IMG/VR virus record: IMGVR_UViG_3300046517_000405
Span: 1-42,099 of that record
DNA length: 42,099 nt
From: a virus
Reading direction: 5' to 3' (one strand)
This document shows positions 1-42,099 of this stretch, piece by piece. Numbering within the stretch: the stretch's first letter is position 1; each line of letters starts with the position of its first letter. A program made the translations under genes and the position numbers. The notes beneath the pieces are model-generated. The model had not been told where the DNA came from, did no database searches, and saw only the letters and a list, made by a program, of their open reading frames with translations.

Positions 1-127
1 AGGACGGGATAATCGCGGACGCTCATACCGGGTCGATGCAGACTGTGATTGCTGAGTAGCCGATCGCGGTCGGGCCGATGTTCAGTTCGTCTCGGAGAGT
101 TCCGGTCACGGCGTCCGAACCGCCGCC
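1..127. repeat. Terminal direct repeat, left copy
   Basis: These bases are identical to 41973-42099. The overlap joins the end of the tail-tip gene to the start of the fibre gene in a coherent ATGA junction, so the repeat looks like assembly overlap of a circular or circularly permuted genome rather than a biological terminal repeat. A 127-base overlap equals a common maximum assembler k-mer, which supports that reading. Confidence 0.95.
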
Positions 128-2659
128 GCTGGACTTCCAGCCGCCCCACTTCCACGGGCGGTTGCCAGAGTTACCCTCGTCGTAGTTGTCGAACTGAGTC
201 ACGCCAGCCCCGACCGAGAGCATCTTGTTCTCGTCGATATCTGCGATGCCCATCGCTGCACCGCACAGGATGAGCGACCCGGACGAGGCCGAGACCGTGC
301 CGCCGTTGAAGGTGGCCGACCCGACGCTGCTGTCCACATGCGCATATGACGGCGTGCCGTCCTGATCGACCTCGGCGATCCAGCACTTGTCGCCACCGGC
401 AGGCCCGTACCAGCCGCCAGTGCTGCCGAGCGAAGCCGGGCCGTTCCTCGTGTCGCCCGTGACGAGGGTCCGCTTGTAGAGCGCCGACGGGTTCGTCTGA
501 CTGCCGTTGCCTGTCGCGCTCGCTACAAGGGACCAGCCGCTACCGCGCAGACCGTTGCCGCCGCCGCCCCGGATCGCGATGAACGCCCACTGGATGTGAC
601 CGACCGTCACCGGGTTCGGAGGAGTGCAGTTTGAGACGGTCTGCGAGTCCACGGTCTGGATCACAGCAGGTCCGGTCGGGTCAGTAGCCGGAGGATCGCT
701 CGGCGGAGGATCTGGCTCGGTGATCTCGTCGTTCGCGACGCCGCCCCGGATCAGGGAGACGACGCCGAGGTAGGAGCCGCCGTCGCCGCCGACCATGTCG
801 TCCCGCATCGAGTCGATGACGAAGTTCTGGAACAGGCCGGTCTTCGCGTCCTCCAGCCGGACCAGATCGTTCTTCTGCACCGCCGGGTTGCCGAGGATGC
901 CCACGTCCACAACCCTACGCCGCCGCCCGAGTCGATCCAACTGGAAGCGCGCGACGTCGCCCGCCTGCGCGAGCGAGTCGATCTTGTCGAGGTTCATGCT
1001 CAGTCGTCGCGACTCCCACGGGTGCGCCGGGTCGCCGCTGTGCGCGTCGTGGATGCGGTCCTCCAGTTCGGCGTTCGCCCCGAGTTCGTCCTCCAGATCC
1101 TGATCGATGATCTCCGCTGCGACCTCGTGCGTCGAGGAGACCGGCGAGACCAGACTGAACTTCGCGGTGAGGCCCATCGCGTCGTTGTCGCCCCAGCACT
1201 CGGTGTGCGTCGTCGTGTTCATCTCGCCGCCGTGCAGCGTGCTGCCGCTCGTAGCGACCGAGTCGGTGACGGTCCCGGGCGCGCTCTCGTCGGCGATCAG
1301 GAACCGCGCCGTGGTCCCGCCGTTCGCCCAGAACAGGTGGAGCGTCGTCCCGTCGATCATCAGGCCCGACGGGTTCGTCTGCGAGACGCTCGCATAGGTG
1401 TGGCCGTAGTTAGCAATCGCGCTGGCGTCGGTCTTGTCGCGCTTGTAGAAGCGGTCGGTGTCGAGGTTCGTCAGCCACATGAACGCGGCACTGATCTTCA
1501 GTGCCGACCACCGGCCATCCGGGAGCGCCATCGTCGAGACTCGGACGTCGTCCGACTTGCGCATCTTCGCGACGTAGTTCCCGGACGTGCTGCCCGTGTA
1601 CTTCCACGGACAGTTCAGGACGTAGTAGTGCGTCGAGTCCGACGGGTCGCCGCTGATCCCGAGCGGGTACGGCACGACCGCCCCGAGATAGACACTGCTC
1701 AGGACCTGATGGTCGCTGTCGCGGACCGTGTACAACTTCTTCGTGCTGCTGCTGATGACCCGGATCTGCGTCGTGTGCGCCGGGTCGTACCAGATGCCGA
1801 CCGGGGCCGGGACCTTGTAGGTCTGCCAGACCAGATGCCACGCATCGGTCAGCGTCGTCGTCGTCAGCGGGCCGCGCGTCTTGACCCGGGTGATCAGTTC
1901 GTACTGGTCCGTGGTGTCACCGAGGTCGAGCACGTCCTCGCCCGTGCGCCACGTATAGACCGGCGGCGCGGAGACCTCGATCAGGTCGCTCGACGGCGTC
2001 GGGCGGAAGTGCGCGATGCCGTGCTCGTCGGCCCACAGGTCGTACCCGGTGAGGCCCGTGATCGCCGCGTCGCCCATCAGCGCGTCGGCGTAGGACGAGC
2101 CGTCGCCGAAGATGTACTCCGAGAGGACGAGGCTCGTCGTCAGGATGTCGCGGTCCGCCGTCGGCCAGCCGACGAGGTCGAGCGCCGCGTCCACGATGTA
2201 CGACGCCTCGCGGTTCAGGAAGACGCCGTTCGCCTCGGTCCGCACCGCGCCGGTCTCGCCCAGACCCTGCGGCGCGCTGGCGCTGAACGTCTGGTCGATG
2301 GCGATGCCGAAGCGGTCGCGCCCGGTGAGTGTGACGGTCGGCAGGTCGCGCCCGTCCCGGACGCTGTCGATGATCCCGTCGAAGGACCGGACCCGGCTCG
2401 ACCGCGCGCCGTACCACTGCCAGATCCGCACCCGCTGGTTCGTGTGGAAGATGCTGGTGACGCCCCAGCCGAGCGCGAGGTCTTCGTTCTCCAGTTCGAT
2501 CTCAAACTGGTCTGCTTGCGTGCGCAACGAACGGTCGCGGCTGATCCGCTTGCAGCGGTAGTTGACGCCGTTGATCCGGGCGTACCCGGCGAAGCCGCTG
2601 CTGCCTGCCTGAAAGTGCGACTTCAGGATCGCCGTCAGTTCGTCGGAGATCGCTTGCAT
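23..2659 (-). CDS. Tail-tip hub protein with propeller-like insert
   Basis: 878 residues from the ATG at 2659, which overlaps the previous gene's stop as TGATG; an in-frame extension to 2878 is only antisense-style shadow of that gene. Residues 1-250 resemble phage baseplate-hub/tail-associated proteins (motif FDGIIDSV at 93-100, then TVTLTGRDRFG). Residues about 285-475 contain four or so similar beta-rich segments of the form G-I/L-x-x-D-x(n)-Y, which suggests a beta-propeller inserted in the hub. Residues 565-640 look like the closing hub strand region. A Pro-rich linker (648-665) leads to a Gly/Ser-rich beta domain (666-878), likely exposed and receptor-facing. It follows the tape measure and a small distal-tail gene, as tail-tip genes do. 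Its TGA overlaps the fibre gene start (ATGA at 23-26). Role at the tail tip is confident; the propeller is inference from spacing only. Confidence 0.75.
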   Translation of the reverse strand: MQAISDELTAILKSHFQAGSSGFAGYARINGVNYRCKRISRDRSLRTQADQFEIELENEDLALGWGVTSIFHTNQRVRIWQWYGARSSRVRSFDGIIDSVRDGRDLPTVTLTGRDRFGIAIDQTFSASAPQGLGETGAVRTEANGVFLNREASYIVDAALDLVGWPTADRDILTTSLVLSEYIFGDGSSYADALMGDAAITGLTGYDLWADEHGIAHFRPTPSSDLIEVSAPPVYTWRTGEDVLDLGDTTDQYELITRVKTRGPLTTTTLTDAWHLVWQTYKVPAPVGIWYDPAHTTQIRVISSSTKKLYTVRDSDHQVLSSVYLGAVVPYPLGISGDPSDSTHYYVLNCPWKYTGSTSGNYVAKMRKSDDVRVSTMALPDGRWSALKISAAFMWLTNLDTDRFYKRDKTDASAIANYGHTYASVSQTNPSGLMIDGTTLHLFWANGGTTARFLIADESAPGTVTDSVATSGSTLHGGEMNTTTHTECWGDNDAMGLTAKFSLVSPVSSTHEVAAEIIDQDLEDELGANAELEDRIHDAHSGDPAHPWESRRLSMNLDKIDSLAQAGDVARFQLDRLGRRRRVVDVGILGNPAVQKNDLVRLEDAKTGLFQNFVIDSMRDDMVGGDGGSYLGVVSLIRGGVANDEITEPDPPPSDPPATDPTGPAVIQTVDSQTVSNCTPPNPVTVGHIQWAFIAIRGGGGNGLRGSGWSLVASATGNGSQTNPSALYKRTLVTGDTRNGPASLGSTGGWYGPAGGDKCWIAEVDQDGTPSYAHVDSSVGSATFNGGTVSASSGSLILCGAAMGIADIDENKMLSVGAGVTQFDNYDEGNSGNRPWKWGGWKSSGGGSDAVTGTLRDELNIGPTAIGYSAITVCIDPV

Positions 2660-3021
2660 CAGGAGTAGTTGAAGAAGGGCTCGGTCTCCACGACGGTCGC
2701 GGCGCAGGCCCACAGGTCGTTGCCCGCCGCCGACGCGGCGAAGTTCAGGATGCGGATGCTGTGCGTGTCGCCCCACGGGTCCGCGTACACCACGACCTCG
2801 TGGGTCTCGTACAGCGCCCGGATCGCGTCCACGTCGGCCCGGTCGTCGAGGCTGAACTCGATGTCCGCCTGACGCCACCCGAGCGCGCCGGACTGCATGA
2901 CCGCGTTGCCGGTGGTCTGCGTCCCGTTGTCGAGGAGGCCGACCATCTGCGCGTTCGGCGGGTAGCCGAGCCGCTGCGTCGAGGTCTGGAGGATCTCGAC
3001 CGCGTCGATGCTGGCGTTCAC
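2659..3021 (-). CDS. Distal tail (Dit-like) protein
   Basis: 120 residues with a GTG start at 3021 that overlaps the tape-measure stop as GTGA, so it is translationally coupled. The protein is a small beta-rich product (ADIEFSLDDRADVDAI near the middle, ending VVETEPFFNYS), the pattern seen in proteins that cap the tail tube between tape measure and hub. Position, size and coupling argue for a distal-tail protein. No catalytic motif is visible. It could also be counted as a generic minor tail protein. Confidence 0.6.
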   Translation of the reverse strand: MNASIDAVEILQTSTQRLGYPPNAQMVGLLDNGTQTTGNAVMQSGALGWRQADIEFSLDDRADVDAIRALYETHEVVVYADPWGDTHSIRILNFAASAAGNDLWACAATVVETEPFFNYS

Positions 3022-5780
3022 GGGACCACGTTCGGGTGCAGCCCGATGCGCGCGCCCTGCTGGCGGAACGTCTTGCCCATCTCGTCGGCGATCATGTGGC
3101 CGAACCGCTTCGCCCGGTCGGGCGAGACGTCCGAGCCGATGCCGTGCAGGTTGATCGCCCCGATGCTGACGCTGGTGTTGACGACCGCGCCGCCCGTGAC
3201 GTCAGGAGCGCCGAGCGTCCGGTACTTCGGGACCTCCGGCACGATGACGCCGGGCACGTTCGGGACGAACAGTTCCGGCTTGCCCGCGTCGCCGACGATG
3301 AACGGCTCGCCCGCCCGCGCCTTCGCGCCGTGCGCCGCGCGGGGGATGTGCGGGCTGGAAACGTGGACGTCCGGGCCGGGCAACTGGTTCGTGAACTTCA
3401 GGATCTCCGAGACGAGGTTGTAGGCCGCCAGCGCGCCGCGCCAGATGTTCGTCGCGATGCCTGACGCGACGTTCTTCGCGAGGCCCGAGCCCTCGGTCGT
3501 GCCTGCCGCCGGGAGGTGCTTCGTGCTGTTGGTCGCGGCGTTGTAGATCGCCTTGCTGGCGGTCTTGATATCCGCGTCCTTCGACTTCATGCCCCGGCGC
3601 AGGAACTCCATCCCGTCCTTGCCGATGTTGTGCGCGTTCGTCTTCAGCGTGGCGAGGCGGTCGAGGATGACCTGCTTCGTGGTCTCCGCCGTCGCCTTGA
3701 CGTACGGGTCGTGGTCGTGGAGCCCCTTGATCAGCGCCTTGCTCGTGAGTTCACCGAGGAGCCGCGCGCGCTCCTTCGTCGGTGACTCGCTGTTCTTCAG
3801 GATGTCGAGGAACGAGGACCACTGGGTCTTCACGGCATCCTTGCCGTCCTGATACCCCTGCGCCAGCGCCTGCGCGGTGCGGAGCCCCTGCTCGTGCGCC
3901 AACTTCTGGAGTTCCTTGCCGCCGAGCGAGCCGAGCCCCTTCAGCAGCGCGATGGCCGGGCTGAACGCCTTCGTGCCCTCGGCGAGGCCGCCGCCGATGC
4001 CCTTCAGGAGCGCCGTGGCGTAGTTCAGGCCGTTCGTCTGGCCGACGGTCGCGGCGACCCCGTCGAGGTTCCGCGCGGTGGCGTTCGCCTGCGCCTCCAG
4101 CCCCCGGTTGCGCTCCTCCACGGCCTTGTCGAAGTCGGCCTTCTGGCCGAGGATGATGTTCAGCCACGAGTCGTTGTGGCTGGCCCGCGCGCCGTGCTCC
4201 AGATCGGCGAGGTGCTTCTCCGCCGCCGCGACCGCCTCGTCCGTCCCGTCCTTCAGCGCGTTCGCGAGGTTGTCGCTGAGATCCTTCGCGTTCTGGTCCT
4301 GAAGCCCCTGCGCGGCGAAGGTCAGGGCGACCGCAATGGCGATGGGCCCGATGATCGCGGCGGCGGTCGTCGCCAGCGTCAGCAGGGCCCGCGCCCCGAG
4401 GAACTTCGTGACGAACTTGCCCGCGCTCGTCGCCCCGAGGTACGAGAAGGCGTCTTCGAACGCGAAGCCGAGGGACTGGATCAGGTACTGCGCCGGGATC
4501 TGGATGCGCTTCACGGCGAAGGTGAGCAGGTTCTGGAAGCCCAGCGCCGCGCTCTCCTGCGCACTGCTCAGGGCGACGCCGATGCTGTTCTTCAGGACCG
4601 GCCCGAGCGTCCCGGCCAACTTGCCCGCCAGCCCGCCGAGCGTCGCGCCGAAGACCTTCGCGAGGATGTTCGGGAAGCCGAACGCCTGCCCCAGTTGGTT
4701 CAGGGCGAAGATCGCCGGGCCGATGCTGTTCACGAACGGAGCGCCGACCGAGATGATGAACGACTGCACCGTCGCCACCAGCCGCTTGCCCTGCTCGATG
4801 GCCGACTGGCTCTTGATCGAGTACTGGTCCATCGCCAGACCCTGCGAATGGCTGACGTCGATGATCTCCTGACCGAACGCCTGCGCGTGCTCGCCCGTCG
4901 TCAGCAGCGCGAACTGGTAGGCGTCCACGCGCCCGAGCGCCTGCGCGAAGGCGTCGGCGTTGCCGTGCGTGGCCTTCCGCAGCGCCTCCAGCGAGGCGGC
5001 CAGACCCTGCGTCTTCGCCAGTTCGGCGAAGTTGATCCCGGTCTCCTTCTGGATCGCGTTCAACTGCGTGTTCGGCGTGATCAGGGCCGAGATCGCCGCC
5101 CGCATCTGGGTCGCCGCCTGCGCCGCTGGCACGCCGTTCTTCGTGAGGAAGGCGAAGCCCGCCGAGACCTCCTCGATCTTGATCCCCGCCGACGACGCGA
5201 TGGGCGCGATGTCGCTGATCGCCCCGCCCAGTTCTGCCGCCGTCACCTTGCCGTCGGCGACCGCCTTCGCGAAGACGTCGGTGATCCGGGCCGAGTCCTT
5301 CGCCGCCAGCCCGTACGAGTTCATCACTGACGTCACGAGGTCCACGGCCTCGGCGGTCGAGCCGAGCGCGCCCGTGGCGAAGTGCGCGCTGTCGCTCAGG
5401 ACGCCGATGGCGTCGTCTGCCGAGACGCCCGCCGAGACGAGGTCGTAGAAGCCCGCCGTGAGGTCGTCGGTGCTCTTGCCCGTCTCGCGTGACAGGGCGA
5501 GGATGTCGTTCTTCGCCTTGTCGAGGTTCAGGTTCGGGGCGACCGTCTGGATCGTCCGCAACTGGTCTTCGAACTTCGACGCCTGCTCGGTCGCCGCGAC
5601 GAGGAAGCCGCCGGAGACCGCGCCGAAGCCGACGCGGATCTTCTCCGCCAGCGACTTCCCGGTGGTCGTGCCCGCCTTGTCCCCGGCCTTGCCCGCCGCC
5701 TTCGCGACGTCGTTTTCGAACTGCTTCGTGTCGCCGAGGGTCAGTTTGACCAGCGCGTCGCCGACGTTGAAACCGGCCAC
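3018..5780 (-). CDS. Tail tape measure protein
   Basis: 920 residues. The GTG start at 5780 has GAGAAGG about 8 bases upstream and lies one base after the chaperone stop. Residues about 60-330 carry the phage minor-tail/tape-measure core (KFEDQLRTIQ, then STDDLTAGFYDLVSAGVS and LVTSVMNSYG), followed by hydrophobic segments around 340-400 and 460-490 and a long Ala/Lys-rich helical region. It sets tail length and threads the tube; by the usual 1.5 angstrom per residue rule the tail would be roughly 140 nm. Its position after the frameshifted chaperone pair is diagnostic. Confidence 0.95.
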   Translation of the reverse strand: MAGFNVGDALVKLTLGDTKQFENDVAKAAGKAGDKAGTTTGKSLAEKIRVGFGAVSGGFLVAATEQASKFEDQLRTIQTVAPNLNLDKAKNDILALSRETGKSTDDLTAGFYDLVSAGVSADDAIGVLSDSAHFATGALGSTAEAVDLVTSVMNSYGLAAKDSARITDVFAKAVADGKVTAAELGGAISDIAPIASSAGIKIEEVSAGFAFLTKNGVPAAQAATQMRAAISALITPNTQLNAIQKETGINFAELAKTQGLAASLEALRKATHGNADAFAQALGRVDAYQFALLTTGEHAQAFGQEIIDVSHSQGLAMDQYSIKSQSAIEQGKRLVATVQSFIISVGAPFVNSIGPAIFALNQLGQAFGFPNILAKVFGATLGGLAGKLAGTLGPVLKNSIGVALSSAQESAALGFQNLLTFAVKRIQIPAQYLIQSLGFAFEDAFSYLGATSAGKFVTKFLGARALLTLATTAAAIIGPIAIAVALTFAAQGLQDQNAKDLSDNLANALKDGTDEAVAAAEKHLADLEHGARASHNDSWLNIILGQKADFDKAVEERNRGLEAQANATARNLDGVAATVGQTNGLNYATALLKGIGGGLAEGTKAFSPAIALLKGLGSLGGKELQKLAHEQGLRTAQALAQGYQDGKDAVKTQWSSFLDILKNSESPTKERARLLGELTSKALIKGLHDHDPYVKATAETTKQVILDRLATLKTNAHNIGKDGMEFLRRGMKSKDADIKTASKAIYNAATNSTKHLPAAGTTEGSGLAKNVASGIATNIWRGALAAYNLVSEILKFTNQLPGPDVHVSSPHIPRAAHGAKARAGEPFIVGDAGKPELFVPNVPGVIVPEVPKYRTLGAPDVTGGAVVNTSVSIGAINLHGIGSDVSPDRAKRFGHMIADEMGKTFRQQGARIGLHPNVVP

Positions 5781-5781
5781 G

Positions 5782-6596
5782 TCAGTTCACCTTCTCGGGC
5801 ATCTTGACGTTGTCCGGGAACTGCTTCATCAGGAGCCGCATCTGCTGCTCCGCGCTCTGTGGCGTCATGGGCTGCGCGTGGCGAGCGTCCCAGCGGGTCG
5901 CGGCCTTCTGTGAGCGGGCGATGACGTAGCCCGTCCTCACGGCCTCCACCATCCGCTCCCAGTCCGCCTCGGCGCGCTCACTGACCGCATCTCCGGCGGC
6001 CTCTAGGTAGCCCGCGAACTGCTCGTCCGTGAGCGTCGCGCGGACCTGTTCGACGGTCCAGCCGTAGCGGGCTGCGACGAAGTCAAAGAGGGGCCAGACG
6101 CGGCTGTCGGGATCGTCGTCTGCTGGCTCCCGAACTCCTCCAGCACGATCCGTAGCGCCCCCGGGTTCGCCGCGAGGATGTCGAGCGCGGCGGAGATGAA
6201 AGGGTAGGAGGCCGCCATGCACAGGACGAACGCCTGTACGACCTCCGGTTCGGTCGCGTTCTCCCGGACCCAGTCGTCGGTCGGCAGGACGTCCGAGGCG
6301 TCGTAGGCCCGGATCAGCGCGAGCAGCGCCATGCTGTTCTGGCCGAGGAAGCCCATGACCGCCGCGCCGTTCGGCTGCTCCGCCAGCAGGCCCAGCATCG
6401 CCCCGGCCTCGACCGCCAGCCGGTCGCGCCACTCGTCCGCCTTCGCGATCTTCAGGACCGGGACGACGAACACCTGCTCGCCGAGGACCATCTGGAGCCG
6501 CCCGCGCAGGACGTCCTCGACCGCCCGGTCAGGCAGGAGCGCCTTGAAGATCCCCCCGACCCCTGCGTCAGGGGCCGAGGGGACATTCACCGCCAC
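5782..6596 (-). CDS. Tail assembly chaperone, long frameshift product
   Basis: Extended chaperone made by a probable -1 ribosomal frameshift from the 6596-6003 frame into the frame ending at 5782. The downstream frame becomes protein-like at DPDSRVWPLFDFVAARYGWT and continues with TVEQVRATL, the usual form of the C-terminal half of siphovirus chaperones; upstream of about 6130 the same frame is only Arg/Gly/Pro-rich shadow, and it has no ribosome site of its own. Relative phase is -1. No textbook X-XXY-YYZ heptamer is present. The best slip candidate I see is G-GGG-GCG at 6162-6156; others in 6130-6165 are possible. The long form would coat the tape measure during tail assembly. Confidence 0.7.
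6003..6596 (-). CDS. Tail assembly chaperone, short product
   Basis: 197 residues in the zero frame, GTG start at 6596, four bases after the major tail protein TAA. The first 155 residues are a helical, moderately hydrophobic chaperone-like domain (WRDRLAVEAGAMLGLLAEQ, then VVQAFVLCMAASYPFI). The last 35 residues (from TAASGPSL on) are Ser/Thr/Arg-rich and look like read-out past the frameshift point, ending at TAG 6003-6005. Location between major tail protein and tape measure is the canonical site of this gene pair. Confidence 0.8.
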   Translation of the reverse strand: MAVNVPSAPDAGVGGIFKALLPDRAVEDVLRGRLQMVLGEQVFVVPVLKIAKADEWRDRLAVEAGAMLGLLAEQPNGAAVMGFLGQNSMALLALIRAYDASDVLPTDDWVRENATEPEVVQAFVLCMAASYPFISAALDILAANPGALRIVLEEFGSQQTTIPTAASGPSLTSSQPATAGPSNRSARRSRTSSSRAT

Positions 6597-6600
6597 TGGT

Positions 6601-7137
6601 TTACGAGCCCGCGATCAGGACGCCGATCTCCCACGGGGACGCGGCCTCGGTGCCCGTGCTGCCCGCCTCCCAGCGGGCGCTGAAGGTGATCCGAGGGGCC
6701 ATCAGGCCAGCGTCCTGCGCGGAGAACTCGGCGTTGCCGGTCGCGATGGCGCGCCGGACCTCGTAGTAGAACGAGTGCGTGTCCAGCCCGGGGACGACCA
6801 GCCGGTACGTGTGGTACTGGCTGGAGGCGACGCGGCGGTTGCCGGGCGACCAGATCCGGGTGTCCGCGCCGGACGGCGTGGCGGTCGCGTTCGGGGCGAC
6901 CAGTTCCAGAATGTCGTCCGTCATCTCGGCGAAGGCGACTTCCAGTTCCGCCGTCTCGGTCTGGATGTAGTCGGTGCCGACGAGCGGCCCGGGGATGCCG
7001 TTCAACTGCGGGACGAAGTACGTCCGCACGACGCGGAAGATGTTGTCGCCGGTCGTCGCGCCGACGTCGGACCCGTCGATCAGGACGTTCCCAGCGCCCA
7101 CGACGAGGTTGACCGGGGTACTGGCGGTCACGCCCAT
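6601..7137 (-). CDS. Major tail (tube) protein
   Basis: 178 residues from an ATG at 7137 with GAAGGAG about 9 bases upstream. It is beta-rich with an immunoglobulin-free tube-type layout: an N-terminal arm (VVGAGNVLIDGSDVGAT), a central loop naming GTDYIQTETAELEVAF, and a terminal strand FSARWEAGSTGTEAASPWEI. It would polymerise into the tail tube. It sits between the tail terminator and the chaperone pair, and has one of the better ribosome sites of the late genes, as expected for an abundant subunit. Confidence 0.85.
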   Translation of the reverse strand: MGVTASTPVNLVVGAGNVLIDGSDVGATTGDNIFRVVRTYFVPQLNGIPGPLVGTDYIQTETAELEVAFAEMTDDILELVAPNATATPSGADTRIWSPGNRRVASSQYHTYRLVVPGLDTHSFYYEVRRAIATGNAEFSAQDAGLMAPRITFSARWEAGSTGTEAASPWEIGVLIAGS

Positions 7138-7178
7138 CCAGAGTCTCCTTCGCGACCGAGAGCCTTAGCCCTCGTGTG

Positions 7179-7658
7179 CTATGACGCCGCCTCCAGAGAG
7201 GAAGCGTAGAGGCCGATGGTCATGGGCACGAACGGCTCGTCGGTGTCCGGGTCCCGGAGGACTTGTCCCGTCGAGATGATCCTGATCCTGTGGATGCCGA
7301 CCGTTCCCATCACCACTGGAGGGTGGTTCTTCAGACCCGCTCGGACCACGGACGCGAGGACTGTGGCTTCACGGGACCCGGTGATCACCTTCCGTCCGTA
7401 GAGTCTAGCGGTCAGGATGTAGTCCGCAAGGCCCGTTCTGCCGGACCCCAGACCGAACGGCTCGTCGCTGACGAGGGGTGTGGACACGATCACCATCGGG
7501 GGGTCGTCACCCTTCTTGCCCTCGTCGCCCCGGACGGTCGCGCCGCTGAAGTCGATGGAGCCGAAGCCCCGCCGGTCGCCGTGGTCGGCGAGGATCTGCT
7601 GGATCAGGGTGATCGTCTTGCCGACGACGTCCGGCGGCACCGGCATCTGGAGCGTCAT
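7179..7658 (-). CDS. Tail terminator protein
   Basis: 159 residues, ATG at 7658 overlapping the previous stop as ATGA. The sequence starts with an amphipathic helix (VVGKTITLIQQILADHG) and continues with mixed beta strands (LADYILTARLYG), consistent with the tail-terminator/tail-completion family that caps the tube at the neck. The call rests mainly on order: connector, stopper, gp10-like, this gene, major tail protein. Confidence 0.6.
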   Translation of the reverse strand: MTLQMPVPPDVVGKTITLIQQILADHGDRRGFGSIDFSGATVRGDEGKKGDDPPMVIVSTPLVSDEPFGLGSGRTGLADYILTARLYGRKVITGSREATVLASVVRAGLKNHPPVVMGTVGIHRIRIISTGQVLRDPDTDEPFVPMTIGLYASSLEAAS

Positions 7659-8056
7659 GGCTTCCCTGCGTGGCGGACCATCCCGGCCTTGATCAGCGGC
7701 CCGGCGTTCGGACGGTTGTCGTTGAAGGCGGGGCCGAGGAACGGCTGCGCGTTCATCTTGCGGGTCCCGAGTTCAAGGTAGACGCCGTACCCGCAGTTCG
7801 TCCCGACGATGGCGACGACGCCGTTGATCTCCTCGTCCGCGTAGGACGGGATCGCGTTGCCGTTCTCGTCGGTGTTGCCGTAGATCCGCGTGCCCCGGAC
7901 GAACGCCGCCGTGTGCAGCGAGCGCCGCAGGTTGCCGGTCAGGACGGGCGCGCGCCGCTGCGCGTCCGCCTGCACCGCCAGCCCGAAGTTCAGCAGGCCG
8001 TAGCCGACGGCCTCGTACAGGCTCGCGATGCCCTTACGATCCGGCTTGAACGACAC
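7655..8056 (-). CDS. HK97 gp10-like neck protein
   Basis: 133 residues. I place the start at GTG 8056, preceded by GAGAGGA, because upstream codons to 8179 read as shadow of the overlapping stopper gene. The helix GLLNFGLAVQADAQRRAP, the central VLTGNLRRSL and the terminal LELGTRKMNAQPFLGPAF are the recognisable hallmarks of the HK97-gp10/minor-neck family found between head closure and tail terminator genes. It overlaps the upstream gene by 23 bases and the downstream one by four. Confidence 0.8.
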   Translation of the reverse strand: MSFKPDRKGIASLYEAVGYGLLNFGLAVQADAQRRAPVLTGNLRRSLHTAAFVRGTRIYGNTDENGNAIPSYADEEINGVVAIVGTNCGYGVYLELGTRKMNAQPFLGPAFNDNRPNAGPLIKAGMVRHAGKP

Positions 8057-8411
8057 CGACGTTCGTCCTCTCCAGCGCGTCGATCTCCAGATGGTGGCCG
8101 CGCCCGCCACCGTCCCGGACCCCGACGACCTCCAGATCGACGTCGAGTTCCACGACGTGGATGATCCTTGACTCGTCAACGACCGCGCCGTTCAGGTAGA
8201 CCCGGTGAGTCGAGGCGACCTCGCCGATGCCGACCAGCGACGCCTCCTCGCGCTGGCTCCGCTCCTGCACCGCGCAGGGCACCGTGGCGAGGACGGTGTG
8301 GCCGGTCTCGATGGGCTGGTTCCACTCGTCGTTCGTGACGATGCTGTCCACGTCCGTATCCCTGCCCTTGATCTGGCAGGTGAAGTTGAACAGCCCCTCG
8401 ATGCCGCTCAC
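8034..8411 (-). CDS. Head-closure / stopper protein
   Basis: 125 residues, GTG start at 8411 in a GTGA overlap with the connector gene. It is a small beta-barrel-like protein (FNFTCQIKGRDTDVDS, SLVGIGEVASTHRVYLNG) of the size expected for the SPP1 gp16/head-tail joining class, which closes the connector channel after packaging. Identification is by size, composition and order rather than a signature motif. Confidence 0.6.
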   Translation of the reverse strand: MSGIEGLFNFTCQIKGRDTDVDSIVTNDEWNQPIETGHTVLATVPCAVQERSQREEASLVGIGEVASTHRVYLNGAVVDESRIIHVVELDVDLEVVGVRDGGGRGHHLEIDALERTNVGVVQAGS

Positions 8412-9016
8412 GCGAAGATCGGCAGACCGACGACCGGGATCAACTGCGCGAGGATCTTCTCCTTGTCCGCCGTGACGCCAGACGCCGCCGCGCCGCCTGC
8501 CGCGTTGCTGAACGTCTCGCTGTAGTCGCCCAGCCGCCGTGACGCCAGAGCGGCGTTCGGATTGCCGCCCGGGGCCGCCGCCGCGCCGACGTCGTAGCAG
8601 GTCAGCGAGATCAGGACCGACTCGCGCAGCGCCGCCGTCTCCACGCCGATGTATGTGATGCTGATCTCGTCGGAGAAGTACTCGCGCTGGTGGGTCCCGT
8701 CGTAGCGCCGATGGACCGCCGTGCCGTCAGGCGACAGGTACCAGTCGTCCGCCGCCAGCGTCAGGTCGGGCGGCTGCGTGAAGTACCAGTGCTCGACGAT
8801 CTGCGAGATCGACCCGACCCGCTCCGGCAGGAGCACGACGTTGAAGCCGTAGGCCGGGACACGGATCGTCGTCGAGCCCGTGTTCTGCTGCGCCGCCGAC
8901 AGGTAGCCGTTCATCAGGATCTCGTTCGCGTCGATCAGGCGCTGGAGATCGGTCTGGTCGTGTGACGCCGCCGACGCGCAGCGCGCGGCCACGTCCGACG
9001 GCGTCACAAGGGACAT
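8408..9016 (-). CDS. Head-tail connector adaptor
   Basis: 202 residues. The N-terminal half is helical (DQTDLQRLIDANEILMNGYL) as in connector proteins of the gp6/gp15 type that bind under the portal. A beta segment (VLLPERVGSISQIVEHWYF) follows, then an Ala/Gly-rich tail. It is longer than typical adaptors (about 100-150 residues), probably because of the inserted middle domain. Its stop overlaps the next gene (GTGA), placing it first in the connector-to-tail block. Confidence 0.65.
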   Translation of the reverse strand: MSLVTPSDVAARCASAASHDQTDLQRLIDANEILMNGYLSAAQQNTGSTTIRVPAYGFNVVLLPERVGSISQIVEHWYFTQPPDLTLAADDWYLSPDGTAVHRRYDGTHQREYFSDEISITYIGVETAALRESVLISLTCYDVGAAAAPGGNPNAALASRRLGDYSETFSNAAGGAAASGVTADKEKILAQLIPVVGLPIFA

Positions 9017-9286
9017 CTACTTGTCCTCGCTCGGAGTGCGGGACTTCTTCGACGCGCGGACCGTCCGCAGGGTCTTCCCGGTGTTCGGGTCGTAGACCTC
9101 GACGTCCTGCTCCCGGGCCGTGTAGCCCGGGACGCCGCGACCTTCGCGGACCTGCTGCTGCGGGAAGCGCATCTTGCTCCCGTCCACAGCCTTCGTGCTC
9201 GCCATGTCGTCCTCCTGAAGGATCAGGCCCGGGTCTGCGTAGTCGGCACAGGTGCCCTCGTCAGCGCCGCAGACCGGGCAGATCAT
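9017..9286 (-). CDS. Small zinc-motif protein, two possible starts
   Basis: The ATG at 9286 overlaps the glycosyltransferase stop (ATGA) and gives 89 residues opening with CPVCGADEGTC, a probable zinc site. A second ATG at 9205 is preceded by a perfect AGGAGG with 5-base spacing and gives 62 residues (MASTKAVDG on). The strong internal ribosome site suggests the short form is made; the zinc-like head favours the long form. Both may exist. The shorter part (YDPNTGKTLRTVRASKKSR) is basic and unrecognised; it just precedes the connector gene. Confidence 0.6.
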   Translation of the reverse strand: MICPVCGADEGTCADYADPGLILQEDDMASTKAVDGSKMRFPQQQVREGRGVPGYTAREQDVEVYDPNTGKTLRTVRASKKSRTPSEDK

Positions 9287-10311
9287 GCGCTGAGAGTAGC
9301 CGAGCCGACAAGGTGCTGGACGACCGCCTCAGCGGCCCGCTGTGCCCCGCCGGAGCGGAATGTGTAGACGATGTCCAGCGCGGCGTTGCGCTGGCTCTCC
9401 GTGGCTCTGGGATCGTCTAGCGCCCTCCTGACGGCAGGGACCAGATCCGCCGGGGTGTCCACCTGCTCGCCGACCGTCGCCGCCTCCCAGAAGCGCAGGC
9501 CGTGATGGACCCAGCGCCGGTACTTCGACGGGTTCATCAGGACGACCGGGCGGTCCGTCGCGGCGAACTCGTAGATCGTCGAGGAGTTGTCGCAGACGTA
9601 GACGTCCGCCCGGCGGCAGACCTCGGCGAAGTCGGCCACGAACTCGATCCCGTTGCGCCGGTAGGCCGACGCCAGCATCCGGGGCCAGTCGGCCTTCGGG
9701 TGAGCGTGGCCGATCAGGTTGAACTCCCGGGCCAGATCCGGCAGGACCCGGTGGAACTCGCCATACGCCGTGTCGGTCTCCGGCACCTGCTTGCCCGGCC
9801 AGTGCCACGAGATCGCGACCGTCGGCGGCTCGCCCGGGTCCTTGCGCGGCAGGTCGTCGAGTTTCGGGCAGCCGACCACCTGCACGTCCGCCAGCGGGTA
9901 CCTCTGACGCCACAGGGCAGCGGCGTAGTGGTTCGGGACCATGAACAGGGACGTGTCCTCGCGATCCTCGCCGCCCGCGTACGAGTGATGGCGAGCGCCG
10001 GTCGAGTTCTCCCCGATGTACGACTGGCCCGCGCCGTGCTCGATGAACAGGAACCGCGTGTACCCCCGGATGCGCCCGGTCTTCGTGTCGCCGATGGACG
10101 CCACCAGCGCCGGGTGATCCTGACCGTGCACGACGCCGCGCCGGTAGTTCTCCCGGACGACGGGGGCGACCACGGTCACGCCCTGCGCCACCGCGTAGCC
10201 GACCAGCGGAGCCTCGGTGTAGAAGACGCCCCGGAGGTGCAGCGGCAGCGCGTTCCAGACCGGGACCAGATGGTCGATGAACTGACGCTCGCAGGCGATG
10301 GCGTCGATCAC
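9283..10311 (-). CDS. Glycerophosphotransferase-like glycosyltransferase (GT-B)
   Basis: 342 residues from a GTG at 10311 that overlaps the preceding stop (GTGA); codons further upstream are shadow. Visible motifs fit the CDP-glycerol glycerophosphotransferase/UDP-GlcNAc-epimerase-like GT-B fold: FIEHGAGQSY, VVGCPKLDDL, ISWHWPG, LIGHAHPK and a strong nucleotide-sugar site CDNSSTIYEFAATDRPVV. It is third in a run of transferases placed between the capsid gene and the connector genes, which suggests glycosylation or glycerophosphate decoration of the virion, or alteration of the host envelope. Acceptor and donor cannot be told from sequence. Confidence 0.7.
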   Translation of the reverse strand: MIDAIACERQFIDHLVPVWNALPLHLRGVFYTEAPLVGYAVAQGVTVVAPVVRENYRRGVVHGQDHPALVASIGDTKTGRIRGYTRFLFIEHGAGQSYIGENSTGARHHSYAGGEDREDTSLFMVPNHYAAALWRQRYPLADVQVVGCPKLDDLPRKDPGEPPTVAISWHWPGKQVPETDTAYGEFHRVLPDLAREFNLIGHAHPKADWPRMLASAYRRNGIEFVADFAEVCRRADVYVCDNSSTIYEFAATDRPVVLMNPSKYRRWVHHGLRFWEAATVGEQVDTPADLVPAVRRALDDPRATESQRNAALDIVYTFRSGGAQRAAEAVVQHLVGSATLSA

Positions 10312-10478
10312 TCCATCACGAAGCCCTTCTGCTGGCGCATCCAGCCGATCAGCGCCGTGATCTTCTGGCCCTTGAACCGGCGGACGATGGGCGGGGTCTC
10401 GATGATGTAGCCGCCCCGGACCCCGACCGTCACGGTCATCGCCTCGGACGAGAGCCAGTACCAGATCAGGCCATCCAC
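10308..10478 (-). CDS. Small protein upstream of the GT-B gene
   Basis: 56 residues if the GTG at 10478 is used (DGLIWYWLSSEAM at the front), or 43 residues from ATG 10439. Neither has a good ribosome site. Composition is protein-like (aromatic and aliphatic residues, GQKITALIGWMRQQKG near the end), unlike surrounding shadow frames, and the stop overlaps the GT-B start, which implies coupling. Function not recognised. Confidence 0.5.
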   Translation of the reverse strand: MDGLIWYWLSSEAMTVTVGVRGGYIIETPPIVRRFKGQKITALIGWMRQQKGFVME

Positions 10479-10518
10479 TCCCGGATCGTACCGCGTGGTG
10501 AGACGATGGATTAGGGGG

Positions 10519-10547
10519 TTGACAAGATGGCAGGACGTGCGTACTGT
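10519..10547 (+). promoter_or_regulatory. Sigma70-type promoter, leaderless class
   Basis: TTGACA at 10519-10524, 17-base spacer, TACTGT at 10542-10547, with the shared upstream TTAGGGGG. Only seven bases separate the -10 box from the ATG at 10555, so the transcript probably begins at or next to the start codon. It drives the + cassette 10555-11054 against the direction of the structural genes. Confidence 0.85.
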
Positions 10548-10554
10548 GACCGCC

Positions 10555-10695
10555 ATGAACACGAAGCGCCACATCGCAACCCCAGCCGACCGGCTGGCAT
10601 GGGAGTCCACCTGCACCGCCTGTGGCGAGCGGGTCGTCTCTCGGGCAAACGTCCACGGCTACAAGGTCTGGACCCACCGCAAGGCAGGGCGCTGA
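10555..10695 (+). CDS. Small CxxC protein, leaderless
   Basis: 46 residues from the ATG at 10555, placed by the promoter that abuts it. The product is basic and contains one CTAC knuckle followed by HGYKVWTHRKAGR, so a C2H2-like zinc site is possible. It is first in a two-gene + cassette lying between two leftward glycosyltransferase genes. Function not recognised; a small DNA-binding or anti-host protein would fit, but that is only inference. Confidence 0.65.
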   Translation: MNTKRHIATPADRLAWESTCTACGERVVSRANVHGYKVWTHRKAGR

Positions 10696-10704
10696 AAAGC
10701 GCCC
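10687..10704 (+). promoter_or_regulatory. Hairpin between cassette genes
   Basis: GGGCGCT-GAAA-AGCGCCC is a perfect 7-bp stem with a GNRA-type tetraloop that contains the TGA stop of the first cassette gene. The AGGAGG of the next gene begins a few bases later. It lacks a T tract, so RNA stabilisation or partial attenuation is more likely than full termination. Confidence 0.6.
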
Positions 10705-10721
10705 GACAGGAGGCACCACGA

Positions 10722-11054
10722 ATGTTCGGCTACCAGCACACCTGCACCCACGACGGCGACCGTTGCCCGGACTTCGACGTCGATCCGTTCATCACGGCCA
10801 CCATCGAGCGCGAGATTGCCCTCGACGAGCGCAACGCCGCCGAGTACGTCTGGAGCGCGAACCTGATGGAGAAGCGGATCAACCGCTACCGCCCCGGCCA
10901 CACCGGCTGGAAGGCGCTCCGGGTCGCCGAGGCCGAGGTCCAGCGGACCAGCAAGGCGTGGGCCGAGGAAGCGCAACTGGTCTACGGCAGCGGCCCGGAC
11001 CTCACGTTCGACGACCTCGACGACGTCCGCCCGCTCCTCGGGCTGGTGTCCTAG
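10722..11054 (+). CDS. Unrecognised acidic protein of + cassette 1
   Basis: 110 residues from ATG 10722, with ACAGGAGGCA ending 6 bases upstream. The head has a His/Cys cluster (YQHTCTHDGDRCPDFD) that could bind metal; the remainder is a helical region (TIEREIALDERNAAEYVW) ending in an acidic DDLDDVRPLL. The TAG stop lies in a CTAG palindrome that is also the stop of the convergent glycosyltransferase gene. Function not recognised. Its own promoter and reversed orientation mark it as a moron-like insertion. Confidence 0.8.
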   Translation: MFGYQHTCTHDGDRCPDFDVDPFITATIEREIALDERNAAEYVWSANLMEKRINRYRPGHTGWKALRVAEAEVQRTSKAWAEEAQLVYGSGPDLTFDDLDDVRPLLGLVS

Positions 11055-12598
11055 TAGGCGGTGCCAGCGCGCACCGCCCCGATGTGCTCGATCCACGGAG
11101 CGCCGTCGCCCCAGTAGGCGAAGACGCTCCGCTGGTTTGCCAGCAGCCGGTCGCCGAAGATCCGCTCGCTGGACTTCCCGCTCGGCCAGCGGTTCTTGAT
11201 CAGGTCCCGCCGGAACAGGGACGGGTTCGCCGTGAAGTGATCCCGCTGCGCGATGTAGCCGTCCCGCTGCTCGCGCCAGCCGTCGATGCTGGCGAGGACG
11301 GACCCCGCCTCCTGCTCCTTCGGGTAGTACGGCCCCCGGAGCAGGGCGACCTGTAGGACGTTCGGGTCGGCGTCGAGGAGCGCCATCATCGGCACGAGGT
11401 CCACGTCCCGGCTGTAGGTGAAGTCGTCCTCGATGCTGAAGACGTAGTCGCCGACGCAGTGCCGCTCCAGATAGCCCCACAGCGCCTGCATCGCCGCGAT
11501 GTAGCCCGAGTGCTGCCGGAGGCCGACGACGTAGAAGCCCGCCGCGCTGGCGATCTCGTGCAGTTCTGCATGGAACTCGTGGTCCCAGTCCGAGTACACG
11601 ACCTTCTGGGTCATCGGCCCGGTGACGTGCTCGTTGAACGAGGCGAGCGACCGGCGCAGGTACTCCTTCCGCTCGGGCCAGACGTCCGCCGTACCGCCGC
11701 TGCGCATGACCACCGTGACGGCAGGGGGCGGGCCGAACCGCTGCTCCTTCGCGCTCTGCTTCAGTTCCTCCAGCGTCGGCCACCAGTGCTGCCAGTCCGG
11801 CAGGCCGTACTTGCGGACGAGCGGCATCAGGCTCTGGTCGTCGCGCTTCAGGTTCTCCACGTCGCGGATGTTCTCGGCCTCGCTGGCGGGCAGGCCCGGG
11901 CGGTCGTGGAGGCCGTGGTCCCGGCGCAGCGCCACCATGTAGCGCCGACCGAGGCGGGCGTTCAGCGTGTACTCCTTCGTCGCCGACTGCCGACCGTTCG
12001 TCAGGCGGTCCGAGGAACGCGGGTGCCAGAGGTGGATCACGTCGCCCTCGGTCCGCTCGTGGCCGTACAGCCCGACGACGATGGACTGGAACGCCATGTC
12101 TTCGAAGCCCCAGCCTTCGAACCGCTCGTCCAGCCCGCCGAGATCGTCGAAGACCGGGCGCGGCACGACGATGAAGCAGGACCACGAGATCGGGTTCGTC
12201 CGCTCCGCCAGCAGGTCGATCTCGGCGGGGTCGATCTCCGGGCCGAAGTCGTGGTTGTCGGCGATGATCCGGGCCGTCTCCTCCTGCGCGATCCCGCGCC
12301 AGCGCCTGTGGCCCCACGTCACCTTGCCGGTGTCCTGCGCGAGCGCGATGGCGGCCCGCGCCTGCGACTGGCTGTACATCACGTCCGAGTCGATGATGAT
12401 CCCGAAGTCCCACTTGCCCGCCGCCGCGCTGGCGAGGTTGATCGCCTTCGCCCGGTTGAACGGTCGCGGCCCGTCGTCGTGGCCCTCGTAGATCGGGACG
12501 TCCGGCAGGATCTTCTCCCAGCGCGCCCGCGCGTAACGCCACAGCGCGTCGCGGTGCCCGCCGTCGTCACGGCGCGGGGCGAGGAAGACGGTTCTCAC
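11051..12598 (-). CDS. Two-domain GT-A glycosyltransferase
   Basis: 515 residues from GTG 12598, which overlaps the upstream stop as GTGA; codons before it are shadow. The N-terminal half looks like a GT2-type transferase: IIIDSDVMYS supplies a DxD-like metal site and ERFEGWGFEDMAF matches the GWGxED acceptor motif of galactosyl/GalNAc transferases. The C-terminal half looks like a second GT-A domain (VVMRSGG, VFSIEDDFTYSRD, ANPSLFRRDL). Two domains in one chain suggest successive sugar additions. It lies directly downstream of another GT-A gene and the capsid gene. Confidence 0.75.
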   Translation of the reverse strand: MRTVFLAPRRDDGGHRDALWRYARARWEKILPDVPIYEGHDDGPRPFNRAKAINLASAAAGKWDFGIIIDSDVMYSQSQARAAIALAQDTGKVTWGHRRWRGIAQEETARIIADNHDFGPEIDPAEIDLLAERTNPISWSCFIVVPRPVFDDLGGLDERFEGWGFEDMAFQSIVVGLYGHERTEGDVIHLWHPRSSDRLTNGRQSATKEYTLNARLGRRYMVALRRDHGLHDRPGLPASEAENIRDVENLKRDDQSLMPLVRKYGLPDWQHWWPTLEELKQSAKEQRFGPPPAVTVVMRSGGTADVWPERKEYLRRSLASFNEHVTGPMTQKVVYSDWDHEFHAELHEIASAAGFYVVGLRQHSGYIAAMQALWGYLERHCVGDYVFSIEDDFTYSRDVDLVPMMALLDADPNVLQVALLRGPYYPKEQEAGSVLASIDGWREQRDGYIAQRDHFTANPSLFRRDLIKNRWPSGKSSERIFGDRLLANQRSVFAYWGDGAPWIEHIGAVRAGTAY

Positions 12599-13302
12599 TG
12601 GTGCCCTCCCAGAGCCTGTAGGACGGTCGCTGCGTCGATGTCGATGCGGTTGGCGTACCAATCGTCAAACGCAGCCTTGTCGGCCTCCACCGTGGCTTGT
12701 GCGCGGTCGTAGCCCGCGTCGGTCGCCGCCTTGCCGACAGCCGGGTGCATATGCTCGATGACGAGGTCCGGCACGTAGTGCAGCGAGCCGATCCGCTTGC
12801 CCAGTTCGCGCCATGCGTCGTCGATGTACAGGTGGTTGCACGTCGGCAGCGCGTACCAGCCGAGCGCGTTGACGATCTCCGCGCTGATGAACGGGGCCGA
12901 CGGCAGGTGCGCGCCGTGGATCTTGTCGTCGCCGTAGGCGATGCCGGGCCGCGCCAGCGCCCGCTTCACCAGCCGGTCCCAGCCCTCCGTCCGGCACAGG
13001 TGGTCGTCGCCGAGGTTGCCGATGATCGCCGTCGGGTTCTCCCGGGCGATCCGCAGGGAGACGGTGTTCGTGGCCTTCACGAGGTTGCCCGTGTCGTCCG
13101 GCTGGAGCACGACGCGGCTGATCTCGGCCCGGTACCAGATGTCGCCGTTGCGGGCCGAGTAGCCCGCCAGCGTCGGGTCGTCGGCGTCGAGCGCGAGGAC
13201 GACGCTGGTGCCGACCAGCACGGCCCGCTTGCGCAGCGCCTCGGCTGCGTCGAGCGCCCGCTCGGGCCGCCCGCGTGACGGGATGACGGCGACGACTGAC
13301 AC
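12595..13302 (-). CDS. GT-A family glycosyltransferase
   Basis: 235 residues with a GTG start at 13302. The opening VVAVIPSRGRPERAL, the LALDADDP strand and IGNLGDDHLCRTEGW match the nucleotide-sugar and metal sites of GT2-like enzymes. The length suits a single catalytic domain. An out-of-frame ATG just upstream is not used. It is the first gene after the strong post-capsid hairpin, so it is probably expressed well below capsid level. Donor and acceptor unknown. Confidence 0.7.
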   Translation of the reverse strand: MSVVAVIPSRGRPERALDAAEALRKRAVLVGTSVVLALDADDPTLAGYSARNGDIWYRAEISRVVLQPDDTGNLVKATNTVSLRIARENPTAIIGNLGDDHLCRTEGWDRLVKRALARPGIAYGDDKIHGAHLPSAPFISAEIVNALGWYALPTCNHLYIDDAWRELGKRIGSLHYVPDLVIEHMHPAVGKAATDAGYDRAQATVEADKAAFDDWYANRIDIDAATVLQALGGHQ

Positions 13303-13318
13303 CCCCGCATGGTACGCA

Positions 13319-13356
13319 GAAGCCCCGGCCTCTGGGGGGAGAAAGGCCGGGGCTTC
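13319..13356 (-). terminator. Strong hairpin after the capsid gene
   Basis: Perfect 13-bp arms (GAAGCCCCGGCCT at 13319-13331 and its complement at 13344-13356) around a 12-base loop, in the 74-base gap between the capsid stop and the glycosyltransferase start. On the minus strand only TTC-TGCG follows, with no T run, so partial termination or mRNA 3' protection is likely; either would raise capsid relative to downstream genes. Confidence 0.75.
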
Positions 13357-13376
13357 CGGGTCAGGAGGTTACAGGC

Positions 13377-14723
13377 TTACGAGCCGAGATCCCAGTCCTG
13401 AAGGGTGACGACGCAGAACGCCGCCGGGAAGAAGATGGCGAGACCCAGCCGGGTCTCGGCGAGGACGGCGACGAGGTTGCGGACGAAGAAGTCGGAATGG
13501 CTGTCGCTCGTGAGGATGGTGACACCCTCCCGCTCGAAGACCGTTCCGCCCTGCTTGAACGCGCCCACGATGGCCGTGCCCGGATCGACCGCCTCGGACT
13601 CGACCCGGCGCATCCGCCAGATCGGGGCCGTGTCGGGCGTCGCAGGGCCGAGGACGCCGAACGGATCGCCCGCCCGGTAGCGCCCCTGCGAGTCCTTCAT
13701 CAGGTCGTATTCCTCGCTGTCCACCGGGTTCATCACCACGGCGTCGGCGTTCGCCCGCGCTGCGCCCGTCTTCACGAGCCGCTTCGCGGTGCGGATGCCG
13801 TCGAGGTTCGTGCCTGCCGCGAAGTGCGGGGTCAGGTCGAGGGTCTGGAGACCGCTCCGGTCGAGCAGACCGCTGATGTTCGGAGACGTCCCGTCGCCGT
13901 TCATCAGTTGGTCGTCGATCTCCAGATCCAGCATCAGCCGGAGTTGGTTGTCGATCAGCGACCGGGTCTGGCCGTAGTCGGCCAGTTGCTTGCGCGTCGC
14001 GGCCATCCACGTCGCGATGGTCTCGATGTTGTCGGTCCGGCGCTGCCAGCCGATGGACGACTGCGGCTTCCCACCGGTCGGGTTGCCGTCGATGGCGGCT
14101 TCCGAGACGGCGGCTGCCGCGTTGTCGAACGCGGTCTGGTAGGCGTACGACAACTGGTCGGACGTCGTGCTGTCGTTGCTGAACAGGTCGCGGACGACCG
14201 TCGGGGCCTGCGGCAGCGGCAGGATGCCCGGGAGGTACTGGGGGGTGATCAGCGCGGAACCGGCACCGGCCCGGTCGCCCGACGTCGCCGCCGTGCCCGA
14301 GATGATGTCGCTGGCCGCCTTGATCTGGGGGTTGAACGGGGTCGTCTTGAACGTCGCCCGGTCGCTGTTCAGGACGCCGCTGTCCGTGAGTTCCTTGTAC
14401 TCCTCGGACTCGACGAACTGCTGGCCGATGGACTTGCGGGTGAGGACGCCCCGGGGGTCGTCGATCTGGGTCCGCTGCCACGGGATGGGCCCGCCCCGGG
14501 CCTTCTCGTGGTAGAAGTCCAGCCGATCCTTCAGGGTCTCCATCTGCTCGCCGCGCTCTGCCGACTTCGTGTACTCGGCGTCGGCGGCGATGGCTTCGGC
14601 CATCTTCGCCTTGTAGCCGTCGAACTCGGCGTCACTGAGCGAATCGACGTCCTTACCCTCGACGAGAGCGGCTGCGTCCTTGAACAGGCCCGCCGCCTTC
14701 TCGCGCAGGTCGGTGTTCGCCAC
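13377..14723 (-). CDS. Major capsid protein, HK97 fold
   Basis: 448 residues, ATG at 14723. The first 110 residues or so are charged and helical (AAGLFKDAAALVEGKDVDSL, KDRLDFYHEKARG) and look like the cleavable delta/scaffold domain. The HK97 core follows with ALITPQYLPGILPLPQAPTV, QRRTDNIETIATWMAATRKQ, a long spine helix (DNQLRLMLDLEIDDQLMNG) and the terminal strand GLAIFFPAAFCVVTLQ. It follows the prohead protease gene by 12 bases, the usual order, and is followed by a strong hairpin. Confidence 0.93.
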   Translation of the reverse strand: MANTDLREKAAGLFKDAAALVEGKDVDSLSDAEFDGYKAKMAEAIAADAEYTKSAERGEQMETLKDRLDFYHEKARGGPIPWQRTQIDDPRGVLTRKSIGQQFVESEEYKELTDSGVLNSDRATFKTTPFNPQIKAASDIISGTAATSGDRAGAGSALITPQYLPGILPLPQAPTVVRDLFSNDSTTSDQLSYAYQTAFDNAAAAVSEAAIDGNPTGGKPQSSIGWQRRTDNIETIATWMAATRKQLADYGQTRSLIDNQLRLMLDLEIDDQLMNGDGTSPNISGLLDRSGLQTLDLTPHFAAGTNLDGIRTAKRLVKTGAARANADAVVMNPVDSEEYDLMKDSQGRYRAGDPFGVLGPATPDTAPIWRMRRVESEAVDPGTAIVGAFKQGGTVFEREGVTILTSDSHSDFFVRNLVAVLAETRLGLAIFFPAAFCVVTLQDWDLGS

Positions 14724-14735
14724 TGCGTGCTTCTC

Positions 14736-15539
14736 CTACTGCTGTGGTGTCAGGAGGCCGAGGCCGTAGCCCCGGGAGACGAGTTCGGCCCGCAGTTCCG
14801 CCTGAGCGGCGAGCAGTCGCGACTTGCCCGTCTGCGGCTCCTTCGGCGGGACCTCGGTCTCTGCGAGGAGCGCCGTCGTGTTCTCCACCAGCGACTGCAT
14901 CGTGGCGAGGAAGTCCTCCAGCCGCTTGCGGCGGTCTGAACTGATCTTCCTGCCCTCCTTCAGCCGGAGGTCGATGATCTCGGACTCCCGGACGTTCAGA
15001 TCCTTCGCTGCGGCCAGCACGCGGTCCGCCTGCTCCAGAAACGACCCGGCCAGCAGGTCGTCGTCCAGTCCCTTGATCGCGAGGGTTGCGGTTGACTTGC
15101 CCGCGCCCAGCAGGACGGGGCTGATCTCGTGGATGTCGAGCGCCTTCAGGCCGCGCCGTGCGCCCGGGTGCGACTTCGGCTTCGGTTCGAAGTCCGTCAC
15201 GTCGAAGCCGTACGACCACTGCTGCACGTCGCCCATCGCCTTGACGGTCTCGTAGGCGTTCGCGCCCTGCGTGGTCTTCAGGAAGAAGCCGCCCTTCGCC
15301 AGCGCCAGATCCCCGTCCTCGGACAGGAGCGCCTTGCCGGTCGGCAGGCGTGCGCCGCGCTCGGGCCATGACGTGTGGCCGTAGTCGCTGACCGGGACGA
15401 TGCGCCCCTTCGGGACCGCGCCCGGGAACGTCACGTCCTTGTCGTGGTCGATCTCGTTCAGCCGGGCGAAGGCGACGAGGAAGTCCCCGTCGTTCGTCAG
15501 GTCGAAGTCAACGAGGTCGAACGCCTTCACCTCGGGCAT
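14736..15539 (-). CDS. HK97-type prohead protease (S78)
   Basis: 267 residues, ATG at 15539. Catalytic candidates are His55 in SDYGHTSWPERG, Ser109 in WSYGFDV and the acidic residue of HEISPVLLGAG (138-147), the standard triad regions of herpes/HK97-like maturation proteases. Residues after about 190 are charged and helical and probably act as scaffold. It should trim the capsid delta domain inside the prohead. It lies between the + cassette 2 and the capsid gene. Confidence 0.9.
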   Translation of the reverse strand: MPEVKAFDLVDFDLTNDGDFLVAFARLNEIDHDKDVTFPGAVPKGRIVPVSDYGHTSWPERGARLPTGKALLSEDGDLALAKGGFFLKTTQGANAYETVKAMGDVQQWSYGFDVTDFEPKPKSHPGARRGLKALDIHEISPVLLGAGKSTATLAIKGLDDDLLAGSFLEQADRVLAAAKDLNVRESEIIDLRLKEGRKISSDRRKRLEDFLATMQSLVENTTALLAETEVPPKEPQTGKSRLLAAQAELRAELVSRGYGLGLLTPQQ

Positions 15540-15642
15540 AGACGTGCTCCCTCTGACATCAGGACTGCCATCGGGAGGGAAGTCTGCACCATCGCACGCA
15601 TCGAACGCAACGTTCCGTCAGGCGCAACACGCGACTAGGGGC

Positions 15643-15671
15643 TTGACAGGTTGCCGGGCCCGCAGTATGTT
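15643..15671 (+). promoter_or_regulatory. Sigma70-type promoter of + cassette 2
   Basis: TTGACA at 15643-15648, 17-base spacer, TATGTT at 15666-15671, preceded by the shared CTAGGGGC. A leader of about 65 bases follows with two AGGAGGCA elements, one at once after the promoter without a start codon nearby and one at 15734 that serves the gene at 15745. Confidence 0.85.
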
Positions 15672-15744
15672 CTTCCTGTCAGGAGGCAAGGCTCCCCGAT
15701 CTCACAGGGGTCGCTCCGGCTGGGGTAACACACAGGAGGCACAC

Positions 15745-15933
15745 ATGGACAACCGGCTGAACCACTGGACCTACCGTCGGACGATCTACGCGACCGACGA
15801 GATCGAGGCCCACTGGCTGATCAAGCGGACCGCCGAGCGGGAAGTCCCCGGCGCGACCGTCACGATCCTCTCAATCCGCAAGACCCCGACGGGCCGGTTC
15901 TCGGCCCTCGTGAAGATGGAGCGACACGCATGA
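15745..15933 (+). CDS. Small basic protein of + cassette 2
   Basis: 62 residues from ATG 15745 with ACAGGAGGCA just upstream. It opens NRLNHWTYRRTIYATDEIEA and ends in a strand-like KTPTGRFSALVKMERHA. Its stop overlaps the next start (ATGA). Function not recognised. Confidence 0.75.
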   Translation: MDNRLNHWTYRRTIYATDEIEAHWLIKRTAEREVPGATVTILSIRKTPTGRFSALVKMERHA

Positions 15934-16322
15934 AGCGCCAGAGTTCACGCACCCACTGGACCCACACGTCGAGCGAGGACGTCCAGACGCAGGTCGAGAT
16001 CGGCTGGAGCGACACGGAGGCCGGGGTCGTGTTCATCGGCACCCGCCTGATCTCCGGCGTCCCGACGTACCGCGAGTACCGGGGCACGGTGCGCATCGAG
16101 CGCGTCCTGACCGAGGGGCGCGGCGAACGGCTGATCGAGAAGATCCACCGCGTGACCGTCTCGTCCCTGCTCGGCGACATCGTCGGTCAGGACCGCACGA
16201 TCATCGGCGCGGTGCAGGACTACGCGAGCAAGGTGCTTCGCGAGGAGCAGGCGCAGGACCGGCGCGAGTTCAACCGGCGGGCGCACGAGTTCGACGTCAC
16301 CGTGAAGGGTGTTACGGTGTAG
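15930..16322 (+). CDS. Unrecognised protein of + cassette 2
   Basis: 130 residues, ATG 15930 overlapping the preceding TGA. A beta-rich front (TQVEIGWSDTEAGVVFIGTR, PTYREYRGTVRIERVL) leads to a long helix (QDYASKVLREEQAQDRREFN) and a terminal strand. No family recognised and no catalytic motif seen. Middle gene of a four-gene + cassette between the protease and MuF genes. Confidence 0.8.
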   Translation: MKRQSSRTHWTHTSSEDVQTQVEIGWSDTEAGVVFIGTRLISGVPTYREYRGTVRIERVLTEGRGERLIEKIHRVTVSSLLGDIVGQDRTIIGAVQDYASKVLREEQAQDRREFNRRAHEFDVTVKGVTV

Positions 16323-16325
16323 CCG

Positions 16326-16499
16326 ATGCCTGAGACACCGGACGGCGGCTGGATCATGGACGATCCGCCGCCGCCTGACTTCACACCGCCGACCGACGAG
16401 GAGGAGCGCAAGCGCCTCCTCGCTTCGGGCTTCACCGAGGCCGAGGTGGACGACCTGTTCGCCGCGCGCCGGGCCCGTCCGAAGGCCACGTTCGCGTGA
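16326..16499 (+). CDS. Short Pro/acid-rich protein
   Basis: 57 residues from ATG 16326, three bases after the previous stop. It has a run of prolines (DDPPPPDFTPP) and then a charged helix (EEERKRLLASGFTEAEVDDL) ending in basic residues. Composition and GTGA coupling to the next gene (16496) support it as real. Function not recognised. Confidence 0.65.
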   Translation: MPETPDGGWIMDDPPPPDFTPPTDEEERKRLLASGFTEAEVDDLFAARRARPKATFA

Positions 16500-16720
16500 G
16501 GCTGCGCATCCTCGACACGAGGGATGCTGAACTGGGGTGGGTCGATCTCACGGATGGCCGTGTGACGTCACAGGGCTGGGGCGACGAGGCCCGGCGCATC
16601 CTCGTGGTGAAGCCCGGCGTTCCCGACATCCGCCTCACTGAGAACGACGGAGAGGCGTGGCTGCGCGGGTTGCAGGCCGAGTTCCGCTCGGGCTTCGTCC
16701 GGGCCGTGCTGGAGCCCTAG
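16496..16720 (+). CDS. Last gene of + cassette 2
   Basis: 74 residues, GTG 16496 overlapping the upstream TGA (GTGA). A compact alpha/beta product (LRILDTRDAELGWVDLTDG, ENDGEAWLRGLQAEF). The TAG stop shares a CTAG palindrome at 16717-16720 with the stop of the convergent MuF gene, so the two genes end on the same four bases. Function not recognised. Confidence 0.75.
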   Translation: MRLRILDTRDAELGWVDLTDGRVTSQGWGDEARRILVVKPGVPDIRLTENDGEAWLRGLQAEFRSGFVRAVLEP

Positions 16721-19389
16721 GGCGCGAGCAGCGCGTTGCGCCAGAGCGGGGTCCCGCTGCCGTAGGTCCCGAAGTCCGATCCCGATAGCGTCCGGTTCTG
16801 GTCGAGCATGAACCGGACGCGGTCGAACATATCGGTGATCTCGCCGCCCTTCAGCCCCACGTCCTTCAGCGCCTTCGTGACCTCCGCCTTCTGCGACAGG
16901 AGCCGCCGCAGCGCGTCGGACTCGGACCCGGTCAGTTCCTGACGGGCCAGCGCGTGGCGGACGTCCATCGCGCCGTAGTTGCCGTGGATCGGCAGCCCCT
17001 TGTCGATCAACTTGCTCGGGAACGACAGGCCGTGGTCGATGGCGACCAGATCGTTCTTCGGCGTGGTCAGCCAGTTGCCGATGTGGCGGTCCGTGTTGCC
17101 GATGACGCTGTCGAAGAAGGCCATCGCGTCCGACTGCGACTCGGCGTAGGCGGTCAGCGCGTTGCCCGACGAACTCGGCACGAACTGGACGACGATGGCG
17201 TCCTGACCGAAGACGTCGCGGCGGACGACGTTCGGCATATTGACCGGACGCCCGAGCGCGTCGTTGATCACCTGCGCCGCCATCTCCCGCTCGCTCTCGG
17301 CGTGGACCGGGATGCCGTTGCGGAGTTTCGACCCGTAGGTGCCCTCGGTGGGCTTGATCACGACGTCGATGCCGTCGATCTGGCCGAGGTACGTCGTGTT
17401 GATCCCGGTGCTCAGATCCTTGCCGCGCACGACGTCCTGTGACGTGGAGAGGCGAGTCCGGGTCGGGTCGGTGCCGACCGACGCCTGCTGCTGCGCGGCC
17501 TGCTGTGCGGCCTCGCGCTGGCGGATCGCCTCGGCCTCCGCCGCCCGGTTGCGCGCCGCCGCCTCCTCCAGCGACCGCAACTGCTGCTGGAGCCGCGACA
17601 GGCTGAAGTCGTGGGCCGGTCGCCCGAGCACGCGGGTCCGCTCGGCCCGCTGCTCGTCGAGGATCGCCCGAGCCGCCGCGTCGATGCGCGACTCGTAGAT
17701 GCCGCGCCCGGCGTTGCCGACGACGGTGTCGATGGCATCCTGAAGCGCCCGCTGCGTGACGTAGGTGGACGCCTCCTTCAGGACCGCGTCCTCCAGTTCG
17801 CTGAACTGGATCGGGGTGATCTTGCCCTGAAGGACGGCTTCGCGGAGCGCGCTGATCTCGGTGCTGACCTCGCCCCGGACCTCGCGCTGGAGGCGGGCGT
17901 AGTTGCGGCTCATCGCCTCGTACACGTCGCGCCCATCGACGCTGGACAGGCGCTCCGCGTCGAAGGCGTAGTCGCCCGCCTTGCCGACGATCCGCCCTTC
18001 CCTGATGCCACGGTTGACGAACAGGCCGATGTCCTGCGGGCTGAATGACGTCAGGTGGACCAGATCCTGCTGGAACGCGCCGGGGTGGTTGTGGACCAGC
18101 GTGCTGCCACGCATCCGGCGGAGTTCCTCGGGGCTGAACTCGACGGAGCCCGCGACCTCCTGCGCGCCGACCCGGCCTGCGCCCGTGCCGGTCTTGTTGA
18201 CGACGACGTTGCCCCAGTCGTCCACCGCGAAGCCGACCTCGTGGTCCGGGATGTCGCGGATCTGCGCGTTCAGGCGGGCGATCTCGGCCTCGCGCCGGGC
18301 GATGTCCTTCGGCACGACCTGCTGGAGGCGGGCGATCTCGGCCTGCGCCTCGGCGGAGCGCCCGGCGGCGGCGTTCATCCGCTCCTCGGCGGCGTTGATC
18401 CGCAACTGGTACGCCTGCATATCCGCCGGGATGTGGCGCGTGCCCTGAAGGGTGTCGTACTCCAGCCGGGCCGCCGTCAGTTCGTCGTCGGCTGCGATCA
18501 GCGCGCTCTGTGCCGCGTCCAGATCGGCGGCGGTCGGGATCTGGACCACCGGGGCCGGTGGCAGGGCCGTCGGCGCTCTCGGTGGCTCCTGCGGCCTCAC
18601 AGGGGCTTGTGCGCGCGGCCCCTTCGGCTCCAGACCTGCCGCGACCGGGGCGAAGGCGCGCAGGCAGTTCGGGTGGGCGATGGGATGCGTCATCGCCTCG
18701 TCGAGGGTGACGATCTTGCCCTGCGCCCGGTCCGGGTCGTTGTGCGCCAGCCAGCCGCAGTTCGGGCCGTCCTGCACCTCGACCATGCGGACCAGCCCGC
18801 TCTGCTGGTAGCCGGTGACGGCCCCGAGGTTGAAGGCCGTCGCCGTCTCGGTCCGGGCGATGGTGTACGAGCGCGACCGGGTCAGATCCTCCAGCCCGGC
18901 GTAGCCCCGCAACTGCTCGCGCATCCGCTTCGCGATCACGCTCGGGTGGACGCCGTCGTCGATGCCCTGTCGGATCGTCGCGTCGAGCGCCTTGCGCGTC
19001 TCCTCGGTGATCCCCTTGACCTTCTCGCCGATGACGCCACGCAGGAGGCGGTCGTTCAGGTCGAAGGCCGCGACCGTGCCGAGGTTGACCTGAGACGCGG
19101 CGAGGCCCAGCCCGGCCACGTTGACGTACTCCTGCTGGACGATCCGCTGCATCGCGTGCTGGAACTCGTTGTACGCGGGCTCGTCGTAGGTGAGCGGGTA
19201 CTCCAGCGCCTTGATCTCGGGGCCGTGGACGGCGGACCGCTCCAGCGCGAGGAACGCCTCGCTGACGCGCTTCGCGAACCGCTCGATGACCGCGTCGAGG
19301 ACGCGCTGCTGCTGGCCGGTGACGACCCCCGCGACGCGCTTGCGGTGGGTCTCAGCGACCGCCGACAGGGACGCGGGTGCCACCGCCAT
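16717..19389 (-). CDS. MuF protein with JAMM-like and kinase-like domains
   Basis: 890 residues from ATG 19389 (GGGAGG 8 bases upstream), overlapping the portal gene by 38 bases. Residues 1-250 are the phage head morphogenesis MuF domain: SYTIARTETATAFNLG at 174-189 and HPNCLRAFAP at 239-248. Residues 255-285 are a Pro-rich linker and 288-380 a coiled coil. Residues 384-453 hold a JAMM/MPN-like metal site: Glu384, HNHP at 433-436 and SFSPQD ending at Asp453, with a longer loop than RadC. Residues 598-635 are a second coiled coil. Residues 660-870 resemble HipA/PI3-4 kinases: Lys679 in DVVIKP, a hinge near 730-739, catalytic GNTDRHIGN at 764-772 and the metal-binding IDHG at 784-787. MuF proteins with C-terminal enzymes are known as polyvalent proteins or toxins packed in the head. 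Protease and kinase roles are inferred from motifs. Confidence 0.8.
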   Translation of the reverse strand: MAVAPASLSAVAETHRKRVAGVVTGQQQRVLDAVIERFAKRVSEAFLALERSAVHGPEIKALEYPLTYDEPAYNEFQHAMQRIVQQEYVNVAGLGLAASQVNLGTVAAFDLNDRLLRGVIGEKVKGITEETRKALDATIRQGIDDGVHPSVIAKRMREQLRGYAGLEDLTRSRSYTIARTETATAFNLGAVTGYQQSGLVRMVEVQDGPNCGWLAHNDPDRAQGKIVTLDEAMTHPIAHPNCLRAFAPVAAGLEPKGPRAQAPVRPQEPPRAPTALPPAPVVQIPTAADLDAAQSALIAADDELTAARLEYDTLQGTRHIPADMQAYQLRINAAEERMNAAAGRSAEAQAEIARLQQVVPKDIARREAEIARLNAQIRDIPDHEVGFAVDDWGNVVVNKTGTGAGRVGAQEVAGSVEFSPEELRRMRGSTLVHNHPGAFQQDLVHLTSFSPQDIGLFVNRGIREGRIVGKAGDYAFDAERLSSVDGRDVYEAMSRNYARLQREVRGEVSTEISALREAVLQGKITPIQFSELEDAVLKEASTYVTQRALQDAIDTVVGNAGRGIYESRIDAAARAILDEQRAERTRVLGRPAHDFSLSRLQQQLRSLEEAAARNRAAEAEAIRQREAAQQAAQQQASVGTDPTRTRLSTSQDVVRGKDLSTGINTTYLGQIDGIDVVIKPTEGTYGSKLRNGIPVHAESEREMAAQVINDALGRPVNMPNVVRRDVFGQDAIVVQFVPSSSGNALTAYAESQSDAMAFFDSVIGNTDRHIGNWLTTPKNDLVAIDHGLSFPSKLIDKGLPIHGNYGAMDVRHALARQELTGSESDALRRLLSQKAEVTKALKDVGLKGGEITDMFDRVRFMLDQNRTLSGSDFGTYGSGTPLWRNALLAP

Positions 19390-20833
19390 TCCCGTTCCCT
19401 CCCGACGGTGCCGGGACGGCGTTCGGCAGCGCCAGCGGGTTGCCCGGGATCTTGCCCGCCGCATCCGGCAGCGCGGCGTCGCCCGGGTTCGCGAGGTCGC
19501 CCGTCAGCGGGATGGTGCGGGCGCTCTCCACCGGGACCTTGCTCTGGTCCTCGGCCTCTGGCGTCACGACGAGGTTGACCGGGATGTAGTAGACGTCGTC
19601 GAAGCCGTCCTCGTCGGCCTTCTCGCCGACCATCTCCTTGAACCGGGACCGGGTGATGCCGCCGTGGTTCAGCGCGTTCACGCCGCGCTCCCACAACTTC
19701 GTCTGGTCCTCCTGAAGGACGCGGACCTCGCTGACGTCGAAGTCGAGCACGAAGCCGCTGACGTCAGAGACGAACTCCGACAGCCCCTGACGCTTCAGCG
19801 GTGAGGCCAGATCGTTGTGCAGCGGGATCACGCCCTCCTCGTAGGCCGCCTCGCGCGCCTCGCCGTAGTTGGCGAAGGTGCTGCGGTCGAGGCCAGCCCC
19901 GAAGGACGACACGATGGCCGGGACGCCGAAGATGCCCGAGACGCGCTCCTCCGGGATCTTGCGCAGGTCGCGCAGGGTCATCTGCTGCGGGTTGAACGAC
20001 AGGACGTGGACGTCGGTCGGGGCGGTCAGGACCATCGCGTCGCCCCGGTTGTCGCCGCTGAACGTCTGCTTGAACGCCGCCTTGACCGCCGCCGGGTCGA
20101 GGATCTGGCCCCGCCCTGACATCACGCCGCCGACGGTGCTCGCGTTCGGCGCGATCACCACGCCCGGCACGCCGAGGTTCGACAGCAGCGCCGCCGTGAA
20201 GGACGACGCCTCCTCGTCCGTGAAGACCTCCCGGACCAGCGACTGGAAGGCGCAGAAGCCGAGCCGTGGGTTCTGCGGGTCGATGCCGTCGCGCCAGTGG
20301 ATGATGTCGGTGGTCTCGATGCGCTGCGGCGTCCCGTCGATGTTGTACTCCCAGTACGACAGGTACTCGCTGCCGTCGTCCGGGTAGCGCGCCTTCATCG
20401 ACCACGACGGAGCCCACCACGACTCGATCCAGCGCCCGGAGCCGTTGCGCAACTTGATCACGAAGGCGTTGCCGGTCGTCTTGTAGTCGGCGATCAGCGC
20501 CTTCATCAGGACGCGCCCGTCGTAGTACTCGTTCGGCTGGTCCCAGATCGTCAGGAGCGCGCCCGGGCCCGACGACGAGGCGTCGATCTCGGTCATCCCG
20601 CCGTCGGCCTGCTTCGTCCTGATGCGCAGCGGCGCGTCCGGGGTGTTCCTCTGGAGCCACGAGATCGGGGCGACGACGACACTCGACTCCAGCCCCTGCC
20701 CGACGACGCGGTTCCGGTAGCGGGCCGCGTTGCTGTACGAGCGTCCGTACCACGGGTTGCCGCCCCACGTCACCCGACCGAACCGGATCTGGAGCGCCTT
20801 GACCGACGCGCCCATGCGCTGGAAGACGTTCAC
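19352..20833 (-). CDS. Portal protein (HK97 family)
   Basis: 493 residues from GTG 20833. Portal landmarks are visible: a basic N-terminus, VVVAPISWLQRNTPDAPLRI, LLTIWDQPNEYYDG, ALIADYKTTGNAFVIKLR, IIHWRDGIDPQNPRLGF, and the stem/crown region RKIPEERVSGIFGVPAIV. The Gly/Asn/Pro-rich C-terminus overlaps the MuF start. It forms the dodecameric packaging vertex. It lies 49 bases after TerL. Confidence 0.93.
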   Translation of the reverse strand: MNVFQRMGASVKALQIRFGRVTWGGNPWYGRSYSNAARYRNRVVGQGLESSVVVAPISWLQRNTPDAPLRIRTKQADGGMTEIDASSSGPGALLTIWDQPNEYYDGRVLMKALIADYKTTGNAFVIKLRNGSGRWIESWWAPSWSMKARYPDDGSEYLSYWEYNIDGTPQRIETTDIIHWRDGIDPQNPRLGFCAFQSLVREVFTDEEASSFTAALLSNLGVPGVVIAPNASTVGGVMSGRGQILDPAAVKAAFKQTFSGDNRGDAMVLTAPTDVHVLSFNPQQMTLRDLRKIPEERVSGIFGVPAIVSSFGAGLDRSTFANYGEAREAAYEEGVIPLHNDLASPLKRQGLSEFVSDVSGFVLDFDVSEVRVLQEDQTKLWERGVNALNHGGITRSRFKEMVGEKADEDGFDDVYYIPVNLVVTPEAEDQSKVPVESARTIPLTGDLANPGDAALPDAAGKIPGNPLALPNAVPAPSGGNGNGGGTRVPVGGR

Positions 20834-20882
20834 AGGTCCCTCACGCCACGGGGTCGCTCACGGGATGGAAGGGTAACAGGCG

Positions 20883-22289
20883 TCACGCCGCCGTCCACAC
20901 CATCTTCGGCGGATCGTAGAACGCCAGCAGCAGCGCGTCGGCGTCGTCCGGGCTCCGTCCCAGCCGCTCGCGGGTCTCCTCCTTCGGCTCGACCTTCGTC
21001 CGCCCAGCGGGGTCGGGCTTGTACTTCGGCGCGATCAACTGGCCCAGCGTCTCGTCGTCGAGATCCTTCAGGTCCCAGCCCGCGTCCTGCGTGAGTTCAC
21101 GGCCCATCCACCAGACCTCGTCGCGGAGGCGGGGGAAGCGCGTGCCGTCCCACGACCGCTCGCCCACGTTCACGGCCACGATGTCGGTCTCCGGCGGCAG
21201 CACGCCCGACTCGACGTGGTCCTTCAGCCAGCCGACGACGCCCCAGCCGATGCCGATGGTGTCCACCTTGATCGACGTGGCCCCGGTGGACAGGGCGACC
21301 TCCGTGATCTTGCCGACGACCTTGCCCGCGTCGGCGCTGTGGTCCCGCACGACCTCCGCCGGGACCCGCCCGCGCCGCACCCGGATGCTGGTGAAGTCGC
21401 CGCCCGCCCCGACGTCCACGCCCAGTTGGATCACCGGGTTCACCTCCGGCAGCCAGTCGTCGAGCATCTGGTTGCGGCGGACCATCGGCAGCGGGATCAC
21501 GGTGTCGGTGGCGTACTCGGGGAACTCGCCCAGCGCCTTGCTGATGAACAGGGGACTGTCCTCGCCCCACATCTTGCGGCGCTCCTCGACCCACGTCGGG
21601 CTGATCAGGTCGTGCAGGAGATCCGGCGGGACGGCCTCGTTCGTCCATGCCGGGGTGTCCGCGTAGCCGATCTGGATCACGTTCCAGCCGGAGCCCGGCG
21701 AGCAGATCGTCTTGAAGTGCGTCGCCGGGTCGTCCGGGTTGCCGATGGCGAGCACGCGGGCGTACTCGTTCGTCGCCAGCGTCTCCGCCGCGTCGTAGAG
21801 CGCCTTCGGGACGCCGCCAGCCTCGTCGATGATGACCAGCACGTACCGCTGGTGGATGCCCTGAAACGCCTGCGTGTTGTACTCGGCGGGCTTCCGACCG
21901 AAGGCCACGATCTCCGTGCCGATCCACCACTCCAACTGGTTCAGCCGACCGACCAGCCTGCCCTTCTTGTGGGCCCGGTTGATCTCACGCCACAGGATCG
22001 CCTTGACCTGCGCGCCCGTCGGCGCTGTCGTGACCACGAACGCCTCGCCGGGCTGGTGCGCGTCGATCCACCATGACGCCAGACGGGCCGCCGTGTACGA
22101 CTTGCCGCTGTCGTGGCAGGACTTGACCGCCGTGTGCCGGTTGTCCCGGACGCTCTCCATGATCTCGACCTGCTTCGACCACGGGAACTCGTTCAGGCGG
22201 TCGCGGGTCCAGCCAGCCGGGTCACGTCGCCAGTCGTAGGGCGGGTCGAGCCGGTCGGCGGCGTAGATCCACGGCGAAGCAAGAGCCAC
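20883..22289 (-). CDS. terL: Terminase large subunit
   Basis: 468 residues from GTG 22289. The ATPase domain has Walker A SCHDSGKS (57-64) and Walker B VLVIIDEAGG (150-159). The RNase H-like nuclease domain shows the metal-binding acidic residues in LGVDVGAGGD (Asp292), KVDTIGIG (Asp343) and SPDDADALLL (448 region). It drives and cuts DNA during packaging. The 350 bases upstream contain no leftward gene, only the divergent gene 22313-22678, so TerL is separated from its small-subunit candidate. Confidence 0.95.
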   Translation of the reverse strand: MALASPWIYAADRLDPPYDWRRDPAGWTRDRLNEFPWSKQVEIMESVRDNRHTAVKSCHDSGKSYTAARLASWWIDAHQPGEAFVVTTAPTGAQVKAILWREINRAHKKGRLVGRLNQLEWWIGTEIVAFGRKPAEYNTQAFQGIHQRYVLVIIDEAGGVPKALYDAAETLATNEYARVLAIGNPDDPATHFKTICSPGSGWNVIQIGYADTPAWTNEAVPPDLLHDLISPTWVEERRKMWGEDSPLFISKALGEFPEYATDTVIPLPMVRRNQMLDDWLPEVNPVIQLGVDVGAGGDFTSIRVRRGRVPAEVVRDHSADAGKVVGKITEVALSTGATSIKVDTIGIGWGVVGWLKDHVESGVLPPETDIVAVNVGERSWDGTRFPRLRDEVWWMGRELTQDAGWDLKDLDDETLGQLIAPKYKPDPAGRTKVEPKEETRERLGRSPDDADALLLAFYDPPKMVWTAA

Positions 22290-22312
22290 GTCGCGCAGCC
22301 TACCCTAGCGGT

Positions 22313-22678
22313 GTGGGCGGCAAGCCGAAGGACCCGGCCTACTGGCGCAACTGGAGAGCCGCTCACCCCGAATACCGCGAGCGTGAGCGCCTGCGTGCGA
22401 AGAAGCGCGGCGACCGGGCCGCCGAGTACGCTCGTCGCAACGCGAAGCGCGCGTCACGCGCCGTCCCCGAGATCCCGCCGCTCTATCCCCACCTCCAGCA
22501 CGGCAGGGCGCTGTCGTTCTGGGAGGACGAACTCCGCCTCGACCTCGCGCAGGAGCGCGCGCTGGCGGTGCTGGAAGGGCGCGACCCCGACGCTGCGGTC
22601 AGAGCGTACGCGGCCCGCGAGACGAACTGGCAGGCGCGCTCAGGTGTACGTCTGGATCGCGACCAGCGCGACGAGTAG
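22313..22678 (+). CDS. Orphan + strand basic protein near terL
   Basis: 121 residues from GTG 22313, divergent from TerL. The first 45 residues are strongly basic (DPAYWRNWRAAHPEYRERER followed by Arg/Lys-rich helix), as in the DNA-binding front of some phage HNH or small terminase-type proteins; the second half is acidic and helical (SFWEDELRLDLAQERALAVL). No TTGACA promoter is seen upstream. Its last 39 bases overlap the leftward membrane-peptide gene at 22640. Composition strongly supports coding; a DNA-binding role is inference. Confidence 0.7.
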   Translation: MGGKPKDPAYWRNWRAAHPEYRERERLRAKKRGDRAAEYARRNAKRASRAVPEIPPLYPHLQHGRALSFWEDELRLDLAQERALAVLEGRDPDAAVRAYAARETNWQARSGVRLDRDQRDE

Positions 22679-22741
22679 CGCGGCGATGATCGCCAGCGCC
22701 ATCGCGTAGACGGCCAGCCAGTCGTACCGCTGTGGCTTCAC
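22640..22741 (-). CDS. 33-residue single-pass membrane peptide
   Basis: GTG at 22741 overlaps the upstream stop (GTGA). The peptide is VKPQRYDWLAVYAMALAI followed by a hydrophobic stretch to its end, giving one membrane segment from about residue 9 to 30. It is the last leftward gene before the terL gap. Function unknown; tiny membrane peptides of this kind are common in phages. Confidence 0.6.
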   Translation of the reverse strand: MKPQRYDWLAVYAMALAIIAALLVALVAIQTYT

Positions 22742-22944
22742 TGGCGCAGCGGCGGGACGTCGGTGAGGTTCGCCAGCCCGACGATCTCCAGCGTGCCGTC
22801 GCCCCGGAGCACCTGCGCCGCCGGGCGCACCTTGCGCTTCTTCCGGCCTGACGTCACGTTCTCCATCTCGATGATCTCCGAGCCGAGAGCGACGACGCGG
22901 ACCTGCTCGCCGTGCCACCACGCGATGCCCCCGGCCTTGATCAT
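22738..22944 (-). CDS. Small beta-rich protein
   Basis: 68 residues, ATG 22944 overlapping the upstream TGA (ATGA). The pattern GGIAWWHGEQVRVVALGSE followed by RKKRKVRPAAQVL resembles a small SH3-like barrel with a basic edge. Coupled on both sides to other small genes. Function not recognised. Confidence 0.7.
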   Translation of the reverse strand: MIKAGGIAWWHGEQVRVVALGSEIIEMENVTSGRKKRKVRPAAQVLRGDGTLEIVGLANLTDVPPLRQ

Positions 22945-23003
22945 GGCAGGAACGCCTTCGCGAACGCCTCGGCGAACTGGCGGTCCAGTTGCTGCTGGAT
23001 CAT
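22941..23003 (-). CDS. 20-residue ORF or frameshifted tail
   Basis: ATG 23003 overlaps the preceding stop (ATGA) and yields MIQQQLDRQFAEAFAKAFLP. The same frame is protein-like well upstream of that ATG (DQIDLAIRRIEWRAQRQAAM), overlapping the poor-looking end of the 23000-23218 frame. So either this is a very short coupled peptide, or it is the C-terminus of the preceding gene reached by a -1 shift near 23055-23065. Confidence 0.4.
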   Translation of the reverse strand: MIQQQLDRQFAEAFAKAFLP

Positions 23004-23218
23004 CGCGGCCTGACGCTGCGCCCGCCACTCGATCCGCCGGATGGCGAGGTCGATCTGGTCAGGCCGCGCAGGATCTGGTCGCGCTGCTGTTGCGTCAGGC
23101 GACTGCCCAGCGGCGTCTCGCGTGCGGGCGCGGGCGGCCCTGCGTGCGCGCGCCCCTGCGTGCGCCCGAGGCAGGCCGGGTGCGGGGTCCGTGTCTCCTT
23201 GCCGCACGAGCAGATCAC
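23000..23218 (-). CDS. Zinc-knuckle protein, possible frameshift
   Basis: 72 residues from GTG 23218, overlapping the upstream stop (GTGA). It opens ICSCGKETRTPHPACLGR, a likely CxC-x(10)-C zinc site, and continues SRLTQQQRDQILRGL. After about residue 53 the frame turns into Ser/Gly/Arg-rich sequence while the -1 frame becomes amphipathic and helical, which hints that the real protein continues in the other frame to 22941. Confidence 0.55.
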   Translation of the reverse strand: MICSCGKETRTPHPACLGRTQGRAHAGPPAPARETPLGSRLTQQQRDQILRGLTRSTSPSGGSSGGRSVRPR

Positions 23219-23343
23219 CTGCGCGTCAGGACGAGCGCGACGTAGACGCCGATCACGACGAAGGCGATGGCCGCGAACACCGCGACCATGCTGCCCGCTT
23301 GGATCTGCCGATAGAAGTCCTCGATGAAGGACACGCTGTTCAC
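23215..23343 (-). CDS. 42-residue single-pass membrane protein
   Basis: GTG 23343 overlaps the stop of the TerS candidate (GTGA), and its own TGA overlaps the next GTG. The peptide begins NSVSFIEDFYRQIQAGSM and then has one hydrophobic helix to the ALVLTRR end. Translation is clean and coupled on both sides. Function unknown. Confidence 0.65.
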   Translation of the reverse strand: MNSVSFIEDFYRQIQAGSMVAVFAAIAFVVIGVYVALVLTRR

Positions 23344-24020
23344 CCCGGTTCCCCCGCTGCGATCTGGCGGAACTCCGCCGCCAACAGTGTCCGTGCCTGT
23401 GCAATCACCTCTGGCGTCAGGCCGAGTTTGATCAGCACGTTGTTGATCACGAGGACGATGGTCTGGCCCTGCTGCTCGGCCATCTCCACGCGGCGCTTCT
23501 CGATGCCCGCTGCGAGCGCGGCCCGTGCGTACTTCGCCAGCCGGTCACGCTCCTCGTTCCAGAGCGCCACCATGCCCCGGATCTGCTCGCCCACGATGTG
23601 CTCGGTGCCGCTCTTGTCCACGTCGATCTCGGGACCGAACAGGCCGCTGCCCTTCTCGTAGTCCTGCCCGGCTGTGGCGTTGAACCCCTTGCGGCCTCCG
23701 GGCTCACGCTCTGCGAGGATCGCCACCTGCTGGCCGTAGAACGTCGAGAGTGCCGCTGACTGGCTCACGAGGTCCAGCAGCGCCTGCTCTGGATCTGCTG
23801 GCGGAGCGCCGCCGAGCCGGGTGATCTCCGACATGGCCTGCGCGACTGCCATCGCCTGTCCGTGGTGCTGTGCGACCTGCGGCATCGACCCGCCGTGGTT
23901 CTTGCACGGCCCGAAGCCGTAGTGGTCGGTGCCCCAGCCAGCCGGTCGCCTGCACGGTGGTCGGCCCTTGAACACGACCGCGCACGTCGTCGGCGCGAGG
24001 GTGCCTGCCACGACGCTCAT
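23340..24020 (-). CDS. Terminase small subunit candidate
   Basis: 226 residues, ATG 24020 overlapping the upstream TGA. The front carries a zinc-like motif of the form CxxxxGxPCRRPAGWGTDHYGxGxCKNHGG (residues about 13-44), which I associate with small terminase-type proteins of high-GC phages, then a helical body (QALLDLVSQSAALSTFYGQQ) and a terminal helix QARTLLAAEFRQIAAG. Size, position upstream of TerL and helical make-up fit TerS. It could instead be an unrelated DNA-binding protein; terL is not adjacent. Confidence 0.55.
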   Translation of the reverse strand: MSVVAGTLAPTTCAVVFKGRPPCRRPAGWGTDHYGFGPCKNHGGSMPQVAQHHGQAMAVAQAMSEITRLGGAPPADPEQALLDLVSQSAALSTFYGQQVAILAEREPGGRKGFNATAGQDYEKGSGLFGPEIDVDKSGTEHIVGEQIRGMVALWNEERDRLAKYARAALAAGIEKRRVEMAEQQGQTIVLVINNVLIKLGLTPEVIAQARTLLAAEFRQIAAGEPG

Positions 24021-24262
24021 CGCTCGCGGACCCCGTGGGGGTACTGCTCGATGACCCGGCGAGCCTGCTCGTCCATGTCCACCTGCTCGCGGATCTTCTC
24101 GTTCAGCGCGATGGCCCGCTGGCGGTTCTCCCGCTCGTACGCCTTGCGCTCGCGCTTGTGCATCCGCCGCGCCTCCCGGATGCGCTCCTTCTCGCGCAGG
24201 GCGGCGACGATCACGGCCACCATCTCGGCCTGCGTCGCGCCGTCCGGGAACTGGAACCTCAC
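24017..24262 (-). CDS. Highly charged helical protein
   Basis: 81 residues, GTG 24262 in a GTGA overlap. A long charged helix (REKERIREARRMHKRERKAY, then ENRQRAIALNEKIREQ) predicts a coiled coil. It is coupled upstream to a zinc-ribbon peptide and downstream to the TerS candidate. Function not recognised. Confidence 0.7.
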   Translation of the reverse strand: MRFQFPDGATQAEMVAVIVAALREKERIREARRMHKRERKAYERENRQRAIALNEKIREQVDMDEQARRVIEQYPHGVRER

Positions 24263-24408
24263 AGCCCGCCCTCCTTCACCCGGACCCGGTCGCAGTAGAC
24301 GCAGGCGACGAGGCGCAGCAGGCGCGAGCCGTACTGGGTCGCCCGCCCGATGCTGCCGTCCCGGTGCAGGCCGATCCGGCGGTGGCGCGGCGTGCCGAGG
24401 CAGATCAT
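24259..24408 (-). CDS. 49-residue zinc-ribbon-like peptide
   Basis: ATG 24408 overlaps the upstream TGA (ATGA) and its own stop overlaps the next GTG. It contains MICLGTPRHRRIGLHRDGS and ends LVACVYCDRVRVKEGGL, so three cysteines and several histidines could hold one metal. Function unknown. Perfect coupling on both sides supports coding. Confidence 0.65.
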   Translation of the reverse strand: MICLGTPRHRRIGLHRDGSIGRATQYGSRLLRLVACVYCDRVRVKEGGL

Positions 24409-25049
24409 GCCGTCTCCTTCTCCGCCTGCCGAGACGTCCGGGTGAAGTTGTGCTGCGGCGAAGTGGCCTCCGACGTCCCGCAGTCGATGCAGCCGTATTC
24501 GGTATGACGGATCAGCGGATGACCGCAGACACAGGCGAGGCGACGCTGCTCGCCAGACGTGAGATAGGGCCGCTCCGCCTGCCGGGACAGCGCGGCACGC
24601 AGGAGGTCTGCGCAGTAGCGGTACGCCGAGGATGTGATGCCATTGCCGAATGACGCAAGGCGGTCCATCTCATCCAACGCCTCGCGCAGCCCCGCGTCCG
24701 TGACGGGGGCGGCACAGATGGTCGGCAGCGCATCAATCGGAACCGTGTTGTCCGGGTCCTCGCAGGCCGCGTAAGGCCCGAAGCCCTTGTCGAAGTGGAC
24801 GCAGCCGCCCTCGATGTTCGCCTCGTTCCAGCCATGCACGGCTGCCGCAAGGTCCGGTCGCTCTGGTGCGACGCTCAGCGCCGCGTCCGTGACGGGGGCG
24901 GCGGCACGGTGCGTGACGGTCGCGGCCTCGATGCCTTCCTCGAAGCCAGCGAGCCGACCGGCGTCGTACGCCTCTCGCTCGCGGCTCGGCGGGTTCGGGA
25001 TAGCGGCCAGACGCTCGCTCAGGTCCGGTCGCTCTGGTGCGGGGGTCAT
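24405..25049 (-). CDS. Modular protein with zinc-ribbon end
   Basis: 214 residues from ATG 25049, overlapping the HTH gene stop. It repeats a short module (PAPERPDLSERLA near the start, VAPERPDLAAAVH about 60 residues on; a third AERPYL later) and repeats APVTDA before helical segments. The end has CVCGHPLIRHTEYGCIDCG, a clear four-Cys zinc ribbon. Repeat structure suggests internal duplication. Function not recognised. Confidence 0.75.
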   Translation of the reverse strand: MTPAPERPDLSERLAAIPNPPSREREAYDAGRLAGFEEGIEAATVTHRAAAPVTDAALSVAPERPDLAAAVHGWNEANIEGGCVHFDKGFGPYAACEDPDNTVPIDALPTICAAPVTDAGLREALDEMDRLASFGNGITSSAYRYCADLLRAALSRQAERPYLTSGEQRRLACVCGHPLIRHTEYGCIDCGTSEATSPQHNFTRTSRQAEKETA

Positions 25050-25243
25050 CCCTTCACCTTCGGCGCGAAGCCTAGCGCGATGGCCGCGCTGTAGAGGTTC
25101 GTGACGCCCAGCGACTGGTACGCCTTGTGCCGGGCGTTCGCCACCGTCTGGCGCTTCATGCCCAGCATCTCGGCGATCTCCCGGGTCGTCATGCCCGGGT
25201 GCTTGATCGACGCTTCGACCACGCGGCGCTGATGTGGCGTCAC
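25046..25243 (-). CDS. LuxR/GerE-type HTH protein
   Basis: 65 residues from GTG 25243 in a GTGA overlap. The body is a single helix-turn-helix of the LuxR/sigma region 4 kind: MTTREIAEMLGMKRQTVANA, then ARHKAYQSLGVTNLYSAAI. No partner domain is present, so this is a stand-alone DNA-binding regulator. It sits upstream of the terminase genes and may help switch on late transcription, though the sequence does not show its target. Confidence 0.8.
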   Translation of the reverse strand: MTPHQRRVVEASIKHPGMTTREIAEMLGMKRQTVANARHKAYQSLGVTNLYSAAIALGFAPKVKG

Positions 25244-25458
25244 AGGTGCTTCTCCATCTCGGGCGGCAGGGGGTGTAGACGTGCGTACTGTAGCAGATTG
25301 TCAAGCGCCTGCTGCTGCTTCTGGAGCGCCTCCAGCGTCGCGTCTTGCGCCTCCAGCGCCCGGGCGACGCGGTGGACCACCAGCAGGGCCGACGCTGCCG
25401 CGATGCTGTCCACCATCGCCTTGCGGACGAACTGCTCGCCGTCCTTCTTCGTCGCCAT
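25240..25458 (-). CDS. Helical coiled-coil protein
   Basis: 72 residues, ATG 25458 overlapping the previous stop (TGATG). A mildly hydrophobic helix (SIAAASALLVVHRVARALE) is followed by a Gln-rich heptad-like segment (ATLEALQKQQQALDNLLQ). Coiled coil likely; a membrane segment is doubtful because of charged residues. Function not recognised. Confidence 0.7.
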   Translation of the reverse strand: MATKKDGEQFVRKAMVDSIAAASALLVVHRVARALEAQDATLEALQKQQQALDNLLQYARLHPLPPEMEKHL

Positions 25459-25718
25459 CAGGACGCCCCCTCGATGGCAGCGCGGAGGATCGGGTCGTCG
25501 TCGCAGCCGGTGTAGTGGTAGAACCGTCCGCCGCCGATGGGGCGAGGACCGCCCTGATCCGGGACGATCCCGGCGCAGGAGCAGACGCCGTGGCCCTCCA
25601 GAGCCTCCAGCAGGTCGCGGAGTGCGGCGAGAAGGACGCGACGATCCTTCTCGGAGTCAAAGAGACACGCGGACAGCGCGTCTCTCGCCTTGATTGCTGC
25701 CAGTTCCTCGCCGGTCAC
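25458..25718 (-). CDS. Small helical protein with CSC motif
   Basis: 86 residues from GTG 25718 in a GTGA overlap; upstream codons of the frame are shadow. It reads VTGEELAAIKARDALSACLF, then a Leu-rich helix, then GVCSCAGIVPD and a C-terminal YTGCDDDPILRAAIEG. Three or four cysteines suggest metal binding or disulphides. Function not recognised. Confidence 0.7.
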   Translation of the reverse strand: MTGEELAAIKARDALSACLFDSEKDRRVLLAALRDLLEALEGHGVCSCAGIVPDQGGPRPIGGGRFYHYTGCDDDPILRAAIEGAS

Positions 25719-25894
25719 AGCCACGCCCGCTGCTTCTCGCTCCAGTAGGCGATCCGGGCCAGCCCGCGAGGCACGTAGGCCCGGGAGTGGTTGCCGCAGG
25801 CCAGCCTGTGACTCGACACCACGATCACGGTCGCGGCGGAGCGGCACGGGTCGCCCGCCCGTGGCCCGGTCAGGATGCGGTGGTCGCACCTCAC
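25715..25894 (-). CDS. 59-residue Cys/His protein
   Basis: GTG 25894 overlaps the upstream stop (GTGA). The sequence holds CDHRILTGPRAGDPC and SSHRLACGNHSRAYVPRG, giving a plausible C/H metal site, and ends ARIAYWSEKQRAWL. Function not recognised. Confidence 0.65.
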   Translation of the reverse strand: MRCDHRILTGPRAGDPCRSAATVIVVSSHRLACGNHSRAYVPRGLARIAYWSEKQRAWL

Positions 25895-26061
25895 CGATCC
25901 ACCCGGACCTTCTTCTTCGGCTTCGCGATCACCGGGACGTCCGGGAAGAACTGCCCGGCCTCGTGGACCACGGTCCCGTCCCGGACCTGAAGCGCGCCGC
26001 AGTCGGGGCACGGTCCCCGGAGGAAGCCCTCGTCCTTGCAGCGTCGGCAGCGAGCCTTCAT
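25891..26061 (-). CDS. 56-residue zinc-ribbon protein
   Basis: ATG 26061 overlaps the stop of the RlpA-like gene (ATGA). CRRCKDEGFLRGPCPDCG is a rubredoxin-like CxxC...CxxC knuckle, followed by an acidic stretch and a basic KPKKKVRVDR end that may bind nucleic acid. Function otherwise unknown. Confidence 0.75.
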   Translation of the reverse strand: MKARCRRCKDEGFLRGPCPDCGALQVRDGTVVHEAGQFFPDVPVIAKPKKKVRVDR

Positions 26062-26645
26062 CGGTAGGTCACTCGTACGTGGCACAGGCCCATGCCGGGG
26101 TCGCCGCAGATCGTGGCGAAGTCGTAGATGGACAGGTCGGCCACCCGCCCCTGCCGCTGCATCGCCTTGCTCGGCCCGGCGTCGGTGCTGACGCGGGTGA
26201 CGCAGGCCAGCGGGCCGCAGATCGTTGCGCGTCTGTGAGGCCCGCTGGGGAGCGCCAGATAGCCAAGTGGCTCCGTGTGCCCCATGTGGGACGCGATGCC
26301 CGTCACGGTGCCTCTCGTTGGCTGTGGCGCGATCCTGACGCTATGGACCACCTGCGGGATGGCCGGATGGACCGGAGGCCGCGCCGAGGACGCGCTCACC
26401 GGAGCCGGGATCTCCCAGACCGACAGGACGGTCCCCATCGTCCTGCTCCATCCGGTCTGGGAAGCCCCCGGTCGGGGAGTCGTGGTCGGCGCGGGCCCAG
26501 AGCCAGCGAGCCATGTGGTGAGAACGAAGCCGAGGCCGAAGCCGATCAGGAAGGCGAAGGCCAGCAGGGCGCAGCCCGCCCGGTAGCCGCTCACGGCCTC
26601 GTCGGGCCAGACGGCGGTCAGGTGCTTGCCCTCGTAGCGGGTCAC
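26058..26645 (-). CDS. Membrane-anchored RlpA-like double-psi barrel protein
   Basis: 195 residues from GTG 26645 (GTGA overlap with the nuclease gene). A short cytoplasmic head is followed by one membrane segment at about 23-46, a Pro/Thr/Ser-rich stalk (50-110) and a C-terminal domain at 114-195. That domain has GIASHMG at 116-122, LALPSGPHRRATICG, then RVADLS at 167-172 and GLCHVRV at 186-192, the layout of the RlpA/expansin double-psi beta barrel (G-x-ASWYG ... RxxDLS ... GxxxVxV). RlpA proteins bind or cut peptidoglycan. The likely topology puts the barrel outside the membrane. Its place among early small genes, away from the lysis block, suggests a wall-directed job during infection; catalysis is not proven. 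Confidence 0.65.
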   Translation of the reverse strand: MTRYEGKHLTAVWPDEAVSGYRAGCALLAFAFLIGFGLGFVLTTWLAGSGPAPTTTPRPGASQTGWSRTMGTVLSVWEIPAPVSASSARPPVHPAIPQVVHSVRIAPQPTRGTVTGIASHMGHTEPLGYLALPSGPHRRATICGPLACVTRVSTDAGPSKAMQRQGRVADLSIYDFATICGDPGMGLCHVRVTYR

Positions 26646-27022
26646 GGATGCACCATCGGCGACGTCGCGATCACGTCCATCACGATCCGCCAGTCCCCTG
26701 CTGTCAGGGCGAGCACCTCGTGCCCGGCGTGGCGCAACTGCGCGTGGCGGAGCATCTGGATCGACGACAGCGCCTCGCCCTTCGACTTGCACTCGACCCA
26801 GACCGAGCGGGAGTCGCACAGCATCAGCAGGTCGGGCCAGCCGCGCTGGTCCATCGACTGCGCCCGGAGGACGCCCCGGGTGTTCCGCTGGTCCATCACC
26901 CGGACGGTCCAGCCATTCAGCCGGGCGTTCGTGACGATCCACGCCTGAAACTTCGTCCCGGTCCAGTCCTCGGACGGGATGCCGAGCAACTTCAGGCCGA
27001 CGTAGTCGATGCCCTTCGGCAT
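26642..27022 (-). CDS. VRR-NUC type nuclease
   Basis: 126 residues from ATG 27022 (TGATG overlap). The PD-(D/E)xK signature is clear: GWPDLLML with Asp64, VWVECKSKG with Glu77 and Lys79, and a helix Gln in SSIQMLRHAQLRHAG. This is the compact VRR-NUC form found alone in many phages, often near replication genes, and acting on branched DNA. The preceding and following genes are coupled small proteins. Confidence 0.85.
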   Translation of the reverse strand: MPKGIDYVGLKLLGIPSEDWTGTKFQAWIVTNARLNGWTVRVMDQRNTRGVLRAQSMDQRGWPDLLMLCDSRSVWVECKSKGEALSSIQMLRHAQLRHAGHEVLALTAGDWRIVMDVIATSPMVHP

Positions 27023-27132
27023 CAGCGTGTCCGTTCGCAGAAGTAGCACAGCCCCGACGGCTTGCCCGCCGGGATCATCACGATGCAGCGCCCGGTCCTG
27101 CGGCTGGAGCCGGTGCCTCGGCAGCGGATCAT
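27022..27132 (-). CDS. 36-residue zinc-type peptide
   Basis: ATG 27132 overlaps the upstream TGA (ATGA). It reads MIRCRGTGSSRRTGRCIVMI and ends GLCYFCERTR, so four cysteines in a C...C...CxxC arrangement could bind one zinc. Coupled to the nuclease gene downstream. Function unknown. Confidence 0.65.
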   Translation of the reverse strand: MIRCRGTGSSRRTGRCIVMIPAGKPSGLCYFCERTR

Positions 27133-27419
27133 GCGTGGACCCGAGCGTGGAGGTCGCGGAGCGAGTTCGCGTCGCCGGACTTCTGGCCGAGCGCCTTCGG
27201 GCCGCAGGCGCTGCATACGACGTCGTAGACGTGGAGGTTGATCCGGGGCTGGTAGCCCGCGTCGATGACCTCGACCGTCGCCGGGGTCGCCTTCAGCGCG
27301 GCCATCATCGCGGCGTGGCGCTCGGCGCGCTCGGCATGGGCGACGTTCTCGCGATGCTTGCGGGTCGCCTTGTGGGCGGTGGTCATCGTGCTGTTGCAGA
27401 GGTCGCAGGTGGTGTTCAT
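27129..27419 (-). CDS. Zinc-finger protein, leaderless
   Basis: 96 residues from ATG 27419, which lies seven bases after a -10 box. CDLCNSTMTTAHKATRKH near the start is a C2H2-like finger, a helical middle follows (AHAERAERHAAMMAALKA), and a second CSACGPKAL with terminal DLHARVHA gives another Cys/His cluster. First gene of the operon leading to the terminase. Probably nucleic acid binding; target unknown. Confidence 0.75.
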   Translation of the reverse strand: MNTTCDLCNSTMTTAHKATRKHRENVAHAERAERHAAMMAALKATPATVEVIDAGYQPRINLHVYDVVCSACGPKALGQKSGDANSLRDLHARVHA

Positions 27420-27426
27420 GGGAGGA

Positions 27427-27455
27427 ACAGTACGCGCATACCGCATATCTGTCAA
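27427..27455 (-). promoter_or_regulatory. Leftward sigma70-type promoter, leaderless class
   Basis: On the minus strand: GGGGC, TTGACA (27455-27450), 17-base spacer, TACTGT (27432-27427), then seven bases to ATG 27419. The TGA stop of the upstream gene lies inside the TTGACA box. Same architecture as the promoter at 10519. Confidence 0.85.
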
Positions 27456-27670
27456 GCCCCTGTTTCGCGGTCGAGCGAGAAGCGATGGTTCTCGCTCGGG
27501 GGGATCTTCGCGACGAGGCCGCGCCGGTCTTCGTCAGCGAGGGGGTCGTGGTTCGCCAGACCCTTGCCGAGGAGCCACGTCCGGTGGAGGAGGGACTCCT
27601 CGTGCATCGGCCCGGTGGGATCTCCGCCGCAGGGGCAGGTCCGGGCGATGACGTCGGCGATGTGTTCCAC
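27452..27670 (-). CDS. 72-residue protein with hairpin-controlled start
   Basis: I place the start at GTG 27670, because ACAGGAGGCA ends 5 bases upstream; an in-frame ATG at 27724 would read through the hairpin. The product has RTCPCGGDPTGPMHEESLLH, a CxC with His, and an acidic middle. Its stop is embedded in the next promoter. The ribosome site is complementary to the loop of the hairpin at 27691-27736. Function not recognised. Confidence 0.65.
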   Translation of the reverse strand: MEHIADVIARTCPCGGDPTGPMHEESLLHRTWLLGKGLANHDPLADEDRRGLVAKIPPSENHRFSLDRETGA

Positions 27671-27690
27671 GGCGTGCCTCCTGTGAAAGC

Positions 27691-27736
27691 GCACCACCGG
27701 CCACGACAGGAGGCAATCCAACATGGCCGGTGGTGC
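27691..27736 (-). promoter_or_regulatory. 13-bp hairpin with anti-Shine-Dalgarno loop
   Basis: Perfect 13-bp arms (27691-27703 and 27724-27736) enclose a 20-base loop. In the leftward transcript the loop reads TGCCTCCTGT, the exact complement of the ACAGGAGGCA that serves the gene at 27670 just downstream, so a loop-to-ribosome-site pseudoknot is possible. On the + strand the loop instead shows ACAGGAGGCA with an ATG in the 3' arm and an eight-codon frame ending at 27749. Confidence 0.7.
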
Positions 27737-27745
27737 TTCGTCAGC

Positions 27746-28729
27746 CTAGTGCGTGAGCACCGCTGGATCAAGGCCCGGTGTGGCGTCACGACACATCGGG
27801 CACTTCTTGAACAGGCTCGGGTCGGCGTGCCCGCCGCCTTCGTGGACGCGGATCTGGGTCCGCTCCAGCCGACGGGCGATGCTCGCCTCCTCGGACTCGA
27901 CCCGCTCGACCGCCTTGACGTCCTCGGTCTCGACCTTGCGGCGGAGGCTGTTGCCGGTGCCGAAGACGATCTCGTCCACGCCCGGGTTGTCGAGGCGGCT
28001 TGCGATCAGGCGCATCCGGTGGTGGACCGTCTCGGCGCTGTGGCGGCGGATCTGCTCCTCGATCTGACGCCACATCGCGCCCCACGGGTCGCGGAGCGCG
28101 TACGTCACGCCGGTCAGTTCCTCCAGCAGGGCCGCCGTCTCGGTGAAGTGCTCGGGAACGAGCGGGCCGGGCTGAAGCGCCTTGTCACTTCGCGAATCTA
28201 AGTCGTTCGTTTCTTTGACGGAGAGGTGTGAATCTCCGGTGGGATTGGTCTTGGGTTTGGGGGTGCGTTTCTGCTGGCTTTCTGCTGCATCAGGTGCTGT
28301 AGCACGCGCTGCGGCAGTTGCTCGACCACCTGCTGAACCAGCCGCTGCCTTCTTTGCTCGCTCCTCAAGGATCTGCGCCTTCGTGGGCTGGTACTCGCAG
28401 TAGTCATGGACCTGATACCCGAACGGGGCAAAGTCCCAGACCCCTGCGTCCGTCAGGAGTTTGATCACGAACGACGCGGTGAACGGCGACGGAATGAAGC
28501 CCTCCTCGTCCGGGATCTCGGGGCCGCCGTAGATCCGGTGCGCGCGTTCGTCGGCGTCGATGAACTCCAGCGAGATCAGGCCGCCCGCCACGCCCCACGG
28601 GATGAAGCCGTCGGTCATGTTCCGGTTGCAGTACGCCAGACCAGCAAGCCAGAGCGCCTGACCGAGCGGCCCCACGCGAGCGAGTTTCGGGTGCTCGTCG
28701 AAGTGGTCGTCAATCCGTATCCACGGCAT
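27746..28729 (-). CDS. Primosomal/O-like replication protein
   Basis: 327 residues, ATG 28729 with TAGGAGG upstream. Residues 1-120 have the winged-helix front common to phage replication initiators and helicase loaders: PWIRIDDHFDEHPKLARVGP, then ALWLAGLAYCNRNMTDGFIP. A low-complexity Ala/Lys/Thr linker (about 125-190) leads to a helical domain (WRQIEEQIRRHSAETVHHRM) and a terminal CPMCRD. It would recruit host helicase to the phage origin. Codon usage in the linker (28200-28340) is less GC-rich than neighbours. No other replication enzyme is present. Confidence 0.75.
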   Translation of the reverse strand: MPWIRIDDHFDEHPKLARVGPLGQALWLAGLAYCNRNMTDGFIPWGVAGGLISLEFIDADERAHRIYGGPEIPDEEGFIPSPFTASFVIKLLTDAGVWDFAPFGYQVHDYCEYQPTKAQILEERAKKAAAGSAGGRATAAARATAPDAAESQQKRTPKPKTNPTGDSHLSVKETNDLDSRSDKALQPGPLVPEHFTETAALLEELTGVTYALRDPWGAMWRQIEEQIRRHSAETVHHRMRLIASRLDNPGVDEIVFGTGNSLRRKVETEDVKAVERVESEEASIARRLERTQIRVHEGGGHADPSLFKKCPMCRDATPGLDPAVLTH

Positions 28730-28757
28730 CAGAGAGACCTCCTACACAGGTAGCGGG

Positions 28758-28784
28758 GGGCCGGGAGGTGTAGGCTCCCGGCCC
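28758..28784 (-). terminator. Hairpin between HNH and replication genes
   Basis: GGGCCGGGAG and CTCCCGGCCC form a perfect 10-bp stem around a 7-base loop in the 86-base gap. There is no T run on the minus strand, so attenuation or RNA processing is more likely than full termination. Confidence 0.6.
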
Positions 28785-28815
28785 GCACGCCGCTTCGCGC
28801 CGTCACCGGCACAGA

Positions 28816-29169
28816 TCACTCTACCACCGGCCAGTGCTCGGGGTACAGGGCGCGCAGTACGTCCCTCTCCCGCTGGCGGCGGGCCTTCGTGTCGATCCGC
28901 CACGCGCTGCCCCTGTGATGCCACGGGCAGACGGTGATCAGGTGCGCCTCGTCGTCGAGCCGGGCGCCCCGGTCGTCGCGGACGTGGTCCAGTTCCATCT
29001 TGAAGACGTTGTCCCAGCGGATCAGCAGGCCGTGCTCGTCCCGGCAGGAGTCGGTCGCGGCGTCGGTGCGGAACCACATCCCGCTCGTCGCCACGCAGCC
29101 CCCATCCCGGGCGAGGACGGTCTGGCGCAGGCGCGGCCAGCCGTCCTTCCGCCGGGTGATCAACTCCAC
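28816..29169 (-). CDS. HNH endonuclease
   Basis: 117 residues from GTG 29169, overlapping the recT end by 10 bases. The HNH core is visible as MELDHVRDDRGARL (the DH pair) followed by LITVCPWHHRGSAW, with a cysteine at GGCVATSG that may add structure. Length and motif match small free-standing phage HNH proteins. Here it is next to recombination genes rather than terminase, so a role in DNA processing or homing is open. Confidence 0.8.
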   Translation of the reverse strand: MELITRRKDGWPRLRQTVLARDGGCVATSGMWFRTDAATDSCRDEHGLLIRWDNVFKMELDHVRDDRGARLDDEAHLITVCPWHHRGSAWRIDTKARRQRERDVLRALYPEHWPVVE

Positions 29170-30155
29170 GTCTGGCCCGTGGCGTCACGGTGGTTGCCGT
29201 CGTGGCCGAGGGTCTGGATGCACGCCCCGGGCTCGTAGCCGTCGGGCGTCAGCGCGCCGCAGCCTTCGCTGTCAGCCGCAGCGGCCTCCACGGCGCTCCC
29301 AGAGCCACGGAGAGGCGCTTCAGGCTCGTCGGCGTCTCCTCGTGCCAGCGCGTAGGCCGCCGCCGTTGCACGCGGTCCTGTGGCGGGCGGGATCTCCGTC
29401 GCCGTGCCCTCGATGATGTCGGCCTGCTCGTCCGCCGTGACGGCGTGCGCGACCTGCGGCATCGTCTCCAGCGGGAGGCGCTTCAGGAGCCGTCGGAGGA
29501 CCGTCTTGCGGGCCATCTCGCCAGCGAAGTCGTCCCACGGGCTGTCCTTGCCCTGCGCCACGGCCTGCGAGCGGCGGCGGACGACGTCCACGTCGGCCCA
29601 CGCCATCCACTCGATGACCTTCTCGCCGGTCGCCATCTCGACCCAGCCGTAGACGCCCCGGTAGTCGCCCCGGTCGCCGAGCAGTTCGCCATCGGACGAC
29701 TTCTCGCCGAACAGGAAGGGCCGGTGGATGATCTGGGGGTCCGTGCCGAGGAGCAGGTCGAACTCGTCGGCCATGTAGACGACCTGCGCGTCCGTCCGCC
29801 GGATCTGGCCGCTGTTGCGGAGCAGTTTCAGCAGCCCCCGGTAGCCGGGCCGGAAGGTGGCGACACCCTTGTACGGGATGATCCAGCCCTCGCCCAGCAG
29901 GCCGGTCGGCGACAGGTTCATCGCCGCGCTCTCCCGGATCGCCTCGATGATGCTGATGACCGAGCACTCCTTGAGCACCCGCTGGTTCTGCGCCAGCGCG
30001 TGGAGCGCCACCGTCTTCCAGCGGTCGAAGTTCTCCGCCCCGAGGAGCGGCCCGAACTGGTCCACGCGCTGGTCCATCTCGCGGACGACCAGCGCCAGCG
30101 TCTCCCGCTCCTTGCCGCCCTGTGGCGTCACGGGCGGCGGTCCTGCCCTGTTCAC
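29160..30155 (-). CDS. recT: RecT family single-strand annealing protein
   Basis: 331 residues from GTG 30155, overlapping the exonuclease stop (GTGA). The RecT core spans about 20-230: RWKTVALHALAQNQRVLKEC, SIIEAIRESAAMNLSPTGLL, YRGLLKLLRNSGQIRRTDAQ, then KTVLRRLLKRLPLETM. The last 45 residues form a Cys/His motif (CGAL...GACIQTLGHDGNHRD) seen at the end of proteins in some high-GC phages. It pairs with the upstream exonuclease as a RecE/RecT recombination module. Confidence 0.9.
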   Translation of the reverse strand: MNRAGPPPVTPQGGKERETLALVVREMDQRVDQFGPLLGAENFDRWKTVALHALAQNQRVLKECSVISIIEAIRESAAMNLSPTGLLGEGWIIPYKGVATFRPGYRGLLKLLRNSGQIRRTDAQVVYMADEFDLLLGTDPQIIHRPFLFGEKSSDGELLGDRGDYRGVYGWVEMATGEKVIEWMAWADVDVVRRRSQAVAQGKDSPWDDFAGEMARKTVLRRLLKRLPLETMPQVAHAVTADEQADIIEGTATEIPPATGPRATAAAYALARGDADEPEAPLRGSGSAVEAAAADSEGCGALTPDGYEPGACIQTLGHDGNHRDATGQTWS

Positions 30156-31174
30156 TGCTTGAACCTCACGTCAATCCGCCGGTAGCCCGGCTCTGTGCTG
30201 GTGTACATGGACTCGGCGGCGTCCAGCGCCATCTGCGCCGACGCCAGAGACCGGACGGCCTCGTCGTCATCGCCCGGGGCGACGTGCTCCACGACGTCGC
30301 CGAGCGCGGCCCGGTAGACCTCGGCGACCAACTGCCACGCGACCTTCACGCGGTCCTTCGTCTGCTTCCACGTCACCTTGCCCCACGACCCGGTGATGCC
30401 TGCGGCGTCTCCGATCAGGTCTTCGACCCGGTGCTCCAGCGTGGCGACGACGGCCTCCTGCGCCTTCAACTTCGCCCGCTCGTCCCGGAGCCGGAGGACG
30501 ACCAGTTCGCGCTCCGGCGGCAGGGTCTTCAGGGTCTCGTCGTGCTCGGGCCAGCGGGACCGGACGACCCGCCGGGAGAACTCGTCGCCCTCCAGCGGCG
30601 GAGGATCTCGGCGCTCGACCCGCTGCCAGAACTCGGCAGCCGCCTGACGCCACGTCGAGAGGAACGCCTCGTCCCGCTGGATCGGGTACGTCCTGAACTC
30701 CCGGAAGCCGAACAGGACCGCGAGGTGACAGACCTTCGCGCTGGTCACGAGCATCTCGTGCTGCGCCTGAACCCAGTAGTGGACCGGGACGTCGTCGGTG
30801 CCGTCGTCGCCCCAGCCCCGGGAGTCGTTCGCCGTCTTGCACTCGACCAGCACGTCCGGGCTGCCGACGACGCGGTAGTCCAGATGGCAGACCAGCCACG
30901 GGTAGGCCGGGTGCCGGTGGTGCTGGTTGTCGGCCCGGACGCGCAGGCCGGTCCGGGCGAAGAACAGTTCGGCGACGACGTCTTCCAGCCGAAGGCCGAG
31001 CCACTGCGGGAGAGTCTGCCCCGAGACCTCCTCCTCCGCGATGGGCTCGACCTTCGACTGGTAGACGCTCAGGGGCGTCGCCCACGGCGACAGCCCCAGC
31101 ACCCCGGCGGCGTCAGTTGCTCCGATCCCGGACTGGCGCTCCTTCAGGAACGCCGCGCGGTCAGCCGTCAGCAT
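30152..31174 (-). CDS. YqaJ/RecE-like exonuclease
   Basis: 340 residues from ATG 31174. The YqaJ signature SGIGATDAAGVLGLSPWATP is near the front, then WLGLRLEDVVAELF, and the PD-(D/E)xK centre HLDYRVVGSPDVLVECKTAN with Asp and Glu-x-Lys. A central QAQHEMLV helix follows, and the C-terminal part is a coiled coil. It should resect double-strand ends for RecT. The start lies inside the end of a 34-residue membrane gene; no good ribosome site is seen, so re-initiation is likely. Confidence 0.88.
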   Translation of the reverse strand: MLTADRAAFLKERQSGIGATDAAGVLGLSPWATPLSVYQSKVEPIAEEEVSGQTLPQWLGLRLEDVVAELFFARTGLRVRADNQHHRHPAYPWLVCHLDYRVVGSPDVLVECKTANDSRGWGDDGTDDVPVHYWVQAQHEMLVTSAKVCHLAVLFGFREFRTYPIQRDEAFLSTWRQAAAEFWQRVERRDPPPLEGDEFSRRVVRSRWPEHDETLKTLPPERELVVLRLRDERAKLKAQEAVVATLEHRVEDLIGDAAGITGSWGKVTWKQTKDRVKVAWQLVAEVYRAALGDVVEHVAPGDDDEAVRSLASAQMALDAAESMYTSTEPGYRRIDVRFKQ

Positions 31175-31272
31175 GACACGGACCACGTGTAGCAGTCCGG
31201 GATCGACGTCCACGCGATCAGCACCATGCCGACGGCGATCCCGACCAGCAGGTACCAGAGAGCCTTGCGCAT
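31168..31272 (-). CDS. 34-residue membrane peptide
   Basis: ATG 31272 overlaps the upstream stop (TGATG). The peptide starts MRKALWYLLVGIAVGM, has one membrane helix, and ends CYTWSVSC with two cysteines. Its end overlaps the exonuclease start by seven bases. Function unknown. Confidence 0.6.
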   Translation of the reverse strand: MRKALWYLLVGIAVGMVLIAWTSIPDCYTWSVSC

Positions 31273-31466
31273 CAGCGCCTCCTCGCGATCAGTCGCCCCA
31301 TCCGGGCGATCACCTTGCGCTTGTCCGAGATCGGCATCCCCCGGAGGACGACGAGGCAGGCCGTCGCGTAGTCGTCCACCTCGTCAGCCGTCAGCGGGGA
31401 AGGCTTCGACTCCTGCGCCTGAAGGCGCGTGAGGTCGGCCAGCGTGACCGTCGGCTTGTCGTTCAT
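31272..31466 (-). CDS. 64-residue helical protein
   Basis: ATG 31466 overlaps the upstream TGA. It reads MNDKPTVTLADLTRLQAQE and later DEVDDYATACLVVLRGMPIS followed by a basic end. All helical by composition. Coupled on both sides. Function not recognised. Confidence 0.7.
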   Translation of the reverse strand: MNDKPTVTLADLTRLQAQESKPSPLTADEVDDYATACLVVLRGMPISDKRKVIARMGRLIARRR

Positions 31467-31819
31467 CGCTCGCTCGCGGATCGCGTCTTGACGTGCGCCT
31501 TGCACACGTTCATCCGCCTGCCGTCTTGGTTCGTGATGACGAACTTCGCCCGGTGCTGGCACTGCCACGACGAGACCCGCTCGCCGTAGACGGTGGCCTG
31601 ACAGTTGATCGCCGGGCCGGTGTACGGCACCGCCGCCTCGACCGCCGCCGCCTGACGCGCCTTGCGCTCCGCCTCGACCGCCTCCTGCGCCCGGCGGTTG
31701 GCCGACTGCCAGTCCCACGTCACGACGTAGTTCTGGTCGGCCAGCCATGCGTCGATGCGGGCGAGGCCCATCTGCGAGACCCCCTCGGCTCGCAGGATCT
31801 CCGCGAACTCCTTGAACAC
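31463..31819 (-). CDS. Cys/His protein of the early operon
   Basis: 118 residues from GTG 31819, preceded by ACAGGAGGCA. The front is helical (EFAEILRAEGVSQMGLARID), the middle Ala/Arg-rich, and the end has NCQATVYGERVSSWQCQHRA with a final VCKAHVKT, a plausible C-x(n)-CxH...CxxH zinc module. Function not recognised. Confidence 0.75.
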   Translation of the reverse strand: MFKEFAEILRAEGVSQMGLARIDAWLADQNYVVTWDWQSANRRAQEAVEAERKARQAAAVEAAVPYTGPAINCQATVYGERVSSWQCQHRAKFVITNQDGRRMNVCKAHVKTRSASER

Positions 31820-31939
31820 TCAGTTGCCTCCTGTCGGGATCGGCGCGTGGTCCGCGCCCTTGCTGGTGTGCTGCCAGACGAACTTGCGCGGGTGGTACCG
31901 GACCTGCTTGCCGCAGGTCCGGCACGTCGCCGTTCGCAT
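31820..31939 (-). CDS. 39-residue zinc finger
   Basis: ATG 31939 overlaps the upstream stop (TGATG). CRTCGKQVRYHPRKFVWQH is a compact CxxC...H...H finger, followed by TSKGADHAPIPTGGN. The stop at 31820 is next to the following GTG. Likely nucleic acid or protein binding. Confidence 0.7.
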   Translation of the reverse strand: MRTATCRTCGKQVRYHPRKFVWQHTSKGADHAPIPTGGN

Positions 31940-32115
31940 CAGCCGGGGAACTTGGCGAGGACGGCCTCGGTCTTCGCGATCAGGGTCTTCAGGACGGCCT
32001 CGCCGTCGCTGCTCAGGACGCCCTCCCGCTCGCCGAGAGCCGCCAGCGCGACCCGGAGGATCGCGGCCTCCTCCTTCGTGACGATGATCTGGCGCAGGAC
32101 TAGAACCTTGCCCAT
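31939..32115 (-). CDS. 58-residue helical protein
   Basis: ATG 32115 is preceded by ACAGGAGGCA. It reads MGKVLVLRQIIVTKEEAAIL and ends in an amphipathic helix (KTLIAKTEAVLAKFPG). Its start directly follows the TAG of the leader gene. Function not recognised. Confidence 0.7.
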   Translation of the reverse strand: MGKVLVLRQIIVTKEEAAILRVALAALGEREGVLSSDGEAVLKTLIAKTEAVLAKFPG

Positions 32116-32319
32116 CTATGCCTCCTGTGCCCGTGCGGGCTTGTTGCCGGTCTGGTAGGTCCAGACCGTGAAGTCCTCCTTGCCGTAGCCGTGGAAGACC
32201 TTGTCCCCGCGCTGGAGACAGTCCTGACAGACCCGGCTCCCGAACCCGTCGCGCTCGATGGCGTAGACGAGGGAGACGAGGCTGCGGCAGTGGTCGCATC
32301 GGCGTCGGCGTGACTTCAT
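32116..32319 (-). CDS. Zinc-ribbon protein, first leftward gene
   Basis: 67 residues from ATG 32319, which lies six bases after the -10 of the leftward promoter, so the message is probably leaderless. CDHCRSLVSLVYAIERDG followed by CQDCLQRGDKV forms a four-Cys zinc ribbon with a basic KSRRRR head. Being first from the control region, it could be a regulator, but only the zinc motif is seen. Confidence 0.75.
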   Translation of the reverse strand: MKSRRRRCDHCRSLVSLVYAIERDGFGSRVCQDCLQRGDKVFHGYGKEDFTVWTYQTGNKPARAQEA

Positions 32320-32325
32320 GTGAGC

Positions 32326-32355
32326 ACCATACTGCACCCGGCTGGAAGTTGTCAA
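32326..32355 (-). promoter_or_regulatory. Leftward early promoter
   Basis: Minus strand TTGACA (32355-32350), 18-base spacer, TATGGT (32331-32326), then six bases to ATG 32319. Divergent from the + promoter at 32401, with a perfect dyad between them. Confidence 0.8.
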
Positions 32356-32368
32356 GGTACCAGAGCAC

Positions 32369-32387
32369 TGTCTCACCTGATGAGACA
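32369..32387. promoter_or_regulatory. Operator-like perfect dyad
   Basis: TGTCTCA-N5-TGAGACA: perfect 7-base arms separated by CCTGA, lying between the -35 boxes of the two divergent early promoters (14 bases from each). The size and position fit a dimeric repressor or activator site controlling both directions. Confidence 0.65.
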
Positions 32388-32400
32388 CCCGTCCGGGGGC

Positions 32401-32429
32401 TTGACACCCGTGGCGTCACCGGCTAGGGT
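32401..32429 (+). promoter_or_regulatory. Rightward early promoter
   Basis: TTGACA at 32401-32406, 17-base spacer, TAGGGT at 32424-32429, with the shared GGGGGC upstream. A leader of roughly 38 bases carries ACAGGAGGC before ATG 32474. Confidence 0.85.
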
Positions 32430-32473
32430 ACCTGCATACCCGGCGTTCGACCGGGAGCAACAGGAGGCGCGAC

Positions 32474-33424
32474 ATGGTCGCAGCAGTCGAAACGATGGCC
32501 TACACGCAGGAGCGTGGAACGCCGTGGCACGGTCAGGGCAAGGCCCGCAAGGGGCTCGCCACCGCTGACGAGATGCTGGAGGACGCGGGGCTGAACTGGA
32601 TCGTGGACAAGCGCGATCTGGGGCACATCGGCTTCCCCGAGAAGTTCGGCCTGTACCGGACCAGCGACAACGCCGGGCTCGGCATCGTCGGCAGCCGGTA
32701 CGCGGTCATCCAGAACCACGACGCCTTCGGCTTCGCCGACAACCTCGTGGACTCGGGCGAGGCGAAGTACGAGACCGCTGGCTCGCTGTTCGGCGGGCGC
32801 AAGGTCTTCCTCTCGATGGAACTGGAGCACCTCGGGATCAGCGTCCCCGGCGACGACAGCGACACGAAGATGTTCCTGCTCGTCGCGAACAGCCACGACG
32901 GGACGGGCGCGTGCGATGCGGCGATCACGCCGGTCCGCACGGTCTGCTCCAACACCCTGAACGTGGCGCTGGCGGGCGCGAAGACCCGCTTCAAGATCCG
33001 CCACAGCGGCAACATCGACCGCAAGATCCTCGCGGCGCGCGATGCCCTCGGGATCACCTTCAAGTACGCCGAGAAGTTCTCCGGCGTGGCCGCCGGTCTG
33101 TCCCTGAAGCAGGTGACGGACCAGCAGGTGCTGGACATCCTGCGCAACGCGGTCTTCCCGGTGGACATGGACGACGTGGAGGCCGACGACGTGCCGGAAC
33201 TCGCCTCGACCCTCGCCTTCCAGAACTACCTGACCTCGGAGACCGTGGACGGCATCCGTGGGACGGCGTGGGGCGCGCTGAACGGGATCGGCGAGTTCCT
33301 CGACTACGGCGTCACGTACCGGGGCCGCCGGAACGACGCGAACGACACCCGGACCCTCGCGATCCTGCGCGGGTCGGCGGTCACGAAGAAGACCGCAGCC
33401 CTGAAGGCTCTCCAGAGCCTGTAG
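32474..33424 (+). CDS. DUF932 / LGT_TIGR03299-like protein
   Basis: 316 residues from ATG 32474 (AGGAGGC 4 bases upstream). The front GTPWHGQGKARKGLATADEM with LNWIVDKRDL, and VGSRYAVIQNHDAF, are typical of the DUF932 family carried by phages and plasmids; VRTVCSNTLNVALAGA is another family block. The biochemical role of DUF932 is not established. As first gene of the rightward early operon it is probably abundant early after entry. A hairpin follows its stop. Confidence 0.8.
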   Translation: MVAAVETMAYTQERGTPWHGQGKARKGLATADEMLEDAGLNWIVDKRDLGHIGFPEKFGLYRTSDNAGLGIVGSRYAVIQNHDAFGFADNLVDSGEAKYETAGSLFGGRKVFLSMELEHLGISVPGDDSDTKMFLLVANSHDGTGACDAAITPVRTVCSNTLNVALAGAKTRFKIRHSGNIDRKILAARDALGITFKYAEKFSGVAAGLSLKQVTDQQVLDILRNAVFPVDMDDVEADDVPELASTLAFQNYLTSETVDGIRGTAWGALNGIGEFLDYGVTYRGRRNDANDTRTLAILRGSAVTKKTAALKALQSL

Positions 33425-33432
33425 GAGCCACG

Positions 33433-33465
33433 CAGAGCGCCGTTCCACAGCGGAGCGGCGCTCTG
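33433..33465 (+). terminator. Hairpin after the DUF932 gene
   Basis: CAGAGCGCCG (33433-33442) pairs perfectly with CGGCGCTCTG (33456-33465) around a 13-base loop. No T tract follows. The next ACAGGAGGCA begins about 14 bases downstream, so this may attenuate or insulate the following gene. Confidence 0.65.
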
Positions 33466-33491
33466 TACCACTCGACCACAGGAGGCACGAC

Positions 33492-34334
33492 ATGACCCAG
33501 CAGGGAACGCCCCTTCAGCACCTCACCGCCCGGGCGCGGATGGACGAGTGGCGGCGGCGCATCGCGCTGATCGAACCGCTCCTGACCCTGAACCGCGCGG
33601 TCGAACTGAAGGACGCCGAGATCGCCGAACTCACCGGCCTGAAGCCCGCCGAGGTCGCCTCGTCGCGACTGCTGCTGCTCCACGTCGGCGCGATCCACTA
33701 CGAGTCGCACCGAGGGCACATCGCCGGGAGCCAGTGGACGCTGCTGAAGGCCGGACAGGATCTCCAGCACGCTCTGCATCTGGAGATGGAGCGCCAGATG
33801 CGCGGCGGCCTCTCGCCCGAGACGATGCGCGACAAGCGCAAGAAGGCGAACAAGATCGTGACGCGACGGAGCGCCGAGCAGCCTGCGGTCATCGAGGACC
33901 GCTGGCAGGAGCCGGTCGGCGCGCTGATCGGCCCGGAGCCGACGAACGTCATGCTCCCGCTGAAGGGTCTCGGCCCGGACGCGGCGGGCGCGCTCGTCCT
34001 CGCAGCGAAGCAGTACAAGGGCGGCGAGACCGACGAGACCCGGCAGGCCCGCAAGATCCTGCTGGAACTCCACGACCTCGGCATCCCGGCCCCGGAGGAA
34101 CTCGCCCAGAAGGCCGTCGCCCAGAAGGACGACCGGCTGGAGGCGATCAGCCTCGTCCTGCCCTACATCGACGGTCTGGAGCGCCGCCTGAAGGCGCTGG
34201 AGGCCCAACTGAAGGAGCAGGGCGACTACGGGACCCTGAAGACCATCGCCCTCCGCCAGAAGGCCCAGATCGAGCGGCTCGTCACCGAGGCCGCCGCCCG
34301 GTCGATGAAGGAGCAGGGCCGAGGTCAGAACTAG
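33492..34334 (+). CDS. HTH protein with C-terminal coiled coil
   Basis: 280 residues from ATG 33492, preceded by ACAGGAGGCA. Residues about 15-75 form a winged-helix-like unit (ELKDAEIAELTGLKPAEVAS, then LLLLHVGAIHYESHRG). A basic middle (MRDKRKKANKIVTRRS) and a long C-terminal coiled coil (ERRLKALEAQLKEQ) follow. DNA-binding, possibly a repressor or replication/segregation factor. The stop TAG is fused to the next promoter. No known family assigned. Confidence 0.75.
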   Translation: MTQQGTPLQHLTARARMDEWRRRIALIEPLLTLNRAVELKDAEIAELTGLKPAEVASSRLLLLHVGAIHYESHRGHIAGSQWTLLKAGQDLQHALHLEMERQMRGGLSPETMRDKRKKANKIVTRRSAEQPAVIEDRWQEPVGALIGPEPTNVMLPLKGLGPDAAGALVLAAKQYKGGETDETRQARKILLELHDLGIPAPEELAQKAVAQKDDRLEAISLVLPYIDGLERRLKALEAQLKEQGDYGTLKTIALRQKAQIERLVTEAAARSMKEQGRGQN

Positions 34335-34338
34335 GGGG

Positions 34339-34368
34339 TTGACAGGTCGGCATGGCCGGGTGTACGGT
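34339..34368 (+). promoter_or_regulatory. Promoter fused to upstream stop codon
   Basis: AACTAGGGGG then TTGACA at 34339-34344, 18-base spacer, TACGGT at 34363-34368. The TAG is the stop of the upstream gene. The 18-mer GTACGGTACGTCCATCAC spanning the -10 and start region recurs at the promoter 36272-36300. Confidence 0.85.
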
Positions 34369-34411
34369 ACGTCCATCACCCGGCCAGACCGGCAGGGAAC
34401 AGGAGGCAACG

Positions 34412-34705
34412 ATGAACGAGATCGACACCACAGGACACCAGCCCGGATGCCCGGAGCCCGTCGGTGGCGACTGTGACTGCGCCGCAGCGGCGTTCCAGCA
34501 GCAGATCGACATCGCCGCAGAGGGTGGCGAGCGTCTCGCCGCCGCGATGGACGCCGTCGAGGCGTCGCGATCCCTCGCGCAGGTCTGGTGCGACAAGTGC
34601 GACCAGCCCGCCACGCGGGAGATCGCACTCACGAACGGCAGCACCGCCTTCCGGTGCAGCACTCACGCATGGGCGCTCGTCGCCCCGAAAGGGACGCTGA
34701 CATGA
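34412..34705 (+). CDS. Cys-rich early protein
   Basis: 97 residues from ATG 34412 with AGGAGGCA upstream. Two Cys clusters: GCPEPVGGDCDCAA at the front and VWCDKCDQPATREIAL with a later RCSTHAW, the second resembling a CxxC...CxxH zinc module. Coupled (ATGA) to the next gene. Function not recognised. Confidence 0.75.
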   Translation: MNEIDTTGHQPGCPEPVGGDCDCAAAAFQQQIDIAAEGGERLAAAMDAVEASRSLAQVWCDKCDQPATREIALTNGSTAFRCSTHAWALVAPKGTLT

Positions 34706-35133
34706 ACGGCTACGACCAGCACAAGCAGGACGCCTTCGCGGCGATGGTCGCGAGGGACGCGATCTTCGGCAACCGGTCGGCGGCGTACGGATGGCCCGTG
34801 ACGTCACCGGCCCGAGGCAACAGCCCCCGCTACTTCGTCGGCGTCATCGTGGACGTCAGCGAGTCGCGCGAGAGCGTCTGGGTCCGCCGGTACACCGACC
34901 CGGCAGACGTCAGCGTCCTCTACTCGGTTCGGGAACTGGAGCCCGCCACGAAGGACGACATGGCGACCGCCGCGTCCTACTTCCTGAACCAGCAGTACCG
35001 CGAGGTGCAAGACCTTCAGGCCCGCGTCGCGCGGGAGCAGGCGGATCTGGAGGCCATCCAGAACGCCGGGCCGGGCGACGAGCCGGGCGCGCCTCTCCAC
35101 GGCATCGAGCAGTACCAGAGCGAGGGACGTTGA
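34702..35133 (+). CDS. Unrecognised early protein
   Basis: 143 residues, ATG 34702 overlapping the upstream stop. A beta-rich centre (RYFVGVIVDVSESRESVWVR) and a terminal coiled-coil helix (REVQDLQARVAREQADLEAI). No catalytic or metal motif. Function not recognised. Confidence 0.75.
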   Translation: MNGYDQHKQDAFAAMVARDAIFGNRSAAYGWPVTSPARGNSPRYFVGVIVDVSESRESVWVRRYTDPADVSVLYSVRELEPATKDDMATAASYFLNQQYREVQDLQARVAREQADLEAIQNAGPGDEPGAPLHGIEQYQSEGR

Positions 35134-35134
35134 C

Positions 35135-35428
35135 ATGAGCGAGCAGATCCCGCTGTTCGGCGGGCGGACCTTCGACCCGGCGCGTGATGGCGAGCGGCTC
35201 TCCGCCAGCCTGATCCGCGTCCGGGCCTGCGTCAGCGACGGTCGCTGGCACACGCTGGAGGAACTGGCCCGGAAGACCGGCGACCCGGAGGCGTCCATCA
35301 GCGCCCGCCTGCGCGACCTGCGCAAGGCGAAGTTCGGCGGACGGCAGGTCGAGCGGCGCTACGTCGCCGACGGCCTCTGGGAGTACCGGCTGGTGCCGCA
35401 GGGGGCCGGAGATGGAATGGCGACGTGA
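35135..35428 (+). CDS. Winged-helix DNA-binding protein
   Basis: 97 residues from ATG 35135 (GAGGGA upstream). RVRACVSDGRWHTLEELARK, then ASISARLRDLRKAKFGGRQV and a wing strand WEYRLVP form a classic winged helix-turn-helix of the phage type that reads one short domain. It probably regulates phage genes. Overlaps the next gene by 17 bases. Confidence 0.8.
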   Translation: MSEQIPLFGGRTFDPARDGERLSASLIRVRACVSDGRWHTLEELARKTGDPEASISARLRDLRKAKFGGRQVERRYVADGLWEYRLVPQGAGDGMAT

Positions 35429-35615
35429 GCCCCGCTCCCACGTCCGGGAGGACGGTGCGGCGAAGGCCGCGTTCCACACCGAGACGGACGCCCGGTTCCG
35501 GGCGAACCAGATCCACGCGACGAGCGGCAAGCGCCTCTGGCCGTACGAGTGCAGCCAGAGGCCCGAGCACTACCACCTGACGAAGGACCAGCCTGACCTG
35601 AAGGAGACGGGATGA
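35412..35615 (+). CDS. Small His/Cys protein
   Basis: 67 residues from ATG 35412. Basic front (EWRREPRSHVREDGAAKAAF) and a YECSQRPEHYHLTKDQP end, the pattern of small phage proteins with a C...HxH site. Overlaps both neighbours. Function not recognised. Confidence 0.7.
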   Translation: MEWRREPRSHVREDGAAKAAFHTETDARFRANQIHATSGKRLWPYECSQRPEHYHLTKDQPDLKETG

Positions 35616-35836
35616 TCGACCAGAGACGAGCGCGCGCCCTGACGTGGGCGCGCGAGCAGCGCGAGACGTGGGCCCGCACCCTGCGCGAGCAGGACGAGAC
35701 CCTGATCTCGATGTACGACCGGGACCGCCTGACGATGGAGCAGATCGCCGTCAGGCTCGGCGTCACCCGGCAGGCCGTTCACCAGCGGCTGGTCGCGGCG
35801 CGCAAGCGAGGCGAGATCCGGGCGAACTTGAACTAG
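35612..35836 (+). CDS. Sigma region 4-like HTH protein
   Basis: 74 residues, ATG 35612 overlapping the upstream TGA. After a charged helix, RLTMEQIAVRLGVTRQAVHQ with RLVAARKRGEIRA forms an HTH of the sigma region 4/MarR-like kind. It ends LN-TAG, the TAG being the first base triplet of the next promoter element. Likely regulator. Confidence 0.8.
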   Translation: MIDQRRARALTWAREQRETWARTLREQDETLISMYDRDRLTMEQIAVRLGVTRQAVHQRLVAARKRGEIRANLN

Positions 35837-35840
35837 GGGG

Positions 35841-35870
35841 TTGACAGCGTCCGCAGGACGTGCATACTAC
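35841..35870 (+). promoter_or_regulatory. Promoter, leaderless class, fused to stop
   Basis: AACTAGGGGG then TTGACA at 35841-35846, 18-base spacer and TACTAC at 35865-35870 (CATACT at 35863 is an alternative with 16). ATG 35875 follows within four to six bases. The spacer shares GCAGGACGTGC with the promoter at 10519. Confidence 0.8.
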
Positions 35871-35874
35871 TGCC

Positions 35875-36027
35875 ATGAAGCGCATCGCCAAGAACGCAAG
35901 CGGCAAGTACGTGCAGATGAACGACGAGCAGGTCGCTCGCGAGCAGGCCGCGTTCGAACGGGCAGTCGCCCGCCAGATCGCGAAGGACGAAGCAGCGGCA
36001 GCCAAGCGCCGCACAGGAGGCAAGTAG
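35875..36027 (+). CDS. 50-residue basic protein, leaderless
   Basis: From ATG 35875 at the promoter. It reads MKRIAKNASGKYVQMNDEQV and ends in a charged helix and KRRTGGK. The codons for its last residues contain ACAGGAGGCA, which is the ribosome site for the next gene starting right after its TAG. Function not recognised. Confidence 0.7.
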   Translation: MKRIAKNASGKYVQMNDEQVAREQAAFERAVARQIAKDEAAAAKRRTGGK

Positions 36028-36267
36028 ATGTCACGCCAGACCTCACGGATCAACTACGGCATCAGCCGCGCTCGCGGCTACGAACTCCCGAAGTACGTCT
36101 GCTTCGACTGCGGGCGCGTCACGGGCGCGACCATGCAGGTCCGCCGCCACTTCTACGCGCAGGACGACGGGGCCGAGTCCATCGCGATGGTCTGCCGCAA
36201 CGGCAGCGGCTGCCACAAGGCCACGGACGGGCGCGAGATCCCGCCGTATGTCGCTCCCCAGAACTAG
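36028..36267 (+). CDS. 79-residue zinc-ribbon protein
   Basis: ATG 36028 immediately follows the previous TAG; the ribosome site lies inside the upstream gene. YVCFDCGRVTGATMQVRRHF and a later VCRNGSGCHKATDG give four cysteines and histidines for one zinc. It ends PQN-TAG fused to the next promoter. Function not recognised. Confidence 0.75.
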   Translation: MSRQTSRINYGISRARGYELPKYVCFDCGRVTGATMQVRRHFYAQDDGAESIAMVCRNGSGCHKATDGREIPPYVAPQN

Positions 36268-36271
36268 GGGG

Positions 36272-36300
36272 TTGACAAGGTCCGCAGGGTGGCGTACGGT
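36272..36300 (+). promoter_or_regulatory. Promoter fused to upstream stop codon
   Basis: AACTAGGGGG then TTGACA at 36272-36277, 17-base spacer, TACGGT at 36295-36300, followed by ACGTCCATCAC as at 34363. A leader of about 26 bases with ACAGGAGGCA precedes ATG 36334. Confidence 0.85.
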
Positions 36301-36333
36301 ACGTCCATCACGCAACACACAGGAGGCAACCAG

Positions 36334-36675
36334 ATGTCGAACTCCCAGATCACCGACAAGGCCGACGAGCAGGAACTGCTCACCGCCGCCATGAGGGAGA
36401 TGACGGCGCAGGAGCCCATGACCGCCGCGCAGATCGAGGCGGAACTCACCCCGTTCCGCTGCCGCTGCGGGAAGAACGCCTTCGCGACCGAGGCCGAGGC
36501 GGACGCCTTCAACGAGGCCCGGACGGTCGTCACCCATCCGAACGGCTCGACCACCTCCTTCGCCACGAAGTGCGCGGACTGCGGGACGTTCGCCACCGAC
36601 CACGAGTTCAACGGCGGCTACGACAGCGACTTCCGCTGCTACTTCGACGACATCCGGTCGGGGAGCCACCGATGA
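36334..36675 (+). CDS. Zinc-ribbon early protein
   Basis: 113 residues from ATG 36334 with ACAGGAGGCA upstream. An acidic helical front (KADEQELLTAAMREMTAQEP) leads to FRCRCGKNAF and, 40 residues later, KCADCGTFATDHEF, a split four-Cys ribbon. Function not recognised. Coupled to the next gene by ATGA. Confidence 0.75.
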   Translation: MSNSQITDKADEQELLTAAMREMTAQEPMTAAQIEAELTPFRCRCGKNAFATEAEADAFNEARTVVTHPNGSTTSFATKCADCGTFATDHEFNGGYDSDFRCYFDDIRSGSHR

Positions 36676-36863
36676 CCGCCCACACCCACCGCCCGCAGGA
36701 CGCCTACGTCCTGCCCGCCGGGGCGGTCGTCCTCGTCCGTGGCGTCAGGGTCGGCACGACGACCGAGCCGAGCAGGCTCTCGCTGTGCATCTCCTGCGGC
36801 AAGGCGATCCAGAAGGTCGCCGAAGCGCCAGACCGCATGGCCTACTGGAGGACCGTTCGATGA
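36672..36863 (+). CDS. 63-residue CxxC protein
   Basis: ATG 36672 overlaps the upstream stop. A beta-like front (AYVLPAGAVVLVRGVRVG) precedes LSLCISCGKAIQKV, a single CxxC; the histidines THTH near the start may complete a site. Coupled to the last gene of the operon. Function not recognised. Confidence 0.7.
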   Translation: MTAHTHRPQDAYVLPAGAVVLVRGVRVGTTTEPSRLSLCISCGKAIQKVAEAPDRMAYWRTVR

Positions 36864-37021
36864 ACACCCACCCGCTGGCGGACGCCGAGGCCGCCGCTCT
36901 GATGCGGGGCCGCGAGTGCCTCGTCTGGATCGACAAGAAGGCCGACGCCTGCCGCCGACCGGCGAAGGGCAAGACCGCCGACGGTCGCCCGGCCTGCGGG
37001 ATGCACCTGAAGGCCCGCTAG
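36860..37021 (+). CDS. 53-residue Cys/His protein, last + early gene
   Basis: ATG 36860 overlaps the upstream TGA. ECLVWIDKKADACRRPAKG with a later PACGMHLKAR forms a C...C...CxxH site. It ends at TAG 37019-37021, just before the intergenic hairpin. Function not recognised. Confidence 0.7.
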   Translation: MNTHPLADAEAAALMRGRECLVWIDKKADACRRPAKGKTADGRPACGMHLKAR

Positions 37022-37037
37022 CCCGCCGACACAGAGA

Positions 37038-37067
37038 AGCGCCCCCGGTGCCCATGCCGGAGGCGCT
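37038..37067. terminator. Bidirectional terminator-like hairpin
   Basis: AGCGCCCCCGG (37038-37048) pairs with CCGGAGGCGCT (37057-37067) with one mismatch and an 8-base loop, between the convergent ends of the + early operon (37021) and the leftward late operon (37106). No strong T tract. Position argues for termination from both sides. Confidence 0.65.
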
Positions 37068-37105
37068 CTCCTGTCTGGGGGCGTCCTAGAGCGTCTGGCG
37101 AGACC

Positions 37106-37363
37106 CTACGTGGTCGCCCACTTCAGGACCACGCGGTAGACGACCTTCAGGACGGCGGTGCCGACGGTCATGATCACGATCATCGGTGCCTTGAAGGCGT
37201 CGTCGATGCTGAAGACGTTGACCGCCGCGAGCGCGGGCGGCAGCGACAGCAGGACGTCCGCGACCGCGTCCTTCAGCACCTTCGACCCGGTGAGCGCGCT
37301 GATGCCGCCGCCGTCGGTCAGGGCGCTGCCAGCGGAGGCGATGGCCCCGGTCTGGTCAGGCAT
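37106..37363 (-). CDS. Small membrane protein, lysis block
   Basis: 85 residues from ATG 37363. A Gly/Ser-rich front is followed by LLSLPPALAAVNVFSIDDAF and a second hydrophobic stretch MIVIMTVGTAVLKVVYRVVL, giving about two membrane helices. Such proteins commonly sit at the end of lysis blocks in high-GC phages and may be a holin or accessory membrane factor. Last gene of the leftward transcript. Confidence 0.65.
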   Translation of the reverse strand: MPDQTGAIASAGSALTDGGGISALTGSKVLKDAVADVLLSLPPALAAVNVFSIDDAFKAPMIVIMTVGTAVLKVVYRVVLKWATT

Positions 37364-37499
37364 CGGTCGGCACCGGGTCGTTCTTCGGGGCTTCCTCGTC
37401 GGACTGCGGCAGGGCGGGCTCGGTGCTCACGTCGAACGGATCGTCGCCGGTCCGGTCCGGCGGGTCCTGCGGCTTGACGTCGGTCTCCTGCTCTGTCAT
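37356..37499 (-). CDS. 47-residue acidic Pro-rich peptide
   Basis: ATG 37499 overlaps the endolysin stop (ATGA). It reads MTEQETDVKPQDPPDRTGDD and stays acidic and Pro-rich throughout, so it is probably disordered. Overlaps the next start by eight bases. Function not recognised. Confidence 0.6.
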   Translation of the reverse strand: MTEQETDVKPQDPPDRTGDDPFDVSTEPALPQSDEEAPKNDPVPTDA

Positions 37500-38311
37500 G
37501 GCGTTACCCTCGTGCTGTCGGTGTACTTGCCGGGCTTGAAGAACAGCCCCTTGTTCGCGGCGGCGGTGCCGTCCGACCGGCTGATGATCTTGTACCGCCA
37601 CGACCCGCTGTACTTGCGAGCCTCGCAGAGGTAGTCGGCCTTCACGACCGACCGGACGTAGTTCCCGGTCGGCGTCGCGTACAGCGCCGTGGGGCCGCTG
37701 ATCACCACCTCGCACTCGACGGTCGCCGTGGGCGGATCGACCGGCGTCAGCAGCGCGTAGACGCTGCCCTGCCCGAGCGTGTGCGTGCCGAGATCCAGCA
37801 TCCCGGCAGCCCGCCAGATGGTCGCCCACGCGATGTTCTGGTAGCCGTCGGGGATGCCGCCCGCCTTGCCGTCGCGGTTGTCCGCGCCCGGGTCGCCGTA
37901 GCGGAGGTAGTTCGCGCTGCCGCTCGATCCGAACACCGCGTGGTTGCCGAAGAACTGGCAGCGGAAGCAGTCGTGGACGGTGCAGGCCAGCGGGCTGTAG
38001 TCGATGTCGATGATCGCGCCGTAGCGCCCGGTCTGGAGCAGCCGCTGAAGGTGCGCGGTGGTGGTCGCCTTGTAGAGCGTGTAGCCCTTGATCCCGTAGT
38101 GGTCGGCGACCTTCGTCATCTGGTCGAGGTTCGTGCCGTCCTGACAGTCGTTCGTCAGGTCCCTGACGTGACAGGAGGTCGTGACGATCTTGCCCTGACT
38201 GGCCCGGTAGAGCCACATCGCCATGCTGGCGCAGGTGCAGTTCAGGCCGCCCATGTTCGGGTTGCCGCAGAGGTTGCAGCCGTCGAGTTGCGGGACGAAC
38301 CGCTCGATCAT
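37496..38311 (-). CDS. Endolysin, C39/papain-like peptidase
   Basis: 271 residues from ATG 38311 (ATGA overlap). The front half is a papain-like fold: LNCTCASMAMWLYR places a catalytic Cys27, GNHAVFG places His124, and an Asp/Asn partner could be near 139. It is unusually Cys-rich (about ten in the first 120 residues), with CNLCGNPN near the start. From about 195, ATVECEVVISGPTALYATPT and the following strands resemble an SH3-like wall-binding domain. It should cleave peptidoglycan peptides. The location among membrane proteins supports a lysis role; a virion-associated peptidase is the alternative. Confidence 0.7.
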   Translation of the reverse strand: MIERFVPQLDGCNLCGNPNMGGLNCTCASMAMWLYRASQGKIVTTSCHVRDLTNDCQDGTNLDQMTKVADHYGIKGYTLYKATTTAHLQRLLQTGRYGAIIDIDYSPLACTVHDCFRCQFFGNHAVFGSSGSANYLRYGDPGADNRDGKAGGIPDGYQNIAWATIWRAAGMLDLGTHTLGQGSVYALLTPVDPPTATVECEVVISGPTALYATPTGNYVRSVVKADYLCEARKYSGSWRYKIISRSDGTAAANKGLFFKPGKYTDSTRVTP

Positions 38312-38484
38312 CGGCCCGCCTTCGCGTTCAGTCGGAGGCACGTCTCGCAGGTCTTCTCGTCGCTCGGGAAGGTCTCGGCGGGCTTGCCCGGCTTCGCGAT
38401 CCACTGGCCGCAGAGGGTGCGGATGCCGCCACCCCGGGCGGTGAGGCGGGGGATGTGCCACGAGCGGATCTTCACGAACGCCAT
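38308..38484 (-). CDS. 58-residue Cys/His protein before the endolysin
   Basis: ATG 38484 is chosen because upstream codons overlap the preceding gene and look like shadow. AFVKIRSWHIPRLTARGGGI with LCGQWI and CETCLRLNAKAGR gives an H...C...CxxC zinc site, a pattern common in small phage proteins. Coupled to the endolysin gene. Function not recognised. Confidence 0.7.
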   Translation of the reverse strand: MAFVKIRSWHIPRLTARGGGIRTLCGQWIAKPGKPAETFPSDEKTCETCLRLNAKAGR

Positions 38485-38488
38485 CACG

Positions 38489-38971
38489 TCACAGGGTAAC
38501 AGGGGCTTGCTCGCTGCAACCAGTGGCTTGACAGCGGTGGCACTGGGGCACATGGCGACAGTCGTGGAGGACAACCGGCAGGCTCGGCAGCGGGATGCTC
38601 GGCAGGGGCAGCGTCGGCGTCGGCACCGGCAGGGACGGCAGCGGGATCGTCGGACGCGGCGTGGGGCGCGGGGTGGGCCGAGACGTCCGCTCGGGTGTCG
38701 GCGCAGGCGTGGGCGCTGGCGTCGCCTGTGGCGTCCTCTGGGGCCCGCTGGAGGCCGACGGCTCGGGCGATGGCGCAGGAGTAGGCAGCGGGGTCTGGCT
38801 CGGCTCTGGGGCCGTCGTAGGCGATGCGGACGGCGCGGGTGACGTGACAGGCGGAGGCAGCCCGGCCAGACGCCCGCCCACGTAGCCCGCCGTGGCGCTG
38901 GCGACCGCGATGGTGCTGGCGATCATCAGCGTCGGAGCGTTCGCCCCCAGCCAGAGCAGGAGCCTAGTCAT
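38489..38971 (-). CDS. Membrane-anchored Pro-rich stalk with Cys cluster
   Basis: 160 residues from ATG 38971. An N-terminal signal-anchor (LMIASTIAVASATAGYVGG) is followed by about 85 residues of Pro/Ser/Thr repeats (TPAPTPAPTPERTSRPTPRP) and then repeated PLPSLPV/PLPSIPL units. The last 25 residues have four cysteines and two histidines (CRHVPQCHRCQATGC). The product should extend outward from the membrane. A spanin-like or wall-crossing role in lysis is possible, but no family is recognised. The repeat tract is a likely site of length variation. Confidence 0.7.
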   Translation of the reverse strand: MTRLLLWLGANAPTLMIASTIAVASATAGYVGGRLAGLPPPVTSPAPSASPTTAPEPSQTPLPTPAPSPEPSASSGPQRTPQATPAPTPAPTPERTSRPTPRPTPRPTIPLPSLPVPTPTLPLPSIPLPSLPVVLHDCRHVPQCHRCQATGCSEQAPVTL

Positions 38972-39287
38972 AGCGGAGGCTCACGAGGAAGAACAGGCTG
39001 CCCACGACGTTCGACCCGATCAGGGCGAAGTACAGGATGGTCGCGCTGGTCGTCTCGCCGAAGCCGAGCGCGAGGAACGCGCTGCGGAACAGGACGCTGG
39101 CGACGATCAGCCACAGGCACCACAGCACCAGCACCCGCCTGAACGACGAGACCACGTCACCGCTGCGGCGCTCGCCTGCTCGCCGCGCGCGCAGGGTCTC
39201 CCGGTACTCGCGGACGCTGACGACGAGCCCGACGCCCCACGTCAGGGACAGGAACAGGCTGATCCAGAACGCCGCGTTGCTGGTCAC
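38964..39287 (-). CDS. Multi-pass membrane protein, lysis block
   Basis: 107 residues, ATG 39287 overlapping the upstream stop. Three membrane helices are visible: AFWISLFLSLTWGVGLVVSV, then VLVLWCLWLIVASVLF, and ATILYFALIGSNVVGSLFFL. A basic loop separates the first two. It lies between two other membrane genes and may be a holin or antiholin. Confidence 0.7.
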   Translation of the reverse strand: MTSNAAFWISLFLSLTWGVGLVVSVREYRETLRARRAGERRSGDVVSSFRRVLVLWCLWLIVASVLFRSAFLALGFGETTSATILYFALIGSNVVGSLFFLVSLRYD

Positions 39288-39535
39288 TTCTTGCCTCCCG
39301 GCAGGCGCGTGACGGTCTCCAGCCCGGCCAGCACGAGGAGCGCGCCGATCAGCGTGCCGAGGATGACCTCCGAGGCGTGGAAGTCGCGGTCGATCAGGAG
39401 CCGACCGAGGGTGTCCACCGTCGCCAGCAGCACGATGAGGCCGAGGATGACGAAGCCCGCGACGATCCGCAGACGCCGCAGCAGCCGCTCCTCGGCGGGA
39501 TCTGGCCGTGCCGCGCCCTGCTCATCTCCGGCCAT
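39284..39535 (-). CDS. Holin candidate
   Basis: 83 residues from ATG 39535. A charged head is followed by two helices, RIVAGFVILGLIVLLATV and ASEVILGTLIGALLVLAGLE. The pattern of an acidic/Arg segment, then LGxLIGAL and a short basic tail, is common in two-helix holins. Adjacent to two other membrane genes and upstream of the endolysin, so it is the best holin candidate. Confidence 0.65.
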   Translation of the reverse strand: MAGDEQGAARPDPAEERLLRRLRIVAGFVILGLIVLLATVDTLGRLLIDRDFHASEVILGTLIGALLVLAGLETVTRLPGGKK

Positions 39536-39635
39536 GCCGGATCAGGGCTGGCACGACCGAGTTGCGGAGCCATTCGTCGAAGTACCAGCCGACCGACACC
39601 CCGAGCAGGAGCCCGGCGAGCAGTTCGGTGCTCAT
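39522..39635 (-). CDS. 37-residue membrane peptide
   Basis: ATG 39635. It reads MSTELLAGLLLGVSVGWYFD and ends in a basic RHGRR; one membrane segment near the front. Overlaps the holin candidate start by 14 bases. Function unknown. Confidence 0.6.
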   Translation of the reverse strand: MSTELLAGLLLGVSVGWYFDEWLRNSVVPALIRHGRR

Positions 39636-39639
39636 GCCT

Positions 39640-39708
39640 TCAGCCTACGCCACCACGATGCTCTGGACGCGGGTGGATGCCGGGAAGCGTCCCGTTGGCA
39701 GCGGTCAT
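39640..39708 (-). CDS. 22-residue peptide with strong ribosome site
   Basis: ATG 39708 is preceded by GAGGAGG at good spacing. The product starts MTAANGTLPGIHPRPEHRGG and ends two residues later. Too short to classify; the strong ribosome site suggests that it, or coupled translation of the next gene, matters. Confidence 0.45.
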   Translation of the reverse strand: MTAANGTLPGIHPRPEHRGGVG

Positions 39709-39718
39709 GGGAGCCTCC

Positions 39719-41998
39719 TCACGTCGCGATGATCTGGTAGAGCACGACGATGAACGGGTACAGCGGCCCCGGCGTACTGGTCCTGTCGCCCTGAACGTAC
39801 AGGTGCTTCTCGGTCGAGACCGCACCGATGGCGACGAGATGGTTCGCCTCGGCGTTGACGGTGTCGGCGGCGGTCGTGAACGAGACGATGGTCGTGTTGT
39901 CGCTGCCCTTCGCGAGTTTCACCGTCCAGTAGTGCGACCCGTCGTTCGTCGTCGCTGTGACCGTATCGCCGCGCATCTCGATCAGCCACACGCTGTACGT
40001 TGGCTGGAACAGCGGGAACCGCCACCGCTGCGCGTCGATGGTCCACGAGAGCAGGTTCTCTTGGATGATGGCCGACTGGAACACTTGGATCGACCGCCAG
40101 CGCGTGCCGTCGTACTGGAAGTCCATCCCGCCGTAGATGTCGGTCCGGGTGTACCGCTGGCCGCTGACGGGGCCGGACGGGAAGGCCGTGCCGCTGCCCC
40201 AGAGCGCGCCCGTGTAGGCGGCGCTGCCGGAGTCGAGACGGGCGATGCCGATGTACGACTGCGCGGTGTTCGTCGAGGCGAAGCCCGCGTCGAGGTTGCC
40301 GCCGCTGTCCTGATAGACGACCGCTTCGACGTAGTCGCCCGCGACGAGGTCCACGACCCTGCTGACGTTCATCCCGGAACCGTTGGTCGCGTGGCTCGTC
40401 GGGATGCGACTGAGGCTGCCCCTGATGTCGGTGGTGCCGTTCTTGCGCAGCGCGAGGATGCGCTGCCCGGTCGCGTTCCCGGCGAAGTAGGTGCCCGCCG
40501 TCACGATGTACCGCCCGCCCAGCCCGGTCGGGATCGTCATGCGAGCCGTGTTGCTGCCCGTCGAGTGGAAGCCGTCGGTGTCCGACTCCTCGCTGTCCAT
40601 CGTCAGCGCGGTGGTGGTCGCGGTCGGGATGGCCTGCGCGGCGCTGTTGTAGGCGACCGCCCCGATGCCCTGACCGACGCGGCCCGAGTCGAGTTTGACG
40701 ATCTCGCCGGTCGTCTGGTAGACGGTGTTGTCGCCGAGGTTGGCCGATGACCCGTGGTTCTGGAAGACGATGAACTCGATGTAGTCACCAGCGGCCAGAT
40801 CGATCACGGCGGTCAGGTCCATCACCACGCTGGAAGCACTACCTGTCGGGAACGTCTGGTCGATACGCGAGCGGCCCCTGATCTCTGTTGTGCCGTTCTT
40901 CTTGGCGAACCAGATGATGGCGTCGGACGAGCCGCCCGACGGCGACACCAAGGAGTCCCAGTAGCCCTTGAAGTTGACGAGGTACTTCCCGCCGAGACCC
41001 GCAGGGACGGTGAACCGGCTCGTGTTCGAGCCGGTGTCGTGGAAGCCGTCGGTGTCGTACTCCTCGGAGTCGAACGTGGCCGCTACCGCGCTGTTATTCG
41101 CGATGGACTGCGCGGCGCTGTTGTAGGCGCGGCAGCCGATGAAGCCCTGCGGTGCCTGACGGAGCGAGAACGACCCGCCGCCGTTGTCCACGAGGCTGTT
41201 GTTCGGGACTTTCAGCGTCGTCAGCGAGCCGGTCGGGCTGCCGTCCTCCTCTTGGATCGTGATCGCCGCAGCGGTCGGCGTGTAGGTGGCCTCGTGGGAG
41301 GAGATCGAGAGCGTCCCGTTCGGGAACTTGATCTTCGTGATCGCGCTGTCGGTCGGACTGCCGTCGGACTCCTCGACCGTGAGCGCGCTGCCGCCGCTGC
41401 TCGGGATGAACGAGAGGACGATGACGTCCGAGTTCGCGAACGGGCTGTTCGCGCTCTTGGCGATGTTCGCGATTGTGATGTTCTTGTAGCCCGACGGCGA
41501 CGCCACGGCGCTGACGGTCGCGACTAGCCACTTGCTCGGGTCGTCGGCCTTCTGGAGCCTGAGGTAGCCACTCGACATGATCGCGAGCAGTGCCGTCACG
41601 TCGCTGCCGTCAAGGTCCGCGAGGTCGGCCCGGACCGTGACCGCGCTCGACTGAGTTGCGTTCGATAGGCGCAGTTTCCCGCTGCCCGGGTCCGAGTCCG
41701 TCGTGGTCGTGTCGAAGGTATATCGGATGCTGACCGGACCCCCGTTCGCGGTGCCCGCTCGACCCCACGCGCCGAGACCGTTGATGAAGTCGTAGGCGTT
41801 CCCGGAGAGTTTCGGAAGCAGGCCGTGCTCGGTGATCGTGGCGTCGAGCGTCGTGGCATCAGACGCGACGAGATGCTCGGGACCGTCGAGATGGTGCGAC
41901 GCGGTCTTCAGCAGGACGTTGCCGCCGCCAGCGGTCGCGACGTTGCCGGAGCCCTTCGTGGCCCCGAGCCAGAGGACGGGATAATCGCGGACGCTCAT
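39719..41998 (-). CDS. Tail fibre / receptor-binding protein with C1q-like repeats
   Basis: 759 residues from ATG 41998 (also present at 26 in the left repeat), overlapping the tail-tip stop as ATGA. The front (to about 240) includes LLPKLSGNAYDFINGLGAWG and two copies of a short unit (VEESDGSPTDS and QEEDGSPTGS, each followed by a KxPNxxL strand). Two tandem jelly-roll domains follow, each opening AYNSAAQ, with DGFHDTGSNTSRFTVPAGLG or DGFHSTGSNTARMTIPTGLG, then KKNGTTEIRG or RKNGTTDIRG and a DLAAGDYIEFIVFQ or DLVAGDYVEAVVYQ strand: the C1q/TNF-like layout. A C-terminal beta domain ends at TGA 39719. Probably trimeric and host-binding. Confidence 0.85.
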   Translation of the reverse strand: MSVRDYPVLWLGATKGSGNVATAGGGNVLLKTASHHLDGPEHLVASDATTLDATITEHGLLPKLSGNAYDFINGLGAWGRAGTANGGPVSIRYTFDTTTTDSDPGSGKLRLSNATQSSAVTVRADLADLDGSDVTALLAIMSSGYLRLQKADDPSKWLVATVSAVASPSGYKNITIANIAKSANSPFANSDVIVLSFIPSSGGSALTVEESDGSPTDSAITKIKFPNGTLSISSHEATYTPTAAAITIQEEDGSPTGSLTTLKVPNNSLVDNGGGSFSLRQAPQGFIGCRAYNSAAQSIANNSAVAATFDSEEYDTDGFHDTGSNTSRFTVPAGLGGKYLVNFKGYWDSLVSPSGGSSDAIIWFAKKNGTTEIRGRSRIDQTFPTGSASSVVMDLTAVIDLAAGDYIEFIVFQNHGSSANLGDNTVYQTTGEIVKLDSGRVGQGIGAVAYNSAAQAIPTATTTALTMDSEESDTDGFHSTGSNTARMTIPTGLGGRYIVTAGTYFAGNATGQRILALRKNGTTDIRGSLSRIPTSHATNGSGMNVSRVVDLVAGDYVEAVVYQDSGGNLDAGFASTNTAQSYIGIARLDSGSAAYTGALWGSGTAFPSGPVSGQRYTRTDIYGGMDFQYDGTRWRSIQVFQSAIIQENLLSWTIDAQRWRFPLFQPTYSVWLIEMRGDTVTATTNDGSHYWTVKLAKGSDNTTIVSFTTAADTVNAEANHLVAIGAVSTEKHLYVQGDRTSTPGPLYPFIVVLYQIIAT

Positions 41999-42099
41999 AC
42001 CGGGTCGATGCAGACTGTGATTGCTGAGTAGCCGATCGCGGTCGGGCCGATGTTCAGTTCGTCTCGGAGAGTTCCGGTCACGGCGTCCGAACCGCCGCC
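41973..42099. repeat. Terminal direct repeat, right copy
   Basis: Exact copy of 1-127. In a circular map the two collapse to one, and the fibre gene start (41998 = 26) falls inside it. Confidence 0.95.

Follow-up and report, generated by a model that had tools for sequence, protein, structure and literature searches.

Head genes and domains of the MuF protein

The window analysed here is the whole of the contig IMGVR_UViG_3300046517_000405 (42,099 nt). An uninterrupted minus-strand ORF of 890 aa, starting with ATG at position 19389, lies in a head-gene cluster with the order terminase, portal, MuF-JAMM-kinase gene, prohead protease and capsid (Table 1), and its codon-position GC bias is like that of a real gene. 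A sequence-only reading had placed a MuF core, the E384/HNHP/SxxD453 residues of JAMM metalloproteases and kinase motifs (K679, D767, D785) in this protein, and the residue numbers it gave were correct. The MuF core was borne out by a clear match to phrog_37388 (residues 180–248, 1.4e-17), and the head morphogenesis family phrog_2468 matched residues 61–200 (2.9e-14); the Pfam match to PF04233 (residues 137–242, E 8e-4) was under the family cut-off. A search of PDB sequences with this protein (P0001) returned nothing useful.

Table 1. Features of the window around the MuF-JAMM-kinase gene
Feature	Position	Strand	Basis
Major capsid protein	13377..14723	-	PF05065, 7e-32
Prohead protease	14736..15539	-	PF04586, 4.5e-8
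Promoter-like site TTGACA-17-TATGTT ahead of plus-strand cluster	15643..15671	+	1 found vs 0.2 expected in shuffles; weak
Small gene, plus-strand cluster with partner gene	15745..15933	+	codon-position GC bias
Small gene, 130 aa, plus-strand cluster, no relative found	15930..16322	+	
Small gene, 57 aa, plus-strand cluster	16326..16499	+	
Kinase-partner gene, 74 aa (candidate inhibitor)	16496..16720	+	convergent with kinase gene, ends overlap 4 nt; HMM match
MuF – JAMM-like – kinase gene, 890 aa	16717..19389	-	open ORF, Pfam and PHROG matches, GC bias
PI4K-II/HipA-like kinase, residues 649–890 (K679, D767, D785)	16720..17445	-	PF00454, profile, conservation, predicted fold
JAMM-like domain, residues 363–489 (E384, H433, H435, S450, D453)	17923..18303	-	motif alignments and model
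MuF core, residues 137–248	18646..18981	-	PF04233 and phrog_37388
Portal protein	19352..20833	-	PF04860, 5.4e-36
Terminase large subunit	20883..22289	-	phrog_2, 4.3e-34

All of the predicted JAMM residues were present, and alignments of 3, 6 and 19 sequences showed no variation at E384, H433, N434, H435, P436, S450 and D453. The loop ahead of SxxD is longer here than in the classical JAMM motif. The region had no Pfam match, its profile gave only chance matches to PDB sequences, and its use as a single-sequence query in viral contigs led nowhere. BRCC36 and RadC chains filled the best six rows of a Foldseek search with the predicted model, but their E values were weak (0.04–0.09), and the comparison with PfJAMM1 (Z 6.9, 103 residues aligned, rmsd 3.4) lends the fold weak support. 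The majority of rows in a VIA search with this model fell on the C-terminal helices, off the JAMM part. The JAMM-like domain also terminates MuF proteins that have no kinase, and among the 169 records compared, which were selected by motif, only this contig carries it in one ORF with the kinase; the other MuF-kinase ORFs compared were without it, and no sign of cleavage was seen. Self-processing of the protein by this domain, as had been proposed, is therefore not supported, and the best explanation of these sequences is that MuF proteins would carry the JAMM-like domain as a second, independent module.

JAB enzymes have a role in host defence systems that attach ubiquitin-like tags. The JAMM-like domain could accordingly be the main effector, a deconjugase stripping such tags from phage proteins, with the kinase secondary. 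The complete motif, the recurrence of the domain in phage head proteins and the identity of the model rows covering residues 1–135 (BubCD and PfJAMM1) speak for a deconjugase, but the fold support is weak (E 0.04, Z about 7) and we consider this role very unlikely.

The kinase and its fusions to head proteins

The C-terminus matched PF00454, the PI3/PI4-kinase superfamily, at E 2.3e-9 (38 bits against a cut-off of 27.1), and a kinase profile built from 36 sequences matched PI4K2A at 3.4e-14. K679 was at least 90% conserved among these 36 kinases and D767 and D785 were invariant; the catalytic set noted earlier is intact in this protein. Comparison of the predicted structure with solved folds ranked type II PI4-kinases first, followed by CtkA, Fam20C and HipA; the best alignments were with PI4KII-beta (Z 18.4, 217 aligned, rmsd 3.2) and CtkA (Z 14.2, 200 aligned, rmsd 3.5), at only 13–18% identity in the type II PI4-kinase and CtkA rows, and the HipA fold was related (Z 10.7, 202 aligned, rmsd 3.6). 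The predicted kinase fold agrees with the sequence-only reading, and the substrate could be either a lipid or a protein. The kinase is not HipA proper, as the HipA Pfam models (PF20613, PF07804) scored under their cut-offs (HipA_2 11.4 bits against 27; HipA_C absent at E≤1). A chance motif was rejected as well, since the homologues and folds argue against it. The kinase region alone as a single-sequence query in viral contigs led nowhere, and a high-GC variant of the kinase pattern found six loci, all known before.

The first scan covered 80 loci, three of which (L014, L045, L062) had no kinase ORF, and 51 distinct proteins with a length of 230 aa or more were retained; those of L022, L039, L043, L074 and L087 were outside the by-hand Pfam scan. 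The kinase was fused to MuF in 19 of the 36 long metagenomic phage proteins scanned (14 above the cut-off) and to a portal family in four (three above), while ten shorter or partial kinase proteins matched neither MuF nor portal. MuF was found within the same ORF as the kinase in L022 and L043, and a MuF match was present in 25 of 30 records. In a comparison with a viral structure library, the best two rows were 'head morphogenesis' proteins and the fourth was a portal. A related kinase, gp16 of the archaeal virus HSTV-2, is encoded amid head and tail genes.

The recurrence of the MuF-kinase fusion in many phage contigs supports the part of the earlier proposal in which a MuF-borne kinase could ride in the head; its delivery at entry would be plausible. 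A kinase borne on a portal protein should stay in the shell, and the portal fusions therefore suggest that not every kinase of this type can leave the capsid.

A small gene beside the kinase

The gene bearing most on function, and the main find of this analysis, is the 74-aa partner gene, which lies outside the coordinates covered by the sequence-only reading. It belongs to a family of small proteins, about 75–90 aa long, encoded beside these kinases; in most relatives the partner is directly downstream of the kinase on the same strand, whereas in this contig it is on the opposite strand. An HMM was built from 16 downstream ORFs, with seeds chosen by eye and the gene of this contig excluded, and it found that gene at E 2.7e-4 among all ORFs, or 6.5e-6 when scored among the contig's 547 ORFs. 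The HMM listed 50 ORFs, and each of the 34 that were not seeds was in a kinase locus; the reversed set gave no match at E<10. After four rounds there were 58 partner ORFs, 57 of them no more than 400 nt away from a kinase ORF. A partner accompanied 25 of 29 MuF-kinase ORFs (duplicates counted), and no match at E<100 was found in the 3693 ORFs of L088–L115, loci that have the JAMM-like domain but lack a kinase ORF; on this absence the reading of the partner as a MuF-linked protein was rejected. Searches with the partner profile found no relative in the PDB and no convincing Pfam family (eight families each matched one of 37 members, best E 0.01), and searches of a phage collection with this gene and the 130-aa gene led nowhere.

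The partner also lies beside actinobacterial chromosomal kinases, and 3 nt behind a giant Crossiella ORF with a C-terminal kinase. In the portal-kinase contigs L033, L053 and L016 it is within the next, MuF-bearing open frame and would itself therefore be a head protein. Most loci searched had been fetched because they held a kinase, so that only the distance count and a partner-first sample are free of this selection. In the latter, 13 partner places were found in nine of 298 genomes, with a kinase nearby at eight and none within about 1.5 kb at five; in three genomes the only kinase was distant, elsewhere in the genome. By analogy, partners without a nearby kinase would resemble orphan immunity genes. 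In ten partner-holding genomes all eight kinases of the nearest type adjoined a partner, a result favoured by the choice of genomes and a post hoc E cut-off.

Linkage is not strict in the other direction. Among 61 viral kinase ORFs, 34 had a partner, 23 had none that was recognised (several with an ORF of similar size in its place) and four lacked room. The partner was unrecognised at four of 11 actinobacterial kinase ORFs (two of which matched well, E 1e-36), at 30 of 33 in other genomes (two had a partner, one lacked room) and at all four in named phage records. It was not detected behind HSTV-2 gp16, where gp17 scored only 3.7 bits, prophiFSQJ01-1 gp54 or the Mx1 kinase. The counts of kinase ORFs above include counter-examples to a rule of no kinase without a partner, and that claim was dropped.

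Instead of inhibiting the kinase, the partner might activate it, serve as its adaptor or be its substrate. Tight linkage by itself fits either reading, and HipS has been termed an allosteric modulator in the available text of PMC10627512. The five partner places with no kinase nearby, the two partners by a single kinase (L077; L181/L185) and the separate strand in this contig argue against such a role, which we judge distinctly improbable.

Comparison with known systems and proposed role

In the accessible parts of PMC11699363 and PMC5576092, the MuF polymorphic toxins (the ADP-ribosyltransferase Bxa, the (p)ppApp synthetase Apk2) combine MuF with an enzyme at the C-terminus, and a small gene lies next to theirs in the head region; Bxa and Apk2 are of temperate phages and immunity genes adjoin them (PMC11699363). 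Here too MuF is in a head-gene cluster, the C-terminal enzymatic domain has its catalytic residues and a candidate partner is closely linked, which would be an immunity gene by analogy. In contrast to those toxins, the enzyme is a PI4K-II/HipA-like kinase, and the partner is on the opposite strand and from a family without a convincing Pfam match; the main text of PMC5576092 does not contain 'kinase', 'HipA' or 'PI3'. The polyvalent proteins found in phages and conjugative elements, as far as the available text of PMC5512222 goes, include MuF or portal fused to PBECR, 2H and RelA/SpoT and MuF fused to zeta-toxin-like kinases, but their protein kinases are another group, of the Ser/Thr/Tyr kinase superfamily without the C-terminal subdomain, and HipA is absent from the main text. 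HipBST likewise pairs a HipA-like kinase, HipT, with a small separate antitoxin, HipS (PMC10627512, PMC6581861, both in part). However, hipS is upstream of hipT (PMC6581861), while the present partner is mostly downstream, and no HipA N-terminal Pfam model matched any of 37 partners at E≤0.1.

The domains, predicted kinase fold, conserved catalytic residues, recurrent head and portal fusions and close kinase-partner linkage form the basis of our overall reading, to which we give an even chance, that the MuF protein is a capsid-carried kinase effector with an adjacent cognate, immunity-like inhibitor. The 890-aa minor head protein would be made along with the other head proteins and set by its MuF part in the head near the portal. 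The partner would hold the kinase off in the virion-producing cell; at infection, the whole protein or its C-terminal part would accompany the DNA into the new host, where the kinase would phosphorylate a host target.

A role in the particle or its assembly, in which the kinase phosphorylates head, scaffold or packaging proteins or kinase-partner binding docks MuF on the portal and no effector is delivered, would fit the portal fusions, the partners inside MuF-bearing frames and the position of HSTV-2 gp16. It sits poorly with the occurrence of the same pair in actinobacterial chromosomes and next to a giant ORF that is not phage-like, and with partners that occur alone; most MuF proteins, moreover, are not known to need a kinase of this type. 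We regard such a role as unlikely.

More broadly, and tentatively, the capsid-carried effector and its inhibitor may belong to a mobile module that we found described nowhere in our searches: a PI4K-II-like kinase with its own small guard protein, carried on MuF or portal proteins in phages (with a relative in an archaeal virus) and, in actinobacteria, on ORFs that are chromosomal or giant and toxin-like. In some phages the guard would be part of the next head protein and the kinase locked in the virion until freed at DNA ejection, and here a JAMM-like enzyme is in the same chain. A search of titles and abstracts, with most subscription journals and preprints outside its reach, returned no paper on a MuF- or portal-fused PI3/4-kinase; the partner family was not searchable there.

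A kinase class that comes with its own small gene bears on what head-carried phage enzymes do at entry, and offers a directly testable effector-inhibitor pair. The pair ties phage heads to chromosomal loci of actinobacteria, and its partner family can serve as a search key for further effectors of this type. The weak promoter-like site ahead of the plus-strand cluster suggests that in this phage the partner gene may have a promoter of its own.

Domains of the 890-aa protein

The sequence-only reading had proposed that a MuF head protein, a JAMM-like protease and a HipA/PI3-4-kinase-like domain are fused in a single protein. Pfam placed PI3_PI4_kinase at residues 744–796 (E 2.3e-9, exceeding the cut-off) and Phage_Mu_F at 137–242 (E 8e-4, under the cut-off), and the MuF region was backed by phrog_37388 (1.4e-17) and phrog_2468 (2.9e-14) from PHROGs, which supports the presence of MuF and kinase in one chain. 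NCBIfam SCO1664 matched at 748–792 (1.1e-8, under the cut-off), and the JAMM-like region had no Pfam match.

The pattern GNTDRHxGN retrieved at least 80 viral stretches. A kinase ORF is contained in 77 of the 80 listed; after selection for a length of at least 230 aa, 51 distinct proteins remained. D767 and D785 were present in every one of 36 kinases aligned with the window, and K679 in at least 90%. The best PDB match of the kinase profile was PI4K2A (3.4e-14), followed by PI4K2B, FAM20 and VPS34. The predicted model (pLDDT 81.9, pTM 0.83) bore out the kinase fold proposed for the C-terminus and was closest to PI4KII-beta (Z 18.4, 217 aligned, rmsd 3.2), followed by CtkA (Z 14.2, 200, 3.5), Fam20C (Z 11.6, 193, 3.5) and HipA (Z 10.7, 202, 3.6). 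The profile and predicted fold would be compatible with a lipid or a protein substrate alike.

Homologues of the JAMM-like domain were found in phage records. The pattern HNHPRGW occurred in 22 viral stretches, 18 of them ORFs of >200 aa, and an alignment of 19 sequences showed E384, H433, N434, H435, P436, S450 and D453 to be invariant. Ten of the 18 ORFs were scanned with Pfam; six had a MuF match at E<=0.1 (four above the cut-off), and the JAMM part of these ten had no match above any cut-off. When the predicted model of the domain (pLDDT 78, pTM 0.68) was examined with Foldseek, the best six rows were BRCC36 and five RadC chains (E 0.04–0.09), with deaminases, which have a related fold, ranking after them. 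In VIA, three of 50 rows spanned model residues 1–135; BubCD, without regard to its domains, gave Z 7.3 (110 aligned, rmsd 5.2) and two PfJAMM1 rows gave Z 6.9 (103, 3.4) and Z 6.8 (101, 3.5), values of a size (about 7) that by the tool's own caveat may also arise by chance. The motif residues on which the JAMM-like assignment was based are conserved, a JAMM fold is probable, and its enzymatic activity is putative. A JAMM-like family with the pattern HNHPxGW...SFSxxD is C-terminal in phage head proteins of L094–L115 (loci with a JAMM-like domain), several with MuF, and had no above-cut-off Pfam match.

Head-gene setting and recurrence of the fusion

The virus record is 42,099 bases long with a GC content of 68.7%. 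Among the matches listed, its terminase is 44% identical to that of a gut record, about 41% to those of Streptomyces phages and 38% to those of Arthrobacter phages, from which we infer an actinobacterial host. The minus-strand head genes are ordered terminase, portal, MuF-JAMM-like-kinase gene, prohead protease and major capsid protein. A plus-strand cluster of short genes lies between the MuF-JAMM-like-kinase and protease genes, preceded by a promoter-like site (one found, 0.2 expected).

Coordinates of features in the window and in compared records
Feature	Record	Position	Strand	Remarks
Partner gene	Window	16496-16720	+	Convergent with kinase gene; HMM
MuF-JAMM-like-kinase gene	Window	16717-19389	-	890 aa
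Glycosyltransferase-like gene	Window	12595-13302		Adjoins capsid gene; phrog_14945, 1.4e-39
RecT, YqaJ-type recombinase and DUF932 genes	Window	29160-33424		
gp16 of HSTV-2 (archaeal virus)	L171	10647-12339		Neck-protein-like N-terminus (judged by eye) and related kinase
Actinophytocola giant open frame	L126	1-8538		2846 aa

Pfam scans covered 46 of the 51 kinase proteins. In the first 36, MuF was found in 19 (14 above the cut-off) and a portal family in four (three above); the other 10 had neither. A MuF match was present in 25 of the 30 records searched, exceeding the cut-off in 18. Head morphogenesis proteins took the top two places in a viral structure library, followed by a PI3/4-kinase, a portal, an HHTV-1 protein and a mycobacteriophage ADP-ribosyltransferase. 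Related kinases are also found inside a mycobacterial-prophage protein named 'minor capsid and ADP-ribosyltransferase' (E 2.4e-10) and inside HSTV-2 gp16 (8e-19). For gut phages, kinases of the HipA family whose genes lie between those for portal and capsid have been reported (PMC8008677). Bacterial genome loci found by the kinase profile included MuF-kinase in one of 53 (L118). The window, to which L002 is identical, was the only one of 169 records with JAMM-like and kinase domains in one ORF; these records were picked by motif and hence are no survey. Intein or HINT-like matches were seen in three loci (L037, L051, L086), with the MuF match split in two pieces in L037 and L051.

A partner family encoded beside the kinases

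The DNA behind MuF-kinase ORFs contained a small ORF of about 80–90 aa, frequently overlapping by 4 nt. An HMM seeded with 16 of these downstream ORFs, the window left out, was used to search 23,043 ORFs with a minimum length of 40 aa, drawn from 172 sources. The first round recovered 50 ORFs including duplicates, 34 of them non-seed and all in kinase-bearing loci, and none at E<10 in the reversed ORF set. Four rounds gave 58 partner ORFs, 57 at <=400 nt from a kinase ORF and one (L072) at 1.4 kb, with one reversed ORF then scoring E 0.12. The consensus C-terminal end of the family is FLxALxxxYxGxYxRA. Each Pfam family matched at most one of 37 members (best E 0.01), and the best E against PDB chains was 0.46. 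The HMM built without the window detected the window partner at E 2.7e-4 against all ORFs. It ranked first among 547 window ORFs (E 6.5e-6, runner-up 0.76), with a score that no shuffled sequence out of 20,000 attained (19,172 reported, the remainder too low to list). Among the 58, it alone is encoded on the other strand from its kinase.

The partner accompanies 25 of 29 MuF-kinase ORFs (duplicates counted), and is missing at L024, L036, L043 and L070. For distinct kinase ORFs, it was found at 34 of 61 viral (four more without room), seven of 11 actinobacterial and two of 33 from other genomes (one without room), at none of four in named phage records, and at the one in the window. At several partner-less loci the same place holds an ORF of comparable length, unrecognised by the HMM. 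Behind HSTV-2 gp16 is a 76-aa gene whose end looks like the partner on visual comparison alone (3.7 bits). Most searched loci were fetched for the kinase, so it is distance and independent samples that carry weight. The partner was matched at E<100 by none of the 3693 ORFs in L088–L115, loci fetched for the JAMM-like domain and lacking a kinase ORF.

Seven of eight whole genomes chosen for the kinase had a partner match, in six of them a single one, at the kinase; another of the seven (L173) has a second partner elsewhere with no kinase near. Within one actinobacterial order, sampling by partner found it in nine of 298 genomes, at 13 places (centre genome included). A kinase is close by at eight, a tandem pair counting as two places and one kinase being stop-interrupted, and five have no kinase within about 1.5 kb. 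Three genomes (G302, G317, G231) have the partner with only a distant kinase elsewhere. Across ten partner-holding genomes, all eight kinases at E<=1e-25 adjoin a partner, a cut-off set after the list was seen and in genomes all chosen for holding the partner. A wider sample had the partner in two of 396 genomes, one already known; the new one showed no kinase, though its contig begins about 1 kb before the partner.

Proposed role of the partner

The best explanation, which in our judgement stands at an even chance, is a capsid-carried kinase effector with a cognate inhibitor as partner; confidence is no higher because the kinase-partner linkage is not strict. One model that would account for every arrangement, the portal-kinase contigs below included, has the partner restrain the kinase in the cell that makes the virions, in some phages in the particle as well, and presumably stay behind as the kinase enters the host. 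The occurrence of lone partners fits an inhibitor role. Kinases without a recognised partner also occur, so any dependence in one direction would be hypothetical. The closest kinds are polyvalent proteins (PMC5512222) and those MuF toxins that have an immunity gene next to them (PMC11699363, PMC5576092); among kinase-inhibitor pairs, HipT with HipS (PMC10627512, PMC6581861) comes closest. No description of the fusion or the partner family was found in the available portions of related literature, including these five papers as well as PMC8008677, PMC3482391, PMC7230728, PMC8651126 and PMC4284463.

Two giant actinobacterial open frames hold a kinase and a partner match. The Crossiella frame (L122; 2204 aa, 5' end open) has the partner 3 nt behind. 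The Actinophytocola frame has two matched PI4K-like stretches and a C-terminal EndoU match; its partner match follows the first kinase stretch in a different reading frame within the open frame, which leaves the gene borders ambiguous. A third giant frame (L151) has no recognised partner. By analogy, the arrangement of kinase and partner in the giant frames resembles toxin-immunity layouts. Against a toxin-immunity reading, in three portal-kinase contigs (L033, L053, L016) the partner is encoded within the MuF-bearing open frame that comes next. At L181/L185 and L077, two partner genes lie close to one kinase gene, like stacked immunity genes.
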